Shown here piece by piece: positions 1-64,000 of a DNA stretch of 64,000 nucleotides. Within the stretch, counting starts at the first letter, position 1. Each line of letters begins with the position of its first letter. The notes under the pieces are model-generated. The model saw only the letters and a program-made list of their open reading frames with translations, was not told the origin of the DNA and did not search any database. The DNA is taken from NCBI RefSeq assembly GCF_016888515.1, contig NZ_JAFEJK010000003.1, forward strand, positions 1-64,000. Reading direction: 5' to 3'. Position numbers and translations under genes: made by a program. This stretch comes from Shimia biformata. GTDB lineage: Bacteria; Pseudomonadota; Alphaproteobacteria; Rhodobacterales; Rhodobacteraceae.

Positions 1-159
1 GCCAAAACCCAGCAATCCCCCAAAGCGGACACCACCTCGAAAAACAGTTGGTCGAATCCCGCGGAAACGGGACACGTATCAAAGTTCAAAACCGAACAAT
101 CATCCGGTAGAATTTTCACCAGTCCGTTGCCGGGGATACTCTGGATCAAAATCTTTGGT
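1..159 (-). other. Left edge, unassigned; open minus-strand frame running off the window
   Basis: Sequence downstream of the kinase stop. One minus-strand frame stays open for all of it (about 53 codons) and continues beyond the left edge. Possible GTG/TTG starts exist but there is no convincing ribosome binding site, and I do not recognise the peptide. It may be the start of a further gene of the rhamnose operon or chance. No RNA gene or clear terminator is seen here. Confidence 0.2.
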
Positions 160-1539
160 TCATCCTTGGGCCAGATCTCTCCAGGCCATCGCGTAAGCTT
201 GAACAGCGTCCCGATCGAAGATCGAACCGGAAAAGGGCCGAAGGTTGTCCATGTTGTGAGGGCTTGAACGTCCAGCCAGAAGTGCGGCACCCTGGCTTGT
301 TCCCGTTGCGCCGTCTGCTGCCAAGACCTTTGAGCCTGTCACGGCTGCTAACGCATGCAGGAACATCTCGTTCCTGTTGAATGGGCCTTCCACTACGATT
401 TCGCCGGAATGCCCGATGTTCGACAAGCATTCCGAAGTCATGAGGGCAAGATATAGGGCTACTGCAGCCCCTCGCCCTGCGCTGCCTATCGGTGGCTCTG
501 AACCGATCCAACGCGCGAGGTGTCCCTGAAATGGGCCCGAGTCGGGTTCGAGTGAAGGCATCAGCATCACACGTTCACGAAGCACGGCCTCAACGTCCTC
601 TGTCGTTGGGGGGGGGGGATTTTTTCCTATTGCAAGATCGTATTCACGACCACCCATGAAGCGTGCTGATGGAACGGGTTGACCCAAGGCGTTCACATTC
701 ACCAAAACGTCCTTTGTGGCATCCAATGGAATTTCCCTTCCACCCAAGGACATGGCGATCACCCAAGTCCCTGTTGAGACAATGGACTTTGGTCCAGTGT
801 CGTTCAGAAGATACCGCAAGAGCGAGGCGTTTGAATCGTGGATCCCGCAATAAACCAATGTATCCGCGGGCAATCCCGTCTTCTTCGCGACGATGGGTAG
901 GATCGGTCCCAACATTTCGCCAGGTTGTTTGACCGGAGCCAGTTTCTCCCTGATGTTTAGCCGAGCCGCCAAGGATGAATAGTTACCTTCATAAGGCGCC
1001 CAGACATCGGTGTGGCAGCCAAGAGATGTTGGTTCGGACGCTGCGACCCCTGTCAGTCGAAATCCCCAGTATCCAGGGTATGTGACGATCGTCTGCGTGC
1101 GACCCAGCAACAGGGGATCCGTCACGAATTGCCAATGCAGCTGGGCACCCAGGTTGAGACCCATGGGCAGGCCGGGCGAACCGGTTTCGGAAAAGTCGGG
1201 TCGGACCCGGCAGTAGTCTTCGGCCGCCGCGTCGGGGCCGTCAAATTCATAGTCCAGGATTGGCGCTGCCAGGCTGCCGTTTTCATCGAGAAGCGCAGCG
1301 CAAGCGCCATGCGTCGTAATAGTAATCGCATCGATGCTGTGGTCCCGGTGAAATTGTCGAAGCGCGTCCAGAAGGAAATCCCAATGCCCATCGACATCGA
1401 AATGAGGCCATGGTGGACCGGGCAGCACTTTGTTTGGCCGGGTAACGACGGCAATCTCGCTCAGATCGGAAAGATCGACGAGCGCCAGTTTGGCGTTAGT
1501 CTTGCCTATGTCTATGACCGCAATGTGCCTATTGGTCAT
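160..1539 (-). CDS. rhaK: FGGY-family carbohydrate kinase, probable L-rhamnulose/L-rhamnose kinase RhaK
   Basis: A 459-residue sugar kinase that should phosphorylate the rhamnose-derived sugar in the cytoplasm before RhaD cleavage. The N-terminus carries the actin-fold phosphate motif DIGKTNAK (about residues 10-17), and a second ATPase motif VSTGTWV lies mid-protein; length fits the FGGY family. The ATG overlaps the mutarotase stop by four bases (ATGA), so it is translationally coupled as the last gene of the importer operon, matching the order rhaRSTPQUK known from Rhizobium leguminosarum. Oddity: an 11-base G run (C on the coding strand) at 608-618 encodes the PPP stretch near residue 310; slippage there would break the frame. 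The substrate is inferred from context. Confidence 0.85.
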
Positions 1540-1850
1540 GGCATGTGAAAGACGGTTGCAAGTGGCGTTACGACTGGCTCATTGTCTGGGTGGCACTCCA
1601 TAATGTCCGCCATATGCGCCCACCAGCGTTTCATGATGTCATGCGACGGCAGGTCGTCCATTGTATGATCCTTAATCCGCCATAAAACGCCGAACAGGAT
1701 ATTGGTTTCAGGGTCGAGATGGATCGAGTAATCCGAGATTCCTGCGGTTTTCAGAAGTGCCACAAGCTCCGGCCAGATCGCGTCGTGGCGGCGTTTGTAT
1801 TCGGCTTCGCAGCCGGGTGAAAGCCGCATCTTGAACGCGTATTTTTCCAT
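1536..1850 (-). CDS. rhaM: L-rhamnose mutarotase
   Basis: A 104-residue protein of the RhaM (RhaU) family, which interconverts the alpha and beta anomers of L-rhamnose so imported sugar can enter the isomerase. Family signatures seen are the N-terminal FKMRL segment, [12 protein letters not shown] with its conserved His, and [10 protein letters not shown] near the end. I start it at the ATG whose A is the last base of the RhaQ stop codon (TGATG); a longer open frame upstream is only a shadow of rhaQ. It overlaps rhaK by four bases. A second, diverged copy of this family lies at 21409-21741. Confidence 0.93.
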
Positions 1851-2833
1851 CACCGCCTCCATTTTTCCCACAGACGCGGCAGCGCGATCACCCCGATCAG
1901 CAAGGCGCCGATCACGATGGACATGACGATACCCGGCACGTTCAGAAGGCCAAGTCCGAATGTGACCAGCCCCATTACGAAGGCTGCGATCACAACGCCG
2001 GGGATAGACCCGGACCCGCCGAGGATGTTGACGCCGCCAAGGACAACCATGGTGACGACCTCTAGCTCCCAGCCGAAGGCGATCGAGGGACGGGTCGAAC
2101 CAAGGCGCGATGTCAGGCAAATTGCCGCTACCCCTGACATCAACCCGGTCAGCAGGAACAGGATGAATTTTACCCTTGGCACCCGGATGCCCGAGAACAA
2201 GGCGCCGGTCGGGTTGTTGCCGATGGCATAGACGGCACGGCCGAAGTTGGTCTTGTGCAAAAGGATTGCGAAGATCACGGCGATGATCGCGAACAGAACA
2301 AACTCGAAGGAAATCACCCACCAGACATATCCCTGTCCGAAAAAGGCAAAATCCGAGGGGTATCCGCGATAGGCCTGGTCGCCCAGCACGATATAGCTGA
2401 TGCCGCGAAACAGGCTCATCGTGCCGATGGTGACGACAATTGAAGGCAGCCCGAGCCGTGTCACAAGGAAGCCGTTGAAGGCGCCGCACAGCAATCCGGT
2501 GCCCAGACCGACCATGATCAGGCCCGGTGTGCCCACACCCATCTGGACAGCGGCCCCCATAGCCGTCGAAGCCAGCGCGATGATCGAGGCAACCGACAGG
2601 TCGATCTCGCCCGAGATGATCAACAGGGCCATGGCAAAGGCGATCATCGCCTTTTCAGTAAAGTTGAAAGTGGCGTCGCTGAGGTTCCAGGCATTCAGGA
2701 AATAGGGCGAGGCAAAGCTGTTGGCGATGAAGATCGCGACCGCCACCAGCAGCAGCAGGCTTTCCCAGCTTTTCAGGTAACGCTCGGCCGGAGATTGCAG
2801 GCGGTCGACAATGATGCGCTCGGACTGGCTCAT
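1850..2833 (-). CDS. rhaQ: Rhamnose ABC transporter permease RhaQ
   Basis: A 327-residue inner-membrane permease of the ribose/xylose (RbsC-like, CUT2) class, one of two permeases of the rhamnose importer. The protein is almost wholly hydrophobic with roughly eight to ten membrane spans. It carries the conserved cytoplasmic loop [11 protein letters not shown] near residue 75 and the [14 protein letters not shown] segment near residue 265, both typical of this class. The start overlaps the rhaP stop by four bases (ATGA). Identity as RhaQ rather than RhaP follows the order known in rhizobia. Confidence 0.88.
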
Positions 2834-3813
2834 GTGGCATGCTCCGCTGTCTTGAGGATGATCCGGCCTTTTTCACGGTTGGCGCGGGCATTCAGTGCCA
2901 CGGCGATGATGATCGCGCTTCCCGAGATAGCCAGTTGCCAGAAAGGAGAGATATTGACGACCGGCAGCGCGTTCTTGATCACGCCAAGGAACAATGCCCC
3001 CAAAAGCGCGCCGCCGACGGTGCCAATTCCGCCTGCGATGGACACGCCACCGATCACGCAGGCCGCAACCACGTCCAGCTCGAACCCGCCGGCAATGTCG
3101 ACATAGGCCACTGAGTAGCGCGAGACCCACAGGTATCCGGTCAGCCCGGCCAGGGCGCCCGAGATGGTGAAGGCGCGGAACTGGGTCTTGCCGACATCGA
3201 TGCCGGTATAGGTCGCGGCGTGGGGGTTGCCACCGACGGCATAGAAGGACCGGCCCATCGTGGTGCGTGTCATGACGATGGTGAACAGGATCACAGCAAT
3301 GATCGCGGTCCAGCTCATGACAGGCAGGCCCAACAAATCTGCACGCGGGAAGGCCTTGAACGCGCTGCTCATCTCATGGCTGTTGACCCATTTTCCGTCC
3401 GAGATCAGGAAGATAATGCCACGGAAGATTGTCATGGTGCCGAGGGTCACGACGATTGGCGGTATTTGCAGCTTCCAGACCAGAAGCCCGTTCGTCATTC
3501 CCATAAGCGTGCCAAGGCCCACGGCGATCATGATGATAACAACAATTGGCATGCCCGGGGCGGCGACATTGATCATCGCCACCACCATTCCGGTCAAGGC
3601 GAGGTTGGCAGCAACGCTAAGGTCGATGCACTTGGTCAGGATCACGATCATCTGGCCAATCGCCAGCAGGATCAGCGGCGAGGTGTCGTTGAACACATCC
3701 GCCAGGTTGCTAGGGGCAACGAAAGCGGGAAACCGGGTGGCGATCACCACAAGAAGCGCAACAATGGCACCCAAAAGCAGGATTTCACGTGAGGCAAGAA
3801 AACGTTTCAACAT
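2830..3813 (-). CDS. rhaP: Rhamnose ABC transporter permease RhaP
   Basis: The second CUT2 permease, 327 residues from the chosen start. The CIDLSVAANLAL loop and the GGVSIAGGIGTVGG motif are paralogous to those in RhaQ, with multiple membrane segments between. The frame extends further upstream, but the ATG at 3813 (MLKRFL) has a GAGAGGA ribosome binding site about eight bases before it and lies just after the rhaT stop, so I prefer it. It forms the membrane channel with RhaQ, energised by RhaT and fed by RhaS. Confidence 0.88.
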   Translation of the reverse strand: MLKRFLASREILLLGAIVALLVVIATRFPAFVAPSNLADVFNDTSPLILLAIGQMIVILTKCIDLSVAANLALTGMVVAMINVAAPGMPIVVIIMIAVGLGTLMGMTNGLLVWKLQIPPIVVTLGTMTIFRGIIFLISDGKWVNSHEMSSAFKAFPRADLLGLPVMSWTAIIAVILFTIVMTRTTMGRSFYAVGGNPHAATYTGIDVGKTQFRAFTISGALAGLTGYLWVSRYSVAYVDIAGGFELDVVAACVIGGVSIAGGIGTVGGALLGALFLGVIKNALPVVNISPFWQLAISGSAIIIAVALNARANREKGRIILKTAEHAT

Positions 3814-3826
3814 CTGCTTGGTCCTC

Positions 3827-5347
3827 TCAAATTCCGGCCGCGTTGCGGACAAGGGTTTCCGGGGTCAGTTCCTCTCCCGACAACTTGGCCGCGATCCGCC
3901 CCTCCCGCATCACGATGACGCGGTCTGACATGCCCAGGATTTCCGGGATTTCGGACGAGACCATGATTACCGCAAGCCCCTGCTGGGCGAGTTCGGCCAT
4001 GAATTCATGTACTGCCGCCTTCGATCCGATATCGATCCCCTTGGTCGGCTCATCGAGGATGATCACCTTGGGCTGGGTTGCCAGCCATTTGGCGATCACC
4101 ACTTTCTGCTGATTGCCGCCTGACAGGTTGCCGACGGGCGTGTCCAGCGACGCCGCCCTGAGATCAAGTCGGCTGGTGTATTCCCGGGCCAGTTTGAATT
4201 CTTCGGCCAGTTGGATGAACCCGTGCCGCGACGTGCGCGCAAGCGAAGGCAAGGTGACGTTTTGAAAGATCGGAAGTGCTGTGATCGCGCCCTGTTTGCC
4301 CCGATCCTCTGGCACATAAACGATGCCGCTTGCGACAGCGTCGGCGGGGGATCGTATCTGGGCTGCAGTTCCGTCGATCGTTGCGGTCCCACTGGCAGGG
4401 CGCGTGATCCCGAACAACGACTGCATGAACTCCGACCGGCCAGCGCCGACAAGCCCATAGAACCCAAGTATTTCACCGCGTTTCAGATCAAACGAGATGT
4501 CGGCGAACTCGGTCGGGTGGTTGTAACCCTCGACCCGCAGCACTTCATTGCCGATGACGGGGGTGCGATCCGGGAAAATCTGGCTCACGTCGCGCCCGAC
4601 CATCATCTTCACGAGGTCGGCTTCGGTCACATCACTGATCTTGCCGTCGCCGATGAACTGGCCGTCGCGGAAGACGGTAAAGCGGTCGGCAATGCGGAAT
4701 ATCTCGTCAAACTTGTGGCTGATGAACAGGATGGCCTTGCCTTGTGACTTCAGCTTTTCGACCAGTTCATAAAGCTCGTGAATTTCCTTGTGCGACAGGG
4801 CGGCAGTTGGCTCGTCCATGATCACGACTCGGGCGTCAATCGACAAGGCACGGGCGATAGCGACAAGGTGCTTGTTGGCAATCCCCAGGTCGCGCAGCTT
4901 GGCCATCGGGTCGATCTCGGCACCGATACTGTCAAGGATGGCACGTGACCGGCGCTCCATCTCGGCCCAGTCAATCAGGCCGAACTTGCCGCGCGGTGCA
5001 TGGCCCAGAAAAATGTTCTCTGCCGCTGACAATTCGTCAAACAGCACTGTTTCCTGGTGGATGGCGGTGATGCCCGCGTCGGCGGCATCCTGGGCGGTGG
5101 GAAAGACAACCGGATTGCCATCGACACGGATCGCGCCGCCGTCGGGCTGATAGATTCCGGTCAGAATCTTCACCACTGTCGACTTGCCCGCACCGTTTTC
5201 ACCGATCAGCGCAGTCACCTCGCCAGGGTAAAGTTTCAGCGCCACATCGGAAAGCGCCTTGACCCCCGGGAAGGTTTTGGTGATTCCGTCCAGCGCCATG
5301 ACCGGTGCGCTTTGGAACCCAGTGGGAATATGGTTTTCGGCTTGCAT
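3827..5347 (-). CDS. rhaT: Rhamnose ABC transporter ATP-binding protein RhaT (double ATPase)
   Basis: A 506-residue protein with two fused nucleotide-binding domains, as in RbsA/XylG. The first has a full Walker A (GENGAGKST) and the Walker B DEPTAALS. The second has the usual degenerate P-loop (GLVGAGRSE) with a good signature SGGNQQKV and Walker B ILDEPTKG, so ATP hydrolysis is probably asymmetric as in other CUT2 ATPases. An in-frame GTG lies 36 bases upstream; I chose the ATG at 5347 (MQAENH), although its ribosome binding site is weak. Name by position in the rhamnose operon. Confidence 0.88.
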   Translation of the reverse strand: MQAENHIPTGFQSAPVMALDGITKTFPGVKALSDVALKLYPGEVTALIGENGAGKSTVVKILTGIYQPDGGAIRVDGNPVVFPTAQDAADAGITAIHQETVLFDELSAAENIFLGHAPRGKFGLIDWAEMERRSRAILDSIGAEIDPMAKLRDLGIANKHLVAIARALSIDARVVIMDEPTAALSHKEIHELYELVEKLKSQGKAILFISHKFDEIFRIADRFTVFRDGQFIGDGKISDVTEADLVKMMVGRDVSQIFPDRTPVIGNEVLRVEGYNHPTEFADISFDLKRGEILGFYGLVGAGRSEFMQSLFGITRPASGTATIDGTAAQIRSPADAVASGIVYVPEDRGKQGAITALPIFQNVTLPSLARTSRHGFIQLAEEFKLAREYTSRLDLRAASLDTPVGNLSGGNQQKVVIAKWLATQPKVIILDEPTKGIDIGSKAAVHEFMAELAQQGLAVIMVSSEIPEILGMSDRVIVMREGRIAAKLSGEELTPETLVRNAAGI

Positions 5348-5426
5348 GGGAATTCGTCGACCTGTTTCAGTCTGCCCCGGCACTGGAACGGCGCCGGGGC
5401 AGGATGTTCTGAGTTGTCAGCTTGGT

Positions 5427-6425
5427 TTAGAAAATCGACTTGAAGTCGTCGATGTTCGAGCTGTCGTAGACAAACGGATCGGCCATAGCTGCGGCGTTGG
5501 TGTCGTCCAGCGTGATCGTCCCCATGCGGCCAATCGAGATTTCCGCGCCGGGTTCAGCTGTTGCCGCGCCCGTGGCCAGCTGGTGGGCGATCATGGCAGC
5601 CGAATAACCCAGGTCGATCGGGTTCCAGATGGCGAAGGACTTGGATGCGCCGCTTTCGATGGCTCCGGCCATCTCGGACGGCAGGCCCAGTCCGGTCACG
5701 TTGACTTCGCCGATCTTGCCGGCATCCGCGACAGCCTGAGCGGCGGCGACGATTCCGACCGAAGTCGGTGCAATGATGGCATCCAGATCGGGATAGGACT
5801 GCATCAGGCCCTGCGCTTCGCGATAGGACTTGTCGGCCAGATCGTCACCATAGACGGTGGCAACAACGTTGATGCCGGGATAATTGCCCATCACTTTGGT
5901 CATCTCTTCGATCCAGATGTTCTGGTTCGTCGATGTCGTGGTTGCCGACAGGACAGCCACGTCACCGCCATCAGGCAGGTGGTCGGCGGCCAGTTTGATG
6001 ATCATGTTGCCGATCAGCGCGTTCGACGACGGGTTCAGGTGAACCTGACGACCTTCCTGCGCAACTCCTGAGTCCCATGAGATCACGGTGATGCCCCGCT
6101 GCTGGGCCTTCTTCAGGGTCGGCACCAGCGCGTCGGTGTCATTTGCCGAAACCGCAATGGCGTCGACACCCTGCGCGATCAGCGAGTTGATCACCTCGAT
6201 CTGGCCTTCCGCAGTGGTGTCGGTCGGGCCGGTATAAATGATTTCAACGCCGCCCAGTTCTGCGGCCGCTTCCTCGGCGCCCTTGGCCGCCGCTTCGAAG
6301 AAGCCGATGCCAAGTGCCTTCACAACCAGCGCGATGCGCATGTCGTCGGCCATGGCCGTGGTGCCCATCATGCTGGCCACAAGGCTGAGGCCGGCTACGA
6401 GTTTGGTAAAGTTGCGACGTTTCAT
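5427..6425 (-). CDS. rhaS: Periplasmic rhamnose-binding protein RhaS
   Basis: A 332-residue solute-binding protein of the ribose-binding (periplasmic binding protein type 1) fold. It begins with a Sec signal peptide, a basic MKRRNF followed by a hydrophobic core ending at TAMA-DD (about residue 26). The mature protein starts with the usual beta strand MRIALVVKALG and contains SAND and TSVG ligand-lobe motifs. A GGGAGGA ribosome binding site precedes the ATG. As first gene of the transporter set and directly downstream of rhaR, it delivers rhamnose to RhaTPQ. Confidence 0.9.
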   Translation of the reverse strand: MKRRNFTKLVAGLSLVASMMGTTAMADDMRIALVVKALGIGFFEAAAKGAEEAAAELGGVEIIYTGPTDTTAEGQIEVINSLIAQGVDAIAVSANDTDALVPTLKKAQQRGITVISWDSGVAQEGRQVHLNPSSNALIGNMIIKLAADHLPDGGDVAVLSATTTSTNQNIWIEEMTKVMGNYPGINVVATVYGDDLADKSYREAQGLMQSYPDLDAIIAPTSVGIVAAAQAVADAGKIGEVNVTGLGLPSEMAGAIESGASKSFAIWNPIDLGYSAAMIAHQLATGAATAEPGAEISIGRMGTITLDDTNAAAMADPFVYDSSNIDDFKSIF

Positions 6426-6467
6426 GGTGTCCTCCCTAATGTCACACTTTCTGTCAGGTTCCGCCGG

Positions 6468-7274
6468 TCATCCGGCGACTTCCTTATCGTCCTGACCTGC
6501 GCCGGATGCGGCGACGATCAGTTTCACATCGGCCGCTTCAAGCATGGCCGCATCCCTGTCCGAGATCCCGTCGTCGGTGATCACGGTGTCAATCTGTGCG
6601 AGCGGGCACAGCACAAGGCTGGACCGGACCGCAAACTTCGAACTGTCCGCCAGCACGACAAGCTCGTCCGCTTGCCCGATCAGTTTCTGCTCCGCTTGAA
6701 TGATCAGCGGGTCGGCCTCCATCAGTCCAAGCGGGCCAATGCCCTGTGCCCCCATGAACATGCGTTTGGCGTAAAAGTTGCGCGTCACGTCATTGTCGAA
6801 GGGCGACAGGATGATGTTCTGTTCGCGATAGATCGCGCCACCGGACAGCATGATCGTGTTCTTGGAATGCTTCAGCAGGTGTTCGGCAATCGGAAACGAG
6901 TTGGTAAAGACCTGCACCCGACGTGTCGCCAGAGGATGCACCATCTGGAAAGTGGTTGTGCCGCCGTTGATGATGATCGGGTCACCATCTTCGCAGAGAT
7001 CGACCGCGGCCCGCGCGATTGCCTCTTTCTCAAGAATGTTCATGGTCTGGTTGACCGAGAAGGGGCGCCCGGCAAGGCCGACGAATTGCGGCGGACTGAT
7101 TGCTTCGGCGCCGCCGCGCACGCGGCGCAGCTTCTTGAGTTCGTCCAATGTGGCGATGTCCCGACGCACGGTCGCTTCGGACGCACCTGTCAGCCCACAC
7201 AGGTCAGCAACGGTTACAACCGGCCGGTCCTGAACGGCGGACAGAATAATCCTGTGGCGCTCTTTTTCGTGCAT
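6468..7274 (-). CDS. rhaR: DeoR-family transcriptional regulator RhaR
   Basis: A 268-residue DeoR/GlpR-type regulator. The N-terminal helix-turn-helix includes VADLCGLTGASEATVRRDIATL (split here only for description; residues about 20-42), followed by the RVRGGA hinge. The C-terminal DeoR sensor domain binds a sugar phosphate and has the NGGTTTFQM motif. I start at the ATG at 7274 because GGGAGGA lies seven bases upstream; an upstream extension lacks this. It is the first gene of the rhaRSTPQMK operon, divergent from rhaD, and probably represses both via the half-site array at 7322-7388. In rhizobia RhaR is the negative regulator of this locus. Confidence 0.88.
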   Translation of the reverse strand: MHEKERHRIILSAVQDRPVVTVADLCGLTGASEATVRRDIATLDELKKLRRVRGGAEAISPPQFVGLAGRPFSVNQTMNILEKEAIARAAVDLCEDGDPIIINGGTTTFQMVHPLATRRVQVFTNSFPIAEHLLKHSKNTIMLSGGAIYREQNIILSPFDNDVTRNFYAKRMFMGAQGIGPLGLMEADPLIIQAEQKLIGQADELVVLADSSKFAVRSSLVLCPLAQIDTVITDDGISDRDAAMLEAADVKLIVAASGAGQDDKEVAG

Positions 7275-7321
7275 GAAGTCCTCCCTTGGTCCGCAATGCT
7301 GCGGGTTTCGATGGTTTGTGT

Positions 7322-7388
7322 CAATCATTATTTGTCAATTTCAATCACAAACGGTCACTTGATGATTGTTAATGATTGATAGTGATTG
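7322..7388. promoter_or_regulatory. Half-site array between rhaR and rhaD, probable RhaR operator
   Basis: The 190-base gap between the divergent genes is AT-rich and holds three TGATTG copies starting exactly 10 bases apart (7363, 7373, 7383) and two CAATCA copies (the reverse complement) at 7322 and 7342. The 10-base spacing puts the direct copies on one face of the helix. DeoR regulators usually bind repeated short half-sites, so this is the likely RhaR operator; that assignment is inference. Confidence 0.6.
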
Positions 7389-7464
7389 ACTTTGTGAGCC
7401 TATTCTATCAGGTTCATTGCAAGTTTCTATGGCGCCAATCGGTGCCAACTGGGAGGATTTGACT

Positions 7465-9564
7465 GTGAAAACCGCTGGGAATCAGCTTCTTGAAAACCGT
7501 TGGGACAACGACGCCACCGCCAAGATGAGCGAATCGGAATTGCTTCTCTACCGCTCGAACATTCTCGGGGCGGACAAGCGGGTGACCAATTATGGCGGGG
7601 GAAACACATCCGCCAAAGTGATGGAGACTGACCCGCTGACCGGAGACCAGACCGAGGTGCTTTGGGTCAAAGGATCGGGCGGGGACATCGGTTCGATCAA
7701 GATGGACGGGTTCTCGACCCTCTACATGGACAAGCTGCAGGCGCTGAAGGGGCTTTATCGCGGGGTCGAGTTCGAGGATGAGATGGTCGGCTACCTGCCG
7801 CATTGCACCTTCAACCTGAACCCGCGTGCGGCCTCGATCGACACACCATTGCACGCCTATGTGCCGCGCAAACATGTCGACCACGTCCATGCCGACGCGA
7901 TCATCGCCATCGCCGCCTCCAAAAACTCGCGCGAATTGACGGCCCAGATTTTCGGCGACCGGATCGGCTGGCTGCCGTGGAAAAAACCGGGCTATGAACT
8001 GGGGCTATGGCTTGAGAAGTTCTGCCTTGAGAACCCGGATGCGGATGGCGTTGTGCTGGAAAGCCACGGGCTTTTCACATGGGGTGATACGGCGCGGTCC
8101 TGTTATGACACCACCATTGATGTGATCAACGCGGCAACGGCATGGCTGGGCGAAAAGACCGGCGATGTCCCCGCCTTCGGTGGCGCGCGACATGAAAGCC
8201 TTGCGCCCGAGGCGCGCCGCGCGGTTGCGGCCCGCCTGATGCCCGCAATCCGCGGTTTTGTCTCGGGCAACCAGCACATGGTTGGCCATTTCGACGATTC
8301 TGACGCGGTTCTGGAATTCGTGAATGCCAGGGAAATGGAGCCCTTGGCCGCGCTGGGTACATCCTGCCCCGACCATTTCCTGCGTACCAAGATCCGGCCG
8401 CTGGTGGTCAATTTCGACCCGGCCGCCAACAATATCGATGCGGTTCTTGAAGGGCTGCCGGCGCAGATCGAAGCCTATCGCAACGACTATGCCGCCTATT
8501 ATGAGCGCTGCAAGAAGGACAACAGCCCGGCCCTGCGTGACCCGAACGCGGTTGTCTATCTCGTGCCCGGCGTCGGCATGATCACCTTTGCCAAGGACAA
8601 GGCCACGGCCCGCATCTCGGGCGAGTTCTATGTCAATGCGATCAACGTCATGCGCGGCGCCAGCGCGATCAGCGAATATCAGGGCCTGCCCGAGCAGGAA
8701 GCCTTCGACATCGAATACTGGCTTCTCGAAGAAGCCAAGCTGCAACGTATGCCGAAACCCAAATCTCTGGCCGGGCGCGTGGCGCTGATCACCGGCGGTG
8801 CGGGTGGGATCGGCTCCGCTACGGCGCAACGTCATTTGTCGGAAGGGGCCTGCGTGATGCTGGCCGATATCGACGAGGGCAACCTGGCCAAGACACAGGA
8901 CCAACTGTCGTCGCAGTTTGGCAAAGACGTCGTGCGCACAGTCCGCATGGACGTAACTGACGAACAAAGCGTTATGGCCGCTCTCACTGAAGTGGCGGTT
9001 GAGTTTGGCGGCGTCGACATTCTGGTTTCCAACGCCGGGATTGCGTCCTCCGCATCGGTCGAAGACACGACACTGGACCTGTGGAACCGGAACATGGACA
9101 TCCTTAGCACCGGCTATTTCCTTGTCAGCCGCGAAACCTTCAAGGTGATGCGCGTGCAGGACATGGGCGGGTCAATCGTATTCGTGGCGTCGAAGAACGG
9201 TCTGGCCGCGTCTCCCAATGCCTCGGCCTATTGCACCGCCAAGGCGTCAGAGATCCATTTGGCCCGCTGCCTTGCGCTGGAAGGGGCCGAAGCGGGCATC
9301 CGAGTCAACGTGGTCAACCCGGATGCGGTTCTACGCGGTTCGAAGATCTGGGAAGGCGAGTGGCTGGAACAGCGCGCAGGCACCTATGGCACCGACAAGG
9401 GTGGGCTGGAAGAGATGTACCGCCAGCGCTCGATGCTGAAACGGTCGGTTCTGCCCGAGGATATCGCCGAAGCGTGCTATTTCTTTGCCGCTGACACATC
9501 CGCCAAGTCGACCGGCAATATCATCAATGTCGACGCAGGCAACGTTCAGGCGTTCACGCGCTGA
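7465..9564 (+). CDS. rhaD: Bifunctional rhamnulose-1-phosphate aldolase / lactaldehyde dehydrogenase RhaD
   Basis: A 699-residue fusion enzyme. Residues 1 to about 420 form a class II aldolase/adducin domain, with metal histidines in HVDHVHADA and the GSGGD segment. Residues about 430-699 form a short-chain dehydrogenase with the nucleotide-binding motif TGGAGGIG and the active-site YCTAK. The aldolase half cleaves rhamnulose-1-phosphate to DHAP and L-lactaldehyde and the SDR half should oxidise or reduce lactaldehyde. I start at GTG 7465, seven bases after GGGAGGA; TTG and ATG codons upstream lack such a site. The fusion is typical of rhizobial and roseobacter rhamnose loci. Confidence 0.9.
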   Translation: MKTAGNQLLENRWDNDATAKMSESELLLYRSNILGADKRVTNYGGGNTSAKVMETDPLTGDQTEVLWVKGSGGDIGSIKMDGFSTLYMDKLQALKGLYRGVEFEDEMVGYLPHCTFNLNPRAASIDTPLHAYVPRKHVDHVHADAIIAIAASKNSRELTAQIFGDRIGWLPWKKPGYELGLWLEKFCLENPDADGVVLESHGLFTWGDTARSCYDTTIDVINAATAWLGEKTGDVPAFGGARHESLAPEARRAVAARLMPAIRGFVSGNQHMVGHFDDSDAVLEFVNAREMEPLAALGTSCPDHFLRTKIRPLVVNFDPAANNIDAVLEGLPAQIEAYRNDYAAYYERCKKDNSPALRDPNAVVYLVPGVGMITFAKDKATARISGEFYVNAINVMRGASAISEYQGLPEQEAFDIEYWLLEEAKLQRMPKPKSLAGRVALITGGAGGIGSATAQRHLSEGACVMLADIDEGNLAKTQDQLSSQFGKDVVRTVRMDVTDEQSVMAALTEVAVEFGGVDILVSNAGIASSASVEDTTLDLWNRNMDILSTGYFLVSRETFKVMRVQDMGGSIVFVASKNGLAASPNASAYCTAKASEIHLARCLALEGAEAGIRVNVVNPDAVLRGSKIWEGEWLEQRAGTYGTDKGGLEEMYRQRSMLKRSVLPEDIAEACYFFAADTSAKSTGNIINVDAGNVQAFTR

Positions 9565-9587
9565 CCTGCATCCTGGGGAGGAAGACA

Positions 9588-10829
9588 GTGACAGGATATG
9601 AAACCGCAAAGGCCCAGTTCGCGGACTGGGGCGTGGATACCGAGGCAGCAATCTCCGCGCTGAAAGAGATTCCGATCTCGATGCATTGCTGGCAAGGCGA
9701 CGATGTCGTCGGTTTTGAGAAAAAGTCGGGCAGTTCCGGCGGCGGCATCCAGGCCACCGGGAACCACCCCGGTCGTGCCCGCACGCCGGACGAATTGCGG
9801 GCCGATCTCGACTATGCCTACTCGCGCATTCCCGGCCGTCATCGGCTGAATCTTCACGCGATGTATCTGGACACGGATGAAAGTCCCGAGAGAGACGAGA
9901 TCGAGTTCCGCCACTTCGCGCCTTGGGTCGACTGGGCCAAGGATCAGGGCATAGGGCTGGACTTCAATCCGACCTTTTTTGCCCATGCCAAGGCCGACGA
10001 CAACCTGACGCTCAGCCACCCTGACAAGGGAATCCGCGATTTCTGGATCGAACATGGCAAGCGCACCCGTGAGATCGCAGCGCAGATGGGCGACGCGCTG
10101 GCCAGCCCGGTGGTGAACAACATCTGGGTGCCCGATGGCTACAAGGACGTTCCAATCGACCGCATGGCCGCCCGCGCCCGGCTTGAGGCATCGCTGGATC
10201 AAATGCTGGCGCAGAAGATTGACAAGAACCGGATGCTGGACGCGGTGGAAAGCAAGCTGTTCGGCATCGGGGTCGAGGCCTGCACCGTCGGCAGTCACGA
10301 ATTCTATCTCGGTTATGCGATCCGCAACAACACGGTGTTGTGCCTCGACATGGGGCATTTCCACCCGACCGAGAACATCGCCGACAAGCTGAGTTCGGTG
10401 GCCCTGTCGGTGGACGAGATCCTGCTCCATGTCTCGCGCCCGATGCGCTGGGACAGCGACCACGTCATTCTGCAGAACGACGACATCCTGATGATGGCGC
10501 AGGAATTGGTGGCATCAGATCTTCTGGGGCGCACCCATGTCGGGCTCGATTTCTTCGATGCCACGATCAGCCGCACCGCTGCCTGGGTGATCGGCACGCG
10601 CAACATGCAAAAGGCGCTGCTGCGTGCGCTTCTTTTGCCGATGTCCGAGTTGAAGGACGTGGAAAATGCGCTTGATTTCACCAGCCGCCTGATGCTGACG
10701 GAAGAGGCCAAGGATTTGCCGTTCGGCGCGGTCTGGGCGGAATTCTGTGCCCGGATGGATGTGCCCTGTGGAAAGGCGCTGATCTCGGATCTGGCGTCCT
10801 ATCAGTCCAAGGTTGCCGCACGAACCTGA
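9588..10829 (+). CDS. rhaA: L-rhamnose isomerase (RhaA type)
   Basis: A 413-residue isomerase converting L-rhamnose to L-rhamnulose. It follows the E. coli RhaA pattern closely: MHCWQGDDV near residue 32, GGIQATGN, LDFNPTFF, NIWVPDG, VESKLFGIG, LDMGHFHPTE, HVSRPMRWDSDHV and GLDFFDA, including the metal-binding His and Asp positions. The start is GTG with GGGGAGGAAG just upstream. It lies 23 bases after rhaD, so the two form an operon. Rhizobial loci are described with an isomerase called RhaI in this position; here the protein is clearly of the enterobacterial RhaA type. Confidence 0.93.
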   Translation: MTGYETAKAQFADWGVDTEAAISALKEIPISMHCWQGDDVVGFEKKSGSSGGGIQATGNHPGRARTPDELRADLDYAYSRIPGRHRLNLHAMYLDTDESPERDEIEFRHFAPWVDWAKDQGIGLDFNPTFFAHAKADDNLTLSHPDKGIRDFWIEHGKRTREIAAQMGDALASPVVNNIWVPDGYKDVPIDRMAARARLEASLDQMLAQKIDKNRMLDAVESKLFGIGVEACTVGSHEFYLGYAIRNNTVLCLDMGHFHPTENIADKLSSVALSVDEILLHVSRPMRWDSDHVILQNDDILMMAQELVASDLLGRTHVGLDFFDATISRTAAWVIGTRNMQKALLRALLLPMSELKDVENALDFTSRLMLTEEAKDLPFGAVWAEFCARMDVPCGKALISDLASYQSKVAART

Positions 10830-10844
10830 TCGGGGCGGCAACAA

Positions 10845-10887
10845 CGCGAACGGCAATTGCCAACTCCCCGTCAACGTGCCGTTCGCG
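10845..10887. terminator. Hairpin between convergent rhaA and amidohydrolase genes
   Basis: Perfect 11-base inverted repeat CGCGAACGGCA / TGCCGTTCGCG with a 21-base loop, 16 bases after the rhaA stop and 39 bases before the end of the opposing gene. There is only a weak T stretch afterwards, so it may act as a terminator for either strand or simply as a 3' stabilising hairpin. Confidence 0.55.
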
Positions 10888-10925
10888 CCATGCTCATCTT
10901 TTCGTCTGCGCTGATGCGTTTTGGG

Positions 10926-11876
10926 CTAGGCGTCAGAGAACCGAAAAACTCGGCTCGCTGTGTCGTGGAAAATCGAGCGAACCTCCGACTTGGAGCGATC
11001 GGCCAAGACCGTCTTCAACTGCTCGAATTGGCGCGATACGGGGCAATTCACAATCTCAACCGGCGCGTTTGATCCATAGAACACGCGGTCCGCGCCGATG
11101 CTGTCCAGAAGATGGTGAACAAACGGGGTCAGGGCGGTCGCATCCCAGGATTTGCTGACTGTCCACAAACCCGAAAGTTTGACGCACACGTTTGGCAGTG
11201 ACGCAAGTCTTGCAATACCACGACGCCAGCGCGCGGCATTGTCCGGCTGATCGGGCTCAAGCGTGCCAAAATGATCTACGACAATCTGTAGCTGTGGGAC
11301 CGAGTGCGCAAACTCGGCCAGTTCGTCAAGCTGGTCGGGGACCACAACCATCTCAAGGCACAGTTCCTGGTCGGCCAGGTATTGCGCAACGTTTCTGAAG
11401 ACTGGTGACTCAAGAACGCCTGATTCCGAAGCCACGCGCCACCTGCCGGCGTGATCCCAAGCTACCGGCGATCGCACGCCGCGCAGCGCTGGAAAGGCGC
11501 GGTGGCGATCAACAAGGTCGCGCGCGCCTTCTGACATCAAGTCCACGGCACCGACAATCGCCAGCGGCCAGCCAGATTGATCCGACACATCCTGCAGCCA
11601 CCGGGTTTCTTCCACGGGGTCCGTCGCACCGCAATGGGCCTCAACATGAACGCTGCCCGTCAGCTGCCGGTCCCCAAAGGCCGTACGATGCTCGTCTAAA
11701 AGATAGTCTCGCGCGATGCCGCGCTTGTCCCCAAACCGGGCGGCGGGCGCATCTGGCACCAGCCACCGATACGGGAAACGGTCGATTTGCCAAAGATGGT
11801 GGTGGCCGTCGATGATCGGCAGGTTGTCGAACAGGTCGTCAAAGCCAGATGACCGGGAGGGTTGGCTGATGTCCAT
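10926..11876 (-). CDS. Amidohydrolase (COG3618-like), probable sugar lactonase
   Basis: A 316-residue amidohydrolase-2 family protein resembling L-fucono/L-rhamnono-lactonases, which open the aldonolactone formed by a sugar dehydrogenase. The HxH metal motif lies in IDGHHHLW (H25, H27), VEAHCG and VDHFGT supply further candidate ligands, and strand 8 reads YGSNAPVE where many relatives have GSD, so an Asp is replaced by Asn. It is the last gene of a LacI-SDR-Gfo/Idh operon (13 bases after the SDR). A lactonase next to an SDR and an FAH hydrolase fits a non-phosphorylating deoxysugar pathway. The exact substrate cannot be read from sequence. Confidence 0.75.
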   Translation of the reverse strand: MDISQPSRSSGFDDLFDNLPIIDGHHHLWQIDRFPYRWLVPDAPAARFGDKRGIARDYLLDEHRTAFGDRQLTGSVHVEAHCGATDPVEETRWLQDVSDQSGWPLAIVGAVDLMSEGARDLVDRHRAFPALRGVRSPVAWDHAGRWRVASESGVLESPVFRNVAQYLADQELCLEMVVVPDQLDELAEFAHSVPQLQIVVDHFGTLEPDQPDNAARWRRGIARLASLPNVCVKLSGLWTVSKSWDATALTPFVHHLLDSIGADRVFYGSNAPVEIVNCPVSRQFEQLKTVLADRSKSEVRSIFHDTASRVFRFSDA

Positions 11877-11888
11877 TTACTGCGCAGG

Positions 11889-12617
11889 TCAATAAGTTGC
11901 CCGACCACCGGAAAGATCAAAGACTGACCCCGTGGTAAAGCTGTTCTCGGGTGAGCACAGCCAAACGATCATGGATGCCGCCTCTTCGAGTTCAAGAAAC
12001 CGCCCGCGCGGAATTTTCGACAGCATGTAGTCGATATGCTCTTGCTTCATCTGATCGAAAATTCGTGTGCGCGCGGCGGCAGGGGTCACGCAGTTTACGG
12101 CAATATCCATGTGCGCCAGCTCTTTTCCCAGCGACTTGGTCAATCCAATGACACCCGCTTTCGACGCCGAATATGCCGAGGCATTGGGGTTGCCTTCTTT
12201 GCCCGCAACCGATGCGATGTTCACGATCCGCCCGTATTTTGCCGAGATCATTGAAGGAACAATCGCGCGGTTGACATGAAACGTGCCCAACAAGTTGATC
12301 TCGGTAATCGCCTTGAACTCATCGACAGGATAATCGACCAAGGGTGCGTTTGACCCCGCAATTCCTGCTGAGTTCACCAGGATCGAAACCGGTCCACCCA
12401 GAGAAATTGTACGTTCTGCTGCGGCTTCCACGCTTTGCCAATTGCTGACGTCCACATGGCAGGCGAATGCCCCGTTGCCAAGTTCGGTCGCGGCCTTTTC
12501 TGCAAGATCCGTGTCCAGATCCCAGACTGCGACACGCACACCATTCCGGGTCAGTTTGTCAGCCACTGCCCGGCCAATTCCCTGCGCGCCGCCGGTTACA
12601 ACTGCCATTTGTTCCAT
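11889..12617 (-). CDS. Short-chain dehydrogenase (sugar or sugar-acid dehydrogenase candidate)
   Basis: A 242-residue classical SDR. It has the nucleotide motif TGGAQGIG near residue 9, NSAGIAG in strand 4, catalytic Ser in IASVAG and the complete active site YSASK. Asp in WDLDTD after strand 2 suggests NAD(H) preference. I start at the ATG at 12617 (MEQMAVV) because GGAG lies eight bases upstream, overlapping the preceding stop; the frame's longer extension is not supported. In fucose and rhamnose oxidative pathways SDRs act both on the free sugar and on the 3-deoxy-2-keto acid; either role is possible here. Confidence 0.78.
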   Translation of the reverse strand: MEQMAVVTGGAQGIGRAVADKLTRNGVRVAVWDLDTDLAEKAATELGNGAFACHVDVSNWQSVEAAAERTISLGGPVSILVNSAGIAGSNAPLVDYPVDEFKAITEINLLGTFHVNRAIVPSMISAKYGRIVNIASVAGKEGNPNASAYSASKAGVIGLTKSLGKELAHMDIAVNCVTPAAARTRIFDQMKQEHIDYMLSKIPRGRFLELEEAASMIVWLCSPENSFTTGSVFDLSGGRATY

Positions 12618-12621
12618 TGTG

Positions 12622-13677
12622 TCACTCCGCATTGACCATCTCGGCCAGTTTAATGTTGAAAGGGGTGCCTCCGGCATTTGACGAGCCGAGGATCGCGTGC
12701 ATCGCTTCAACCGCGCGGGCCCCGACATGCCCCGGGCTTTCGTTCTTCCCGCGTCCCAGCGCGATATCGACAAGGCGACCGGCGGGACCTTCGCAGCTGT
12801 AGGCCCAGGCACCCTTTGGCACCGTGGCTGTTTCGGTTTCACCGTTGCCAAGCTTCAGGGTCAACCGTTCGGTTTCGATGTCCAGCACGACGGACCCTTT
12901 CGCACCATAGAGACGAATGTCGACTTCAAAACCGTGACCGTCCGGGACGCCGCAACTGCCAGAGAAAACCCCGGTCGCTCCGTTTGTGAAACGCACAGAC
13001 GCGGCATCATGCAGATCGATGAAGGTAGGGGCGTCGAATGTCATGGACTGCACCTGTGCCGTTCGCAAATCGGTCAGCCAGAATAGCAATCCAAGCGCAT
13101 GAGAAAGCTGACCGTAAGCATAGCCGCCGCCTTGATCCGGGGATTCCCATGTCGAGCGGTCCGGTTGGATTGCGATGTGCTTCCAGCGCCCCATGCCTTG
13201 CCCCGAGAATATCCCGCGCGTGAAAGAGGCCATGTGGCAGACTACATGTTCGATTTCACCGATCCGGGAAATCATTTCGCGTGCTGCGTCCAGGCCGGGC
13301 TTGTAGTTCCAGCCATACGCAACCAGCAATTCGCGCTTTGATCCTTCCGCCACTCTGACAAGGTCCCATGCCTCTGCCGGTTCCAGGCACATCGGCTTTT
13401 CGACCAACACGTGGCATCCTTTTTCCAGGAAGGCTTTTGCCTGCTCATAGTGCAGGTCATGCGGGGACGCGATGACCGCGATGTCGACGTCGCGGTCAAG
13501 TACTTCGCGCCAGTTTTCCGTGGCGAAGGCGAAACCGAATTCCTTTTGAATCAAGTCCAACTCGGGCCGACCCAACCGGCACACGCTGTCCAGTTCCACC
13601 TCGGGCCGCGCCGCGAGAACTGGAATGTGCATGCGATAAGCAAAATGCCCCGCACCGATAACTGCTGCTTTTACCAT
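12622..13677 (-). CDS. Gfo/Idh/MocA-family oxidoreductase
   Basis: A 351-residue NAD(P)-dependent oxidoreductase. The N-terminal Rossmann motif is VIGAGHFA (residues 6-13), and the family EKP motif (VEKPM) lies near residue 95; the C-terminal half is the beta-sheet substrate domain with an HDAASVRF strand. I start at ATG 13677 (MVKAAVI), since the upstream residues look like out-of-context translation. Members oxidise or epimerise sugars, inositols or sugar acids. It sits between the LacI regulator and the SDR, so it probably handles the sugar imported by the divergent transporter, perhaps as its first dehydrogenase. Confidence 0.78.
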   Translation of the reverse strand: MVKAAVIGAGHFAYRMHIPVLAARPEVELDSVCRLGRPELDLIQKEFGFAFATENWREVLDRDVDIAVIASPHDLHYEQAKAFLEKGCHVLVEKPMCLEPAEAWDLVRVAEGSKRELLVAYGWNYKPGLDAAREMISRIGEIEHVVCHMASFTRGIFSGQGMGRWKHIAIQPDRSTWESPDQGGGYAYGQLSHALGLLFWLTDLRTAQVQSMTFDAPTFIDLHDAASVRFTNGATGVFSGSCGVPDGHGFEVDIRLYGAKGSVVLDIETERLTLKLGNGETETATVPKGAWAYSCEGPAGRLVDIALGRGKNESPGHVGARAVEAMHAILGSSNAGGTPFNIKLAEMVNAE

Positions 13678-13723
13678 TTGATCCGGTCTCCGAAATTGAA
13701 CGGCTTGGACGGGGCGAGGCGGT

Positions 13724-14743
13724 TCACGTGCTGCCCCTGATCTGCAGGCGATAGCCGACATCCTTGATCTGCTGTCTGGGCGCTGCGCCATTCAATCTGT
13801 CGATCAGCTGCGTCGCTGCCTGTTCACCAATTTCGCGTCCACGGATGCGAACCGTGGTCAGCGGGACCGGCAACAAGGCAGACAGGCTCAGGTCACCAAA
13901 TCCGGCGATGGCAACGTCGTCGGGGACAGAAACTCCGTGCGACATGCACCAAAGCATGGCGCCATGGGCGGGAAGTTCCGCAAGGAAAAACACGGCGTCT
14001 GGCTTGCGGTCACGGGCCATCAATTCGCGCAGAATAGGGCCGCCCGCCTCAATGGTCGCAGGGTTGTTGAATTCGACAATTGTATCCGGGCGGATCTCTC
14101 GACCGGCCTGTGTCATCGCGTCGATGAAGCCTCGTGTCCGGTCGGCGGCCTGGTCATTGTTGAGCGATGCGCCCCCAACCATCACAATTTCCTGGTATCC
14201 CTTTTCGATCAGGTAACGAGTCATCTCGGCGGCAGCGGCGTGGTTGTTGAAACCGACCGCGCTGTCGATCACGTTGTCACGCACGTTCCACGCCTCGACG
14301 ACGGGGCCGGGGAAACGGTCCAGAAGTCTGCGGGTTGCGTCAGTGTGTGAGAACCCGGTCAGGATGATTGCGTCCGCCTGGCGGGCGATGAATGTCCTGA
14401 CGGCCTCTTCTTCAAGTTCCGGCGACCAGTTGCTGACGGCCAACAGCATTCGCTGCCCATTCGGTTCGAGTGTCTTCGAAACCCCCTCAGCAAAATCGGC
14501 AAAAAGTGAACTGGCGAGAATTGGCACAACCACGCCAATCATGTCCGAACGCTGCGATACAAGAGAGCGGGCGGCGAGATTTGGGATATAGCCGATCTCG
14601 TCAATGGTCTTTTGTATCTTGTCGCGCGTCGCGGGGTGAACGGTATCCGGTTCTCGGAGCGCACGGGAAACGGTGATAAGCGACAGCCCCGCAGCGCTGG
14701 CCACGTCTTTGAGCGTCACTTTCTTGCCGACCTCATTCGCCAT
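13724..14743 (-). CDS. LacI-family transcriptional regulator
   Basis: A 339-residue LacI/GalR repressor. The N-terminal helix-turn-helix VTLKDVASAAGLS followed by LITVSRALREP and the hinge NLAARSLVSQRS are canonical. The C-terminal periplasmic-binding-like sensor domain has the GVVVPIL and DVAIAGFGDLSLS segments. It is divergent from the binding-protein operon at 14943 and heads the Gfo/Idh-SDR-lactonase operon, so it likely controls both through the 18-base inverted repeats at 14835-14893. Effector unknown, presumably the imported sugar or its acid. Confidence 0.88.
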   Translation of the reverse strand: MANEVGKKVTLKDVASAAGLSLITVSRALREPDTVHPATRDKIQKTIDEIGYIPNLAARSLVSQRSDMIGVVVPILASSLFADFAEGVSKTLEPNGQRMLLAVSNWSPELEEEAVRTFIARQADAIILTGFSHTDATRRLLDRFPGPVVEAWNVRDNVIDSAVGFNNHAAAAEMTRYLIEKGYQEIVMVGGASLNNDQAADRTRGFIDAMTQAGREIRPDTIVEFNNPATIEAGGPILRELMARDRKPDAVFFLAELPAHGAMLWCMSHGVSVPDDVAIAGFGDLSLSALLPVPLTTVRIRGREIGEQAATQLIDRLNGAAPRQQIKDVGYRLQIRGST

Positions 14744-14833
14744 GCGATTCTCACTTCCCCTGTGCCGCGCGCGCCGCTTTTGCGAGCCAGCCGGCGTTCA
14801 AAACAGATCAAAAACTCAGTTTTCGATTTTCAA

Positions 14834-14893
14834 TTGACATACGGGTATCATTGCATCTAGGTTCCGTCAATATCAAATGATACACGTATGTCA
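14834..14893. promoter_or_regulatory. Paired LacI-type operators with a TTGACA -35 element
   Basis: Two 18-base arms, 14835-14852 and 14876-14893, are inverted copies of each other with 17 of 18 matches and 23 bases between. Each arm is itself a rough dyad around ATAC-N2-GTAT, as expected of LacI-family sites. A perfect TTGACA (14834-14839) overlaps the first arm and is placed to drive the plus-strand transport operon, so repressor binding would block the promoter. Binding by the adjacent regulator is inferred. Confidence 0.65.
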
Positions 14894-14942
14894 TTCGATT
14901 CTCGGCGCCGCACAGGGCCGCGCCACAAACGGGAGGAAAACC

Positions 14943-16259
14943 ATGACTAACCCAATTAGCCGGCGCCGGTTCCTGGGCACCACGGCCGCAGCAGGGGCAG
15001 CTGCACTTGCCCCCCTGAACAGCGCGTTTGCCGCCTCGGGCGAGCTTTCGGTGTGGAAATTCGGTGGGACGCCGAATGAGGTCGAGCAGTGGGCCGGGCG
15101 CAATGATGCATTTTCAGCGGGTCACCCCGACATCAACCTGAACTACTCATACTTCAACGGGCAGATCCGCCGTCAAAAGATATTGGCGGGTTTCCAGACC
15201 AAACGTCTGGCCGACGTGATTATCGCCTTCGGTCAAGATATCCCGGAATTTGTCGGTTTCGACATGGTGCAGCCGCTGGATGACATTGCCGCCGACAAGA
15301 TCCCCGGCTGGAAAGACCGTATTGTTCCCGAGGTCATGAACTCGGGAATGCATGAGGGTAAGCTTTATGGCCTGCCGACCTACGTTGACATGGCCAGCTT
15401 CCTTGCCGTGAACCTAGATGCGCTGGAAGAGGCCGGTTTCGACCGTCCCCCGGCGACCTGGGAAGAGTTGCGTGAATACGCCAAGGCCATGACCAAGCCT
15501 GACCGTCCAGGTCTTGCTTTCCCGGCGACAACAGCACCTGTCGACATCAATATCTTTGAGGGCATCGCCTATGCCAATGGTGGTCGGATCTTCGACGAAG
15601 AGACCGGCAAGGTTACGTTGAATGACGCCGGTGTGGTTGATGCACTTCAGCTTTATGTCGATCTGATCGCAGACGGGTCGACGCCGGCGGCGACATCGCT
15701 GACAGAAACATTCTTCCGTGACACGGCGCAACTGTTCGGTCAGGGCCGCTCGGCGATGTGGATCGGCCTGTCGTGGCTGAACACCCCCTGGGGCGTGAAC
15801 GACGACGTTCGGTGGACCGGCGTGCCGATGCCGCGCCCTGATACACCATCCGGCAGCTATGCCCCGGTCAATGCGATCATGGATCCGACTGCCATCTTGA
15901 TGGTGTCGTCGCGTGCCAAGAACCCTGAAGCAGCTGTCGAGTACCTCGATTTCTGGTCTCAGGACGAGCAGTTGGAAATCTGGGGTGGTCAGCCCGAGGT
16001 CGCACGAATTCCCGCAGGCAAGGCCGCGTGGGACAATGCAGAGCTTGCCGAGGTCTGGCCGAATTGGGTCGAAGCCTACAACGCGGGTTCGTTGTTCGAA
16101 GGTGCTGCCCCGATGCCGCGTTTCATTGGCGTTTCGGCCATCGAATCCGCGCTGGGAACCGCCATTCAAGAGGCGGTCCTTGGCCAGAAAACGCCGCAGC
16201 AGGCGCTGGACGACGCAACAAAAGCAGCACAGGCGCAGATCGATCTGATCCGCGGCTGA
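14943..16259 (+). CDS. Sugar ABC transporter substrate-binding protein, Tat-exported
   Basis: A 438-residue extracellular solute-binding protein of family 1 (MalE-like). The N-terminus has a twin-arginine signal SRRRFLG followed by an Ala-rich core ending near AFA-AS (about residue 30), so export should be folded, via Tat. GGGAGGAAAACC precedes the ATG. It is the first gene of a transport-catabolic operon whose permeases and ATPase are at 16285-18026 and 19182-20252. The ligand is unknown; the enzymes in the operon suggest a deoxyhexose or a glycoside containing one. Confidence 0.88.
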   Translation: MTNPISRRRFLGTTAAAGAAALAPLNSAFAASGELSVWKFGGTPNEVEQWAGRNDAFSAGHPDINLNYSYFNGQIRRQKILAGFQTKRLADVIIAFGQDIPEFVGFDMVQPLDDIAADKIPGWKDRIVPEVMNSGMHEGKLYGLPTYVDMASFLAVNLDALEEAGFDRPPATWEELREYAKAMTKPDRPGLAFPATTAPVDINIFEGIAYANGGRIFDEETGKVTLNDAGVVDALQLYVDLIADGSTPAATSLTETFFRDTAQLFGQGRSAMWIGLSWLNTPWGVNDDVRWTGVPMPRPDTPSGSYAPVNAIMDPTAILMVSSRAKNPEAAVEYLDFWSQDEQLEIWGGQPEVARIPAGKAAWDNAELAEVWPNWVEAYNAGSLFEGAAPMPRFIGVSAIESALGTAIQEAVLGQKTPQQALDDATKAAQAQIDLIRG

Positions 16260-16284
16260 TCTGAACCAGCAAGCAAGGGGCTCG

Positions 16285-17172
16285 ATGACCATGCAAAACG
16301 ACCGCCTATTGGCGTATTTCATGATACTGCCCGTGGTGGCCGCCGTTCTGGCGTTCGTCATCGGGCCCACCTACAACGTGGGCACGCTCAGCCTGACGAA
16401 AATCGTCATGGGCCAAGAGCGCGGCTTTGGCACGTTCAGCAACTTCACCGCCCTGACATCGGATCCGGTGTTCTGGTTGGTGATGAAAAACACCGCGATC
16501 TGGATCCTTGGCGGCACGCTTATGTGCGTTCTGGTGGGGTTGGGTGTGGGGACCTTCCTTGCCATCGACAGCCGGATGACGACCGGGCTGCGCGCCCTGA
16601 TCCTTCTGCCGTGGGTCTTGCCTGACGTGGTGACTGCAATGGCATGGAAGTGGATGTTGCACGGGCAGGTCGGGATCATCGGTCAAACCCTGGAATCCAC
16701 TGGGTTGACCGAAGAGACGATCTCGTTCCTTGGGGATCCAAAGCTGGTCATGTGGACCCTTGTTGTCGTGCTGATCTGGCGCAAGATGCCGCTGGTCGCG
16801 CTGATCCTTTGTGCCGCTATCCGCTCCGTTCCCGATGATCAGATCGAGGCGGCACGTATGGATGGCGCCACCGCGTTCGAACGGTTCCGCTTCGTCGTCA
16901 TTCCCAACATCGCGTTTTCGCTGACCGCCGTAACTGTCATCTCGATGATCTGGATCACGGCTGAATTTGCCTTGCCCTGGATCATGACTGGTGGCGGGCC
17001 CGCCAACGCCAGCCAAATCATGGCGACCTACATCTATCAACAGAGCTTCGAGTTCTTCAATTGGGGCGTCGCGTCGGCCATGTCGGTCATCAATCTCGTG
17101 ATGCTGGCGTCGATTGTTGGTCTTTACCTCTACATTAACCGCCGCTCCTGGGCATCGGAGGGTTCGAAATGA
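16285..17172 (+). CDS. Sugar ABC transporter permease (MalF type)
   Basis: A 295-residue inner-membrane permease of the CUT1 class with six predicted spans. The EAA loop that contacts the ATPase is seen as EAARMDGATAFERFRFVVIPNI near residue 190 (described, not quoted in full elsewhere). It follows the binding protein by 25 bases with an AGGGG ribosome binding site and overlaps the next permease by four bases. Confidence 0.87.
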   Translation: MTMQNDRLLAYFMILPVVAAVLAFVIGPTYNVGTLSLTKIVMGQERGFGTFSNFTALTSDPVFWLVMKNTAIWILGGTLMCVLVGLGVGTFLAIDSRMTTGLRALILLPWVLPDVVTAMAWKWMLHGQVGIIGQTLESTGLTEETISFLGDPKLVMWTLVVVLIWRKMPLVALILCAAIRSVPDDQIEAARMDGATAFERFRFVVIPNIAFSLTAVTVISMIWITAEFALPWIMTGGGPANASQIMATYIYQQSFEFFNWGVASAMSVINLVMLASIVGLYLYINRRSWASEGSK

Positions 17173-18026
17173 ACGAGACACCCCGCACGCTTTATTGGTT
17201 GGCCCTCAGCCTGGTCGGTTTGGTCATCGCCATTTACATCCTGTTTCCGATCTTCTGGCTGTTCCTGGCTTCATTCAAGACACAGGCCGAGCTTGCAGCC
17301 CTGCCGATTTCGTTCTGGCCGGAAGCTCCGACGCTGGACGCTTACAAGGCGCTGTTCTCGCCTACACACCAGAAAGGACAGCTTCTGGACTGGCCGCGCC
17401 TGATCGGAAACAGCTTCTTCATCGCGATCAGTTCGACAATCTTGGTGGTGTTTTTCGGGACACTTGCTGGATACGCATTCGCCCGGCTCCACTTTCCCGG
17501 GCGTGACCTGATCCTTGGCGGTCTCCTCATCAGCCGCATGTTCCAGGGCGCCGCATTGCTTCTGCCGACCTACCGGCTGATGAGCATGATTGGCCTGCAA
17601 GACAGCCCCATCGGCCTTGTTCTCCTATACTCAGCTTTTGGTCTGCCCTTCGCGACTTGGATCATCGCATCTTCCTTGCGCGAAATCCCGCGTGAGCTTG
17701 AGGAAAGCGCGATGATGGATGGCGCAAGCCGTCTGCAGAGCATGGCACTCGTTGTTCTGCCGCTGGCGACGCCCGCGCTGATCACTGCCGCCATGTGGCA
17801 CTTTGTAGGCGCATGGTCAGAGTTCGCCTTTGCCTCGATCCTTCTGGAATCCAATGAGAACAAGACCGTGACCATCGGGCTTGCCAGCTTTGTCGAACTT
17901 TTCACCCTCGAATTCCAGTTCGTCGGAGCGGCAGCAACAATCGTCGCCTTGCCGATCATGCTCGTCTTCTTCTTCGGTCAGCGCTACTTCACGCGCGGCC
18001 TATTGGCGGGGGCGGTAAAAGGATGA
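17169..18026 (+). CDS. Sugar ABC transporter permease (MalG type)
   Basis: A 285-residue CUT1 permease, partner of the preceding gene. It has the MalG-like N-terminal span followed by a periplasmic loop, and the EAA-type loop EESAMMDGASRLQ near residue 180; the C-terminus RGLLAGAVKG is typical of MalG proteins. Start and stop codons overlap its neighbours by four bases (ATGA), so translation is coupled with the upstream permease and the downstream enolase-superfamily gene. Confidence 0.88.
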   Translation: MNETPRTLYWLALSLVGLVIAIYILFPIFWLFLASFKTQAELAALPISFWPEAPTLDAYKALFSPTHQKGQLLDWPRLIGNSFFIAISSTILVVFFGTLAGYAFARLHFPGRDLILGGLLISRMFQGAALLLPTYRLMSMIGLQDSPIGLVLLYSAFGLPFATWIIASSLREIPRELEESAMMDGASRLQSMALVVLPLATPALITAAMWHFVGAWSEFAFASILLESNENKTVTIGLASFVELFTLEFQFVGAAATIVALPIMLVFFFGQRYFTRGLLAGAVKG

Positions 18027-19177
18027 TGATCCGTTCGATAACTGCGCGCGCTGTTGACGTCGGGTTCCAGAGGCAGGCGCTTCAGACAACCCGCGTTGCG
18101 TCGCCGATGTCTCAGTTTCCCCGGTTTGCCGAAGCGCGGGCCAGCTGGATGTGGCCAACCAAGAAGGTCTTTGTCCGCGTCGAGGCTGACACTGGTGTCA
18201 TCGGTTGGAGTTGCACCAACGGTGGTGAAGTGGTCGAGATGATCATCAATTCGCACTTGGCCCGATTGCTCGAGGGTGAGTCCTTTGATGATCTCGAAAT
18301 GCTAAACCGACAAATGTCCGCGTCCCTGTTGCCGAACGACCGTTCGGGCTTTGCAATGATGGCGGTCGCGGGTATCGACATCGCCTTGTGGGACTTGACG
18401 GCCAAGTCCAAGGCGACATCGCTGGTGGATCATTTGGGGGGTGCCTCAATCGACAGCGTGCCTGTCTACATGACAACGCCGCGCCCCGAGGCATTTGCCG
18501 GGACCTACTGGCCGGGGCTCAAGGCTGCGGCACCCTACGGCCCCGAAAGCGGGCAGGAAGGGCTTGAGGCCAATGTCGCACTGATGCGCCGATTTGCCGA
18601 AGCTGCGGGTCCAGACGTTCCAATCATGATCGACGCTTTCCTTGCCTGGGACGCCGACTATACGCTGCGATTTGCCGAAGCCGTCTCGGATCTGCCGGTT
18701 GCTTGGATCGAAGATCCCATTCCGCCGCAGGACATTGAGGGGTTGCAGCGCATTCGCGACGCATTGGACCCGAAGATTGACCTTGCGCTTGGGAACTTCG
18801 CGTTTTCGCTGGCTGATTGCGCCGACCTGTTGCGCAGCGGTGTGGTCGGTGTCCTTCAGCCGGATGTTGCATGGGCGGGCGGTGTCACTGAAACGCTTCG
18901 AATTCTGGATCTGGCCGGAGAAACGAAGACCAGAGTAATCCTTCACAACACCTGCGAACAGCCTTGGGCGCTGGCTCTGGCTGCCACGCGCCAGGTTGAT
19001 GCTCTGGTGGAGTGTGTCGATAGGGGCGAGACGTCTCCGCTCTATAGTTTGATGGGTCCGCGACCCGAGATTTCGGATGGCCGTGTCGCCATTTCCCGTG
19101 ACCCCGAGGGCAATCGCCCACCTGACTCAGTTCTGCCCGCGTTCGAGGCGGACACATCATCATCCAAGGGAGGTTGA
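18023..19177 (+). CDS. Enolase-superfamily protein related to L-rhamnonate dehydratase
   Basis: A 384-residue mandelate racemase/muconate lactonising enzyme homologue. Several segments recall E. coli L-rhamnonate dehydratase RhmD: ASPMSQF, the GEV/HL..LLEG region, DIALWDL and QPDVAWAGG. Metal ligand candidates are D204 (IMIDAF) and E230 (WIEDP), and the C-terminal barrel His is H308 (ILHNT). Odd: the third ligand position reads LGN (N258) where RhmD has GE followed by His, so both the Glu and the adjacent catalytic His are missing. It could be a dehydratase with Asn as ligand, as in glucarate dehydratase, or a changed activity. It is embedded in the transport operon with ATGA coupling. Confidence 0.75.
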   Translation: MMIRSITARAVDVGFQRQALQTTRVASPMSQFPRFAEARASWMWPTKKVFVRVEADTGVIGWSCTNGGEVVEMIINSHLARLLEGESFDDLEMLNRQMSASLLPNDRSGFAMMAVAGIDIALWDLTAKSKATSLVDHLGGASIDSVPVYMTTPRPEAFAGTYWPGLKAAAPYGPESGQEGLEANVALMRRFAEAAGPDVPIMIDAFLAWDADYTLRFAEAVSDLPVAWIEDPIPPQDIEGLQRIRDALDPKIDLALGNFAFSLADCADLLRSGVVGVLQPDVAWAGGVTETLRILDLAGETKTRVILHNTCEQPWALALAATRQVDALVECVDRGETSPLYSLMGPRPEISDGRVAISRDPEGNRPPDSVLPAFEADTSSSKGG

Positions 19178-19181
19178 TCCA

Positions 19182-20252
19182 ATGGGATCTGTTGCACTTA
19201 GAAACATCCGCAAGTCCTATGGTGCGGTCGAGGTCCTGCATGGCATCGACCTTGATATCGCCGACGGCGAATTCACCGTTCTGGTCGGGCCATCGGGTTG
19301 TGGCAAGTCCACCCTGCTGCGCTCAATCGCCGGTCTGGAGACCATTTCGAACGGCGAGATCGCCTTGGACGGAGCGGTCATCAACAAGTTGCAGCCCAAG
19401 GAACGTAACATTGCCATGGTGTTCCAGAATTATGCGCTGTACCCGCACATGAATGTGGCCAAGAACATGGCCTTCTCGCTGCGGTTGGCCAAGCAGCCCA
19501 AGGATGAGATTGACCGCAAGGTGCGCGACGCGGCCGAGATCCTCGACCTCGCTCCGTTACTGGATCGTTATCCACGTCAACTGTCAGGCGGTCAGCGTCA
19601 GCGTGTCGCCATGGGCCGCGCCATTGTACGCGACCCCGAAGTTTTCCTGTTCGACGAGCCGCTTTCGAACCTTGACGCCAAACTGCGCGTCCAGATGCGG
19701 GCTGAGATCAAAGAACTGCACCAGCGACTGAAAACAACGACGATCTATGTCACACATGACCAGATCGAGGCCATGACAATGGCAGACAAGATCGTGGTGA
19801 TGCGCGGCGGTCACGTGGAGCAGATAGGATCACCGCTTGAGCTTTACGACCGACCGGCCAGTGTCTTCGTGGCAGGGTTCATCGGCTCTCCGGCTATGAA
19901 TTTCCTGCCAGCGGCGGCAACGGGCGGAACACTCGTTACCAAGTCCAGCGTTTCGGTGGGGAAAGCGCCCGCTGGGGTGGACGAGGGGCGCTCGGTGATT
20001 GCCGGATTCCGTCCCGAGGATCTGCGCCTGGCCGACAGCGGCATGCCAGCCAAGGTGGTTGTGGTTGAGCCGACTGGCGCCGAGACCCAGCTGATGCTGC
20101 GCATGGCCGACGGTGACATCGTCTTTACTACGCGCGACAGGATTTCTGTCGGCCCTGGCGACACCGTTCATCTTCAGATCGAGCCCGGCAAACTGCACTG
20201 CTTCGACGCCGAGACAGAGGCGGCCATCCGTCAGGACGCGGCCGGACAATGA
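19182..20252 (+). CDS. Sugar ABC transporter ATP-binding protein (MalK/UgpC type)
   Basis: A 356-residue CUT1 ATPase. The ATP-binding domain has Walker A GPSGCGKST, Q-loop FQNYALYPH, signature LSGGQRQRV, Walker B VFLFDEPLSNLD and the switch His in YVTHDQ. The C-terminal TOBE region follows residue 240. I start at the ATG at 19182, 11 bases after AAGGGAGG; a frame extension upstream lies within the enolase gene. It completes the importer 14943-18026 and overlaps the next gene by four bases. Confidence 0.9.
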   Translation: MGSVALRNIRKSYGAVEVLHGIDLDIADGEFTVLVGPSGCGKSTLLRSIAGLETISNGEIALDGAVINKLQPKERNIAMVFQNYALYPHMNVAKNMAFSLRLAKQPKDEIDRKVRDAAEILDLAPLLDRYPRQLSGGQRQRVAMGRAIVRDPEVFLFDEPLSNLDAKLRVQMRAEIKELHQRLKTTTIYVTHDQIEAMTMADKIVVMRGGHVEQIGSPLELYDRPASVFVAGFIGSPAMNFLPAAATGGTLVTKSSVSVGKAPAGVDEGRSVIAGFRPEDLRLADSGMPAKVVVVEPTGAETQLMLRMADGDIVFTTRDRISVGPGDTVHLQIEPGKLHCFDAETEAAIRQDAAGQ

Positions 20253-21412
20253 AGATCAGCGACGTCAAGGTCATCCGGTTCAAGACCCATGCCGACCGAT
20301 GGGACATCGGTCATGCTCGGCTGAAAAAGAACGCCGAAGTCATCCAGACTGTAACCCGTATCGAAACTGATGAGGGGCTGGTCGGACATTTCTTTGGTGG
20401 CGGCAAACATGGCGATCAGGATGGCATGACGCCCGACGAACAACGCCTGATCGAAGGTCAGGTCCGCGACATGATCCTTGGTGCTGATCCCTTCGACCGG
20501 GAACTGATCTGGAAATGGATGTGGGTGCGCAACATTCCCGAAGTGGCTCAAAGCGTGATTGACTGCGCCTTGTGGGACTTGGCCGCCAATGCCGCTGGCC
20601 TGCCGGTCTACAAGCTGATGGGCGGCGCGCGCGACAAGGTGCCCGCCTATGCGTCGACCTATCCCAACATCGGGCAACCGCAGGTTTATGCAGAGCACGC
20701 GCTTGCCTGCAAAGCGGAAGGCTATCAGGCCTACAAAATCCACCCGCATTACTTCTGGAACCCTGACACCGGGTTGCCCACCAATGGCCGCCCCTCGAAC
20801 ATTCGCGCAGATATCGAGACCATCAACCTCGTGCGCGAGGCGGTCGGGCCGGACATGGTGCTTATGTATGATGTCTGGGGCACATATCACACGATCGAGG
20901 AAACCATCAAAGTCGGGCGCGAGCTTGAGCGCAATGATTTTTACTGGTTCGAGCATCCAATGCCGGAATACCGCGTGGAAAGCTATCGTCGCCTGTGCCG
21001 TGAACTGTCGATCCCAATCCTTGCGCCCGAAATCGCCGCAGGAGGGGTGTTCACCCGGGCCGAATGGATCCTTCAAGGCGCCTCGGACATGAGCCGCATG
21101 GACATCCGGCGCGGCGGCATCACCGGCTGCCGAAAGACCGCCATCGTCTGCGAAGCCTACGGACAGCGCTGCGAAATCCACATGGCCGGTTGGGGCAACC
21201 TTCAGGTCATGGGGGCGACGTCGGAAGACACCAGCGAATGGTACGAAAAGGGGCTTCTGGCGCCAGGTGTCGATTATGATGCGCCGCACCCCTACCTGAA
21301 TGGCAATTGCGACCCGATGGATGCCGACGGTTATGTGCCGCTGCCGGACCGACCGGGTCTCGGGTACGACATTGTCTGGGACTACATCGGCGATAACCGG
21401 GTGGCGGCATGA
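20249..21412 (+). CDS. Second enolase-superfamily enzyme (mandelate racemase/muconate lactonising type), acid-sugar dehydratase candidate
   Basis: A 387-residue member with all three metal ligand positions: D208 (LMYDVW), E235 (WFEHPM) and E261 (LAPEIA). A His/Asp dyad candidate is H311 (IHMAGWGN) with D285. On strand 2 the usual KxK is K163-x-H165 (YKIHPH), a variant motif. By family it should abstract the proton alpha to the carboxylate of an aldonate, most often dehydrating it to a 2-keto-3-deoxy acid. It is coupled to the ATPase gene upstream and the mutarotase-like gene downstream by four-base overlaps. Substrate unknown. Confidence 0.78.
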   Translation: MKISDVKVIRFKTHADRWDIGHARLKKNAEVIQTVTRIETDEGLVGHFFGGGKHGDQDGMTPDEQRLIEGQVRDMILGADPFDRELIWKWMWVRNIPEVAQSVIDCALWDLAANAAGLPVYKLMGGARDKVPAYASTYPNIGQPQVYAEHALACKAEGYQAYKIHPHYFWNPDTGLPTNGRPSNIRADIETINLVREAVGPDMVLMYDVWGTYHTIEETIKVGRELERNDFYWFEHPMPEYRVESYRRLCRELSIPILAPEIAAGGVFTRAEWILQGASDMSRMDIRRGGITGCRKTAIVCEAYGQRCEIHMAGWGNLQVMGATSEDTSEWYEKGLLAPGVDYDAPHPYLNGNCDPMDADGYVPLPDRPGLGYDIVWDYIGDNRVAA

Positions 21413-21741
21413 CCACCTATCGCAAAGCCTGGACCATGCGCCTGCGCAAGGGCGCAGAGCTGGACTATGACGCGGCACATGCTGCCGTTTGGCCCGAGCT
21501 TCTGTCCCAGATGCGGACTTCGGGAATCCGGCGTTTCTTCCTTTTTCGCAGTGGACAGACGATCTTTGCGTTTCAGGAGCGGGACCATCCGTTTCCGGCA
21601 GTGGACACCGCGCCGAGCGATACCACCGCGCGCTGGTGGGCGCGGATGGCCGAGTTGATGGAAACGGATCCCAGCGGGCGGCCAATTCACTACCCCCTGA
21701 ACGAAGTCTTTGCCCTGACCGAAACGGAGACAGACATATGA
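21409..21741 (+). CDS. L-rhamnose mutarotase-family protein (second copy)
   Basis: A 110-residue RhaM-family protein, diverged from the copy at 1536-1850. Shared features are the N-terminal TMRLR strand, YDAAHAAVWPEL with its His, and TARWWARMAELM. It should convert anomers of a 6-deoxysugar such as L-rhamnose or a relative. Its place in the binding-protein/enolase operon is good evidence that the operon handles a reducing hexose or deoxyhexose rather than a simple acid. Both ends overlap neighbours by four bases. Confidence 0.85.
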   Translation: MTTYRKAWTMRLRKGAELDYDAAHAAVWPELLSQMRTSGIRRFFLFRSGQTIFAFQERDHPFPAVDTAPSDTTARWWARMAELMETDPSGRPIHYPLNEVFALTETETDI

Positions 21742-22646
21742 CCGGATTGACCGGAATAGTTCCCATCCTACTAACCCCTTTCAATGCTGATGGGTCGATT
21801 GACTACGGAAGTTTGCGGCTAGAAGTGGATGCGATGATCGGGGCGGGCGTACATGGCGTTGGCATCGCCATTGGCAGCGAAATCTTCAAGCTGACCCGCG
21901 AAGAGCGACGCGACATGCTGCGTGCCGTTGCCGATCAAATCGAAGGACAGATGCCCGTTATCATGAATGTGTCGGCACCGGGAACGGACGTGGCCGTTCA
22001 GCTTGCCACAGAAGCCGCCGAGGCCGGGGCAACACGCCTGATGATCTGGCCCCCGGATTTCTTTGCCACGGGGCCGGACTCGGTTATCGAACACATCGAC
22101 TGGATCGCATCCGCGACCGGCCTTCCCATCGTATTGCAGGACGTACCGCAGGCCCCGATTTCACCCGCGCTGGCTCTGCGCATCGCCGAAGCAATCCCGC
22201 TTGTCGACACGATCAAGGTGGAAACGCAGCCCACCGTTGCGCAGGTGCAGTCAATGGTCAGTGCCGCTGGCGACAAACTGACGATCCTTGGCGGAGCCGG
22301 AGGGGGGACACTGGTCGAGGAATATCGTCGCGGCGCGCGTGGCACGATGCCTTTTGCAAGCCAGGCGGTCGAGTTCATGCAGGTCTGGCAGGCTTTGAAC
22401 AGGGGTGAAGACGACGATGCCGCCCAACTGATTGAAAACCGCATTCTGCCTATCAGTCGTCTGGGGTTCCAGTCGGCGGACCTGTTCTATCACATCCACA
22501 AGGCGTTGCTGGAGCAGCGTGGTGTTTTCAAGTCAGCCCGCGTCAGGTGCCCGACCGCCAAACCTGATCCGGTCACCAGGGCCGAAATCGACAGAATGGT
22601 GGCGCGGATGTCGAAAAAACAACAAAAACAAGAGGAACTTACATGA
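21738..22646 (+). CDS. DHDPS/N-acetylneuraminate-lyase family aldolase or dehydratase
   Basis: A 302-residue (beta/alpha)8 lyase of the dihydrodipicolinate synthase family. The Schiff-base lysine is K160 in DTIKVE, and the GSEIFKLT segment replaces the usual GTTGE. The family's catalytic Tyr on strand 5 is absent: the site reads LQDVP. Class members include 2-keto-3-deoxy-sugar-acid aldolases and dehydratases, which would follow the enolase-type dehydratases in this operon. The ATG at 21738 overlaps the mutarotase stop; a longer frame upstream is spurious. Confidence 0.75.
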   Translation: MTGLTGIVPILLTPFNADGSIDYGSLRLEVDAMIGAGVHGVGIAIGSEIFKLTREERRDMLRAVADQIEGQMPVIMNVSAPGTDVAVQLATEAAEAGATRLMIWPPDFFATGPDSVIEHIDWIASATGLPIVLQDVPQAPISPALALRIAEAIPLVDTIKVETQPTVAQVQSMVSAAGDKLTILGGAGGGTLVEEYRRGARGTMPFASQAVEFMQVWQALNRGEDDDAAQLIENRILPISRLGFQSADLFYHIHKALLEQRGVFKSARVRCPTAKPDPVTRAEIDRMVARMSKKQQKQEELT

Positions 22647-23485
22647 AACTTATGCGCGTCGGTCCAAAGGACCACGAACGCCCCGCCATTCTCCATGCCG
22701 ACGGCAGCATTCGCGACCTAAGCGGGATCGTCGAGGATATCGCCGGACTTGCACTATCACAGGAGTCACTGGATCAACTGCGCGCCATTGATCTTGCGAC
22801 CCTGCCGACCATCGATCCGTCCGAGCGGATCGGGGCATGCGTCGGCCGGGTAGGAAAGTTCATCTGCATTGGTCTCAACTACGCCGATCACGCCGCGGAA
22901 AGCGGCATGGATGTCCCGACGGAACCTGTGGTTTTCATGAAGGCGACCTCTGCGATCTGCGGTCCCAATGACGATGTCATCCTTCCGCGCGGCGCGGAAA
23001 AGGGCGATTGGGAGGTGGAACTTGGAGTGGTTATCGGGGAAGAATCCCGCGATGTGTCCGAAGCTGACGCCATGGATCATGTGGCGGGATATTGCGTGAT
23101 CAACGACATATCGGAACGTGCTTTTCAGCTGGAACATGGCGGACAGTGGGTCAAGGGCAAGTCGGCGGACACCTTTGGTCCGACCGGTCCATGGCTGGTG
23201 ACCAAGGACGAGGTCGCCGATCCGAAAAACCTGGGAATGTGGCTTGAGGTCAACGGCGAACGGGTCCAGGACGGGTCGACCCGGACCATGATCTTCGGTG
23301 TTGCGCAAGTAGTGTCATACCTTTCGCGCTACATGTCCCTTCAACCGGGCGACATCATCTCGACCGGAACCCCTCCCGGCGTCGGATTTGGCTTCCAACC
23401 CCCGCGATTTCTGAAGGACGGAGACGAAATGCGGTTGGGTATCGAGGGATTGGGCGAACAACGGCAATTGGTTCGCAAAACCTAA
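22643..23485 (+). CDS. FAH-family hydrolase, candidate 2,4-diketo-3-deoxy-sugar-acid hydrolase
   Basis: A 280-residue fumarylacetoacetate-hydrolase-fold protein. The metal-binding and catalytic signature is clear: GLNYADHAAESG near residue 77, DWEVELGVVIG with its acidic ligands near 117, the KSADTFGPTGPWLV region and STGTPPGVGFG near 240. In the oxidative L-rhamnose and L-fucose pathways of Sphingomonas and Xanthomonas an FAH enzyme cleaves 2,4-diketo-3-deoxy acids to pyruvate and lactate; the neighbouring SDR, lactonase and enolase-type genes support this role. It is the last gene of the operon, ATGA-coupled to the aldolase. Ureidoglycolate lyase-like activity cannot be excluded. Confidence 0.78.
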   Translation: MKLMRVGPKDHERPAILHADGSIRDLSGIVEDIAGLALSQESLDQLRAIDLATLPTIDPSERIGACVGRVGKFICIGLNYADHAAESGMDVPTEPVVFMKATSAICGPNDDVILPRGAEKGDWEVELGVVIGEESRDVSEADAMDHVAGYCVINDISERAFQLEHGGQWVKGKSADTFGPTGPWLVTKDEVADPKNLGMWLEVNGERVQDGSTRTMIFGVAQVVSYLSRYMSLQPGDIISTGTPPGVGFGFQPPRFLKDGDEMRLGIEGLGEQRQLVRKT

Positions 23486-23534
23486 TCTGCTTTTACGGGT
23501 CGAATTATGGCGCTTTGGTAGCCTGATCTTTACG

Positions 23535-23727
23535 CGCAGAGCAGCGAAGAGTGTCGTGTGCGGGTCGTATTCCCTGGGCGCATCGCGCCGTTGTAAACCG
23601 TTGCGGCTGATGAAGTTAATGCCACTCTGCACCCGACACTATTCCACACGAGGTTTCCTGTGTGACCTCGGGAATATGGTTTGAGACGGCCCATCTGCTC
23701 TTGGCTCAACCAAAAAAGGTCAGACAC
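23535..23727 (-). pseudogene. Remnant of an IS5-family (IS427-like) transposase N-terminus
   Basis: Starting at GTG 23727 the minus strand encodes SDLFWLSQEQMGRLKPY, the usual opening of IS5/IS427-type transposases. After a frameshift and deletion, another minus frame continues with GINFISRNGLQRRDAPREYDPH and then TLFAAL, which matches the next conserved block (RNGLRWRDAP type). The rest of the transposase and any terminal repeats are missing. I infer a decayed insertion that marks an old rearrangement between the two sugar loci. Confidence 0.7.
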
Positions 23728-23825
23728 GTTCGCCGCTTGTTTTTTGCGCGGTGAAACGCACAGCCGCCATTCTTTTAAGACGGGGCTGGGACGTTTCAAA
23801 ACAAGGTCTTTGGGGCGTGCCGAAA

Positions 23826-24215
23826 GACATGGTGCCGGAATTTTCGAGGTCCGCGCGTGCGGTGGAAATCTGGGCGGCACTGCATTCATTGGGGCGTTCG
23901 GGTTTGGAAGACCTGATCAATCGTACGTGTGGGCATGCTCGGAAACTGGCCGATGGGCTGGCCGAACTGGGATTTGACATCTTGAATGATGTTGTTCTGA
24001 ACCAGGTGGTCGCAGCACTTCCTGATGCGGACGGTTGGTCGGGCAGGTTATCGGACGACGTGCAGAAAAGCGGCGACGCATGGTTCGGGCCCACGCACTG
24101 GAACGGTCGCGAAGCCATCCGGTTCTCGGTTTCGTCCTGGAAGACCACGGAAAGCGACACAAAAACAACGCTGGACGCCGTGAAAGCGGCGCGGTCGCGG
24201 CTTGTTATGGGATGA
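23826..24215 (+). pseudogene. C-terminal fragment of a PLP-dependent group II decarboxylase
   Basis: About 130 residues from VPEFSRSARAVEIWAAL to the stop match the C-terminal part of pyridoxal-dependent decarboxylases (aromatic-amino-acid/glutamate decarboxylase fold): GRSGLEDLI, HARKLADGL, ILNDVVLNQVV and the final RFSVSSW-T-ESD segment. The N-terminal two thirds with the PLP lysine are absent and the 5' end abuts the transposase remnant. An ATG at 23751 opens the frame but the first 25 codons look unrelated. It is almost certainly a non-functional relic. The following stretch 24216-24394 shows no gene. Confidence 0.65.
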
Positions 24216-24394
24216 GCAATATCCGGCGAAAACGGGACAATCAGTGTTTGCACGCGGCAGGATGATTTTCTTTCAGACAAGCAGAAAAACCATCGATCAG
24301 GCGGCTGGGGACAAGGCTTCGGCCCGTGGCTGGGGTTTCTACGACGAAATTCGCCGGGTCTGGAGAACCGTCTCAGCCCAGCCAAGCTTGGGGG

Positions 24395-25873
24395 TCAGAC
24401 CGCTTGTGCCGCGTTGATGGCGCGCTTCCACCTGCTGTATTTCGCGTTGCGGGTATCAAGGTCCATTTGCGGTTCAAAGCTGTGGTCCAGCGCCCAATGA
24501 GCAGCCATTTCTGCGGGGCCGGGAAAAACGCCGGCAAACTGACCGGCCAGCCACGCCGCGCCCATGGCCGTGGTTTCAATGACCTTCGGCCGATCGACCC
24601 GCGCATGGAGGATGTCCGCCAGGAATTGCATGGCATGGCGAGAAGCACTCATGCCGCCGTCGACCCGAAGCGTTGCGTTGCCGCAGGTTCCCATGTCGGC
24701 CTGCATCGCTTCCAGCAGATCACGGGTCTGGTAACCGACGCTTTCCAGCGCCGCTCGGGTCAGTTCCCGAGGGCCCGAATTGCGGGTCAGTCCAAACACT
24801 GCACCGCGGCAGCCCGGGTTCCAGTAGGGCGCACCAAGACCGGTGAATGCGGGCACAAGGACCAAGTCCTGAGACGGATCGGCCGATTCTGCCAGAGACT
24901 GAGTGTCGCTTGCGGATCCAATGATTCCCAGCCCGTCGCGCAGCCATTGGACGACTGCCCCCGCGATGAAAATGGACCCCTCCAGCGCATAGGTTGGCGT
25001 GCCGTCAAGTTGATAGGCGATCGTGGTCAGCAGGCGGTTCTTGCTGGTCACGGGTTTTTGCCCGGTGTTCATCAGGGCAAAACAACCGGTGCCATAGGTC
25101 GACTTCATCATACCCGGTTCAAAGCAAGCCTGTCCAACCGCGGCCGCCTGCTGATCGCCGGCAACGCCAAGAATGGGAATGCGCCCACCAAAAATTTCCG
25201 TTTCCCCAAACTCTGCGGCGCAATCCTTGACCTGGGGCAAAAGGGCCATCGGGATGTCGAACATGTCGCACATGGTCTGTGACCAATGGCCTTTGCGGAT
25301 GTCATAAAGCATGGTCCGCGCGGCATTGGTGGCGTCAGTCACATGCGCCGCGCCGCCGGTCAGTCGCCAGATCAGCCAACTGTCGACCGTACCGAAGGCC
25401 AGCTCGCCCGCCGCCGCCCGCGCCCGCGCTCCGTCTACATGGTCAAGGATCCAGCGCAGCTTGGTCGCCGAGAAATAGGGATCAAGCAGAAGCCCTGTTT
25501 TTTCGGTGACAACCGTTTCGTGCCCCGAGGCGCACAGCCCGCGGCACAGGGATGCGGTCCGGCGGTCCTGCCACACAATGGCGTTATGGATCGGCAGGCC
25601 GGTTGCCCTGTCCCAGACGACCGTGGTCTCACGCTGGTTGGTGATCCCGATCGCGGAAATTCCCGCGGCAGAAAGGTCGGCTTTGCGGATCGCAGCCCGA
25701 CTTGTCGCCTCTGCTGTGGCCCAAAGGTCCATCGGGTCGTGTTCGACCCAGCCATTGCTTGGAAAGTGCTGCGGGAATTCCTGCTGAGCCGTTGCGACGG
25801 GGGCCATGGCCGCATCGAATATGATGGCGCGGGTCGATGTTGTGCCCTGGTCGATGGCAAGAATATGGGTCAC
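24395..25873 (-). CDS. glpK: Glycerol kinase GlpK
   Basis: A 492-residue FGGY kinase that phosphorylates glycerol to glycerol-3-phosphate. Diagnostic segments are [12 protein letters not shown] at the N-terminus, [13 protein letters not shown] near residue 73, [12 protein letters not shown] and the FGGY signature region ending GAAWLAGQ. I start at GTG 25873, which overlaps the glpD stop (GTGA) and gives the usual [10 protein letters not shown] opening; an ATG 30 bases upstream is the alternative. It ends a minus-strand operon iclR-ATPase-glpD-glpK. Neither glpF nor glpR is present, so it looks dedicated to glycerol released from an imported galactoside. Confidence 0.93.
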
Positions 25874-27360
25874 GCCGAACCTCGCGTGTTCTGCCGCATC
25901 CACGCGTCAACGGCGGTTTTCTGCTCCTCGTTCATAAGCAACCCCAGCTTGGTGCGGCGCCATAGAACATCGTCGCCGGTGAGGGCAAATTCGCGGTCAC
26001 GAAGCCACCTCAGTTCGGCCTCGGTCAGGGTTGCTCCGAAGTCGTGGCCAAGGTCGGCCGCGGACTGAGCGGCACCAAGCCATTGTCGTGCGCAAGTGCC
26101 ATAGGTGCGCACCAGTCGGCCTGCATGGGCTCGATCAAGGAAGGGGTAGTCGCGCAAAAGCCCGTCGGTAAGGGGTGCCGCCCCGTCCCAGGGAAAGTCT
26201 CCGCCGGGCAATGGCACCCCGGCTGTCCATGCCCCCGACGGGCAAAACTTGTTCACGGCAGCCTGCGCCAGTTTCCGATATGTGGTGATCTTACCGCCAA
26301 AGACATTCAACAGCGGCGCGCCGTCAGTGTTCAATGACAGGACATAGTCGCGCGTCGCAGCCGTGGCCGAGCTTGCGCCGTCGTCATAAAGCGGCCGGAC
26401 ACCTGAATAGCGCCAGACGATATCGTCCGGTGTGACGGCTGTGCGGAAATAGTCCGAGACGAAATCGCACAAATAGGCCGCTTCCTCATCGCTACAATGC
26501 ACGGAGTCCATATCGGCGTCGTGGTCGACGTCAGTGGTGCCGATCAGGGTGAAGTCCTGCTCATAAGGAATTGCGAATACAATGCGCCCGTCAGCACCCT
26601 GCAGGATATAGGGCTGGTCATGGTCGAACAGTTTGCGCGTTACGATGTGGCTGCCGCGAACAAGTCGGATCTTTTCCTCGGTGTCCATGCCAATCGTACC
26701 GTTCAGGATCTGTGCAACCCACGGCCCGCCGGCATTGACCAGATTGCGCGCAGTGCGTTCCGACAGCTTTCCGGTTTCAACATCCTCTAGCGTGATGGTC
26801 CAGACGTCATCGCCGCGGCGCGCCGAGGTGACACGCGTGCGCGTCACAATCTCGGCACCGCGGTCGGCGGCGTCGCGGGCATTCAGAACGACCAGGCGCG
26901 AATCCTGAACCCAGCCATCAGAATATTCAAACCCGGTGCGATATATGTCCTTCAACGGTGCGCCCGTCGGGTCGGTGGTAAAGTCAACCGCCCGCGTCGG
27001 CGGCAAAATCTTGCGCCCGCCCAGGTGATCATAGAGGAACAAGCCAAGCCGCAGCAGCCAACGCGGTCGAAGACCCCGGTGATGCGGCAGGACAAAGCGC
27101 ATCGGCCAACTGATATGCGGCATAGCCCGGATCAGCACCTCGCGCTCTTTCAACGCTTCGCGGACCAGCCGGAATTCGTAATACTCCAGATAGCGCAATC
27201 CGCCATGGAACAGTTTGGAAGAAGCGGACGAAGTCGCCTGAGCAAGATCACCCTGTTCAGCCAGCGTGACAGACAAGCCCCGGCCTGCGGCGTCGCGGGC
27301 AATTCCGCACCCGTTCACGCCGCCGCCGATGACAAAAAGATCGACGGGTTCGGTTTGCAT
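25870..27360 (-). CDS. glpD: Glycerol-3-phosphate dehydrogenase GlpD (FAD)
   Basis: A 496-residue aerobic-type, membrane-associated flavoenzyme that oxidises glycerol-3-phosphate to DHAP and passes electrons to quinone. The FAD motif [19 protein letters not shown] lies at the N-terminus, followed by [16 protein letters not shown], and later [19 protein letters not shown] and [12 protein letters not shown], all hallmark GlpD segments. I chose ATG 27360 (MQTEPVDLF), which lies 13 bases after the ATPase stop; a TTG upstream would overlap that gene. It is coupled to glpK by a four-base overlap. Confidence 0.93.
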
Positions 27361-27373
27361 CGGAATAGTTCGC

Positions 27374-28435
27374 TCAGCGCAGCCGATTTTCGGACGTTGC
27401 GTCAAAGAACATGGCGTCTGCCGGGTCGAAAGTGACCTTTACACTTGCACCTTCCGGGATCATCTCGTCACCCTTGGTTTCGACCACGATACGTTCGCCG
27501 GTGGTGGTCTGAAGATAGTCATAGGCCACCCCTCCCAGCCGTTCGCGAATGTCGACTGTCACGGGGCCCTCGGCCTCTTGCACCGCAAGGTGCTGTGGGC
27601 GCAGGCCGACGATTACTTCGGCGCCCTCGCCGGGAAGCGCGACAGAGGTGGGGATTGCGACATTGTCCAGTGCGGGCACAACAACTTGCCCGCCCGAAAC
27701 CTTGCCGGCCATGAAGTTCATGCTGGGCGAGCCGATGAAGCCGGCGACAAAGCGGTTGTCCGGGTTCTGATACAGTTCCATCGGGCTGCCGACCTGCTCG
27801 ATATGTCCGGCACGCAGCACGACTATCTTGTCCGCCAGGGTCATCGCCTCGACCTGGTCATGGGTGACATAGATCATCGTCGCGCCGATCTCTTTGTGCA
27901 GGCGCGCGATTTCCACCCGCATGTCGACGCGCAGTTCGGCGTCAAGGTTCGACAGCGGTTCGTCGAACAGAAACACCTCCGGACCGCGCACGATGGCCCG
28001 GCCAATGGCAACGCGCTGGCGTTGACCGCCCGACAATGCCTTGGGTTTGCGCGCAAGGTACTCGTCCAGCTTCAGGATTCGGCTGGCCTCGCCGACCTTG
28101 GACTTGATGGTGGCCTTGTCGACACCATTCATTTTCAGGCCGAAGCCCATGTTTTCTTCCACAGTCATGTGCGGGTAAAGCGCATAGGTCTGGAATACCA
28201 TCGCCACGCCGCGATCAGCCGGGTCCGCACGAGTCACATCACGGCCCCCTATGGAAATCTGGCCGTCGGTGGTTTCCTCGAGGCCGGCAATCATGCGCAA
28301 CAACGTGGACTTGCCGCAACCTGACGGACCGACGAAAACGCAGAACTCGCCATCTTCGATCTGCAAGTCTACGCCGTGGATCACCTGTACGTCGCCGTAG
28401 CGTTTCACGGCACTTTGAAGTGCGACACCTGACAT
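27374..28435 (-). CDS. Sugar ABC transporter ATP-binding protein (UgpC/MsmK type)
   Basis: A 353-residue CUT1 ATPase: Walker A GPSGCGKST, Q-loop FQTYALYPH, signature LSGGQRQRV, Walker B VFLFDEPLSNLD, switch His in YVTHDQ, then the C-terminal regulatory TOBE domain. The operon at 29390-32485 on the other strand has a binding protein and two permeases but no ATPase, so this gene very probably energises it. It is co-directional with iclR (30 bases downstream of its stop), glpD and glpK, which physically links galactoside uptake with glycerol catabolism. Confidence 0.9.
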   Translation of the reverse strand: MSGVALQSAVKRYGDVQVIHGVDLQIEDGEFCVFVGPSGCGKSTLLRMIAGLEETTDGQISIGGRDVTRADPADRGVAMVFQTYALYPHMTVEENMGFGLKMNGVDKATIKSKVGEASRILKLDEYLARKPKALSGGQRQRVAIGRAIVRGPEVFLFDEPLSNLDAELRVDMRVEIARLHKEIGATMIYVTHDQVEAMTLADKIVVLRAGHIEQVGSPMELYQNPDNRFVAGFIGSPSMNFMAGKVSGGQVVVPALDNVAIPTSVALPGEGAEVIVGLRPQHLAVQEAEGPVTVDIRERLGGVAYDYLQTTTGERIVVETKGDEMIPEGASVKVTFDPADAMFFDATSENRLR

Positions 28436-28465
28436 GGTTTACTCTCTCCCTAGAAGTCTAACTGG

Positions 28466-29251
28466 CTATTGCGCCAGCGGATATGGCCAGACGGTTGCCT
28501 CCGACCCGATTTGTCCGGCAGTCCGAAGCAGCGCGGGACGGAATTTTTCAAGCTCTTCGGGTGACCGGCGGAATGTCGATGTCACAACCGAAATCGCACC
28601 TATCACGCGGTTTGAACTGCCAAAGATCGGGGCGGCGATGCTCATGATCCCCTGCTCATGTTCTTCGCGGTCATAGCCCACGCCTTCGACCCGGATCTGT
28701 TCCAACTCCGGCAGCAGTGTTTCGGGACCTTTGTGCGTGGCCGGTGTGAATGGCTCGTATTTCTGCTGTTCCAGTGCATTCGCGCGGCGCTCGTCGTCCA
28801 TGAAGGCCAACATGACCTTTCCGACGCCGGTGCAATGGGCCGGTGACCGGCGGCCGGGCTGTGCCATAGTCTGGAAACCCTGTGACGGGGTCGTCTTTTC
28901 GACAAAGACTACGCGGCCGTTTTCCATCTGCGCCAGATGGACCGTTTCGCCGACGTCATTCGCCAGGGTTTCGATGAAGGGCAATGCCAGCGGTGCCAGC
29001 GACGACTGGTTCCACGCGTGCCGCGCGATCCGCACCAGACGCATTCCGGGAACATAGACCTGCCGCTCTTCGTCATAAGCCAGCATGCCCTGGCTTGTCA
29101 GGGTCTGCAGGATTCGGTGCAGGGTCGCCTTGGGGTAGGGGCTGGCTTCAAGTACTTCGGAAAAGCGCACGGCACGTCCGAACGCGACAACGATATCCAG
29201 GATATCAAGCGCCTTTCCGACTGTTCCATCGCTTCCGACCTGCTTGTTCAT
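28466..29251 (-). CDS. IclR-family transcriptional regulator
   Basis: A 261-residue IclR protein: N-terminal winged helix (VGKALDILDIVVAFG, then YPKATLHRILQTL) and a C-terminal effector domain with the typical PGRRSPAHCTGVGKVMLA segment near residue 133, the YDREEHEQGIMSIAAPIF stretch and a final VTSTFRR. I start at ATG 29251 (MNKQVG); a longer frame upstream crosses the promoter region. Divergent from the binding-protein operon and first in the ATPase-glpD-glpK operon, it is well placed to control both. The palindrome at 29346-29362 is its likely site. Confidence 0.9.
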   Translation of the reverse strand: MNKQVGSDGTVGKALDILDIVVAFGRAVRFSEVLEASPYPKATLHRILQTLTSQGMLAYDEERQVYVPGMRLVRIARHAWNQSSLAPLALPFIETLANDVGETVHLAQMENGRVVFVEKTTPSQGFQTMAQPGRRSPAHCTGVGKVMLAFMDDERRANALEQQKYEPFTPATHKGPETLLPELEQIRVEGVGYDREEHEQGIMSIAAPIFGSSNRVIGAISVVTSTFRRSPEELEKFRPALLRTAGQIGSEATVWPYPLAQ

Positions 29252-29297
29252 GCCCAATTTCCGTCGATTGTTGACCGGCTGCCGCTGAAAGCAACTA

Positions 29298-29362
29298 TTG
29301 ACTTGATAGCAATTTGAGACTATCAGGTCAACATGCAAAACAATTGTTCCATTATTTGGAAC
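29298..29362. promoter_or_regulatory. Promoter and dyad operators of the galactoside operon
   Basis: On the plus strand TTGACT (29298-29303) and TATCAG (29321-29326) are 17 bases apart, a plausible sigma-70 promoter. A perfect palindrome GTTCCA-TTATT-TGGAAC lies at 29346-29362, just downstream of the expected transcription start and 27 bases before the ATG at 29390. A second dyad, TGATAG-N10-CTATCA (29304-29325), fills the space between -35 and -10. GTTCCA-like dyads are usual for IclR regulators, so repression by the adjacent IclR protein is inferred. Confidence 0.6.
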
Positions 29363-29389
29363 TTTGCACTGGAGGAGAAAGGGAGATTC

Positions 29390-30628
29390 ATGTTCCAGAA
29401 AGTAAAGGTTCTGACGGCGGCTCTGGCTGCGTCCACGATATTCACTTCGGCGGCCATCGCCGGAGAGCTGGTCATCAATACCGACACATCGGATCCCGCG
29501 CCCAAGGCCGCGTTCGAGGCGTTGATTGAAGGTTTCAAGGCGGAAAACCCCGACATTGAGGTGACCTGGAACCTGTTTGACCACGAGGGTTACAAGACGT
29601 CGATCCGCAACTTCCTGACCGCCGACGCGCCGGACCTGGCGAACTGGTACGCGGGCAATCGGATGCTACCTTATGTGAATGCGGGGCTGTTTGAGCCGGT
29701 CGATGATGTCTGGGAAGAGCATGGGCTGAAAGAATCGCTTGGCTCGTCGCTTGGCTCGATGACTATCGATGGCAAAATCTGGGGCGTGCCGTACACCTAT
29801 TACCAGTGGGGCGTTTATTACCGCAAAGACCTGTTCGAGCAGCATGGCATCGCCGTGCCCACCAATTGGGAAGAGTTCAAGGCGGCCGGTGCCAAGTTGA
29901 ACGAGGCGGGGATCACCCCGATCACCATCGGGACAAAGTATCTGTGGACCGCTGGCGGTGTGTTCGACTACCTGAACCTGCGTACCAACGGGTATGATTT
30001 CCACATGGCGCTGGGCAAGGGCGAGGTGGCCTGGACCGACGACCGCGTCAAAGCCACCATGAATAACTGGAAAGAGTTGCTGGACGCCGGGTTCTTCATC
30101 GAAAACCACGCCGCCTATTCCTGGCAAGAGGCGCTGGCCCCGATGGTGCAGGGTGACGCGGCAATGTATGTCATGGGGAACTTCGCTGTTGCGCCGCTGC
30201 GTGAGGCCGGTCTGACCGACGATCAGCTGGGATTCTTCCAGTTCCCGGTCATCAATCCTGAGGTGCCCCTGGCAGAAGAGGCGCCGACCGATACGATCCA
30301 CATCCCGGCCAACGCGAAGAACAAGGAAGACGCCAAGAAGTTCCTGGCCTACCTCGCGCGCGCCGACGTGCAGTCGCAGATCAACGAAACTCTTGGCCAG
30401 CTGCCGATCAACAAGGGCTCGACTGTCGGTGACGACAAGTTCCTTCAGGCTGGCTACGAGATGCTGTCCAACACCGACGGCGGGATCGCCCAGTTCTTTG
30501 ATCGGGACTATCCGGCGGAAATGGCCAAGGCTGGTATGGAGGGCTTCCAGGAGTTCATGGTCAAACCTGAACGCATGGACGCCATCCTTGAGCGGCTCGA
30601 AAAGGTCCGCCAGCGGGTCTACAAGTAA
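29390..30628 (+). CDS. Sugar ABC transporter substrate-binding protein
   Basis: A 412-residue family-1 extracellular solute-binding protein (UgpB/MsmE-like) with a Sec signal peptide: MFQKVKVL, a hydrophobic core, cleavage near AIA-GE (about residue 25). The mature part has the usual WNLFDHEGYKT lobe and YTYYQWGVYYRKDLFE hinge region. GGAGGAGAAAGGGAG lies before the ATG. As first gene of the operon with GH36, GH42 and galactonate-type enzymes, the ligand is probably a small galactoside; the neighbouring glycerol genes make a galactosyl-glycerol attractive. Confidence 0.9.
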   Translation: MFQKVKVLTAALAASTIFTSAAIAGELVINTDTSDPAPKAAFEALIEGFKAENPDIEVTWNLFDHEGYKTSIRNFLTADAPDLANWYAGNRMLPYVNAGLFEPVDDVWEEHGLKESLGSSLGSMTIDGKIWGVPYTYYQWGVYYRKDLFEQHGIAVPTNWEEFKAAGAKLNEAGITPITIGTKYLWTAGGVFDYLNLRTNGYDFHMALGKGEVAWTDDRVKATMNNWKELLDAGFFIENHAAYSWQEALAPMVQGDAAMYVMGNFAVAPLREAGLTDDQLGFFQFPVINPEVPLAEEAPTDTIHIPANAKNKEDAKKFLAYLARADVQSQINETLGQLPINKGSTVGDDKFLQAGYEMLSNTDGGIAQFFDRDYPAEMAKAGMEGFQEFMVKPERMDAILERLEKVRQRVYK

Positions 30629-30708
30629 CATTCCGCATGAAATGACCCTGTCCGGCGTCGCCGGGCGGGGTTCGCGCGACCGATTTTCGCGCCCGAGGAG
30701 GAGACATC

Positions 30709-31635
30709 ATGACAAGCCCGACCGTTCCGAATGCCGACGCGCCAACCTCGCGCGGGTGGTGGAAGGAAAATCAGCAGCGCCTCGCGCCGTGGCTGTTCCT
30801 GGCCCCCGGCATTTTCATGTTCCTGGTCTACGTGATCATCCCGATTTTTCAGTCGATCAATATCTCGTTTTATGACTGGGACGGTCTGGGGGAAGCCACC
30901 TGGGTCGGTACCGGAAACTATGTTGAGTTGATGGATGATGACGCGTTCTATACTTCGCTTAAGAACAACGTCATCTGGCTTGTGCTGTACATGCTGGCGA
31001 TCCCGATGGGGCTGTTCGTGGCCCTGTTCCTGAACCAGACGGTTCGGGGAATTCGCATATACAAGTCGCTGTTCTTCTTTCCTTTTGTGATTTCGCAGGT
31101 CGTAGTGGGGCTGGTGTTCGCCTGGTTCTATGACCCCAGCTACGGCTTGCTGAACATTGCGCTGGGCTGGTTCGGGATCGACCCGATCGCGGTCCTGGCG
31201 GACGAGCGCTATGTGACCTATGGCATTATTGCTGCCGGCCTCTGGCCGCAGACGGCCTATTGCATGATCCTCTATCTCACCGGCCTTAATGCCGTAGATC
31301 CAGAGCAGATCGAGGCGGCGCGGTTGGACAACGCCAAGGGCGTCAAGATGCTGTGGTATGTGATCCTGCCACAGCTGCGGCCCGCGACGTTCATTGCCAT
31401 CGTGGTGACAGTGATCGGCGCGCTGCGCAGCTTTGACCTGATCTCCATCATGACCGACGGCGGCCCTTGGGGATCGTCCCGCGTGCTGGCTTTCTACATG
31501 TATGAACAGGCGTTTTCCGAATACGGCTTCCGCATGGGGTATGGCGCGGCCATCGCCGTGGTGCTGTTCCTGATCATGATGGTCTACATCGTGGGTTTCC
31601 TCTGGAAAATGTACCGCGACGAGAAAGGACGCTGA
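30709..31635 (+). CDS. Sugar ABC transporter permease (MalF/UgpA type)
   Basis: A 308-residue CUT1 permease with a soluble N-terminal tail of about 25 residues and six predicted spans. The ATPase-contact loop EAARLDNAKGVKMLWYVILP lies near residue 200, with TDGGPWGSSRV further on. GAGGAGGAGACATC precedes the ATG. It is followed one base later by the MalG-type partner. Confidence 0.88.
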   Translation: MTSPTVPNADAPTSRGWWKENQQRLAPWLFLAPGIFMFLVYVIIPIFQSINISFYDWDGLGEATWVGTGNYVELMDDDAFYTSLKNNVIWLVLYMLAIPMGLFVALFLNQTVRGIRIYKSLFFFPFVISQVVVGLVFAWFYDPSYGLLNIALGWFGIDPIAVLADERYVTYGIIAAGLWPQTAYCMILYLTGLNAVDPEQIEAARLDNAKGVKMLWYVILPQLRPATFIAIVVTVIGALRSFDLISIMTDGGPWGSSRVLAFYMYEQAFSEYGFRMGYGAAIAVVLFLIMMVYIVGFLWKMYRDEKGR

Positions 31636-31636
31636 G

Positions 31637-32485
31637 ATGTTTCCCACTCCGATCGAGAAGAAATCCGCTGCGGTGCAAGCCGTCTACAAGGTCGCTCTGC
31701 CGATTGCCCTGGTTGTCTGGCTGTTGCCGCTGATTGCGGTGGCTCTGACTTCGGTCCGGTCCGCTGGTGACATAACCGCCGGTAACTACTGGGGCTGGCC
31801 CACCGAGTTCCATCTGCTCGAAAACTACACTGCGATTTTCAAGCAGACGCCAATTGGTCAGTACATCCTCAACTCGTTCAAGGTGACCATTCCCACGGTG
31901 ATCGGTGCCGTTGCCATCAGCTGCATGACCGGCTTCGCGCTGGCTGTCTACAAGTTCAAGGGCAACCTGCTGATCTTCTTCATGTTCATCGCGGGCAACT
32001 TCGTGCCGTTTCAGATCCTGATGGTGCCGGTGCGCGACCTGACCCTTGATCTGGGCATGTATAACACATGGTACGGGCTGGCGCTGTTCCACATTGCGTT
32101 CCAGGCGGGCTTCTGCACCCTGTTCATGCGCAACTTCATCAAGGCGCTGCCGTTCGAACTGATCGAGGCCGCCCGGGTCGAGGGTATTTCGGAAATTCGC
32201 ATCTTCTGGTACGTGGTGCTGCCCCTGATGAAACCGGCAATTGCGGCGCTCAGCGTTCTGATCTTCACCTTCATCTGGAACGATTATTTCTGGGCTACGG
32301 TGCTGACGCAGGGCGCGGACAACCAACCGATCACGGCGGGTCTATATTCGCTGAACGGCCAATGGGTCGCCGCCTGGCACCTTGTTTCCGCCGGCTCGAT
32401 CGTCGCGGCCCTGCCGCCTGTCCTGATGTTTTTCCTGATGCAGCGGCACTTTATCGCCGGTCTGACACTTGGAGCCGTGAAATGA
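31637..32485 (+). CDS. Sugar ABC transporter permease (MalG/UgpE type)
   Basis: A 282-residue CUT1 permease. It shows the N-terminal span, the periplasmic loop YWGWPTEFHLLENY, six spans in total and the EAA-loop EAARVEGISEIRIFWYVVLP near residue 180; the C-terminus GLTLGAVK is typical of MalG. The stop overlaps the GH36 start (ATGA), so uptake and hydrolysis are translationally linked. Confidence 0.88.
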   Translation: MFPTPIEKKSAAVQAVYKVALPIALVVWLLPLIAVALTSVRSAGDITAGNYWGWPTEFHLLENYTAIFKQTPIGQYILNSFKVTIPTVIGAVAISCMTGFALAVYKFKGNLLIFFMFIAGNFVPFQILMVPVRDLTLDLGMYNTWYGLALFHIAFQAGFCTLFMRNFIKALPFELIEAARVEGISEIRIFWYVVLPLMKPAIAALSVLIFTFIWNDYFWATVLTQGADNQPITAGLYSLNGQWVAAWHLVSAGSIVAALPPVLMFFLMQRHFIAGLTLGAVK

Positions 32486-34566
32486 TCCGATGCTGGCGGC
32501 TGGATGACAGCCGGCAAAGCTTGGTCCTCGCTTCTCAGAAAGACCACCTCGCCGAGGTGGTCTATTGGGGACCGCGCCTGCCTGACGACGAACAGCTGGA
32601 AACGTTGACCCGGGCCCATTCCATCGACGTAACCGGCGGGATGCTGGACACAAACCCGGAACTGTCGATCTGTCCCGAGGCCACCCGCACCTTTCCGGGC
32701 CAGCCCGGATTGGTGATCCGCGACGGGGCAGGGCGGCCCTATCTGCCCAAGTTCTGCTTTGTCGAGGATCAGGCGGAAAAGGATCGGCTAATTCTGACAT
32801 TTCGCGACCAGGGCGGTGTCCTGACCTACCGTGCGTATTTTTCAATCGACCCGGACACACACGTGATCGAAGCGCGGGCCGAGATTGAAAGCACGCAGCC
32901 GATGTATCTTCACTGGCTTGCCGCGCCTGTCTTTCCCGCGCCTCAGCTCAGTGATGAAATGATCGATTTCGCGGGGCGGTGGTGTGGTGAGTTCCAGATG
33001 AACAGGACCGCATGGTCCGCCGGCATCCGCTATCGCGAGAACCGAACCGGCCGCACAGGTCACGAACATTTTCCGGGCCTGATCGTTCCCTGCCGTGGCG
33101 CGACCAATGCCTCTGGCCAGGCCTATGGCTTCCACTACGGTTGGTCGGGCGGGCACCGCATGGTGGCAGAGGAATTGCCAGACGGCCGTCGGCAAGTGCA
33201 GTTCGGTCACGCCACGCGGATCGAAACCGAACCGGCGACGCGCTTTGCCACGGCGACGCTTTTTGCGATGTTCTCGGATGACGGGCTGAACGGTTGTTCG
33301 GTTGCCTTCCAGCGCCATCTGCGCGACCGCATCGTGCAATTCCCCGACCCGGCCCGCCCGCGCCCGGTTCACTACAATTGCTGGGAAGCGGTTTACTTCG
33401 ATCACAACCTGCCAGAACTGAAAGAGATCGCCGCCCGCGCCGCAGATCTGGGGGCCGAGCGGTTCGTGCTGGACGATGGCTGGTTCGGTGAACGCGACGA
33501 CGACACACGCGCGCTGTCCGACTGGGAGGTCGACCCGCGCAAGTACCCCGATGGCCTGACGCCGCTGATTGACCACGTGCATGGGCTGGGCATGACCTTT
33601 GGCATCTGGTTCGAGCCCGAGATGATCAACGCGGATTCCAACGTTTTCCGTGCGCATCCTGACTGGGCGCTGGGGGGCGAAGACCAGATCCTTGGGCGAC
33701 AGCAGATGGCGCTCAACATGGCGCTGCCCGAGGTGCGCAATTTCCTGTTCGAACGCGTCGGCAAGGTGTTGGCAGACAACGACATCGACTATGTGAAATG
33801 GGACCATAACCGGGTGCTGCCCATGCCCGATGCGGCTCAGACCCGTGGATCGTATGACCTTATTGACCGGCTGCGCAGCGCGTTCCCGACGGTTGAAATC
33901 GAAAGCTGCGCGTCGGGTGGCGGGCGGATCGACTTCGGAATTCTAGGGCGTACGCACCGGGTCTGGCTGAGTGACAGCAACGATGCGGTCGAGCGATTGA
34001 GGATGCAGCACAACGCCGCGCTGTTCCTGCCGATGGTGGTGACCGGAAGCCACGTCGGACCGCGTACCTGTCACACGTCTGGTCGGATCATCGACATCCG
34101 ATTCCGCGCCTGGGTCGCTGCACAGCGACATATGGGGTTCGAAATGGACCCGCGCGAATTGACCGCGGACGAAGCCCAGGTGCTGCGTCAGGTCACCGCC
34201 TGGTGGAAGGCCAATCGCGATTGGATGGCCGGGGCGGATATCCTTCGGCTGGACAGTGCGGACCCTGCTGTGATCGCCGAACAGCATCTGGCGCAGGGCG
34301 GTGGTCAGTTCGTGGTTTTCGCTGGCAAGTCCCAGACTTCGGCCCAGATCTCGCCACGGCCGCTGCGCCTGACCCGCCTGACAGCGGATCGCAACTATCG
34401 GGTTGAGCTTGTGAACCGCGCCGATGCGCCCGGCCTGTCGCGTGGCGATCAGGCCCTAAAGTCGGGCCCGCTGGTGCTTAGCGGCGCGTACCTGATGAAC
34501 AACGGCCTGACACTTCCTTGGAGTTTCCCCGAAACCATGTGGGTCGTGAAGGGAGAGCTGTTGTGA
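32482..34566 (+). CDS. GH36 alpha-galactosidase
   Basis: A 694-residue cytoplasmic (no signal peptide) glycoside hydrolase family 36 enzyme that releases terminal alpha-galactose. The nucleophile is D441 in VKWDHNR, the acid/base motif is SDSNDA at residues 497-502, and the DDGWFGERDDD and WFEPEMI segments are standard for the family. The ATG overlaps the permease stop by four bases and the C-terminus overlaps the next start (GTGA). Substrates in relatives include melibiose, raffinose and galactosyl-glycerols; context with glpK/glpD favours a galactosyl-glycerol here, which is inference. Confidence 0.92.
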   Translation: MIRCWRLDDSRQSLVLASQKDHLAEVVYWGPRLPDDEQLETLTRAHSIDVTGGMLDTNPELSICPEATRTFPGQPGLVIRDGAGRPYLPKFCFVEDQAEKDRLILTFRDQGGVLTYRAYFSIDPDTHVIEARAEIESTQPMYLHWLAAPVFPAPQLSDEMIDFAGRWCGEFQMNRTAWSAGIRYRENRTGRTGHEHFPGLIVPCRGATNASGQAYGFHYGWSGGHRMVAEELPDGRRQVQFGHATRIETEPATRFATATLFAMFSDDGLNGCSVAFQRHLRDRIVQFPDPARPRPVHYNCWEAVYFDHNLPELKEIAARAADLGAERFVLDDGWFGERDDDTRALSDWEVDPRKYPDGLTPLIDHVHGLGMTFGIWFEPEMINADSNVFRAHPDWALGGEDQILGRQQMALNMALPEVRNFLFERVGKVLADNDIDYVKWDHNRVLPMPDAAQTRGSYDLIDRLRSAFPTVEIESCASGGGRIDFGILGRTHRVWLSDSNDAVERLRMQHNAALFLPMVVTGSHVGPRTCHTSGRIIDIRFRAWVAAQRHMGFEMDPRELTADEAQVLRQVTAWWKANRDWMAGADILRLDSADPAVIAEQHLAQGGGQFVVFAGKSQTSAQISPRPLRLTRLTADRNYRVELVNRADAPGLSRGDQALKSGPLVLSGAYLMNNGLTLPWSFPETMWVVKGELL

Positions 34567-36272
34567 CCAGGGGCCGCCGCAGCCGCAACTGGTACGGCAT
34601 GATCGACAAGGACGGCTTTGTCCGCCGCTCCTGGATGAAGAACCAGGGCTTCCCGGATCACGCGTTTGACGGGCGGCCGATCATTGGCATCTGCAACACT
34701 TGGTCCGAGCTGACCCCTTGCAATAGTGGCCTGCGAGACCTCGCCGAAGGCGTAAAACGCGGGGTGTGGGAGGCCGGAGGATTCCCGGTCGAATTCCCGG
34801 TGATGTCGCTTGGCGAAACCCAGATGAAGCCCACTGCGATGCTGTTCCGCAACCTGCTGGCAATGGATGTCGAAGAGTCGATCCGGGCCTATGGCATGGA
34901 CGGCGTGGTTTTACTGGGCGGTTGTGACAAGACCACGCCGGGGCAGTTGATGGGCGCGGCATCGGTCGACCTGCCGACCATCGTTGTGTCATCGGGGCCG
35001 ATGTTGAACGGCAAGTGGAAGGGCCGCGATCTGGGCTCAGGCACGGATGTGCGCAAATTCGCGATCGCGGTAAAGGCCGGTGAAATGACGCTTGCGGATT
35101 TCATGGCAACCGAAAGCGGCATGAGCCGGTCCAAAGGGGTCTGCATGACCATGGGCACGGCATCAACCATGGCGTCTCTGACCGAGGCGCTGGGTATGGC
35201 GCTGCCGACCAATGCCGCGCTTCCGGCAGTGGATGCCCGCCGCATGGCGCTGGCGCATATGACCGGTCGGCGTATCGTCGAAATGGTCGAAGAGGATTTG
35301 AAGCTGTCCGAGGTGCTGACACGCGAAAGCTTTGAGAACGCGATCATTGCCAATGCCGCAGTGGGTGGATCGACCAACGCGGTTGTGCACCTTCTGGCAC
35401 TGGCGGGGCGGGTCGGCATCGACCTTGAATTGAAGGATTTCGAGATCGGCAGCGATATCCCGCTTCTGGTGAACTGCATGCCGTCGGGCAAGTACCTGAT
35501 GGAGGACTTCTGCTATGCCGGTGGCATGCCGGCGGTTCTGTCGGAAATCGCGCATCTGTTGCGCCCGGCCAAGACCGTTCTGGGCGGCATGATCGGTGCC
35601 TATCACGACGGTGCCGAATGCTATAACCGCGACGTGATACGGCCTTTCGACGATCCGTTGAAACCTGCCGCTGGATTGCGGGTGCTGCGCGGCAACCTTG
35701 CCCCGCGCGGGGCCATCGTCAAACCGTCGGCGGCCACTGATGCGCTTCTGGAACACGAGGGCGAGGCCTTTGTTTTCGAAAGCATCGAAGACCTGAAAGC
35801 CAACATCGACCGCGACGACCTGCCGGTCACCGCTGACAGTATCCTCGTGCTCAAAGGTTGTGGCCCCAAGGGATATCCCGGCATGCCCGAGGTCGGCGAC
35901 ATGCCACTGCCTGCAAAACTGGTCAAACAGGGCGTCCGCGACATGGTTCGGATTTCCGATGCCCGCATGTCGGGCACGGCCTTTGGAACGGTGATCCTGC
36001 ATGTCTCGCCCGAGGCCAATGACGGCGGACCGCTGGCCCTTGTCAGGACCGGCGACCGCATCCGGGTCTCGGCAAGGGATGGTGCGTTGGATGTTCTGAT
36101 CTCTGACGAAGAACTGGCCATGCGCCGTGCAGGGTGGACACCTCCCGCCCCGCATTACACCCGTGGATATGCCAAGATGTATGTCGACCACGTCCTGCAG
36201 GCGGACCAGGGTGCCGACCTGGATTTCCTCGTCGGCAAGGACACCCGCCCCGTAACAAGAGAGAGCCATTGA
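34563..36272 (+). CDS. IlvD/Edd-family sugar-acid dehydratase, probable galactonate dehydratase
   Basis: A 569-residue Fe-S dehydratase of the IlvD/Edd family, sugar-acid branch. Cluster cysteines are C53 (TPCNSG), C121 (GGCDKTTPG) and C194 (KGVCMTMGT); the 68- and 73-residue gaps equal those remembered for Rhizobium L-arabinonate dehydratase, and K123 matches its carbamylated lysine. The catalytic Ser lies in SDARMSGT. GTG 34563 follows GGGAGAG and overlaps the GH36 stop. With DgoK and DgoA immediately downstream the reaction should be galactonate to 2-keto-3-deoxygalactonate, a job more often done by enolase-superfamily DgoD. Arabinonate or fuconate remain alternatives. Confidence 0.85.
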   Translation: MTRGRRSRNWYGMIDKDGFVRRSWMKNQGFPDHAFDGRPIIGICNTWSELTPCNSGLRDLAEGVKRGVWEAGGFPVEFPVMSLGETQMKPTAMLFRNLLAMDVEESIRAYGMDGVVLLGGCDKTTPGQLMGAASVDLPTIVVSSGPMLNGKWKGRDLGSGTDVRKFAIAVKAGEMTLADFMATESGMSRSKGVCMTMGTASTMASLTEALGMALPTNAALPAVDARRMALAHMTGRRIVEMVEEDLKLSEVLTRESFENAIIANAAVGGSTNAVVHLLALAGRVGIDLELKDFEIGSDIPLLVNCMPSGKYLMEDFCYAGGMPAVLSEIAHLLRPAKTVLGGMIGAYHDGAECYNRDVIRPFDDPLKPAAGLRVLRGNLAPRGAIVKPSAATDALLEHEGEAFVFESIEDLKANIDRDDLPVTADSILVLKGCGPKGYPGMPEVGDMPLPAKLVKQGVRDMVRISDARMSGTAFGTVILHVSPEANDGGPLALVRTGDRIRVSARDGALDVLISDEELAMRRAGWTPPAPHYTRGYAKMYVDHVLQADQGADLDFLVGKDTRPVTRESH

Positions 36273-37042
36273 TGAGCCGAACCGCCACATTTCACGACCT
36301 TGACGGAAAAAGTGTCTTCATTACGGGCGGGGGCTCGGGGATCGGCGCGGCCCTGACCGATGGATTCCTGGCGCAAGGCGCACGGGTGGCTTTTGTCCAG
36401 CGGTCGGATGCCTCGGAGTTCTGCGATGAAATGCAGGAAAAGCACGGACAAAGGCCGCTCTATATGCCATGCGACATAACCGACATCGCCACGCTGCGCG
36501 ACTGCATCGCCAGGGCGAGCGATGCTCACGGGCCGATCACCGTACTTGTAAATAACGCCGCCAACGACAAGCGCCACGCGGCGCTGGAAGTTGACGAAGA
36601 GTTTTGGGACTGGTCGCAGGCGATTAACCTCAAGGCCTACTTCTTTGCCTGCCAGGCCGTCATCCCGATGATGCGCAATGCCGGGGGTGGGGCCATCGTG
36701 AACTTTTCTTCGATCAGCTACATGATGGGGAATGCGGGCTACAGCATCTATACAACCGCCAACTCCGGTATCAATGGCATGACGCGCAGCCTCGCACGCG
36801 AGTTCGGTCCAGACCGTATCCGCGTCAACGCGCTGGCGCCCGGATGGGTGCTGACCGAAAAGCAAATGGACATGTGGGCCTCGCCCGAGGCTCTGGCGGC
36901 CCATCTGGAACGCCAGTGTCTCAAGGATCACCTCGCGCCACAGGACGTTGTCGATGCAACCCTGTTTCTGGCGTCGGATGCCAGCCGCATGATGACCGGA
37001 CAGGCGATGGTTGTGGATGGCGGTGTTGTGGGGACGGGATGA
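36272..37042 (+). CDS. Short-chain dehydrogenase, probable galactose dehydrogenase; catalytic Lys replaced
   Basis: A 256-residue SDR that would oxidise galactose to galactonolactone, the step otherwise missing before the dehydratase. Nucleotide motif TGGGSGIG (residues 18-25), NNAANDK in strand 4 and Ser in FSSIS are present. The active-site Tyr is Y160, but the reading is YTTAN, so the essential Lys of YxxxK is N164 (codon AAC). Everything around it is intact, so it may be a real change with altered chemistry or a recent mutation. Its ATG uses the last base of the preceding stop, and it overlaps dgoK by four bases. Confidence 0.78.
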   Translation: MSRTATFHDLDGKSVFITGGGSGIGAALTDGFLAQGARVAFVQRSDASEFCDEMQEKHGQRPLYMPCDITDIATLRDCIARASDAHGPITVLVNNAANDKRHAALEVDEEFWDWSQAINLKAYFFACQAVIPMMRNAGGGAIVNFSSISYMMGNAGYSIYTTANSGINGMTRSLAREFGPDRIRVNALAPGWVLTEKQMDMWASPEALAAHLERQCLKDHLAPQDVVDATLFLASDASRMMTGQAMVVDGGVVGTG

Positions 37043-37947
37043 CGGGCGGCAAGGCGAGTTGGATTGCGGTCGACTGGGGAACATCGAACCTCCGTGCATG
37101 GGTGATGGGACCGGAAGGCACAGTAATCGCCGCGCTGGGCTCTGACCGGGGAATGGGGGTGTTGGACCCGGACGGGTTCGAACCCGCGCTCATGGACCTC
37201 ATCGGCGCCTACCTGTCGGAAGATGGCCGCGTGCCGGTCATCGCCTGCGGCATGGTTGGCGCGAAACAGGGGTGGGCAGAGGCGCCCTATGTAGCGGTCC
37301 CGTGCCCTCCGCCCGGTCTGTCCGAGGCGTCACACCCGACGGCTGCCGACCCGCGCCTTGATCTTCGTATTCTTCCCGGTGTCAAGCAGGTCAACCCGTG
37401 CGACGTGATGCGTGGCGAAGAGACACAGATCGCCGGGTTCCTGCGTGAAAACCCATCTTTCGACGGTGTGATCTGCCTGCCGGGAACCCACACAAAATGG
37501 GTTCACATCAGCGCCCGGGAACTGGTCAGTTTCCGCACTTTCATGACCGGCGAACTGTTCGCGCTCCTGTCCAAACAGTCGGTGCTTCGGCATTCGGTGG
37601 CGGCGGACGGTTGGGACAACACCGCCTTTGCCGAAGCGGTCAGCGACGCGATGAGCGCGCCACAACGATTAGCTGCGCGACTGTTCTCGATCCGGGCCGG
37701 GTCTCTTCTTGAAGGAACCGATGTTGCAACTGGCCGCGCCCGTCTTTCCGGGTGGCTCATGGGCTTGGAGATCGCCGGGGCGCGGGACTACTGGCTTGGT
37801 CGCGAGGTTGTTCTGATCGGGGCGCCGCGGCTGACCGCCCTCTATTATGATGCGCTTGCCGCGCAAGGTGCCGAAGTACGCGAAGCCGATGGCGCTGAAA
37901 TCGTTCTGGCAGGTCTGAAAGCCGCCCAAGAAGGGATCACAACATGA
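37039..37947 (+). CDS. dgoK: 2-dehydro-3-deoxygalactonokinase DgoK
   Basis: A 302-residue kinase phosphorylating 2-keto-3-deoxygalactonate. The N-terminal AVDWGTSNLRAW motif, ACGMVGAKQGW, the LPGTHTKWV segment and FMTGELFALL are signature DgoK stretches. Length is normal for the family. It overlaps both neighbours by four bases (ATGA) within the SDR-dgoK-dgoA-GH42 run, placing it in a De Ley-Doudoroff pathway. Confidence 0.93.
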   Translation: MTGGKASWIAVDWGTSNLRAWVMGPEGTVIAALGSDRGMGVLDPDGFEPALMDLIGAYLSEDGRVPVIACGMVGAKQGWAEAPYVAVPCPPPGLSEASHPTAADPRLDLRILPGVKQVNPCDVMRGEETQIAGFLRENPSFDGVICLPGTHTKWVHISARELVSFRTFMTGELFALLSKQSVLRHSVAADGWDNTAFAEAVSDAMSAPQRLAARLFSIRAGSLLEGTDVATGRARLSGWLMGLEIAGARDYWLGREVVLIGAPRLTALYYDALAAQGAEVREADGAEIVLAGLKAAQEGITT

Positions 37948-38552
37948 GCCGTGAAATCATTGCAATCCTGCGCGGGGTGCGCCCCGACGAGGTGCTCGAA
38001 ATCGGCAGCGCGCTGGTCGAGACCGGGATTGACCAGATCGAGGTGCCGATGAATTCGCCTGACCCGCTGCGCTCGGTCGGCATTTTGGCAAACGGTCTGG
38101 GCGGACGGGCGCAGATCGGTGCCGGCACCGTGCTGACCGCCGATGACGTGGCCCCGGTCCACGATGTCGGTGGAACCCTGATCGTTTCGCCGGACTGTAA
38201 CCCCGACGTCATCACGCGTACGAAGGCGCTGGGCATGACCTCCTATCCCGGTGTTCTGACACCGTCCGAATGCTTCTTGGCGCTGCGCCACGGCGCGGAC
38301 GGATTGAAGTTCTTTCCCGGTTCGCTGCTTGGTCCAGAAGGGCTAAAGGCGCTTCGCGCAGTACTGCCCGCCGGCACACGGACCTATGCTGTCGGCGGTG
38401 CCGGTCCTGAAAACTTTGCCGACTGGTTCGCAGCTGGCGTGACCGGTTTCGGGATCGGATCGGCGCTGTACAAACCCGGCATGTCCCCGGATGATGTGGC
38501 TCGGCGTGCTGCGGAAATCGTTACCACTTACGAAGCGGTGAAACTCTCATGA
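37944..38552 (+). CDS. dgoA: 2-dehydro-3-deoxy-6-phosphogalactonate aldolase DgoA
   Basis: A 202-residue class I aldolase of the KDPG/KHG family, cleaving KDPGal to pyruvate and glyceraldehyde-3-phosphate. AILRGVRPDE at the N-terminus, IEVPMNSP, GAGTVLT, the Schiff-base Lys in LKFFPG and the GGAGPENF phosphate loop identify it. The ATGA overlap with dgoK and the overlap with the GH42 start show tight coupling. Confidence 0.93.
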   Translation: MSREIIAILRGVRPDEVLEIGSALVETGIDQIEVPMNSPDPLRSVGILANGLGGRAQIGAGTVLTADDVAPVHDVGGTLIVSPDCNPDVITRTKALGMTSYPGVLTPSECFLALRHGADGLKFFPGSLLGPEGLKALRAVLPAGTRTYAVGGAGPENFADWFAAGVTGFGIGSALYKPGMSPDDVARRAAEIVTTYEAVKLS

Positions 38553-40486
38553 AACGAACGATTGGCACCTGCTATTATCCAGAACACTGGCCACGCGACA
38601 TCTGGCAGGAAGACGCCCGCCGCATGGCCGAGGCCGGGTTGACCTGGGTTCGCATTGGCGAATTCTCCTGGTCCCGGCTGGAACCACAACCCGGGCAATA
38701 TGATTTTGACTGGCTGGACCAGGCGATCTCGGTTCTGGGCGCGGCCGGGTTGAAAGTCGTTCTGGGAACTCCGACTGCCACACCGCCACGCTGGATGCTG
38801 GACCGCCACCCCGACATGCTGGCCCTGGATGCAGAGGGGCGACCGCGTAAATTTGGATCGCGCCGCCACTATTGCTTCAGCCATGAAGGCTACAAGGCCG
38901 AGTGTGCCAGGATCGTCACCCTTCTGGCCGAGCGCTACGGCAACAACCCGAATGTGGCCGCCTGGCAGACGGACAATGAATACGGGTGCCATGATACGAC
39001 CGTGTCATACAGCGCCGCGGCGCGCATCGCCTTTCAGCGATGGCTTAGGGCGCGCTATCCGGGGAATGGAAATGACGGCGATATCGCCGCGCTGAACAAA
39101 GCCTGGGGTAATGTGTTCTGGTCGATGGAATATGACAGCTTTGACCAGATCGACCTGCCCAACCTCACCGTGACCGAGCCGAACCCGTCGCATGTGCTGG
39201 ATTTCCGGCGGTTTAGTTCGGATCAGGTCGTTGTGTTCAACCGGCTGCAGGTGGACATCATCCGTGCCCATTCCGACGCACCGATCGCACATAACTACAT
39301 GGGCCGGATCACCGATTTCGACCATTTCAAGGTTGGCGATGACCTCGATATCGCCAGTTGGGACAGCTACCCGCTTGGGTTTCTCGAAGACCGGGTCAAG
39401 GCTGACGATGCCCATAAGCGCGCTTATGCCCGCCAGGGTGACCCGGACTTTCAGGCGTTTCACCACGACCTGTATCGCGCAGTCGGCCGCGGGCGTTGGT
39501 GGGTGATGGAACAACAGCCCGGCCCGGTGAACTGGGCGCCTTTTAACCCGGCCCCGTTGCCGGGGATGGTGCGGCTCTGGTCGTGGGAGGCTTTTGCCCA
39601 CGGCGCCGAGGCCGTCTGCTATTTCCGCTGGCGGCAGGCGCCCATGGCACAGGAACAAATGCACGCAGGTCTGTTGCGCCCGGACAGCGCCGAAGCTGAG
39701 GGACTGGCCGAGGCCCGGCAAGTGGCGCAAGAGATCGCCGATGCACCCGAAGTTACGGTTGGTCTGGCGGATGTGGCGCTGATCTTCGATTACCAGGCTG
39801 TCTGGGCCTGGCAGATCCAACCGCACGGTCGCGGGATGGACTATTTCGATCTGGTCTTCGACACTTACAGGGCTCTGCGCCAGTTGGGGCTGTCCATTGA
39901 CATCGTGCGTCCTGACGGAGAGCTGACCGGCTATCGCATGATCCTGGCACCGGGGCTGATGCACATGCCCGATGCTCTGAAACAGGCGCAAAAAGACAGC
40001 AAAGCCTTATGGGTACTGGGCCCGCGCACCGGAGCGCGAGATGCAACCATGCGCGCGCCGATCCCCCTGCCACCCGCGCTTTCGGGGCAGGGCCTGACGG
40101 TCAGTCGTGTCGAAAGTCTTCGGCCCGACATGCCGCTGCCACTTGAAACTGGCGGTGCGGTCATTCTGTATCGTGAGTTCGTGGAAGGCGCGTTTGACGT
40201 TCTTGAGCGGACCAAAGACGACCAACCCGCCGTCGTTGTGGACGGCAACCTCATCTACCTGTGCGGCTGGCTTGACCCGGTAGGCATGCGGCGGGTGCTG
40301 CAACGGGCGGCCGACCTGGTTCAGATTGATACGGTGGATCTGCCCGAGGGTGTGCGCCGCCGCAAGACGGCGGATGAATGCTTCTGGTTCAATCACACGA
40401 CCGAAGCCGCGCAGGTACAGGGTATGGATCTCGCGCCGTTGTCCGTGGTGCGGGTGGCAAGCCCGGCACCGCAACCCGAAACTTGA
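38549..40486 (+). CDS. GH42 beta-galactosidase
   Basis: A 645-residue glycoside hydrolase family 42 enzyme. The N-terminal barrel opens with GTCYYPEHWP; the acid/base is E144 in TDNEYG and the nucleophile E321 in VMEQQPG; the trimerisation and C-terminal domains follow, giving normal family length. There is no signal peptide, so it acts in the cytoplasm on imported galactosides. It is the last gene of the galactoside operon. Together with the GH36 enzyme it lets the cell remove both alpha- and beta-linked galactose. Confidence 0.93.
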   Translation: MKRTIGTCYYPEHWPRDIWQEDARRMAEAGLTWVRIGEFSWSRLEPQPGQYDFDWLDQAISVLGAAGLKVVLGTPTATPPRWMLDRHPDMLALDAEGRPRKFGSRRHYCFSHEGYKAECARIVTLLAERYGNNPNVAAWQTDNEYGCHDTTVSYSAAARIAFQRWLRARYPGNGNDGDIAALNKAWGNVFWSMEYDSFDQIDLPNLTVTEPNPSHVLDFRRFSSDQVVVFNRLQVDIIRAHSDAPIAHNYMGRITDFDHFKVGDDLDIASWDSYPLGFLEDRVKADDAHKRAYARQGDPDFQAFHHDLYRAVGRGRWWVMEQQPGPVNWAPFNPAPLPGMVRLWSWEAFAHGAEAVCYFRWRQAPMAQEQMHAGLLRPDSAEAEGLAEARQVAQEIADAPEVTVGLADVALIFDYQAVWAWQIQPHGRGMDYFDLVFDTYRALRQLGLSIDIVRPDGELTGYRMILAPGLMHMPDALKQAQKDSKALWVLGPRTGARDATMRAPIPLPPALSGQGLTVSRVESLRPDMPLPLETGGAVILYREFVEGAFDVLERTKDDQPAVVVDGNLIYLCGWLDPVGMRRVLQRAADLVQIDTVDLPEGVRRRKTADECFWFNHTTEAAQVQGMDLAPLSVVRVASPAPQPET

Positions 40487-40499
40487 CCGGCGTCAAAGG

Positions 40500-40973
40500 T
40501 TATCTAGTGACCCGGTCGCGCTGCATTTCTGCAAGCAATTGCTCAAGCAGGGCGCGGCCCGGAGTGCTGACTTTGGAAAAGTCGATTTGGTCAATGTTTG
40601 GCTCGGGCATGCCGACGACAACCAGCGCATACATCCCGTGGCGGCCATGAACCTTGCAGCGAAAGCCATAGATGCCGGGTCGGTCGAACGAGATCACCGC
40701 CTCCGGCGCATGCTCGATATTGACCAGTTCCGCCCCCTCGGGCCACATTCCCTCAAGCGCGGTGACCGTATGGTTTCCGGTTGAATTCAGGAACCGGACC
40801 GAGTCGCCCTCTTCGATCCAGAGATAGCTTGGATCAAAACGATAGACTTCTTCCGGGGTCATTGCGTTCAGGTCGATGAGTTGGTCGATGTCGTGGACTT
40901 CGGCTTGTGCCGCAGGCAACAGCCCAAGCGACAGGATCGCGCCGAGGAAAAGGCCGGGAAGGGTAGGTTTCAT
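40500..40973 (-). CDS. Pseudoazurin-like cupredoxin
   Basis: A 157-residue periplasmic blue-copper protein with a Sec signal peptide (MKPTLPG, hydrophobic core, AQA-EV near residue 24). The type 1 copper ligands are H68 (GNHTV), C106, H109 and M114 (FRCKVHGRHGM). The spacings (38 residues between the first His and Cys, then C-x2-H-x4-M) equal those of pseudoazurin. I start at ATG 40973 after GAGGA. It lies 24 bases after the hexaheme cytochrome and so is probably its soluble electron partner. A long C-terminal tail after the Met is unusual. Confidence 0.88.
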   Translation of the reverse strand: MKPTLPGLFLGAILSLGLLPAAQAEVHDIDQLIDLNAMTPEEVYRFDPSYLWIEEGDSVRFLNSTGNHTVTALEGMWPEGAELVNIEHAPEAVISFDRPGIYGFRCKVHGRHGMYALVVVGMPEPNIDQIDFSKVSTPGRALLEQLLAEMQRDRVTR

Positions 40974-40997
40974 GGTGTTGGTCCTCAATTGGGGCAT

Positions 40998-43900
40998 TTA
41001 GCTGTCCGGCGACAATTGGGCGGTCAGCGTGGTCATGACCACGGCTTGGGGATTGGTAAGGTCCGGGTATTGCTGACGGACAAGATCGGTCACCGCTTGC
41101 GGATAGGTGCGGAACATCAATTTCACGTCAACCTGAATCGGAAAGGCGGTGTCATGGGGCAGGGCAAAGACCTCGTCCCGGAAGCCGCCAGCGGGGATCT
41201 TTGTGTCCTCCAGCATTTTCTCATACCGCCAGAAGGCAAAGCCGACCGGGTTGCCGCGCTTGTCGCCAAAAACTTTGCGGAAGAACCGCGCCTGCGAGTC
41301 GACCGTTCCGGCGGCATCAATTTTGCCGCTTTCCAGAACCTTCGCGCCGGTGACGTCGCGCACGGTCACGTCCAGCCAGACCTGCCGGAAGTCCGCAACC
41401 CCCGTGGGCAGCGCGTGGCCCGCGCCGGTATTTGAGACGCGCACCGCAAGGTCGCCGTCTGAGGTCATGCTGGCGGAAAGCTGGGCCGCGCTTTGAAGCA
41501 ATTCGATGCTCATCTGTTTGAGCGTTTCATTGCGCAGCCCGACAAGATGGTAATTGGCGCCGGTGAACTGGTGGGTCACAACATTGTCCTTGATCCGCCC
41601 GCCGTCGGTGGACCGACCGGGAATGCCCTCTCCGATCCGGGCAATATCGCCATGCATGTGGCAGTCTATGCAACTTCGATGCTGCTCGGGATTGTCAGGT
41701 GCGTTGAAGGGTGATGCTTCCCATTCGCCATAGGTGTCTACGATCACCGCTCCGCTACCCGGCGCAAATTCATTGTGGCAGGAACTACACAGGGCCGAGT
41801 CGCTGTAGAAATCCTGGCTGTAAGATTTGGCATGGGCTTCGGGTTTGGCATTGATGCCGTGCCTGCCAAGCCAACCCAGGACCGGGTTCTGGCTGTCCTC
41901 GAAAACATAGGTAGCGCGGTCCTTGATATTCACCGTGAAACTGGCATTGCCCCCGGCGGTGCGCCCCTGCGCGCTTTCCAGTTTGGTGATGCGGTGACAG
42001 AACAGACAGCCCGTGCCTTCGTCCAGATCGGGTTCGCCCCGATCCAGCGCCTCAAACAGCGACCCACCGCCCTTTTCGAACATGTGCCCGGCATCCGATG
42101 TCGCAGTCAGCCCCGACAACAGCCCCTGCGGGTGGTGGCAGCCCATGCACCACTTGCGAAACTCCTCGCCCTCGGTCGCGGCGGCGACGTCTTCCAGGAC
42201 TTTGTAATAGGGGTTTGAATCCCCCATCAAACGGTGCAGAGAATCCGCCCATTGATCGAACATTTCGGAATGGCAGGACGCACATTGGGCTGAATTGGTC
42301 CATTCGCTTTCATGCACCGTGCCGCGTTCGTCATCCAAACGCAGCCAGCTTGAAACCAGAGGCAGGTTGCTTTTGGCGGTCACGACCTCGTGCAGGTCCA
42401 GCATCATGTCGATGACCGGCGCGGGCGGATCGTCGGGATCGAGGAATTCGGCCATCCCCTCGCCGTCATGCCCCATACCTCCCTGCGTTCCCTGTATGAT
42501 GCGGATATAGTCACCGACAAAATCGCCTGCGATCATGGACGACAGGTTGCCGTGGCCGACCCTGGCATAGCGGTATTTGTCAATCTCGGTGGACTCGAAG
42601 AGATAACCGTTGGTGAAGTTGAACCCGTCGACGTGGCAGGACTGGCAGCTCATCCAGAAATCCCCGGTCATCGGGGTGTCAGGGTGGCGGTCGGTATTCC
42701 CGGTGTGAAACAGGGTCAGCCCGTTGCGCAGTTCTGGCGATAACGGGTCCGCGCCGACCAGTGACGCAAAGCGGTCGTCCAAAACCGCGACCCCACCTGT
42801 CGCGTCGCCAAGCCGGGTCACATCAAGGCTCATCGCGTTTTGAACAAACAGTTCTGCGCCTGAAACCACCAGCCCGCGCGGGTTGGCGCCGGGCAGGTGG
42901 CGCAGGATCTGGCTGGCATTGGCGCTGTTGGTGATCGCGTCGCGGGCCGACAGGTCAAAAACCAGCAGGTCCTCACTGCCCGCCAGGGTGACAAAGACCT
43001 TCGATCCATCTTCCGAGAACGCGGCATCATGCGGGTTTGAGACGATGATTGGTTTCGGCGACCCGTCGAACCGCGTCAATACCGGGTCCTTCAGGTCGAT
43101 CTGGCGGAACAGGTGCTTGCGCCTGCCGGTCACTTCGCGCTCGGCTCCGGCTGTCAGGTCCAGAACCGACAGCAACGGGAAGATGGTCGACTGGAATTGA
43201 AACAGGTGGTCGAAATTCCACAGCACATGCGGCAACCATGCCTCGGTCTCGTCAGGGCTGACGGCGATGTCGTCCAGCAGGCGGGGATGACCCTGCGACA
43301 CAAACTCGTTCCTGTCCTGTGTCACCGCAAGGTCGATCGTGGCAAGGTGGCGCAGCGGCAGCGTGGTGGCGTCATGGACCGAGACCTTGCCCACCATGGC
43401 ATGAGTTACGACAAGACGCCGGTCGGACAACAGCGCCAGACCCCGCGGGGTGTCCTCGGTTCCGACGCGATAGATCAGCCCCTTTTTCGGGTGGACGGCG
43501 ACAAGCTGGTGGTCCTCGAATAGCGCGACCCAGAACCGGTCACGGGCGGCGTCATAGACGATACCGAATGGTCGGTTGCCAACCTCGATCTCGCCCGTCA
43601 CTTTGCCCGTTTTCCAATTGGCAAAGACCACACGCCCGCCGGTCATGTCGGTGACCGCCAGTTCTCCGTCACGGCCAAGGGCAACCCGGCGGATGTCGCC
43701 GCCGATCTGGATCTCGCCCATTCGTGCGCCGGTTTCACGGTCAACCCAGCTGACCGAACCGGTCTCGAAATTGGCGCTGAACAGGGTAGAGCCGTCGTCG
43801 CTCAGAACCAATGAGCCACTTTCTTCGCCGGCAAGGGCGGCCCCGGCGAGCGCCAGCAAGGTCAGCATCAGCGCGATCAGCCATGTGGCGTAACGCAACA

Positions 43901-44375
43901 TCGACCAGCGCCAGGCGTGCCAGATCACCAGCGCCGTCAGTGGCACGGCTGGCAGAAGGTGCATCCAATACGCCAGAGCGCCAGCAAAGTCGCCACGGTT
44001 GCCGAAAAACGCCAGGAACAGTCCGCTGACCGTCAGCAGGATCAGCCCGATTTCGATAATCTGTCCGGTGCGCCGCAAGCGGGGTTTGGTCGAGCTGGCG
44101 AGCAAATCCCGATGCGCCATCCAGAACAGCACCACGACGCCGGGAAAGAACAAGAGCGACGCCAGAATGTGCAGCGCCAACGTGCTGCGCTGCAGCTGCC
44201 AAGGCAAAGCAAACCCGTCCCACAACATGATCCCGCTGATCGCCAGCCCGTAAAGCACCAGCTCGGCCGATTTGGATCGGTATCCCTGACGTTTCCAGAA
44301 GGACGCCGTTGCCAGTTTCCGTTGGAATGTTGTGCTGTTGGTGGCGTCGGTGTGCATCGCGGGCCGTGCATTCAT
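40998..44375 (-). CDS. Membrane-anchored beta-propeller / hexaheme c-type cytochrome fusion
   Basis: A 1125-residue protein. Residues about 35-185 hold four hydrophobic spans resembling a short membrane domain, then about 190-560 read as repeated YVTN-type propeller blades (SDDGSTLFSANFETGSVSWVD and similar). The C-terminal half has six CxxCH heme sites at C577, C698, C743, C790, C863 and C902, followed by an immunoglobulin-like end. Topology suggests a periplasmic redox domain anchored in the inner membrane. Parts of the heme region resemble cytochrome c554-type multiheme proteins. No ribosome binding site stands out at the ATG; a second ATG lies six codons in. Function unknown; a cupredoxin gene follows. 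Confidence 0.8.
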   Translation of the reverse strand: MNARPAMHTDATNSTTFQRKLATASFWKRQGYRSKSAELVLYGLAISGIMLWDGFALPWQLQRSTLALHILASLLFFPGVVVLFWMAHRDLLASSTKPRLRRTGQIIEIGLILLTVSGLFLAFFGNRGDFAGALAYWMHLLPAVPLTALVIWHAWRWSMLRYATWLIALMLTLLALAGAALAGEESGSLVLSDDGSTLFSANFETGSVSWVDRETGARMGEIQIGGDIRRVALGRDGELAVTDMTGGRVVFANWKTGKVTGEIEVGNRPFGIVYDAARDRFWVALFEDHQLVAVHPKKGLIYRVGTEDTPRGLALLSDRRLVVTHAMVGKVSVHDATTLPLRHLATIDLAVTQDRNEFVSQGHPRLLDDIAVSPDETEAWLPHVLWNFDHLFQFQSTIFPLLSVLDLTAGAEREVTGRRKHLFRQIDLKDPVLTRFDGSPKPIIVSNPHDAAFSEDGSKVFVTLAGSEDLLVFDLSARDAITNSANASQILRHLPGANPRGLVVSGAELFVQNAMSLDVTRLGDATGGVAVLDDRFASLVGADPLSPELRNGLTLFHTGNTDRHPDTPMTGDFWMSCQSCHVDGFNFTNGYLFESTEIDKYRYARVGHGNLSSMIAGDFVGDYIRIIQGTQGGMGHDGEGMAEFLDPDDPPAPVIDMMLDLHEVVTAKSNLPLVSSWLRLDDERGTVHESEWTNSAQCASCHSEMFDQWADSLHRLMGDSNPYYKVLEDVAAATEGEEFRKWCMGCHHPQGLLSGLTATSDAGHMFEKGGGSLFEALDRGEPDLDEGTGCLFCHRITKLESAQGRTAGGNASFTVNIKDRATYVFEDSQNPVLGWLGRHGINAKPEAHAKSYSQDFYSDSALCSSCHNEFAPGSGAVIVDTYGEWEASPFNAPDNPEQHRSCIDCHMHGDIARIGEGIPGRSTDGGRIKDNVVTHQFTGANYHLVGLRNETLKQMSIELLQSAAQLSASMTSDGDLAVRVSNTGAGHALPTGVADFRQVWLDVTVRDVTGAKVLESGKIDAAGTVDSQARFFRKVFGDKRGNPVGFAFWRYEKMLEDTKIPAGGFRDEVFALPHDTAFPIQVDVKLMFRTYPQAVTDLVRQQYPDLTNPQAVVMTTLTAQLSPDS

Positions 44376-44429
44376 TGGGTGTTGGGCAAAGTTCCCGGCA
44401 AGGGGTATCGCCTTGCGCCATGCATGAAC

Positions 44430-44443
44430 TTGATTTTAAACAA
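44430..44443. promoter_or_regulatory. FNR-like box upstream of the hexaheme gene
   Basis: TTGATTTTAAACAA matches the FNR/FnrL consensus TTGAT-N4-ATCAA at nine of ten defined positions and lies 55-68 bases upstream of the hexaheme start, in a short AT-rich gap. It suggests oxygen control of the cytochrome-cupredoxin pair. Single weak sites are common in AT-rich DNA, so this is tentative. Confidence 0.3.
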
Positions 44444-44483
44444 ATTTGATTGTTTTTGTCGGAAATAGTTGGCGGCTGGGGCC

Positions 44484-45548
44484 TCATAGCCGCAGAAGGT
44501 GATTGTCAAACGCCAGCTCGGATTGCTGCATGGTCTGACCTGTCAGAGATGTAATCAACCCATTGCCGGTCGTGGCGACAAAGCCTTCGTCTGTCCCGGC
44601 AAGGCCGCATACGTCCTGGTGAACCGAAACGGTCGTGAATGTTCCGTCAGCATCAAACTCGACCACCCGGTTGCCGCGTGGAGAGGTCACCGCAACCCGA
44701 TCGCCTGATTGCGATGCGGCGACGCTGCCGACATAGCCGGACAAGTCGCGCCAGACCTGATCGGGGGCTTCCAACAGTCTCAACGGCTCTTGCAACCGAT
44801 GCGTACCGGCCAGCGGAACAATCTGCTCGGCCTCACCTTGCCATTGCATCCCGAAAATCACGGTGCCGTCCGGCCTGACGGCAAGGTGGCGGATTGAGTT
44901 GCGGCGCATGGTGGAGTCGGGTTCGACCCTGTCCAGAACCGTTCCTTCAAGCCGGCAATAGCTCAGGTTGGGTCGCATCATCGGGATGTTCAGCTTGGCT
45001 CGGCCGCTGTCGGGGTGGGTTTCGATGCCGCCATTGGCAATGACCAACGTTTCTCCATCCGGCATCAACACCATTTCATGCGGTCCAACACCGCCGGATG
45101 AGAACTCTGCGATCCGCTGGTAACCCCGTGTCACATCCCAGACGCCGATCACGCCGCGCGCGGCCTCATAGTCGTTCTCAGTGGTGAACAACAGATCACC
45201 ATCGCGCGAAAACGTGCCGTGGCCATAGAAATGGCGACCCGTGGGCGCGTCCATCCGCGCCGCGACCTGACCCGAGCGGCAGTCGATGACAAGGGCAAAG
45301 GTACCGGGGCGGCGGGCAAAGCCCACAGCTTCCGGGCGATTGGGATGGGCCGCCGCCGCGTGGCCTCGCGTCGGCAGGGGGATGCGGAAGGCTTCGCTCA
45401 GATCAGGGCGCAACCCTACCAGCACGTGATCCCCCGATGCGGTTTTTGCGGCGCTCAGAAACGCAGGGCTGCCCGCGTCGGCCCATGTCGGTACCGGGCC
45501 AAGGCCGGCGGCCAGCATTCCGGCGATGAATTGGCGGCGTGTCGTCAT
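44484..45548 (-). CDS. DUF1513-family protein (Tat-exported propeller)
   Basis: A 354-residue protein with a twin-arginine signal (TTRRQFIAG, cleavage near TWA-DA at residue 24). The rest reads as beta-propeller blades (GTFSRDGDLLFTTEND, GPHEMVLMPDGETLVIANGG). COG3490/DUF1513 proteins are regularly found next to imelysins and DUF1111 diheme proteins, as here (11 bases after the imelysin stop). Function is not established; a role in periplasmic metal handling is inferred from context. Confidence 0.82.
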   Translation of the reverse strand: MTTRRQFIAGMLAAGLGPVPTWADAGSPAFLSAAKTASGDHVLVGLRPDLSEAFRIPLPTRGHAAAAHPNRPEAVGFARRPGTFALVIDCRSGQVAARMDAPTGRHFYGHGTFSRDGDLLFTTENDYEAARGVIGVWDVTRGYQRIAEFSSGGVGPHEMVLMPDGETLVIANGGIETHPDSGRAKLNIPMMRPNLSYCRLEGTVLDRVEPDSTMRRNSIRHLAVRPDGTVIFGMQWQGEAEQIVPLAGTHRLQEPLRLLEAPDQVWRDLSGYVGSVAASQSGDRVAVTSPRGNRVVEFDADGTFTTVSVHQDVCGLAGTDEGFVATTGNGLITSLTGQTMQQSELAFDNHLLRL

Positions 45549-45559
45549 GGCCCTTGCCC

Positions 45560-46579
45560 TCAGTCCCCATCCAAAGCGTTGAAGCCTGCCGCAACTCCAA
45601 GCGCGGGGCCAAGTTCCGCGCCGATCAGACTGCGGATCTGGTCGACCGACATCTGCAAGATCTCGACCCGCAGACGGCCCTGCGGATCCGCGACCCCGGC
45701 AAGAACCGGGTCGTCCAAACCATCGGCCACCTCGAACGCGACCATGTAGAGCGCATCCAATTGCGCCTGAAGCGCAGGCGCATCCTGCGCCAGGATCAAG
45801 GCAAGGTCGCGGGTGCCCTCAAGCGACAGCCGGACCTGTCTGAGTGAACGTCCCGAGCGTCGCAATTCGGCGCGTGCCGCGCGGGGTTTCTCGAAGGTGC
45901 CAAGCGGACGGCCCAGCCGCGTGTCCGAGGTAAACTGAAGTCCCGTCGACAGAGCCTTGTAAAACTCCTGCGCGGCCTCGGCGTCGTTGCGATAAGGGCC
46001 GGTTTCCGATGGCGACAGGATCAGTTCGGCATAGCTGGCCCAATCCGTCGCGATGGCGTCGGCATTTCGGGCGATGTCGCGCGCAATGGCCTGGATCAGA
46101 TGGCAGGATGCCTCGGCTGTGCCTACCGATTGAACGCGGGCGTCAAACAACAGGAATTCCAGCGCATAAACTCCACGTGCCGCGATCGAGACCTCGGCAA
46201 AGGACGTTGCATCCATGAACGCCGGTTCGTCCGACTTCAGAAGTACCGTCAGTTCCTTAGGGGTTTTGCCACGGCTGTCCGGCCAGAAAGCGATGGCAAA
46301 GGCGCGGTCATCCTTTTCGGTTGGCCCAAAGCGCAGGTGACTCATCCGGGTCCAGGCGTCGACCGCGTCGTGAAAGGCGGCGACCAGCGCGGGCGATGTG
46401 GCCTCGCAGTTATCCTCCGCAGCCGTCTGAAGTGCGCTGGCGGCGCTCTGAAAACTGTCGACCAGCGGCAGGATGTGTCCGTTGACCGCATCTGTGTTCA
46501 ACCGCGCCAGATCAGGTTCGGCGGTCGCGGTTCCAGTCGCCAAGGCAAAAGAAATGACAAGTGCAAGTCTCTGAAACAT
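45560..46579 (-). CDS. Imelysin-family periplasmic protein (variant motif)
   Basis: A 339-residue imelysin (peptidase M75-like) protein with a Sec signal peptide ([14 protein letters not shown], cleavage near ATA-EP). The imelysin signature GxHxxE appears as GVYALEF, so the His is replaced by Tyr, unlike the intact GYHAIEF of the paralogue at 50127-51389. I start at ATG 46579, whose A is the last base of the upstream TAA stop, indicating coupling. Imelysins are linked to iron uptake, but no protease activity is certain. Confidence 0.85.
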   Translation of the reverse strand: MFQRLALVISFALATGTATAEPDLARLNTDAVNGHILPLVDSFQSAASALQTAAEDNCEATSPALVAAFHDAVDAWTRMSHLRFGPTEKDDRAFAIAFWPDSRGKTPKELTVLLKSDEPAFMDATSFAEVSIAARGVYALEFLLFDARVQSVGTAEASCHLIQAIARDIARNADAIATDWASYAELILSPSETGPYRNDAEAAQEFYKALSTGLQFTSDTRLGRPLGTFEKPRAARAELRRSGRSLRQVRLSLEGTRDLALILAQDAPALQAQLDALYMVAFEVADGLDDPVLAGVADPQGRLRVEILQMSVDQIRSLIGAELGPALGVAAGFNALDGD

Positions 46580-48111
46580 TACAAACTCTCCAAGAATGCG
46601 ATCAGGGCCGCGCGATCCGTTGCCGACATGGAAATCACCTTGTCGCGCTGCGGTTCGGCTTCGCCGCCATGCCATAGAACTGCCTCAAGAAGGCTGCGCG
46701 CCCGGCCGTCATGCAGGAAGAAACTGTGGCCATTGACCTGTTGCGTCAGGCCGATACCCCAAAGCGGGGCCGTGCGCCATTCCCGCCCGTTGGCAACAGC
46801 TTCGGGGCGACTGTCGGCCAACCCGTCCCCCATGTCATGCAGCAAGAGGTCGGAATACGGCCAGATCAGCTGAAAGCTCTGTTCGGGCTGGTCCGCCAAA
46901 CGATGCGTGACGAATTTGGGCACGTGGCAGGTGGGGCAGCCGGTTTCATAGAACATCTGCTTGCCGCGCAGGACAGTCGCGTCATCGACATCGCGGCGGG
47001 CTGGCACCGCAAGGTTGCGGCTGTAGAAGGTCACAAGATCCATGCCGGTCTGGTCGATTTCGGCGCCGCGCACGTCCTGATCCCCATGGGGCATCTCGCG
47101 ACACCGTGTCTGCCGAGCGGTGCAATCGCCCCAGGGATCGGGAAACAGTGGGGACGAGATTCCGATGTCTCCGGCAAAGGCCGCAGCCGATTGTTCGTGG
47201 ATCGAGGGCATCCCCGCCTTGTGCCCGAACCGGCCAAGCATCGGGCGTTGGAACTCCTCGGACCAGACGATATTGGCGCGGCCGGAAATGCCATCCCCAT
47301 CGGAATCCTCGGGGTCGGCTTGGGCCAGGATGTCGGCGGCTGGGATTGCTTCAAGAAGACCCAGCCCGATCATCTGCGGCGCGATGCGCGGGCTGAACAT
47401 CGCTTCGTCGCCAAAGGGGCCATAGCCGGGATCGGCGGCGGAATAGGTCGGCTTGCGCAGATGGGCGACCTCGCCGTCGGAAAGGAAGATTTCGATTTCT
47501 TCATAGCTGATATCCAGCCTGTATTCCGCCGCCATGCCTGCCAGAGCAAAGTCCTGCAACTGGCCGCCATAGACCGGGTGCGGCTTCGTGGCGTGGTATC
47601 CGTCGATGCCAAATGTCTCGCCCCCCGGCACGGACATGCGCAGGAACATCGAGATCGAATTGTCGTCCTTACCGGCAGGAGGATGGCCACGCCCGTCCTT
47701 CACGTGGCACCGCTGGCAGGACCGGGCGTTGTAAAGCGGCCCCAGCCCGTCCGACGCCTTGGTGGATGAGGGGGACGAGACCCAAAGTTTCTTGAACAAC
47801 CCGTTGCCGACTTTAAAATCCAGTTCGCGGTCAAAGGCCATGTTTGCTGACGGCTGGGAAAAGGCATCTCGGTTCGACCGCGCCCGCACAGTGGCGGCGC
47901 CGGCGCTCATTTCCTCATAAGGCTCGGCTTGATCGAACGACGTGGCCCGCGCTGTTACAGCGTCGATCCTGGCCTGTTCGGCTTCCGTTCGGGGTAAGAT
48001 GTCGAGATGGATGTCTTCCAGATCGGTTGCCCAGGCCGCCGAAGCGGCCAGGGCAAGGGTCAGGCCAAATTTACTCGGCCTCGTCCATTTTCGCTGCGTT
48101 GAGTTTTGCAT
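46579..48111 (-). CDS. DUF1111 diheme cytochrome / di-heme oxidoreductase
   Basis: A 510-residue periplasmic c-type cytochrome, with a signal peptide ending near AWA-TD (residue 29). Two heme sites are seen, CQRCH (C132-H136) and CPTCH (C392-H396), as in DUF1111 (di-heme thiol oxidoreductase) proteins. [13 protein letters not shown] is the typical calcium-like acidic loop. The ATG at 48111 lies inside the end of the bfr gene (41-base overlap in another frame). It is coupled to the following imelysin. Probably it reduces or oxidises a metal or metal chelate; inference from recurring neighbourhood. Confidence 0.87.
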
Positions 48112-48556
48112 AGTTTTCTGCGCCGATCCGGTCGTGCAGTTCCAGTTGGGTTTCGAGGAAATCGATATGGCCTTCTTCATCGGCCAGCAGGTCCTCGAAC
48201 AGTTTCATCGAGACATAGTCGCCCGCCGCTTGACAGGCCTCGCGGGCTTCCTTGTAAAGCGCGGCGGCGCTGACTTCGGCGGCAAGATCGCATTCCAGCG
48301 TTTCACGTGGCGTTTCGCCGATCTTCAGCGGGTCCAGCTTTTGCAGGTTCGGATGCCCGCCAAGGAAGATGATGCGCTCAATCAGCTTGTCGGCATGCTC
48401 CATTTCCTCGATCGATTCCTCGCGGCTTTTCTTCGCCATATGCGCCAGGCCCCAATCCTCTTGCAGGCGGTAATGCAGCCAGTATTGGCTGACGGCGGTC
48501 AGCTCATGGCGCAGCGATTTGTTGAGGTATTCTATGACTTTCTGATCGCCTTTCAT
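48071..48556 (-). CDS. bfr: Bacterioferritin
   Basis: A 161-residue iron-storage cage subunit. It opens with [15 protein letters not shown]; the ferroxidase ligands fall in HELTAVSQY (E18), SIEEMEHAD (E51, H54), the E94 region and EEGHID (E127, H130); the heme ligand is M52. GGGAGAG precedes the ATG. Its start overlaps the end of bfd by 53 bases and its end overlaps the diheme gene by 41 bases, an unusually compressed arrangement. Works with Bfd, which reduces the heme to release iron. Confidence 0.95.
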
Positions 48557-48797
48557 GGTGGCTCTCCCTGGAAATCTGTTGCTTCAATCCGCGCAGGTGC
48601 GCGGGAACTTCTAGGTTAGCATTGCCGCGCATGGTGTCGAGGAACAACGGCATGCATCCGCCGCAATCGGCGGATTTTCCGAGGGCATGATAGACCTTGC
48701 CGGGGGTGATGATCGTATTCGGGTCCGCGGTGCGCATCCAGTTGATCGCTGCGTGGATGTCGCGGTCGCGGATGTTCATACAGTGGCAAACGATCAT
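48504..48797 (-). CDS. bfd: Bacterioferritin-associated ferredoxin Bfd
   Basis: A 97-residue [2Fe-2S] protein of the BFD-like fold: C4 and C6 (MIVCHC), C45 and C48 (DCGGC) form the cluster. The fold ends near residue 65; the remaining charged tail ([13 protein letters not shown]) is encoded across the start of bfr and may carry little function. It reduces bacterioferritin so that stored iron can leave. It is first in the bfd-bfr-DUF1111-imelysin-DUF1513 run; the 188-base gap upstream holds the porin hairpin but I find no clear iron box. Confidence 0.9.
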
Positions 48798-48944
48798 TGC
48801 TGACGACCTCCAGCCGCGCTTTTCCCGAGTGATTGCCTCGGGTATATTCCGCGCAGACGGAAAAGCAAAGCAAAACTGTCGGGTAATCGTTAGGCGCGAC
48901 GCCAGGTCGCGCCAGAAATGCGGTTTGCCGTGTGGGTAGAGGTA

Positions 48945-48969
48945 TCGGGGCCACCAAATGCGGCCCCGA
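48945..48969 (-). terminator. Hairpin after the barrel protein gene
   Basis: Perfect eight-base inverted repeat TCGGGGCC / GGCCCCGA with a nine-base loop, 17 bases past the stop of the gene at 48986. No T run follows, so it may be a weak terminator or an RNA-stabilising hairpin. Confidence 0.5.
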
Positions 48970-48985
48970 CAGAAGGTTTCAGCGA

Positions 48986-50041
48986 TCAGCCGCCGAGGGG
49001 GATCACGATGTTGAGGCCCAGAACCGTGTCCTTGGTTCCAGCTTCGTCAACAAACGCCAGTGCACCGCCCAGCGTGGCGCCATTCGACAACTCATATTCC
49101 GCGCCGACCGAGACCAGGTCGGTGATGCCGGTGCTGGTGACTTCACGGCGCGCGATTGTGCCTGACAGCGACCAGTCGCCGACGTAATAGACCCCATTCA
49201 ATGTGGCATAGGTGGCGTCGTCTGCCGTTCCGCCAAACCCTTCGAATGCCGCGACCTCGGCAAAAAGATCAAAGGTTGAGCCAAAGGAATGCGCCACGGT
49301 CACGAAGCCACCGGTTTCATCCGAGACATCGCCAGCCCCTGCGCTCAGGTGGCGGGCACCGGCCCATACGCGGGTGTCGCCAAACTCTTTTTGCCACTGG
49401 ATCGAAAAGTTGTTCAACTTCCCGGTGTTGCCCGCGCCGCCATCGGTGGTCGAATTGCGGCCGCGATTGAATCCTACGGATTCGCTGAGGAAGGTGTTGT
49501 CGGCATAAAACGCGCCAAGTGACAGCGTGCCTGCCGCGCCCATGTCGATGGCGGCCAATACACCAACCTGCTCGGTCAGCTCGTAGTCTTCGGCAAGGGA
49601 GCCGCCGAAATAGCCCGCGGTTTCGTTGAAGGCCGTCCCAAACCGGGGCGACACTTTACCGACCTGAAGGGCGGTGCTGCCAAGGTCGATTTCCACACCC
49701 AGCTCATGGACATATGCGCCATAACCGGTGTCACCTGACCCGTTTTCCAGTTCCTCAACGGTCGCGCCACCGAAAATCGCAATTCCATTGCCGAAGGAAT
49801 AGGCCGCGTCAACTGAACCGATGCCATAATATGCGCCGCCCTCTCTGGCGGCGTTGTCGGAGCGTAGAATCGTTTCGTTCCCGAGTTCGATCTCACCTTC
49901 CCAGCTCAGGCCGGATTCACTGGCGCCTGCCAGACCCAGCGCCAGATCCTGGGAGTCTGTGTCCTCGGCGAATGCCTGATGAGTTGCAACAAATACGAAA
50001 GAGGCGCCAAAACCCAGCGCCCGCAGTGGGGTACTCTTCAT
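48986..50041 (-). CDS. Outer-membrane beta-barrel (porin-like) protein
   Basis: A 351-residue protein with a signal peptide ending near AFA-ED (residue 25). The mature part is Gly-, Ala- and aromatic-rich with alternating strands (YYGIGSVDAAYSFGNGIAIFGGATVEE), and ends in a short strand GLNIVIPLGG, consistent with an outer-membrane barrel of roughly 14-16 strands. Low charge and many Asp/Glu residues in loops. I do not recognise the precise family. Between the imelysin and bfd genes, it may pass iron chelates or act as an IrpA partner. Confidence 0.75.
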   Translation of the reverse strand: MKSTPLRALGFGASFVFVATHQAFAEDTDSQDLALGLAGASESGLSWEGEIELGNETILRSDNAAREGGAYYGIGSVDAAYSFGNGIAIFGGATVEELENGSGDTGYGAYVHELGVEIDLGSTALQVGKVSPRFGTAFNETAGYFGGSLAEDYELTEQVGVLAAIDMGAAGTLSLGAFYADNTFLSESVGFNRGRNSTTDGGAGNTGKLNNFSIQWQKEFGDTRVWAGARHLSAGAGDVSDETGGFVTVAHSFGSTFDLFAEVAAFEGFGGTADDATYATLNGVYYVGDWSLSGTIARREVTSTGITDLVSVGAEYELSNGATLGGALAFVDEAGTKDTVLGLNIVIPLGG

Positions 50042-50087
50042 GATACTATCCTAATTGCCCGGAGTGGTCGGGACTTTGGGGAGGGAA

Positions 50088-50117
50088 TTGCGGGACGATC
50101 TGTGGACCCTCCCGCAA
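50088..50117 (-). terminator. Hairpin after the first imelysin gene
   Basis: Inverted repeat TTGCGGGA / TCCCGCAA with a 14-base loop, 10 bases beyond the imelysin stop at 50127. No T run follows on the coding strand; it may attenuate expression into the porin gene. Confidence 0.45.
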
Positions 50118-50126
50118 CGTGGCCGC

Positions 50127-51389
50127 TTATTCGAATACGGCATCCGGGTTGTCAAGGCTGTCCGATCCCTCGACCGCGACCCCATCCAGTCCAAGCACGG
50201 TGACGACGCGTTCAATGGATTTGGTTTGGTCAATCAACCCGTTCACGCCGCCCATAATCAACGCCTCGCCTTCGGCGTTGCCTGCTTCCAGCATCTGGTC
50301 ATAGGCAAACCCGCCTTCGGCCGCCGCCTTGATCGCGCCAAGCGCATCCATGGTTGTGGCCAGCTTGCTGCGCATCTCGGCGTCCAGATCGGCGTCCACC
50401 GCAGCGACGAGATCGGACAGGGACGCGCCCGAAATCACGGTGCCGTCGATCCGGGTGTAGCTACCCAAGTAAACGTTCTGGATACCCTTGCCGTCGTAGT
50501 AATGGCTGTTGTGGGTATTGTCCGAGAAACAGTCATGCTCTTCCTCGGGATCGTTCAGCATCAGCCCAAGGCGCATCCGCTCGCCGGCCTGCTCGCCATA
50601 AGACAGCGACCCCATGCCAGTCAGCATCGCCACCAGACCTGCATCCTCGTTTGCAGTCAGGGTTGCGCGGCCTGCGCCTCCGTCAACCCACTGCGCGGCC
50701 ATCCACTCGAGGTCACTGACCAGAAGGTCGGTTGCGGCGACAAGGTACTGTGCACGCCGGTCGCAATTGCCGTTTGTGCAGTCGTCGCCCGCCGCATAGT
50801 CGGTGGCCGGACGGTTGCCTGCGCCCGAGCCGTGCCCGTTCAGGTCTTGCCCCCACAAGAGGAACTCGATGGCATGATAGCCCGTCGCGACATTGGCCTC
50901 GACGCCATCCGCTTCGTGCAGGGTTTCTTCCAGAAGCTGCGGGGTGATCTCTGATGCGTCGATGGTCTGGCCACCCAGCTCGAACGTCGGGTTTGCAATG
51001 ACATTCAGGATCGCCAGTTCGTTCTCGTCCGTCGGACCGCCATAGCCGTCATCGACATAATCAATCAGCCCCTCGTCCAGCGGCCATGCGTTTACCTTGC
51101 CCTCCCAGTCATCAACAATGGCGTTGCCAAAGCGAAACACTTCCGTCTGCTGATAAGGCACGCGGGCGTCCAGCCATGCTTGTTTTGCGGCGGCAAGGGT
51201 GGCGTCTGTCGGATTTGCAACAAGTGCATTCACCGCAGCCTGCAGTGTTTTTGCCGTCGTCAGGCTGTCGGCATATTTTGCGGCAGCTATGTCGGCGTAG
51301 GTCGTCAAAACCTCTGCCTTGGTTCCGGCCAGAGTCGCCGACCCCATGGTCAGGCTGATCAGCGTCGATGCAAGAAGCGTTCGTTTCAT
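50127..51389 (-). CDS. irpA: Imelysin / iron-regulated protein IrpA
   Basis: A 420-residue imelysin with a signal peptide (MKRTLLAST, cleavage near LAG/TKA at residue 22-24). The full GxHxxE signature is present as GYHAIEFLLWGQD near residue 168. Two long helical-bundle halves are typical, and CTNGNCDRR gives a probable disulfide. The family includes cyanobacterial IrpA, required for growth under iron limitation. An iron-box candidate lies 79-93 bases upstream (51468-51482). Confidence 0.88.
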   Translation of the reverse strand: MKRTLLASTLISLTMGSATLAGTKAEVLTTYADIAAAKYADSLTTAKTLQAAVNALVANPTDATLAAAKQAWLDARVPYQQTEVFRFGNAIVDDWEGKVNAWPLDEGLIDYVDDGYGGPTDENELAILNVIANPTFELGGQTIDASEITPQLLEETLHEADGVEANVATGYHAIEFLLWGQDLNGHGSGAGNRPATDYAAGDDCTNGNCDRRAQYLVAATDLLVSDLEWMAAQWVDGGAGRATLTANEDAGLVAMLTGMGSLSYGEQAGERMRLGLMLNDPEEEHDCFSDNTHNSHYYDGKGIQNVYLGSYTRIDGTVISGASLSDLVAAVDADLDAEMRSKLATTMDALGAIKAAAEGGFAYDQMLEAGNAEGEALIMGGVNGLIDQTKSIERVVTVLGLDGVAVEGSDSLDNPDAVFE

Positions 51390-51449
51390 TCGGGGACTGT
51401 CCTTCCGGGTTTTTTGTGCTGTTGGTGTTGCGGTGCAACCTGAGAGAAA

Positions 51450-51488
51450 TGGTCGGATATGTCAACCTGACAAAATTGGTCAGATATG
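51450..51488. promoter_or_regulatory. Iron-responsive (RirA-type) box upstream of imelysin gene
   Basis: TGA-N9-TCA, the IRO motif recognised by RirA in rhizobia, occurs at 51468-51482 as TGACAAAATTGGTCA, which is also a near-perfect dyad. It is flanked by a direct repeat TGGTCrGATATG at 51450-51461 and 51477-51488, and an overlapping TGTCA-N3-TGACA dyad. The AT-rich gap between the TonB receptor and imelysin genes is the right place for a promoter. Recognition by RirA is inferred; no rirA gene is in the window. Confidence 0.55.
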
Positions 51489-51566
51489 GTCGCGCGAATA
51501 AAAACGGCGGCATCAACATGCCGCCGCTTGTAGTGTTGTCAGTAGCCTCTGGACCGAGGCGGCGCT

Positions 51567-53588
51567 TTAGAACGTGCCGGTCACAAACAGGCTGAAGCTG
51601 CGTCCTGCTGCCTGAATCTGATTGATCGGGCGATAGGATTCATTCGTCAGGTTGGCAGCCTCGAAATTGATCCGAAGGTTGTCCGTCAGCATCGCGCTGG
51701 CCCGCAGGTTCAGCGTGGCATAGGCATCCGACTGATCTACAATTGCGCCAGTGTCGTCGCGTTGCCGGGCAGCGGATTCGCCCCGCAGGAAAACGTCCCA
51801 GGTGCCTTCGACCCGACCAGCTGTCCAGTCGCCGCGCACACCGAACGTGCCCATAAATCCGGGAGAACCGCTGTCGGCGGTTGCATACCCGTTTTCATAC
51901 CTGAACTCGCGGCGGATGGCGGCGGCGGTGACATAGGGGCGCACACCCCAACCGGCGGGGTCGAACTCGGCCCCGATCTCGGCGCCGTAGGACTTTGCGC
52001 TGTTGACGTTTTCATATTGGTATTCGTTGGGATTGCCCGTTGCGATACTGGCAATGTAGTCGCGGGAATCTGTGTAGAACAGCGTCCCGTCGAACACCAC
52101 GGCACCTGTGTTGATGCGCGCGCCGATCTCGTAATTTGTCGCCTGTTCGGGCTTCAGGTCGGGGTTGCCGATCGTGGTGCCACCGCCGCCGCTGGAGGTC
52201 AGGTAAAGCTGCGAGAGCGACGGGTAAGTGTATCCCTGGCTGATGCTTGCGCGCAGGATCGTATTGTCCGTCAACTCATGCACCAGCCCTGCAGAGCCAA
52301 GCAGCCGGTCATCGCTGTTCTTTTCGCCCGGTTGGGCCACGCCGTCGATCTCGTACCGGTCGAGAGAAGACTGCACATGGTAATACCGCGCGCCGAAAGT
52401 GGCCGTGGTCCGTGATGTAAGCTCGGCTTCGTGCTGGGCAAAGACCGACAGGGTCTGAATGCTGGCATCGCTGTAACTGCTGGATTCGGTTGGCGGACCA
52501 AATGGCGGGATCATCGAGACGGTCGACGTCTTGTAGGCCTCAAGCTGGTCGTCTTCCAGCTCAAGTCCGACAACTGTGCGGTGTCCGGGGGCAAAGTCCA
52601 TGTTGGCGCGGATATTCAAACCGCTCGTGGTCTGCATGTCATCCGACGTTGACAGCACATTCATCATGAACGGGCCGGTCGGGAAGGTGATGTCGCTTCT
52701 GTATTCCCGGTCGATGGTCTGGCTGAACAGGTTGACCTTGAAGTCAGTCAGCCAGGGGGTCAGGTCGGTGCCCTCATAAAAAACACCATATTTGCGCAAG
52801 TCGCGCTTGGGCAGGTCGATGGTGAAGTTCGGGTCGCCGGTATAGACATCGGCCGACAGGTCATAATCCTGCACCTTTGCCCCGAAATAGTGGTTGCCGA
52901 TCCGATAGCCGACGTGTCCCGACAAATCCCGGTCGGCGCGGCCCGACGGTGTCAACGTCCCCTCCGGGGTCCGGCGGTCACCCAGTTCAGACTGCGACCA
53001 CGTCAGCCGATAGTCGAAATCCCCGACCGTCCCCGCCGCTGAAAGCGAGGTGCGATAGCCCTCGTTGGCCGACAGGTAACCCGCCGAGGCCGTGATCTCG
53101 ACCGGCTTGTCCGCGCCACGCTTGGTCACGATGTTGACGACCCCGCCGATCGCCCGGTTGCCCGAGGCAACCGAAGACGGTCCGCGCACCACTTCGATCC
53201 GTTCGATCGAATCGGGCGCAATCAGGATTGGCGTGCCATAGTTGGTGTGATCCGTGATCGCCTGCCCGTCGATCATGATCGACACACGTTCGGAACTCTC
53301 GCCGCGAATCTTGATCCGTTCGATTCCGGACTCCGAGACCCGGACACCCGGCACTCCGGCCAGGATCTGCGCCACCGAACTGGGCGGCACCCGGCGGATT
53401 TCAGTTTCGCCGAGAACCTGCACAGAGGAAGGGTTGCGCATGACTTCGGTTGGCAATCCCGTGCCGACGACGATGATCTCGTCCAGGACCGTGGGCGCAA
53501 TGTCCTGGGCCGCAACCGTCGTTGCGGGCAAGGCAAGGGCCATGGTCAATGCCGACACGTTTGTCAGAAAGATGTTGTTTCGTTTCAC
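51567..53588 (-). CDS. TonB-dependent receptor (iron-complex or heme)
   Basis: A 673-residue outer-membrane receptor: signal peptide ending near VAA-QD, TonB box candidate DEIIVVG near residue 38, a plug domain with GVPGVRVSESGIERIKIRGES and IDGQAITD, VVNIVTKRG at its end, and a 22-strand barrel closing with the aromatic FSLFVTGTF. The NPDLKPEQATNYEIG stretch is typical of CirA/HmuR-like receptors. I prefer GTG 53588 (VKRNNI) after GGGGGAA; a TTG upstream is the alternative. Divergent from hmuSTUV, so it is probably the heme receptor, though the diagnostic heme His was not certain. Confidence 0.85.
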   Translation of the reverse strand: MKRNNIFLTNVSALTMALALPATTVAAQDIAPTVLDEIIVVGTGLPTEVMRNPSSVQVLGETEIRRVPPSSVAQILAGVPGVRVSESGIERIKIRGESSERVSIMIDGQAITDHTNYGTPILIAPDSIERIEVVRGPSSVASGNRAIGGVVNIVTKRGADKPVEITASAGYLSANEGYRTSLSAAGTVGDFDYRLTWSQSELGDRRTPEGTLTPSGRADRDLSGHVGYRIGNHYFGAKVQDYDLSADVYTGDPNFTIDLPKRDLRKYGVFYEGTDLTPWLTDFKVNLFSQTIDREYRSDITFPTGPFMMNVLSTSDDMQTTSGLNIRANMDFAPGHRTVVGLELEDDQLEAYKTSTVSMIPPFGPPTESSSYSDASIQTLSVFAQHEAELTSRTTATFGARYYHVQSSLDRYEIDGVAQPGEKNSDDRLLGSAGLVHELTDNTILRASISQGYTYPSLSQLYLTSSGGGGTTIGNPDLKPEQATNYEIGARINTGAVVFDGTLFYTDSRDYIASIATGNPNEYQYENVNSAKSYGAEIGAEFDPAGWGVRPYVTAAAIRREFRYENGYATADSGSPGFMGTFGVRGDWTAGRVEGTWDVFLRGESAARQRDDTGAIVDQSDAYATLNLRASAMLTDNLRINFEAANLTNESYRPINQIQAAGRSFSLFVTGTF

Positions 53589-53992
53589 AGTGTTCCCCCT
53601 GCGCCTTCGCTTGGCGCACAAAACTATTGTCCCGCACCGGTTGGCGGGGTCGTTTCTTGCCTTGCGAAATGCTGGGTGATGTCAGTTGCCCCCAGCGCGA
53701 TGCGCGGGGTCGGCGGGGGAATATATGTTTCCGACAAAAATAGTAAGATAAATTTTCCTGTTTGGGCAAAAAATGTTGTAAACTGGATACAGCTTTTCTG
53801 GGGGGCGGCCTGATCATTCCTATTTAATCGTTATATTTCAGTATTATGAGCGGAAAATTGCTTTCATGTTCTGTTCGACAAAATGGCCCCCTTGAATCCA
53901 ACTATTTTAGTCGACTATATCTCAGCACACGTCCAGCCGCTTTCGAAGCCCGCTTCGCCCAGCCAGACATCCACCCAATACGGAGACATCTG
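53589..53992. other. Divergent promoter region between the TonB receptor and hmuS
   Basis: A 404-base gap with no gene that I can support, though an in-frame extension of hmuS covers part of it. It contains an AT-rich island (53721-53850) with GTTTCCGACAAAAATAG, whose 13-base core TTTCCGACAAAAA also occurs inverted at 44453-44465 before the hexaheme gene. I found no TGA-N9-TCA box here. Confidence 0.5.
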
Positions 53993-55030
53993 GTGAAAGA
54001 CGGCAGCACGCTTACCCCCGGCGACATTCGCGCAGCGCAACAGGACAGCACCCTTCGTCCGCGTGACCTTGCGGACACCCTTGGCATCAGCGAGGCCGAA
54101 CTGGTTGCCGCGTCGGTCGGCCACGGGGGCACGCGTATCTCGCCGGAGCTGGACCACCTCATGCCCGCGCTCAATCGGCTGGGTGAGGTCATGGCCCTGA
54201 CCCGCAACGAAAGCTGCGTCATCGAAAAGGTCGGGATCTATGACAAGTTCCACTCGGGCGAACATGCCTCGATGATCCTGAACAACGACATCGATCTGCG
54301 CATGTTCCCCAAACACTGGGTACATGGTTATGCCCTGGAAACCCCGACCGCGACAGGAATGAAGCGTTCGATCCAGGTATTCGACGCGGCGGGTGATGCG
54401 GTTCACAAGGTTTTCCTGCGCGAAACCTCCGTGGTCGAGGAATGGGACGCCGTTGTCGAAGCGCTGCGACTACCCGAGCAAGGCGATACCATCGGTGTTG
54501 TCGCCCGCGCGACGGTCGAGCCGCCAAAGGTTGAGCCAGAAAAGGCCGAAAAACTGCGCGCCGAATGGGACAAGCTGACCGATACCCACCAGTTTCTGAT
54601 GATGGTGCGCCGGCTGAAATTGAACCGGCTGGGCGCCTATCGCATGGCCGGCGCGCCCTATGTCCGCCCGCTGGCGACGGACAGCGTGGCAACCCTTCTT
54701 GAGACCGCGGCTGCACAGGCCATCCCGATCATGGCCTTTGTCGGCAACATGGGCTGTATCGAGATCCATACCGGCGCCGTTGAAACCTACAAGGTCATGG
54801 GGCCGTGGCTGAACATCCTTGATCCGGGCTTCAACCTCCATCTGCGCGGTGACCATATCTCCGAGGTCTGGCAGGTGACCAAGTCCACAAAACGCGGCGA
54901 TGCGATCTCGGTCGAGGCATTTGACAAGGATGGCGCGCTGATCGTGCAGTTCTTCGGCGTGCTGGCCGATCCCGGGGCAGCGGCGCGTTGGAACGACCTG
55001 GTGGGCGCACTACGCGGGGCAGAGGCATGA
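53993..55030 (+). CDS. hmuS: Hemin-degrading / heme transport factor HmuS
   Basis: A 345-residue HemS/HmuS-family protein that binds heme delivered to the cytoplasm and releases iron. It shows the two-repeat structure: first half with NESCVIEKVGIYDKFHSG and LRMFPKHWVHGYAL, second with GNMGCIEIHTG, MGPWLNILDPGFNLHLR and a final QFFG strand. I start at GTG 53993 because CGGAG lies nine bases upstream and the first residues before it do not resemble the family; the frame itself extends 49 codons further. First gene of hmuSTUV, coupled to hmuT by ATGA. Confidence 0.9.
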   Translation: MKDGSTLTPGDIRAAQQDSTLRPRDLADTLGISEAELVAASVGHGGTRISPELDHLMPALNRLGEVMALTRNESCVIEKVGIYDKFHSGEHASMILNNDIDLRMFPKHWVHGYALETPTATGMKRSIQVFDAAGDAVHKVFLRETSVVEEWDAVVEALRLPEQGDTIGVVARATVEPPKVEPEKAEKLRAEWDKLTDTHQFLMMVRRLKLNRLGAYRMAGAPYVRPLATDSVATLLETAAAQAIPIMAFVGNMGCIEIHTGAVETYKVMGPWLNILDPGFNLHLRGDHISEVWQVTKSTKRGDAISVEAFDKDGALIVQFFGVLADPGAAARWNDLVGALRGAEA

Positions 55031-55896
55031 ACCGGCTTTCCCCGCTGTCGTGGCTGCAGGTTGGGTTGATCGGGCTTCTGCTGGCCGTTGCCGGGGGACG
55101 GCTGGCGCTGGCCGAGCCGGCGATGCGGATCGTCTCGGTAGGCGGTTCGGTCACCGAGATCGTCTATGCGCTGGGGCAGGAACATCGTCTTGTCGCCCGC
55201 GACACGACCTCTTCATTTCCGCCGGAAGCGGCGGAGCTGCCAGACATCGGCTATATCCGCCGCCTGTCGCCCGAAGGCGTGTTGTCGGTGAACCCTGACC
55301 TGATCCTGACCGAAGAAGGCGCCGGACCGCCGGAGGCAATCGAATTGTTGAAACAGGCGGGTGTTCCCGTGGTCGAAGTGCCGCTTGGCTTTGACCGAGC
55401 GGCAGTGACGGCCAAGATCACCACGGTTGCCGACGCGCTGGGGGTGGCCGAAAAAGGGGAACTGCTTGCGGCCGAGGTCGATGCCCGGATCGGCAAGGCG
55501 CAAGAGATGACGGATGGGCTGACGGGAAAGCGGGTCATGTTCATCCTGTCGCTTCAGGGCGGACGCGTCTTGACCGCTGGAAGTGACACGGCCGCGCAGG
55601 GCATCATAGAGCTGGCCGGTGCAACAAATGCCGTTCAGGGCATGTCGGGCTACAAACCCCTCTCGGACGAAGCGGTCCTTGCGGCAAACCCCGATGTTCT
55701 GCTGGTCATGGCCAATGGCGGTCGCATGGCACTGAGCGATGATGACATTCTCAGACACCCAGCGATTGCGCTTACCCCAGCGGGGCAGAAGGCGCGTCTG
55801 GTCCGCATGGATGGAATGTTGATGCTCGGGTTCTCGGTGCGCACCGGGCAGGCGGTGACCGAACTTTCCGCGGCCTTGCGGGATGCTGGAAGCTGA
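55027..55896 (+). CDS. hmuT: Periplasmic heme-binding protein HmuT
   Basis: A 289-residue class III binding protein with a signal peptide (cleavage near ALA-EP, residue 29). The opening RIVSVGGSVTEIVYALGQEHRLVARDTTS and INPDLILTEEG-like segment (VNPDLILTEE) are typical of heme/B12 binding proteins; GYIRRLSPEG marks the usual HmuT loop. It shuttles heme from the outer-membrane receptor to HmuUV. Starts within the hmuS stop. Confidence 0.92.
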   Translation: MNRLSPLSWLQVGLIGLLLAVAGGRLALAEPAMRIVSVGGSVTEIVYALGQEHRLVARDTTSSFPPEAAELPDIGYIRRLSPEGVLSVNPDLILTEEGAGPPEAIELLKQAGVPVVEVPLGFDRAAVTAKITTVADALGVAEKGELLAAEVDARIGKAQEMTDGLTGKRVMFILSLQGGRVLTAGSDTAAQGIIELAGATNAVQGMSGYKPLSDEAVLAANPDVLLVMANGGRMALSDDDILRHPAIALTPAGQKARLVRMDGMLMLGFSVRTGQAVTELSAALRDAGS

Positions 55897-55900
55897 TTCA

Positions 55901-56980
55901 ATGGTATCGACCAACGTAACATTCGCCGCAGCCGCGCACGAGCCGGGCGACCGGTCGCGGGCGGCGCGGCGTGTCCGGCTGGTGTTGATTGCGTTTCTGG
56001 TCCTGGCCGGATCCCTTAGCCTGACGACGGGGGCGTCGGGGGTTTCCCTGCCACAGGTCCTGGTCGATATTGTTGCCGGACGGGGTATGGACGCCCGGGA
56101 CCGGATCATCCTGACCGAGATCCGCCTGCCACGCCTGTTGATGGGCGGGCTGGTCGGGGCAGCTTTGGCCATGAGCGGTGCATTGATGCAGGGACTGTTT
56201 CGCAATCCGCTGGCCGATCCGGGCATCGTCGGGGTCAGTGCGGGGGCGGGGCTGGGTGCGGTCGGCGCGATCGTTCTGGGCGGGGTCGTGTCCCCCCGGC
56301 TGGCAGCGATTGCGGGGCCGCACCTGGTCTCGGTGTCGGCATTTGTCTTTGCCTGGATCTCGGTCTTTGCGCTTTACGGGATCGCCACCCGAGCGGGCCG
56401 GACATCTGTGGCGACAATGTTGCTGGCGGGCATCGCGCTGGCGGCTCTGTCGTCGGCGCTGACCGGACTTCTGGTCTTTGCTGCCGATGATGCGCAACTG
56501 CGCGACTTCACCTTCTGGAGTATGGGATCGCTGTCTGGCGCGACATGGGCAAAACTATGGGCGGCGGGCCCGTTGATGGTGGCGGCGCTTGTGGTGGGGC
56601 CAAGTGTGGCCAAGGGGTTGAACGCATTAGCACTGGGAGAAGCGGCGGCGCTGCATCTTGGAATTCACGTTCAGCGGATCAAAACCGCAACCTTCCTGAC
56701 CGTCGCCTGCGCCTGCGGCGCGGCGGTGGCCGTCAGCGGTGGGATCGGCTTTGTCGGTATCGTGGTGCCGCATTTGCTGCGTTTGATTACGGGGCCAGAC
56801 CATCGCTTCCTGCTGGTGAATTCCGCCATCCTGGGCGCGGCCCTCCTCATTCTCGCGGATGTGTTGTGTCGGGTTGTGATCGCACCTGCCGAACTGCCAA
56901 TCGGGATCATCACCGCCGTTTTGGGCGGTCCGTTCTTTCTGTGGATCCTGCTGCGTCAACGCAGTGTCGTGGATATCTGA
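55901..56980 (+). CDS. hmuU: Heme ABC transporter permease HmuU
   Basis: A 359-residue FecCD/BtuC-type permease with about ten spans. RLPRLLMGGLVGAALAMSGALMQGLFRNPLADPGIVGV near residue 85 is the family hallmark; GGIGFVGIVVPHLLRL and PAELPIGIITAVLGGPFFLWIL close it. Two ATG starts are possible (55883 and 55901); I prefer 55901, with GGAAG eight bases before and just after the hmuT stop. Confidence 0.92.
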   Translation: MVSTNVTFAAAAHEPGDRSRAARRVRLVLIAFLVLAGSLSLTTGASGVSLPQVLVDIVAGRGMDARDRIILTEIRLPRLLMGGLVGAALAMSGALMQGLFRNPLADPGIVGVSAGAGLGAVGAIVLGGVVSPRLAAIAGPHLVSVSAFVFAWISVFALYGIATRAGRTSVATMLLAGIALAALSSALTGLLVFAADDAQLRDFTFWSMGSLSGATWAKLWAAGPLMVAALVVGPSVAKGLNALALGEAAALHLGIHVQRIKTATFLTVACACGAAVAVSGGIGFVGIVVPHLLRLITGPDHRFLLVNSAILGAALLILADVLCRVVIAPAELPIGIITAVLGGPFFLWILLRQRSVVDI

Positions 56981-56983
56981 GCC

Positions 56984-57766
56984 ATGCTGAGCGTCGAAAA
57001 CCTGTCTCTGTCCTATGGCAAACGGCCCGTGTTGCACGGGATCAATCTGCACGCCCGCCCCGGCACGGTGACGGCAATCGTCGGACCGAACGGCTCGGGA
57101 AAATCGACGGCGTTGAAGGCGATGACCGGAGAATTGCCCTATCACGGGCGGATCACGCTGGAAGGCCACGACATTTCCCGCACCAGCCCCCCGGCGCTGG
57201 CGGCAATCCGCGCGGTGCTGTCGCAATTCACCCCGCTGTCCTTCCCCTTCACCGTGCTGGAGGTCGTCCGGTTGGGGCAAACACAGGGGGCGGCATTCAA
57301 TTGTGATCGCACCGCAGCACAGGCGCTGCAACAAGTGGGTTTGGACGGCTACCAGGGGCGGTATTTTCAAGAATTGTCCGGCGGCGAACAGCAGCGTGTC
57401 CAATTGGCACGCGTATTGTGCCAGGTCTGGCAGCCGGTCGCCAAGGACGGTCCGCGCTGGCTTTTCCTGGATGAGCCTGTGTCGAGTTTGGATATCGGGC
57501 ACCAGCTGCAGATCATGCAGGTGGCGCGGGATTTTGCCGACGCTGGGGGCGGGGTGGTTGCGGTGATGCACGACCTTAATCTGACGGCGATGTTTGCCGA
57601 CCGCGTGGCCCTGTTCTGCGAGGGGCGGATCATGGGGTTCGGGGCAACATCCGATGTTCTGAGCGATACAACCCTGTCCGATGCCTATGGCTACGTTATC
57701 TCGGTCGGTACCGTGCCAAAAGATGGTGTCTTTGTCTTGCCCCAGATGGCGCGGTTGACGGGTTAA
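56984..57766 (+). CDS. hmuV: Heme ABC transporter ATP-binding protein HmuV
   Basis: A 260-residue ATPase: Walker A GPNGSGKST, Q-loop LSQFTPLSFPF, signature LSGGEQQRVQLARVL, Walker B WLFLDEPVSSLD, switch His in MHDLNLT. The segment WQPVAKDGPRWL between signature and Walker B is a typical HmuV insertion. It follows hmuU by three bases and completes the inner-membrane heme importer. Confidence 0.93.
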   Translation: MLSVENLSLSYGKRPVLHGINLHARPGTVTAIVGPNGSGKSTALKAMTGELPYHGRITLEGHDISRTSPPALAAIRAVLSQFTPLSFPFTVLEVVRLGQTQGAAFNCDRTAAQALQQVGLDGYQGRYFQELSGGEQQRVQLARVLCQVWQPVAKDGPRWLFLDEPVSSLDIGHQLQIMQVARDFADAGGGVVAVMHDLNLTAMFADRVALFCEGRIMGFGATSDVLSDTTLSDAYGYVISVGTVPKDGVFVLPQMARLTG

Positions 57767-57873
57767 GCGAGGTCGACGCCTGTCAGCACAAAAGGCGCGG
57801 CGCAATGGCGTGCCGGCGCTGCCAATCCACGGAAAGGATCCTGAAACAGGTCGCACGCGCCAATCAGGGCAAC

Positions 57874-57912
57874 AAAAAAGAGGCACCGCAACGCGATGCC
57901 TCTTCTTTTTTT
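57874..57912. terminator. Bidirectional terminator between hmuV and rpsP
   Basis: AGAGGCA / TGCCTCT stem (57879-57903) with an A run before it and a T run after (57905-57912), so it can stop transcripts from both the plus-strand hmu operon and the minus-strand rpsP operon. Confidence 0.8.
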
Positions 57913-57931
57913 GCCAGCAGGCCAGAGGGGT

Positions 57932-58312
57932 TTATTCCTCGGCTGCTGCTTCTTCTGCCGGTGCTTCAGCAGCTTCGGCCGCCTTGGCGGCCTTTTCTTC
58001 TGCGCGGTCCTTGGCGGCCTGGCCGGGCTCACCTTTTTTCGGGTTGTTGCGCTCTTTCTTGGCCAGGACACCAGCGGCTTCCAGGAAGCGCGACACGCGG
58101 TCGGTGGGCTGTGCGCCCTGGTCCAGCCAGTACTGCACGCGCTCCAGGTCCAGCTTCACGCGCTCTTCGCTGTCTTTCGGCAGAAGCGGGTTATAGGTGC
58201 CCAGCTTCTCGATGAAGCGGCCGTCACGCGGCATACGGCTGTCGGTGGCGACAACGCGATAGAAGGGACGTTTTTTCGAGCCGCCGCGGGCGAGACGAAT
58301 TTTCATTGCCAT
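57932..58312 (-). CDS. rpsP: 30S ribosomal protein S16
   Basis: A 126-residue S16: [40 protein letters not shown] is the conserved core, followed by [21 protein letters not shown]. The C-terminal 40 residues are an Ala/Glu-rich low-complexity tail ([17 protein letters not shown]), common in alphaproteobacterial S16. GGAGAAACCCC precedes the ATG. Last gene of the ffh-GNAT-aroQ-rpsP run. Confidence 0.97.
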
Positions 58313-58356
58313 GGGGTTTCTCCTTTAAATGGCGAGTATGAGCCGGATATCCGGTC

Positions 58357-58653
58357 TCAGGATTGGTGTTGTTTGTGGTGCTGAATGACTTCAGCGATGA
58401 TGAAGTTTAGGAACTTCTTTGCGAAATCGGGGTCGAGGTCCGCCTCTTTCGCGAGGTCTTCAAGCCGTGCGATCTGATGCGCCTCGCGCGCGGGATCGGA
58501 CGGGGGAAGGTCGTGTTCGGCCTTGAGGACACCAACGGCCTGGGTGTGCTTGAACCGCTCGCCCAGCGTATAGACAAGGATCGCGTCCAGCCGGTCGATG
58601 CTTTCACGGTGGCCTTTGAGAAGTTCGGCCGCTTTGGTCACAGGATCAGTCAA
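58357..58653 (-). CDS. Chorismate mutase, AroQ type
   Basis: A 98-residue monofunctional chorismate mutase converting chorismate to prephenate. RESIDRLDAILVYTLGERFKHTQAVGVLKAEHDLPPSDPAREA gives the helix-1/2 active-site Arg and Lys residues and FLNFIIAEVIQHH the last helix. The start is most likely TTG 58653 (LTDPVTK), eight bases after AAAGGA and overlapping the GNAT stop; GTG 58641 is the alternative. The gene lies 44 bases before rpsP. Confidence 0.9.
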   Translation of the reverse strand: MTDPVTKAAELLKGHRESIDRLDAILVYTLGERFKHTQAVGVLKAEHDLPPSDPAREAHQIARLEDLAKEADLDPDFAKKFLNFIIAEVIQHHKQHQS

Positions 58654-59251
58654 GCGGGTATCCTTTCGGGGTAAGCTTGGGATCGGCATAGTGGCTGATC
58701 TCCATCTCGATGGCGTCGGCGATCTGGCTTGACCGCAGCTTCTCGGGGCTGGGATGGCGATAGACGACGTCATTGCCATCCACCGATGGCGCGTCCTTGT
58801 CCTTGACCGCGCCCAGACGCTCGGCAAGGCGGATCGAGTCGAGGTTCTTCGGGTCGAGATAGCTGACCGCGCCCTCCCATCCCAGCGTGTAATAGAAATA
58901 GCGCCGCGCCGCGTGGGTCGCCTCAAGTGCATAGCCGTTGCCGGCGGCCTCGGGCCAGATGATCCAGGCCAGTTCGGCCTCGGGCCATTGTGCCGGTTTC
59001 CAGCCGCCCGCCATGCCAAGTGTCTCGTCCGTGATCTTGTCGTGGATCATCCACATGCCATAGCCGCGAATGTTCCAGTGCCCGATCTCGGCAGCGTAGA
59101 GCATCCATGTTTCATAGGCGTTCAGCGGTCCACCCATGAAGCGCGAGCGATAGCTGGCGAAGGTCGCCTTGAACGCGGCATAGTCCTCGGGTTCCGGCCC
59201 GCGCAGGCTCAAGCGCTTGGTTTCAAGGATGGGGATGTTCTTGGTCGCCAT
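58646..59251 (-). CDS. GNAT-family N-acetyltransferase (RimJ/RimL type), copy 1
   Basis: A 201-residue acetyltransferase of the Acetyltransf_3 type: ETKRLSLRGP start motif, the WIIWPEAAGNGYALEA acetyl-CoA loop (variant of Q/R-x-x-G-x-G/A) and SYLDPKNLDSIRLAERLGA near the end. It acetylates an unknown protein or small-molecule amine. It is one of four adjacent paralogues between ffh and the chorismate mutase gene, and abuts copy 2 (its start uses the last base of the preceding stop). Confidence 0.87.
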   Translation of the reverse strand: MATKNIPILETKRLSLRGPEPEDYAAFKATFASYRSRFMGGPLNAYETWMLYAAEIGHWNIRGYGMWMIHDKITDETLGMAGGWKPAQWPEAELAWIIWPEAAGNGYALEATHAARRYFYYTLGWEGAVSYLDPKNLDSIRLAERLGAVKDKDAPSVDGNDVVYRHPSPEKLRSSQIADAIEMEISHYADPKLTPKGYPLD

Positions 59252-59778
59252 TACGCGGCCTCCATCACTTTGGGATGGCGGTAGACGTGGCAGGAATGTC
59301 CCAGAACCGTACCTTCCCGCTCGAACGCCGCGCCCAACCGCTTGGCCAGCGCGACCGACCGGGTATTGGCGGGGTCGATATACGAAACGACGCCATCCAG
59401 ACCAAAGTGACGGGCCGCGTAGTCTCGGGCGGCAGTTGCGGCCTCAAAAGCGATCCCTTTGCCCTCGTATCCGTCGTATACCTGCCAGCCCAGTTCCGGC
59501 TCGTCCCAGCTTTCGTGATATATCATGCCGACGCGCCCCGCCGGGGTCCCGGTGGCTTTGTCTTCCAGCATCCACATGCCATAGCCACGCAGCGCCCAGT
59601 GACCAAATGTCGTCAGGAAGCCACCCCAATTGCGGAAGCGGGGGTAGGGACCGCCGATGTGCTTGGCGCGTTCGGATTCGCCAAAGGCGTTGAATGCCTC
59701 GAAATCGCTTTCCTTCGGGCCACGCAGGATCAGGCGGTCGGTTTCGATCACGGGGATGGGCAGGGTCATCGCACTCAT
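59251..59778 (-). CDS. GNAT-family N-acetyltransferase, copy 2
   Basis: A 175-residue paralogue with ETDRLILRGP, the acetyl-CoA loop GWQVYDGYEGKGIAFEA and SYIDPANTRSVALAKRLGA. A second in-frame Met lies three residues in. Its start overlaps the end of copy 3 by four bases. Substrate unknown. Confidence 0.87.
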   Translation of the reverse strand: MSAMTLPIPVIETDRLILRGPKESDFEAFNAFGESERAKHIGGPYPRFRNWGGFLTTFGHWALRGYGMWMLEDKATGTPAGRVGMIYHESWDEPELGWQVYDGYEGKGIAFEAATAARDYAARHFGLDGVVSYIDPANTRSVALAKRLGAAFEREGTVLGHSCHVYRHPKVMEAA

Positions 59779-60332
59779 GCGTAAGCCTCCACCGATCCGT
59801 CCGCGTCCAAAGCGTCAGGGCCGGGATGCCGGAACAGCATGTCCTCGCCCATGTGGACGTTTTGATAGGTCCGCTCGTAGGTCGCGCCCAGCCGTTCGGC
59901 CAGCGCGACCGAGCGGGTGTTTCCCGGCACGATGTTTGAGGTCAGCGTCTCGAAATCCAATACTGCATAGGCCCAGTCGCGGGCGGCAAGCGCGGCCTCA
60001 TATGCCAGCCCTTTGCCCTCGAAACCGGCGAACATCACCCAGCCCAGTTCCGGCTCGGGCCAGCCTTCGGGGTTCCAGATGCCGACCAGCCCGGCGGGTT
60101 CGCCGCTGTCCTTCATCTCGACCGTGAAATAGCCATAGCCGTGCAGGTGCCAGTGGCCGATGTTCAGCGCAAACCAGCGCCATGCCTCGCCCCGGTTCTC
60201 GGCCGCGCCAAAACCCTCGGCGCGGTCCTTGTCCAGCAGGAAGGCAATCACCGCCTCGGCATCACGTGCTTCTGGCAGGCGCAGGAGGGTGCGCTCGGTT
60301 TCCAGAACGGGCAGGGGGGTGGGCAGCATCAT
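59775..60332 (-). CDS. GNAT-family N-acetyltransferase, copy 3
   Basis: A 185-residue paralogue: ETERTLLRLPE, the acetyl-CoA loop GWVMFAGFEGKGLAYEA and SNIVPGNTRSVALAERLGA. The N-terminal half differs most from the others, with RGEAWRWFALNIGHWHLHGYG. It overlaps copy 4 by four bases. Substrate unknown. Confidence 0.87.
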   Translation of the reverse strand: MMLPTPLPVLETERTLLRLPEARDAEAVIAFLLDKDRAEGFGAAENRGEAWRWFALNIGHWHLHGYGYFTVEMKDSGEPAGLVGIWNPEGWPEPELGWVMFAGFEGKGLAYEAALAARDWAYAVLDFETLTSNIVPGNTRSVALAERLGATYERTYQNVHMGEDMLFRHPGPDALDADGSVEAYA

Positions 60333-60844
60333 TGTGTGCCCTCCGGCCCGTGGTGGCGATAGACCAGGTCATTCGGTTCGGGGCGTTGCGCTGCGTCGTC
60401 CCGCACCGCGCCAAGCTTTTCGGCAAGCCGGATCGAGGGCGCGTTGGGCGGGTCGATATAGCTGACCAGAGTGGCCATGCCCTGAGTGCCAAAAGCCCAG
60501 TCGCGCACGGCGCTGGCGGCTTCGAACGCATAGCCCTTGCCCTGCGCTTCGGGGAAGAAGCACCAGCCCAGTTCAGGTTCAGTGAAACGTGGCGGCTTGT
60601 TGATGCCGACCTGACCGATGAACGCGCCAGTATCAGTGATGTCCACCGCCCAGCTGCCAAAACCCAGCCATTGCCAGCTTGTGATCTCGGCTCCCAGCCA
60701 GCGCCAGAGTTCGTCCGCTGATACCGGGCCGCCCATGTACTGCGCCCAGTCCGTCGCGAAATGCGTTGCCATCGGCTCGAAATCCTCAAGCACGTGATGG
60801 CGCAGCGTCAGGCGCGCGGTGGTTATGGTGGGCGCAAAGCTCAT
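60329..60844 (-). CDS. GNAT-family N-acetyltransferase, copy 4
   Basis: A 171-residue paralogue: TARLTLRHH, the acetyl-CoA loop GWCFFPEAQGKGYAFEA and SYIDPPNAPSIRLAEKLGA. It lies five bases after ffh and begins the four-gene acetyltransferase run, all in the same direction and overlapping. Substrate unknown. Confidence 0.87.
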   Translation of the reverse strand: MSFAPTITTARLTLRHHVLEDFEPMATHFATDWAQYMGGPVSADELWRWLGAEITSWQWLGFGSWAVDITDTGAFIGQVGINKPPRFTEPELGWCFFPEAQGKGYAFEAASAVRDWAFGTQGMATLVSYIDPPNAPSIRLAEKLGAVRDDAAQRPEPNDLVYRHHGPEGTQ

Positions 60845-60849
60845 TCCGT

Positions 60850-62358
60850 TTATTTCTTCTTCCCGAAACCCGACAGACCCGGCGGCAGCGATCCGCCGCC
60901 CAGACCCGGCAATCCGCCGGGCATCTTGCCGCCCATCGCCTTGGCCGCCTGTTCCAGCGCCTTGGGGTCCATCGCCGACGGGTCCATGCCGCCGGGCATT
61001 CCGCCCTTGCCCATCATGCCCTTCATGGCCTGTTTCAGCATTCCGCCTTTGCCCATCTTGCCCATCTTCTTCATCATGTCCGCCATCTGGCGCTGCATTT
61101 TCAGAAGCTTGTTCAGGTCGCTGACCTCCATGCCAGCGCCCTTGGCGATCCGCTTCTTGCGGCTGGCTTGCAGGATTTGCGGGTTGGCGCGCTCGATCTT
61201 GGTCATCGACTGGATCAGGGCAATCTGCTGTTTCAGGATCTTGTCGTCGATCCCGGCGTTTTCCATCTGTTTGGCGGCCTTGGCCATGCCCGGCATCATG
61301 CCCATGATGCCTTCCATGCCGCCCATCTTGATCATCTGTTCCAGCTGGGTCTTGAGATCGTTCATGTTGAAGCGCCCCTTCTGGAACCGCTTCATCATCT
61401 TCTCGGCCTGTTCGGCCTCAATCGTTTCCTGCGCCTTCTCGACCAGCGCGACAATGTCGCCCATGCCAAGGATGCGGCCCGCGATGCGGTCGGGCTCGAA
61501 GGTCTCAAGCGCGTCCATTTTCTCGCCCAGACCGACGAACTTGATCGGCTTGCCGGTGACGGCGCGCATCGACAGCGCGGCACCACCGCGCCCATCGCCG
61601 TCCATCCGGGTCAGCACGACGCCCGAGATGCCAATCTTGCCGTCGAACTCTTCGGCAACCTCGACCGCGACCTGACCGGTCAGACCGTCGACGACCAGAA
61701 GCGTCTCGCGCGGGTTCACCGCGTCGCGGACGTCCTCGACTTCCTTCATCAGGACTTCGTCGATCTGCAACCGGCCCGCGGTGTCCAGCATATAGACGTC
61801 GTAGCCACCCAGCGTCGCCTGCTGCTTGGCGCGCTTGGCGATCTGAACGGCAGTTTCACCGGGCACGATCGGCAGCGTGTCGACGCCGATCTGCGTGCCC
61901 AGCACCTGAAGCTGTTGCATCGCGGCAGGGCGGTAGATGTCGAGCGATGCCATCAGCACCCGCTTGCCGTTCTTTTCCATCAGCCGCTTGGCCAGCTTGC
62001 CCGTGGTTGTCGTCTTGCCCGAGCCCTGAAGGCCGACCATCAAGATCGGCGCGGGCGGGTTGTCGATCTTCAACTCGCCGGGCTCTTCATCGTCGCCGGC
62101 AAGCACGTGTTTCAGCTCGTCATGGACGATCTTCACGACCTGCTGGCCGGGCGTGACCGACTTGGTGACGGCCTGTCCGGTTGCCTTGTCCTGCACCGCC
62201 TTGACGAAGTCGCGGGCCACGGGCAGCGACACGTCGGCCTCAAGAAGCGCGACACGTACTTCGCGCAGGGCCGTCTTGACGTCATCCTCGGACAGCGCGC
62301 CCTGGCTGGTCAGGCGGTCAAATACACCAGAGAGGCGTTCGCTCAGATTTTCAAACAT
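60850..62358 (-). CDS. ffh: Signal recognition particle protein Ffh
   Basis: A 502-residue SRP GTPase: N domain (MFENLSERLSGVFDRLTS), G domain with GLQGSGKTTTTGKLA, DTAGRLQ and TRMDGDGRGGAALS, and a Met-rich M domain from about residue 330 that binds signal peptides and 4.5S RNA (QMADMMKKMGKMGKGG). The C-terminal tail is Gly/Pro/Met-rich. It delivers membrane proteins to FtsY and SecYEG. First gene of the ffh-GNAT-aroQ-rpsP block; the usual rimM/trmD are beyond rpsP or absent here. Confidence 0.97.
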   Translation of the reverse strand: MFENLSERLSGVFDRLTSQGALSEDDVKTALREVRVALLEADVSLPVARDFVKAVQDKATGQAVTKSVTPGQQVVKIVHDELKHVLAGDDEEPGELKIDNPPAPILMVGLQGSGKTTTTGKLAKRLMEKNGKRVLMASLDIYRPAAMQQLQVLGTQIGVDTLPIVPGETAVQIAKRAKQQATLGGYDVYMLDTAGRLQIDEVLMKEVEDVRDAVNPRETLLVVDGLTGQVAVEVAEEFDGKIGISGVVLTRMDGDGRGGAALSMRAVTGKPIKFVGLGEKMDALETFEPDRIAGRILGMGDIVALVEKAQETIEAEQAEKMMKRFQKGRFNMNDLKTQLEQMIKMGGMEGIMGMMPGMAKAAKQMENAGIDDKILKQQIALIQSMTKIERANPQILQASRKKRIAKGAGMEVSDLNKLLKMQRQMADMMKKMGKMGKGGMLKQAMKGMMGKGGMPGGMDPSAMDPKALEQAAKAMGGKMPGGLPGLGGGSLPPGLSGFGKKK

Positions 62359-62577
62359 CGCTTTCCGGCCCTTTCACTGCCTGTTGCAACCTGGCCCGAA
62401 CATAAGCACGGACCGCTCTTTCGCCAATGCGTCACCCTTGCCGCGACAGTGAGACCAACGCCCAAATGCGTTGCGCCCCCGTGGGCGAAACTCGCTGACG
62501 GGGGGCGATCCCGGCCTGTGGCCATGGGACCGGAAGCTTGACGGACTCCCGGAATGTTGGGCGGCGTTTACGCGCGC

Positions 62578-62604
62578 GGGCGCAAGGAGTCAAGCCTTGC
62601 GCCC
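62578..62604 (-). terminator. Hairpin after the DoxX gene
   Basis: Perfect ten-base inverted repeat GGGCGCAAGG / CCTTGCGCCC with a seven-base loop, 24 bases after the stop of the gene at 62628. No T run follows. The rest of the 269-base gap 62359-62627 shows no gene. Confidence 0.5.
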
Positions 62605-62627
62605 TTGAAAGGCTGGGGTTTGATCGG

Positions 62628-62972
62628 TCAGGCCGATAGCTGGTCGCGGTGGCGATACAGCACGAAAGCGGCCAGCACCCCCAGAACCAGCGCGGGCACG
62701 GCGGACGGGCCCAGGATCAACAGATGTGCCAGCACCGCGCCGACCATGGTGCAAACCAAAAGCCCAGCGGCAATTGCCTGAAGGCCGGGCACCCACAGCA
62801 GCACCGCCGCGCCAAGTTCAATCGCGCCGGTCACATAGCGGAACCACTGGCCCCATCCGATGGCCTCGAAGGTGCCGACCATCATCTCGACCCCGGCAAG
62901 CTTGGCTACGCCGGCTGCGGCAAAGGCCAGGGTCAAAAGCGCCTTGGCGCCGATAAGAATGTATTTTTGCAT
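62628..62972 (-). CDS. DoxX-family membrane protein
   Basis: A 114-residue integral membrane protein with four hydrophobic spans (KYILIGAKALLTLAFAAAG, YVTGAIELGAAVLLWV, AGLLVCTMVGAVLAHLL, VPALVLGVLAAFVLY) and the DoxX-type AAGVAKLAG and FRYVTGAIE segments. I start at ATG 62972 with AGGAGA upstream; the longer frame is unsupported. It is downstream of the azoreductase gene and may be transcribed with it. DoxX proteins are linked to redox stress; the function here is unknown. Confidence 0.82.
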   Translation of the reverse strand: MQKYILIGAKALLTLAFAAAGVAKLAGVEMMVGTFEAIGWGQWFRYVTGAIELGAAVLLWVPGLQAIAAGLLVCTMVGAVLAHLLILGPSAVPALVLGVLAAFVLYRHRDQLSA

Positions 62973-63049
62973 TGTCGCGTCTCCTGATTTTCGTCGCGGA
63001 TCAAGTGGTTGCGCGGCGTTTTTGAGCGCGCCGCGCAACCAGTTTCCGT

Positions 63050-63592
63050 TCAAGCCGCTTTTTGCGCCGCGTCCGCGCCGTCCTTGTCGAGGATGGTGAC
63101 ATCGGTGATGCCGACAAAACCAAGGATGAAGCGGACATAATTGCTGGCGAAGTCGAAATCCGATCCCAGCGGGGTCCCGCCGGTGGCGATGGTCACGATG
63201 GCCTTTTTGCCTTCCAGCAGGCCGACCGGACCGTTTTCGGTGTATTTGAACGTCACTCCGGCGCGGCCGATCTGGTCGATCCAGGCTTTCAGCACGGCGG
63301 GGATGGAGAAATTGTACATCGCGGTCCCGATCACGATGACGTCGGCCTCTTGCAGTTCGGCGACAAGCTGGTCGCTGAATTCAAGCGCCTTGGCCTGCGC
63401 CGCGCTGCGGTCTTCGGGATCGGCGAATGTGCCGGTGGTGAAATCCTCGGTCAGGAAGGGCAGGCCGGCGGCCAGGTCGCGGCGGATAACGCGGGCCGGT
63501 TGCAGGTCGTCGACAATACGGGCCGAGTTGATGCGGCTGATCGATCCTTCGTTGCGGGCGGAAGCGTCGATGTGAAGAACGGTGGTGGTCAT
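63050..63592 (-). CDS. azoR: FMN-dependent NADH-azoreductase-family flavoprotein
   Basis: A 180-residue flavodoxin-fold quinone/azo reductase: VLHIDASARNEGS (FMN phosphate loop), ADVIVIGTAMYNFSIPAVLKAWID, TFKYTENGPVGLLEGKKA and ATGGTPLGS are AzoR hallmarks. I start at ATG 63592 (MTTTVLHID) with GAGGAAAG before it. Divergent from a LysR gene at 63717, which probably controls it. Physiological role is likely quinone detoxification. Confidence 0.92.
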   Translation of the reverse strand: MTTTVLHIDASARNEGSISRINSARIVDDLQPARVIRRDLAAGLPFLTEDFTTGTFADPEDRSAAQAKALEFSDQLVAELQEADVIVIGTAMYNFSIPAVLKAWIDQIGRAGVTFKYTENGPVGLLEGKKAIVTIATGGTPLGSDFDFASNYVRFILGFVGITDVTILDKDGADAAQKAA

Positions 63593-63716
63593 GGGTCTTT
63601 CCTCATGGGTGTGTAGCAATGTTGTGGACCCTACATTTGCTCTTGCATTCGCGAACTCAATCCCGCCAAATGCAGACTGGCTGTGAAATAATGCACACAA
63701 AGGATGCGCGCGCGGC

Positions 63717-64000
63717 ATGGACAACTGGGATGAGATCCGCACGGCCTATCAGGTCGCACGCATGGGAACCGTCAGTGGGGCCGCCGATGTGCTGGGTGTC
63801 CACCACGCGACGGTGATCCGCCATATCGATGCGCTGGAGGGCAAGCTGGGCGTGAAGCTGTTTCAGCGCCATGCCCGCGGCTATACGCCGACCGAGGCTG
63901 GTGAGGATCTGTTGCGCGTTGCTCAGGCGACCGATGACCAGTTCGGTCAGCTTGAAGGCCGCATCAAGGGGCGCGGAGCCGACGTGACCGGCGAATTGGT
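63717..64000 (+). CDS. LysR-family transcriptional regulator (5' part, cut by window end)
   Basis: From ATG 63717 the frame stays open to the window end (94 codons). It reads as the LysR winged helix: MDNWDEIRTAYQVARMGTVSGAADVLGVHHATVIRHIDALEGKLGVKLF and then GYTPTEAGEDLL (descriptive). It lies 124 bases from azoR in divergent orientation, a common LysR-target layout. The effector domain is outside the window. Confidence 0.88.
   Translation, partial: MDNWDEIRTAYQVARMGTVSGAADVLGVHHATVIRHIDALEGKLGVKLFQRHARGYTPTEAGEDLLRVAQATDDQFGQLEGRIKGRGADVTGEL

Follow-up and report, generated by a model that had tools for sequence, protein, structure and literature searches.

A structural survey of 2011 left it open in which way imelysins and proteins of the DUF1111 family deal with iron. 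The question is raised again by a locus of Shimia biformata lying in the window, i.e., the whole stretch of 64,000 nucleotides that was analysed, in which two imelysin genes and a DUF1111 gene are accompanied by iron storage genes, a porin, a multiheme cytochrome (MHC) and a cupredoxin. With a promoter box of the imelysin/DUF1111 type, and with some relatives that share the neighbourhood of these genes, the MHC is a candidate for a missing electron partner, which makes the question of iron valence testable gene by gene.

Gene content and conserved core

The sequence-only reading had described an imelysin–DUF1111–imelysin–DUF1513 set merged with bacterioferritin, Bfd and a porin. This gene set proved to be real: each member is an open frame of the minus strand, and all match a protein family except the porin, which was recognised by its model. 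Its content stands, but the order was corrected to imelysin A–porin–bfd–bfr–DUF1111–imelysin B–DUF1513. The genes and their neighbours are as follows.

40500-40997, minus strand: cupredoxin, pseudoazurin-like (PF00127, 29.5 bits vs. cut-off 21.2)
40998-44375, minus strand: MHC, with membrane part, beta-propeller and six CXXCH (propeller match, weak multiheme family matches)
44484-45548, minus strand: DUF1513 protein (PF07433, 400.8 bits)
45560-46579, minus strand: imelysin B, IPPA/PA4372 type, without the motif His (PF09375, 148.5 bits)
46579-48111, minus strand: DUF1111/DHOR diheme protein, probably exported (PF06537, 325 bits vs. 22)
48071-48556, minus strand: bfr, bacterioferritin (TIGR00754 equivalog, 187.3 bits vs. 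cut-off 125.55)
48504-48797, minus strand: bfd, bacterioferritin-associated ferredoxin (PF04324, 27.7 bits, barely above cut-off 26)
48986-50041, minus strand: 16-strand general porin (AlphaFold model and Foldseek)
50127-51389, minus strand: imelysin A, IrpA/ICMP type, GYHAIEF (PF09375, 312.8 bits, over cut-off)
51567-53621, minus strand: TonB-dependent heme/hemoglobin-type receptor (PF00593/PF07715; TIGR01785 205.6 bits, below cut-off 316.85)
53846-57766, plus strand: hmuSTUV-like heme uptake genes (HemS, Peripla_BP_2, FecCD, ABC_tran)

For DUF1111 and imelysin B, starts that give signal peptides were chosen, the mechanical frames starting farther upstream. Genome-wide searches found two imelysin genes, one DUF1111 gene and one DUF1513 gene. 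Upstream of imelysin A lies the heme-type receptor, divergent from the hmuSTUV-like genes. The DUF1513 protein begins with MTTRRQF, a leader presumably of Tat type, and gave two weak matches to PDB sequences, both WD40-type proteins.

The porin had no match in Pfam or NCBIfam, and PDB sequence searches with it gave nothing useful. Its AlphaFold model, obtained from 8 sequences, showed the 16-strand barrel of general porins (pLDDT 74.7); Foldseek gave VhChiP, Omp32 and the Rh. blastica porin as the best matches (E about 1e-11), and all of the top 50 PDB entries listed were porins or porin derivatives. A homologue was found in 7 of the loci of 80 relatives, and the porin is an optional part of the iron locus.

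The core irpA–DUF1111–imelysin–DUF1513 was found in the same order in 76 of the 80 relatives' loci. When the frames of these loci were clustered and clusters in 8 or more loci considered, one further 164-residue frame was found in 30 loci, upstream of DUF1513 at a median distance of 5.2 kb. Apart from the core, bfd, bfr and this frame, the clusters were either neighbours present in no more than 17 loci or shadow-like frames of core genes, and the idea of an additional conserved partner was dropped. The core is ordinary, being a known type of iron-scavenging cluster in Rhodobacter-like bacteria. The accessible part of the Rhodobacter sphaeroides study describes an IscR-controlled operon, hemP-irpA-bfd-bfr-RSP_1545-1544-1543, with an Iron-Rhodo-box, and strongly suggests its cotranscription. 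By gene order and that paper's annotation, rather than by sequence comparison, the two loci agree in the order of irpA, bfd, bfr and a gene for a two-heme 'thiol oxidoreductase', and where imelysin B and DUF1513 stand in Shimia, R. sphaeroides has two exported or hypothetical proteins. That bfr and bfd are merged with the set, as pointed out earlier, is not new and was dropped as a novelty, as this form corresponds to the published operon. Unlike R. sphaeroides, the Shimia locus has a porin between irpA and bfd, a heme-type receptor upstream and the MHC–cupredoxin pair downstream, and its HemP-like gene lies elsewhere.

Iron boxes and regulation

A box matrix was built by us from the irpA promoters of relatives, with the window held out; the published Iron-Rhodo-box logo was not its source. 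Its five best matches within the 64 kb window were all located in the iron cluster.

44445-44463, no strand: iron box upstream of MHC (score 14.7, fourth in window)
48824-48842, no strand: weak iron box upstream of bfd (score 11.8, fifth in window; near chance alone)
51439-51457, no strand: iron box 2 upstream of irpA (score 17.7, third in window; 27 bp from box 1)
51466-51484, no strand: iron box 1 upstream of irpA (score 22.3, best in window)
53730-53748, no strand: iron box between heme-type receptor and hmuS (score 20.5, second in window)

The boxes at 51466, 51439, 53730 and 44445 are 19-bp promoter palindromes as in the Rhodobacteraceae IscR regulon. Within 1.5 kb upstream of irpA, a box scoring at least 14.7 was found in 61 of 73 relatives and none in the other 12, the background being 56 sites in the remaining 1.48 Mb of the loci, and the 27-bp spacing of boxes 1 and 2 recurs in 14 of 74 relatives. 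In R. sphaeroides, RSP_1545 is preceded by an internal box, whereas a box near DUF1111 was found in only 8 of 77 relatives. A pattern search of the S. biformata genome matched 16 distinct places, 13 of them outside the cluster in the window; two of the 13 have a fitting gene, HemP-like and Rrf2/IscR-like (both named by eye), and the box at the latter scores only 8.2.

According to the accessible part of the R. sphaeroides work, irpA, bfd and bfr rise without iron, and RSP_1543, 1544, 1546, 1547 and 1548 are up without iscR, RSP_1545 reaching 0.59, slightly under that paper's filter. Both the IscR-type boxes and this published response of the counterpart support the link to iron that had been proposed from the sequence. 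By analogy with R. sphaeroides, the regulator would be IscR, and the response would likewise be one to iron.

The second-best box also bears on a different explanation, in which the receptor, HmuSTUV and the imelysin/DUF1111 set jointly process heme and DUF1111 frees heme iron in the periplasm. The adjacency of the heme-type receptor and the hmuSTUV-like genes, with an iron box between them, is consistent with this, as is a hemP-like motif at most 1.5 kb upstream of irpA in 24 of 73 relatives. However, iron control is common to heme uptake genes anyway, the receptor was missing from all 80 relatives' loci, the HemP-like gene of S. biformata lies apart from the locus, and the available passages of Xu et al. 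report no specific heme binding to PIBO or IPPA. We consider joint heme processing quite improbable, and a heme-only reading was dropped on the same counterpoints.

Imelysins, diheme protein and multiheme cytochrome

Imelysin A is an M75 protein with the GxHxxE motif of the IrpA/ICMP type; its closest solved relative is ICMP (7xrx, E 8.7e-126), and the motif His is present in all 76 aligned first imelysins. Imelysin B, whose sole solved match is IPPA (3pf0, E 1.6e-5), is the second imelysin of the same operon and carries GxxxxE with the His lost, as in the IPPA/PA4372 family. Its GVYALEF motif lacking the signature His is indeed present in the sequence. This trait was rejected as a peculiarity of the S. 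biformata locus, as the His was found in 0 of 79 second imelysins (Glu in 73, Asp in 6) and its loss is a published mark of the family (Xu 2011). Xu et al. also report that neither ferric ion nor heme affected PIBO or IPPA specifically.

The DUF1111 protein combines the PF06537 match with two CXXCH motifs of the DHOR type, both invariant in 79 of 79 rows; PDB sequence searches with it gave nothing useful. Its model, which contains no heme, aligns with diheme peroxidases and MauG: 41 listed entries have Z 9.1-13.3 (VIA), followed by a drop to 3.6, and nearly all are diheme peroxidases or MauG, plus one hydrazine synthase. Foldseek of the model gave E 7.5e-4 at a TM-score of 0.24, and its TM-scores were low throughout (0.24-0.31 by query length). 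Judged from the model, the DUF1111 protein shares the diheme cytochrome c peroxidase/MauG fold, which would fit oxidation at least as well as ferric chelate reduction.

That the multiheme and copper genes belong to the set, as proposed earlier, is also supported, though more weakly than the link to iron: a box precedes MHC here and also in a second genus (G097), with chances of the two box scores per 100 bp of about 0.004 and 0.003, respectively. The MHC propeller matches 1l0q, and its multiheme family matches are weak, MtrC/MtrF-type domains being among them near the cut-offs. The CXXCH at residues 698, 743, 790, 863 and 902 and His987 are invariant in 7 rows, and H69/H88/H139/H153 in three homologues. 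The cupredoxin scored 74.6 bits against the pseudoazurin model TIGR02375, below the cut-off of 109.85. Among 11 distinct MHC-type loci, an FTR1 iron permease follows in 5 and an imelysin precedes in 4, and neither was found in 6, G097 included. A profile of seven multiheme proteins matched 4 of 398 genomes of the phylum, one being the S. biformata genome and another, G470, a row of the profile; for the multiheme relatives in G440, G470 and G611, no neighbouring FTR1 or imelysin was found.

The pair might also be a respiratory or detoxifying module lying beside the iron operon by chance. MHC with cupredoxin is rare, as among 292 genomes of the order only 3 had the pair, one of these matching partially; MHC beside the imelysin set was seen in the S. 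biformata genome alone, all 80 relatives' loci lacking it (the comparison covered one genome of the genus), and in G097 MHC and DUF1513 are on separate contigs. Cupredoxins, moreover, often serve respiration. Against such a coincidence, the iron box precedes MHC in both genera, and multiheme relatives adjoin FTR1 in Alphaproteobacteria, Gammaproteobacteria and Campylobacterota and imelysins in two of these; we regard it as unlikely. The MHC–cupredoxin pair, an unusual fused haem protein with a copper protein, may pass electrons to iron, or take them from it, on the outer side of the cell membrane, and the locus is a known operon plus a probably iron-regulated, FTR1-free redox module.

As for direction, a reductive version, near that of the sequence-only reading, would pass electrons from quinol to ferric chelates by way of the membrane part and hemes of MHC (with DUF1111), Fe2+ then being imported. 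Two His pairs in the MHC membrane part, where heme may bind, resemble a b-type quinol oxidase, and the near-cut-off MtrC/MtrF-type matches point the same way. However, the predicted peroxidase/MauG fold of DUF1111 argues against it, as does the S. biformata genome, which gave no match to FTR1 (PF03239; 4 of 14 control genomes were positive) or to FeoB_C in Pfam searches and so lacks an Fe2+ permease of either of these two families. We hold the reductive version to be possible, yet doubtful.

Proposed mechanism and known systems

With moderate confidence, we favour the view that the locus is an irpA-type operon of the Rhodobacteraceae kind that handles iron in the periplasm, is induced by iron starvation and is under IscR repression, with the boxed MHC–cupredoxin module as electron conduit. 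This explanation starts from the gene content, the conserved core, the boxes, the porin and DUF1111 folds and the FTR1 or imelysin neighbours of some MHC relatives. IscR would repress the operon when iron is sufficient, iron would enter the periplasm via the porin, and imelysin A would bind it through GxHxxE. The iron valence would be changed by the diheme DUF1111 protein together with imelysin B, its non-equivalent partner, more likely through an oxidation of Fe2+ in which peroxide accepts the electrons. A putative ABC importer would take Fe3+, Bfd/Bfr would serve intracellular iron release and storage, and MHC and cupredoxin would conduct electrons between periplasmic iron and the quinone pool, in whichever direction. 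The full path of entry, redox and storage suggested earlier stays conjectural, neither an FTR1 nor a FeoB permease having been found, and reduction of ferric chelates by the DUF1111 protein is likewise hypothetical. More tentatively, MHC and cupredoxin could form an FTR1-free, IscR-controlled electron route that sets periplasmic iron valence for imelysin-type carriers, i.e., a quinone-linked counterpart of Fet3/Ftr1 in which imelysin replaces FTR1 as iron partner.

In the FtrABCD and P19-FTR1 systems, cupredoxin and redox proteins serve iron transport; unlike these, the Shimia genome has no FTR1 match. EfeUOB and EfeUOB-M resemble the locus in pairing an M75 protein of the periplasm with a heme peroxidase, EfeB being DyP-type in the accessible literature and the Shimia partner diheme peroxidase-like. 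EfeUOB membership was rejected, as there is no EfeU/FTR1 and no EfeO-type cupredoxin–M75 fusion, both M75 proteins found matching PF09375 alone, with no cupredoxin domain by Pfam. The ICMP/IPPA operons PA4370-PA4373 of P. aeruginosa and VC1264-1266 of V. cholerae likewise hold a GxHxxE imelysin, a DUF1111-type partner and a His-less second imelysin. They differ in their regulator, being Fur-regulated (Xu 2011), and the passages of that paper available here mention neither a ferritin gene nor a multiheme cytochrome.

A literature search on a cytochrome–FTR1–imelysin link, with most subscription papers outside its coverage, found nothing on topic. Loci of the order imelysin–DUF4405/small membrane protein–multiheme–FTR1 (Shinella, Nitratiruptor and G240) share with MHC a homologous multiheme part, with five common CXXCH and GAGHxLPTG. 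Unlike them, the Shimia MHC joins membrane part and cytochrome in one chain with a propeller and a sixth CXXCH, is followed by a cupredoxin and has no neighbouring FTR1. Its N-terminal membrane part matched the Shinella DUF4405 protein with E 0.002 in a single comparison, which is only suggestive of homology. In Nitratiruptor, a porin and a ferritin precede the multiheme cytochrome, and a porin and a ferritin also stand at the Shimia locus. If the FTR1-free route is real, these loci would stand to it as sister or ancestor, and its association with porin and ferritin would recur in an unrelated phylum.

Gene content and conservation of the imelysin cluster

Both imelysins, Bfd, Bfr, DUF1111 and DUF1513, all named in the sequence-only reading, had family matches above curated cut-offs, and the genes, all on the minus strand, run from imelysin A through porin, bfd, bfr, DUF1111 and imelysin B to DUF1513.

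Main genes of the cluster
40500-40997 (-), cupredoxin
40998-44375 (-), 1125-residue multiheme protein (MHC)
44484-45548 (-), DUF1513
45560-46579 (-), imelysin B
46579-48111 (-), DUF1111, a diheme protein
50127-51389 (-), imelysin A (irpA)
51567-53621, TonB heme-type receptor, 5′ of imelysin A, divergent from the hmuSTUV-like genes
53846-57766, hmuSTUV-like genes

The porin had no match in Pfam or NCBIfam; its predicted model, built from eight sequences, has 16 strands with general porins as best PDB matches, in agreement with the outer-membrane barrel proposed earlier. The multiheme and copper proteins noted after the set were likewise found as MHC and cupredoxin, 3′ of DUF1513. Genome searches found both imelysins of the cluster and a single DUF1111 and DUF1513 in the own genome.

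Relatives were fetched by DUF1513 similarity, and 80 of 144 loci, by titles mostly Rhodobacteraceae, were kept. Imelysin A, DUF1111, imelysin B and DUF1513 stood in this order on one strand in 76/80; the order was interrupted by a contig end in L007 and L067, lacked an imelysin A match in L060, and had imelysin A and DUF1111 on the opposite strand in L079. By tblastn (E 1e-4), bfr and bfd were each detected in 28/80 loci and the porin in 7/80, and neither MHC nor the TonB heme-type receptor was detected in any of the 80. A conserved protein (164 residues in one example) occurred in 30/80 loci, at a median of 5.2 kb upstream of DUF1513.

According to PMC4618611, R. sphaeroides carries the operon hemP-irpA-bfd-bfr-RSP_1545-1544-1543, for which dRNA-seq strongly suggests cotranscription; RSP_1543-1545 were equated with the window genes from their position in the operon and their published annotation rather than from sequence comparison. 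The merger of the imelysin set with bacterioferritin put forward by the sequence-only reading is thus real but was already known, because this published operon includes bfd and bfr.

Iron-response boxes

Within 300 bp upstream of irpA, 28/76 relatives carried the motif TGA-N9-TCA, whereas mononucleotide shuffles averaged 3.8. Training on the relatives alone, with the window held out, gave a palindromic 19-bp matrix with sites in 38/74 of the 500-bp upstream regions, and its top five matches in the 64 kb all lay at genes of this iron cluster.

Boxes in the window
51466, score 22.3, before irpA
53730-53748, score 20.5, strong, between the TonB heme-type receptor and hmuS
51439, score 17.7, before irpA
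44445, score 14.7, before MHC
48824, score 11.8, before bfd

First-order Markov windows contained on average 0.12 sites scoring at least 14.7 and 0.66 scoring at least 11.7; by these rates the four best boxes are above chance, but the bfd box alone is not. The two irpA boxes are 27 bp apart, a spacing equalled in 14/74 relatives, and a box of at least 14.7 lay within 1.5 kb upstream of irpA in 61 of the 73 relatives whose sequence extends that far (none in 12/73). That 1.5 kb contained a hemP-like motif in 24/73, with the box ahead of the motif in 21 of the 24, and a box near DUF1111, the R. sphaeroides arrangement, was found in 8/77. Across the own genome, the consensus pattern had 27 strand-counted matches versus 3 for the reversed pattern, including one scoring just 8.2 before an Rrf2/IscR-like gene and one scoring 24.0, the highest seen in this genome, before a HemP-like gene on contig C10 near 2813151 (L103), both genes being named by eye. 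This HemP-like gene is unlinked to irpA, whereas R. sphaeroides hemP lies in the irpA operon. As PMC4618611 describes, loss of iscR raised the operon genes, with RSP_1545 at 0.59 narrowly missing the paper's filter of 0.6, and IscR bound the hemP promoter; irpA, bfd and bfr also rose without iron (PMC3413700).

Imelysin families and possible periplasmic redox chemistry

The GxHxxE His was present in 76/76 aligned rows of imelysin A (window counted in) and in 0/79 of imelysin B, where the motif Glu position held E in 73 rows and D in the other 6. Around E83-D110, numerous acidic residues of imelysin A are invariant; in the section of imelysin B judged by eye to correspond, D101 alone was conserved at no less than 95%. 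Invariant features peculiar to imelysin B are WPD and a C-terminal GFNxxDGD, and IPPA 3pf0 was the sole solved relative found for it. From these alignments imelysin B looks like a separate family rather than a decayed copy of imelysin A. The earlier observation of a His-less second imelysin was borne out; the division of labour suggested with it is plausible but not new. The absent His is a published mark of the IPPA/PA4372 family (PMC3143127, PMC9174327).

Structural alignment of the DUF1111 model (pLDDT 82) gave Z 9-13 for diheme peroxidases, MauG and hydrazine synthase, with a drop to 3.6 for the match listed after them; Foldseek TM-scores were low. EfeB is classed as a DUF1111 member in PMC3143127 and as a DyP superfamily member in PMC9174327. 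Because FTR1 (PF03239) and FeoB_C (PF07664) had no match in the own genome or in the compared genome G097, a ferric ABC importer is our guess, and we therefore lean towards oxidative periplasmic chemistry; the opposite electron flow is a less likely alternative. In the oxidative direction, imelysin A would catch Fe2+, which would then be oxidised, electrons would exit through DUF1111 to peroxide or, alternatively, through MHC/cupredoxin to the quinone pool, and entry into the cell would be by the ferric ABC importer. We infer each of these chemical steps.

The multiheme cytochrome, its cupredoxin and known systems

In MHC, a membrane part at the N-terminus is combined with a propeller and six CXXCH; four His of the membrane part are invariant across three homologues. 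MHC is rare: within the order it occurs in 3/292 genomes (the own genome; G097, at full length and 72%; and G240, through its C-terminal part), and within the phylum in 3/398 (the own genome plus two that match by the C-terminal part). In G097 the cupredoxin again follows MHC, DUF1513 is on a different contig, and a box of 16.5, the top score in that 20-kb stretch, lies ~90 bp upstream of MHC. At the rate in the relatives' loci, the chance of such scores is about 0.004 (window) and 0.003 (G097) per 100-bp promoter. Since the box is present in two settings, iron control of MHC is likely, as judged from two promoters that have a common origin and are only partly independent. The best explanation, which we consider moderately probable, is an iron-starvation irpA-type operon joined by a boxed MHC-cupredoxin redox module; the probability is set slightly lower than it would otherwise be because RSP_1543-1545 were matched by annotation alone and the internal box occurs in few relatives.

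Among 11 distinct multiheme loci, mostly from the plasmid collection and counted without a second, alike-annotated Nitratiruptor record and an Anoxybacillus match (propeller), FTR1 followed the multiheme gene in five (L089, L110, L113, L114, L116) and an imelysin preceded it in four; neither was found at six (L087, L115, L118, L119, L124, L125). A full-length MHC homologue (48%) in Aeromonas caviae is divided between two frames and continues into an FTR1 gene. L110 (NZ_AP026896.1) is an Aeromonas record of 4.9 Mb catalogued as a plasmid; it appears to be a chromosome that was labelled wrongly. L114 is a 27-kb Nitratiruptor plasmid with an iron island of porin, ferritin, imelysin, multiheme cytochrome and FTR1, and a transcriptional repressor nearby.

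Two Shinella records and G240 have the order imelysin, membrane protein, multiheme, FTR1, and in Nitratiruptor the multiheme gene is preceded, in order, by OprD porin, ferritin, imelysin and a small protein and followed by FTR1; the porin, ferritin, imelysin and multiheme genes there parallel those of the window cluster. No publication on a cytochrome-cupredoxin pair under such a box without FTR1 was found in the literature searched, which lay outside most subscription journals. The operon itself is known; the FTR1-free pairing of cytochrome and cupredoxin behind a box of this type is a new variation.
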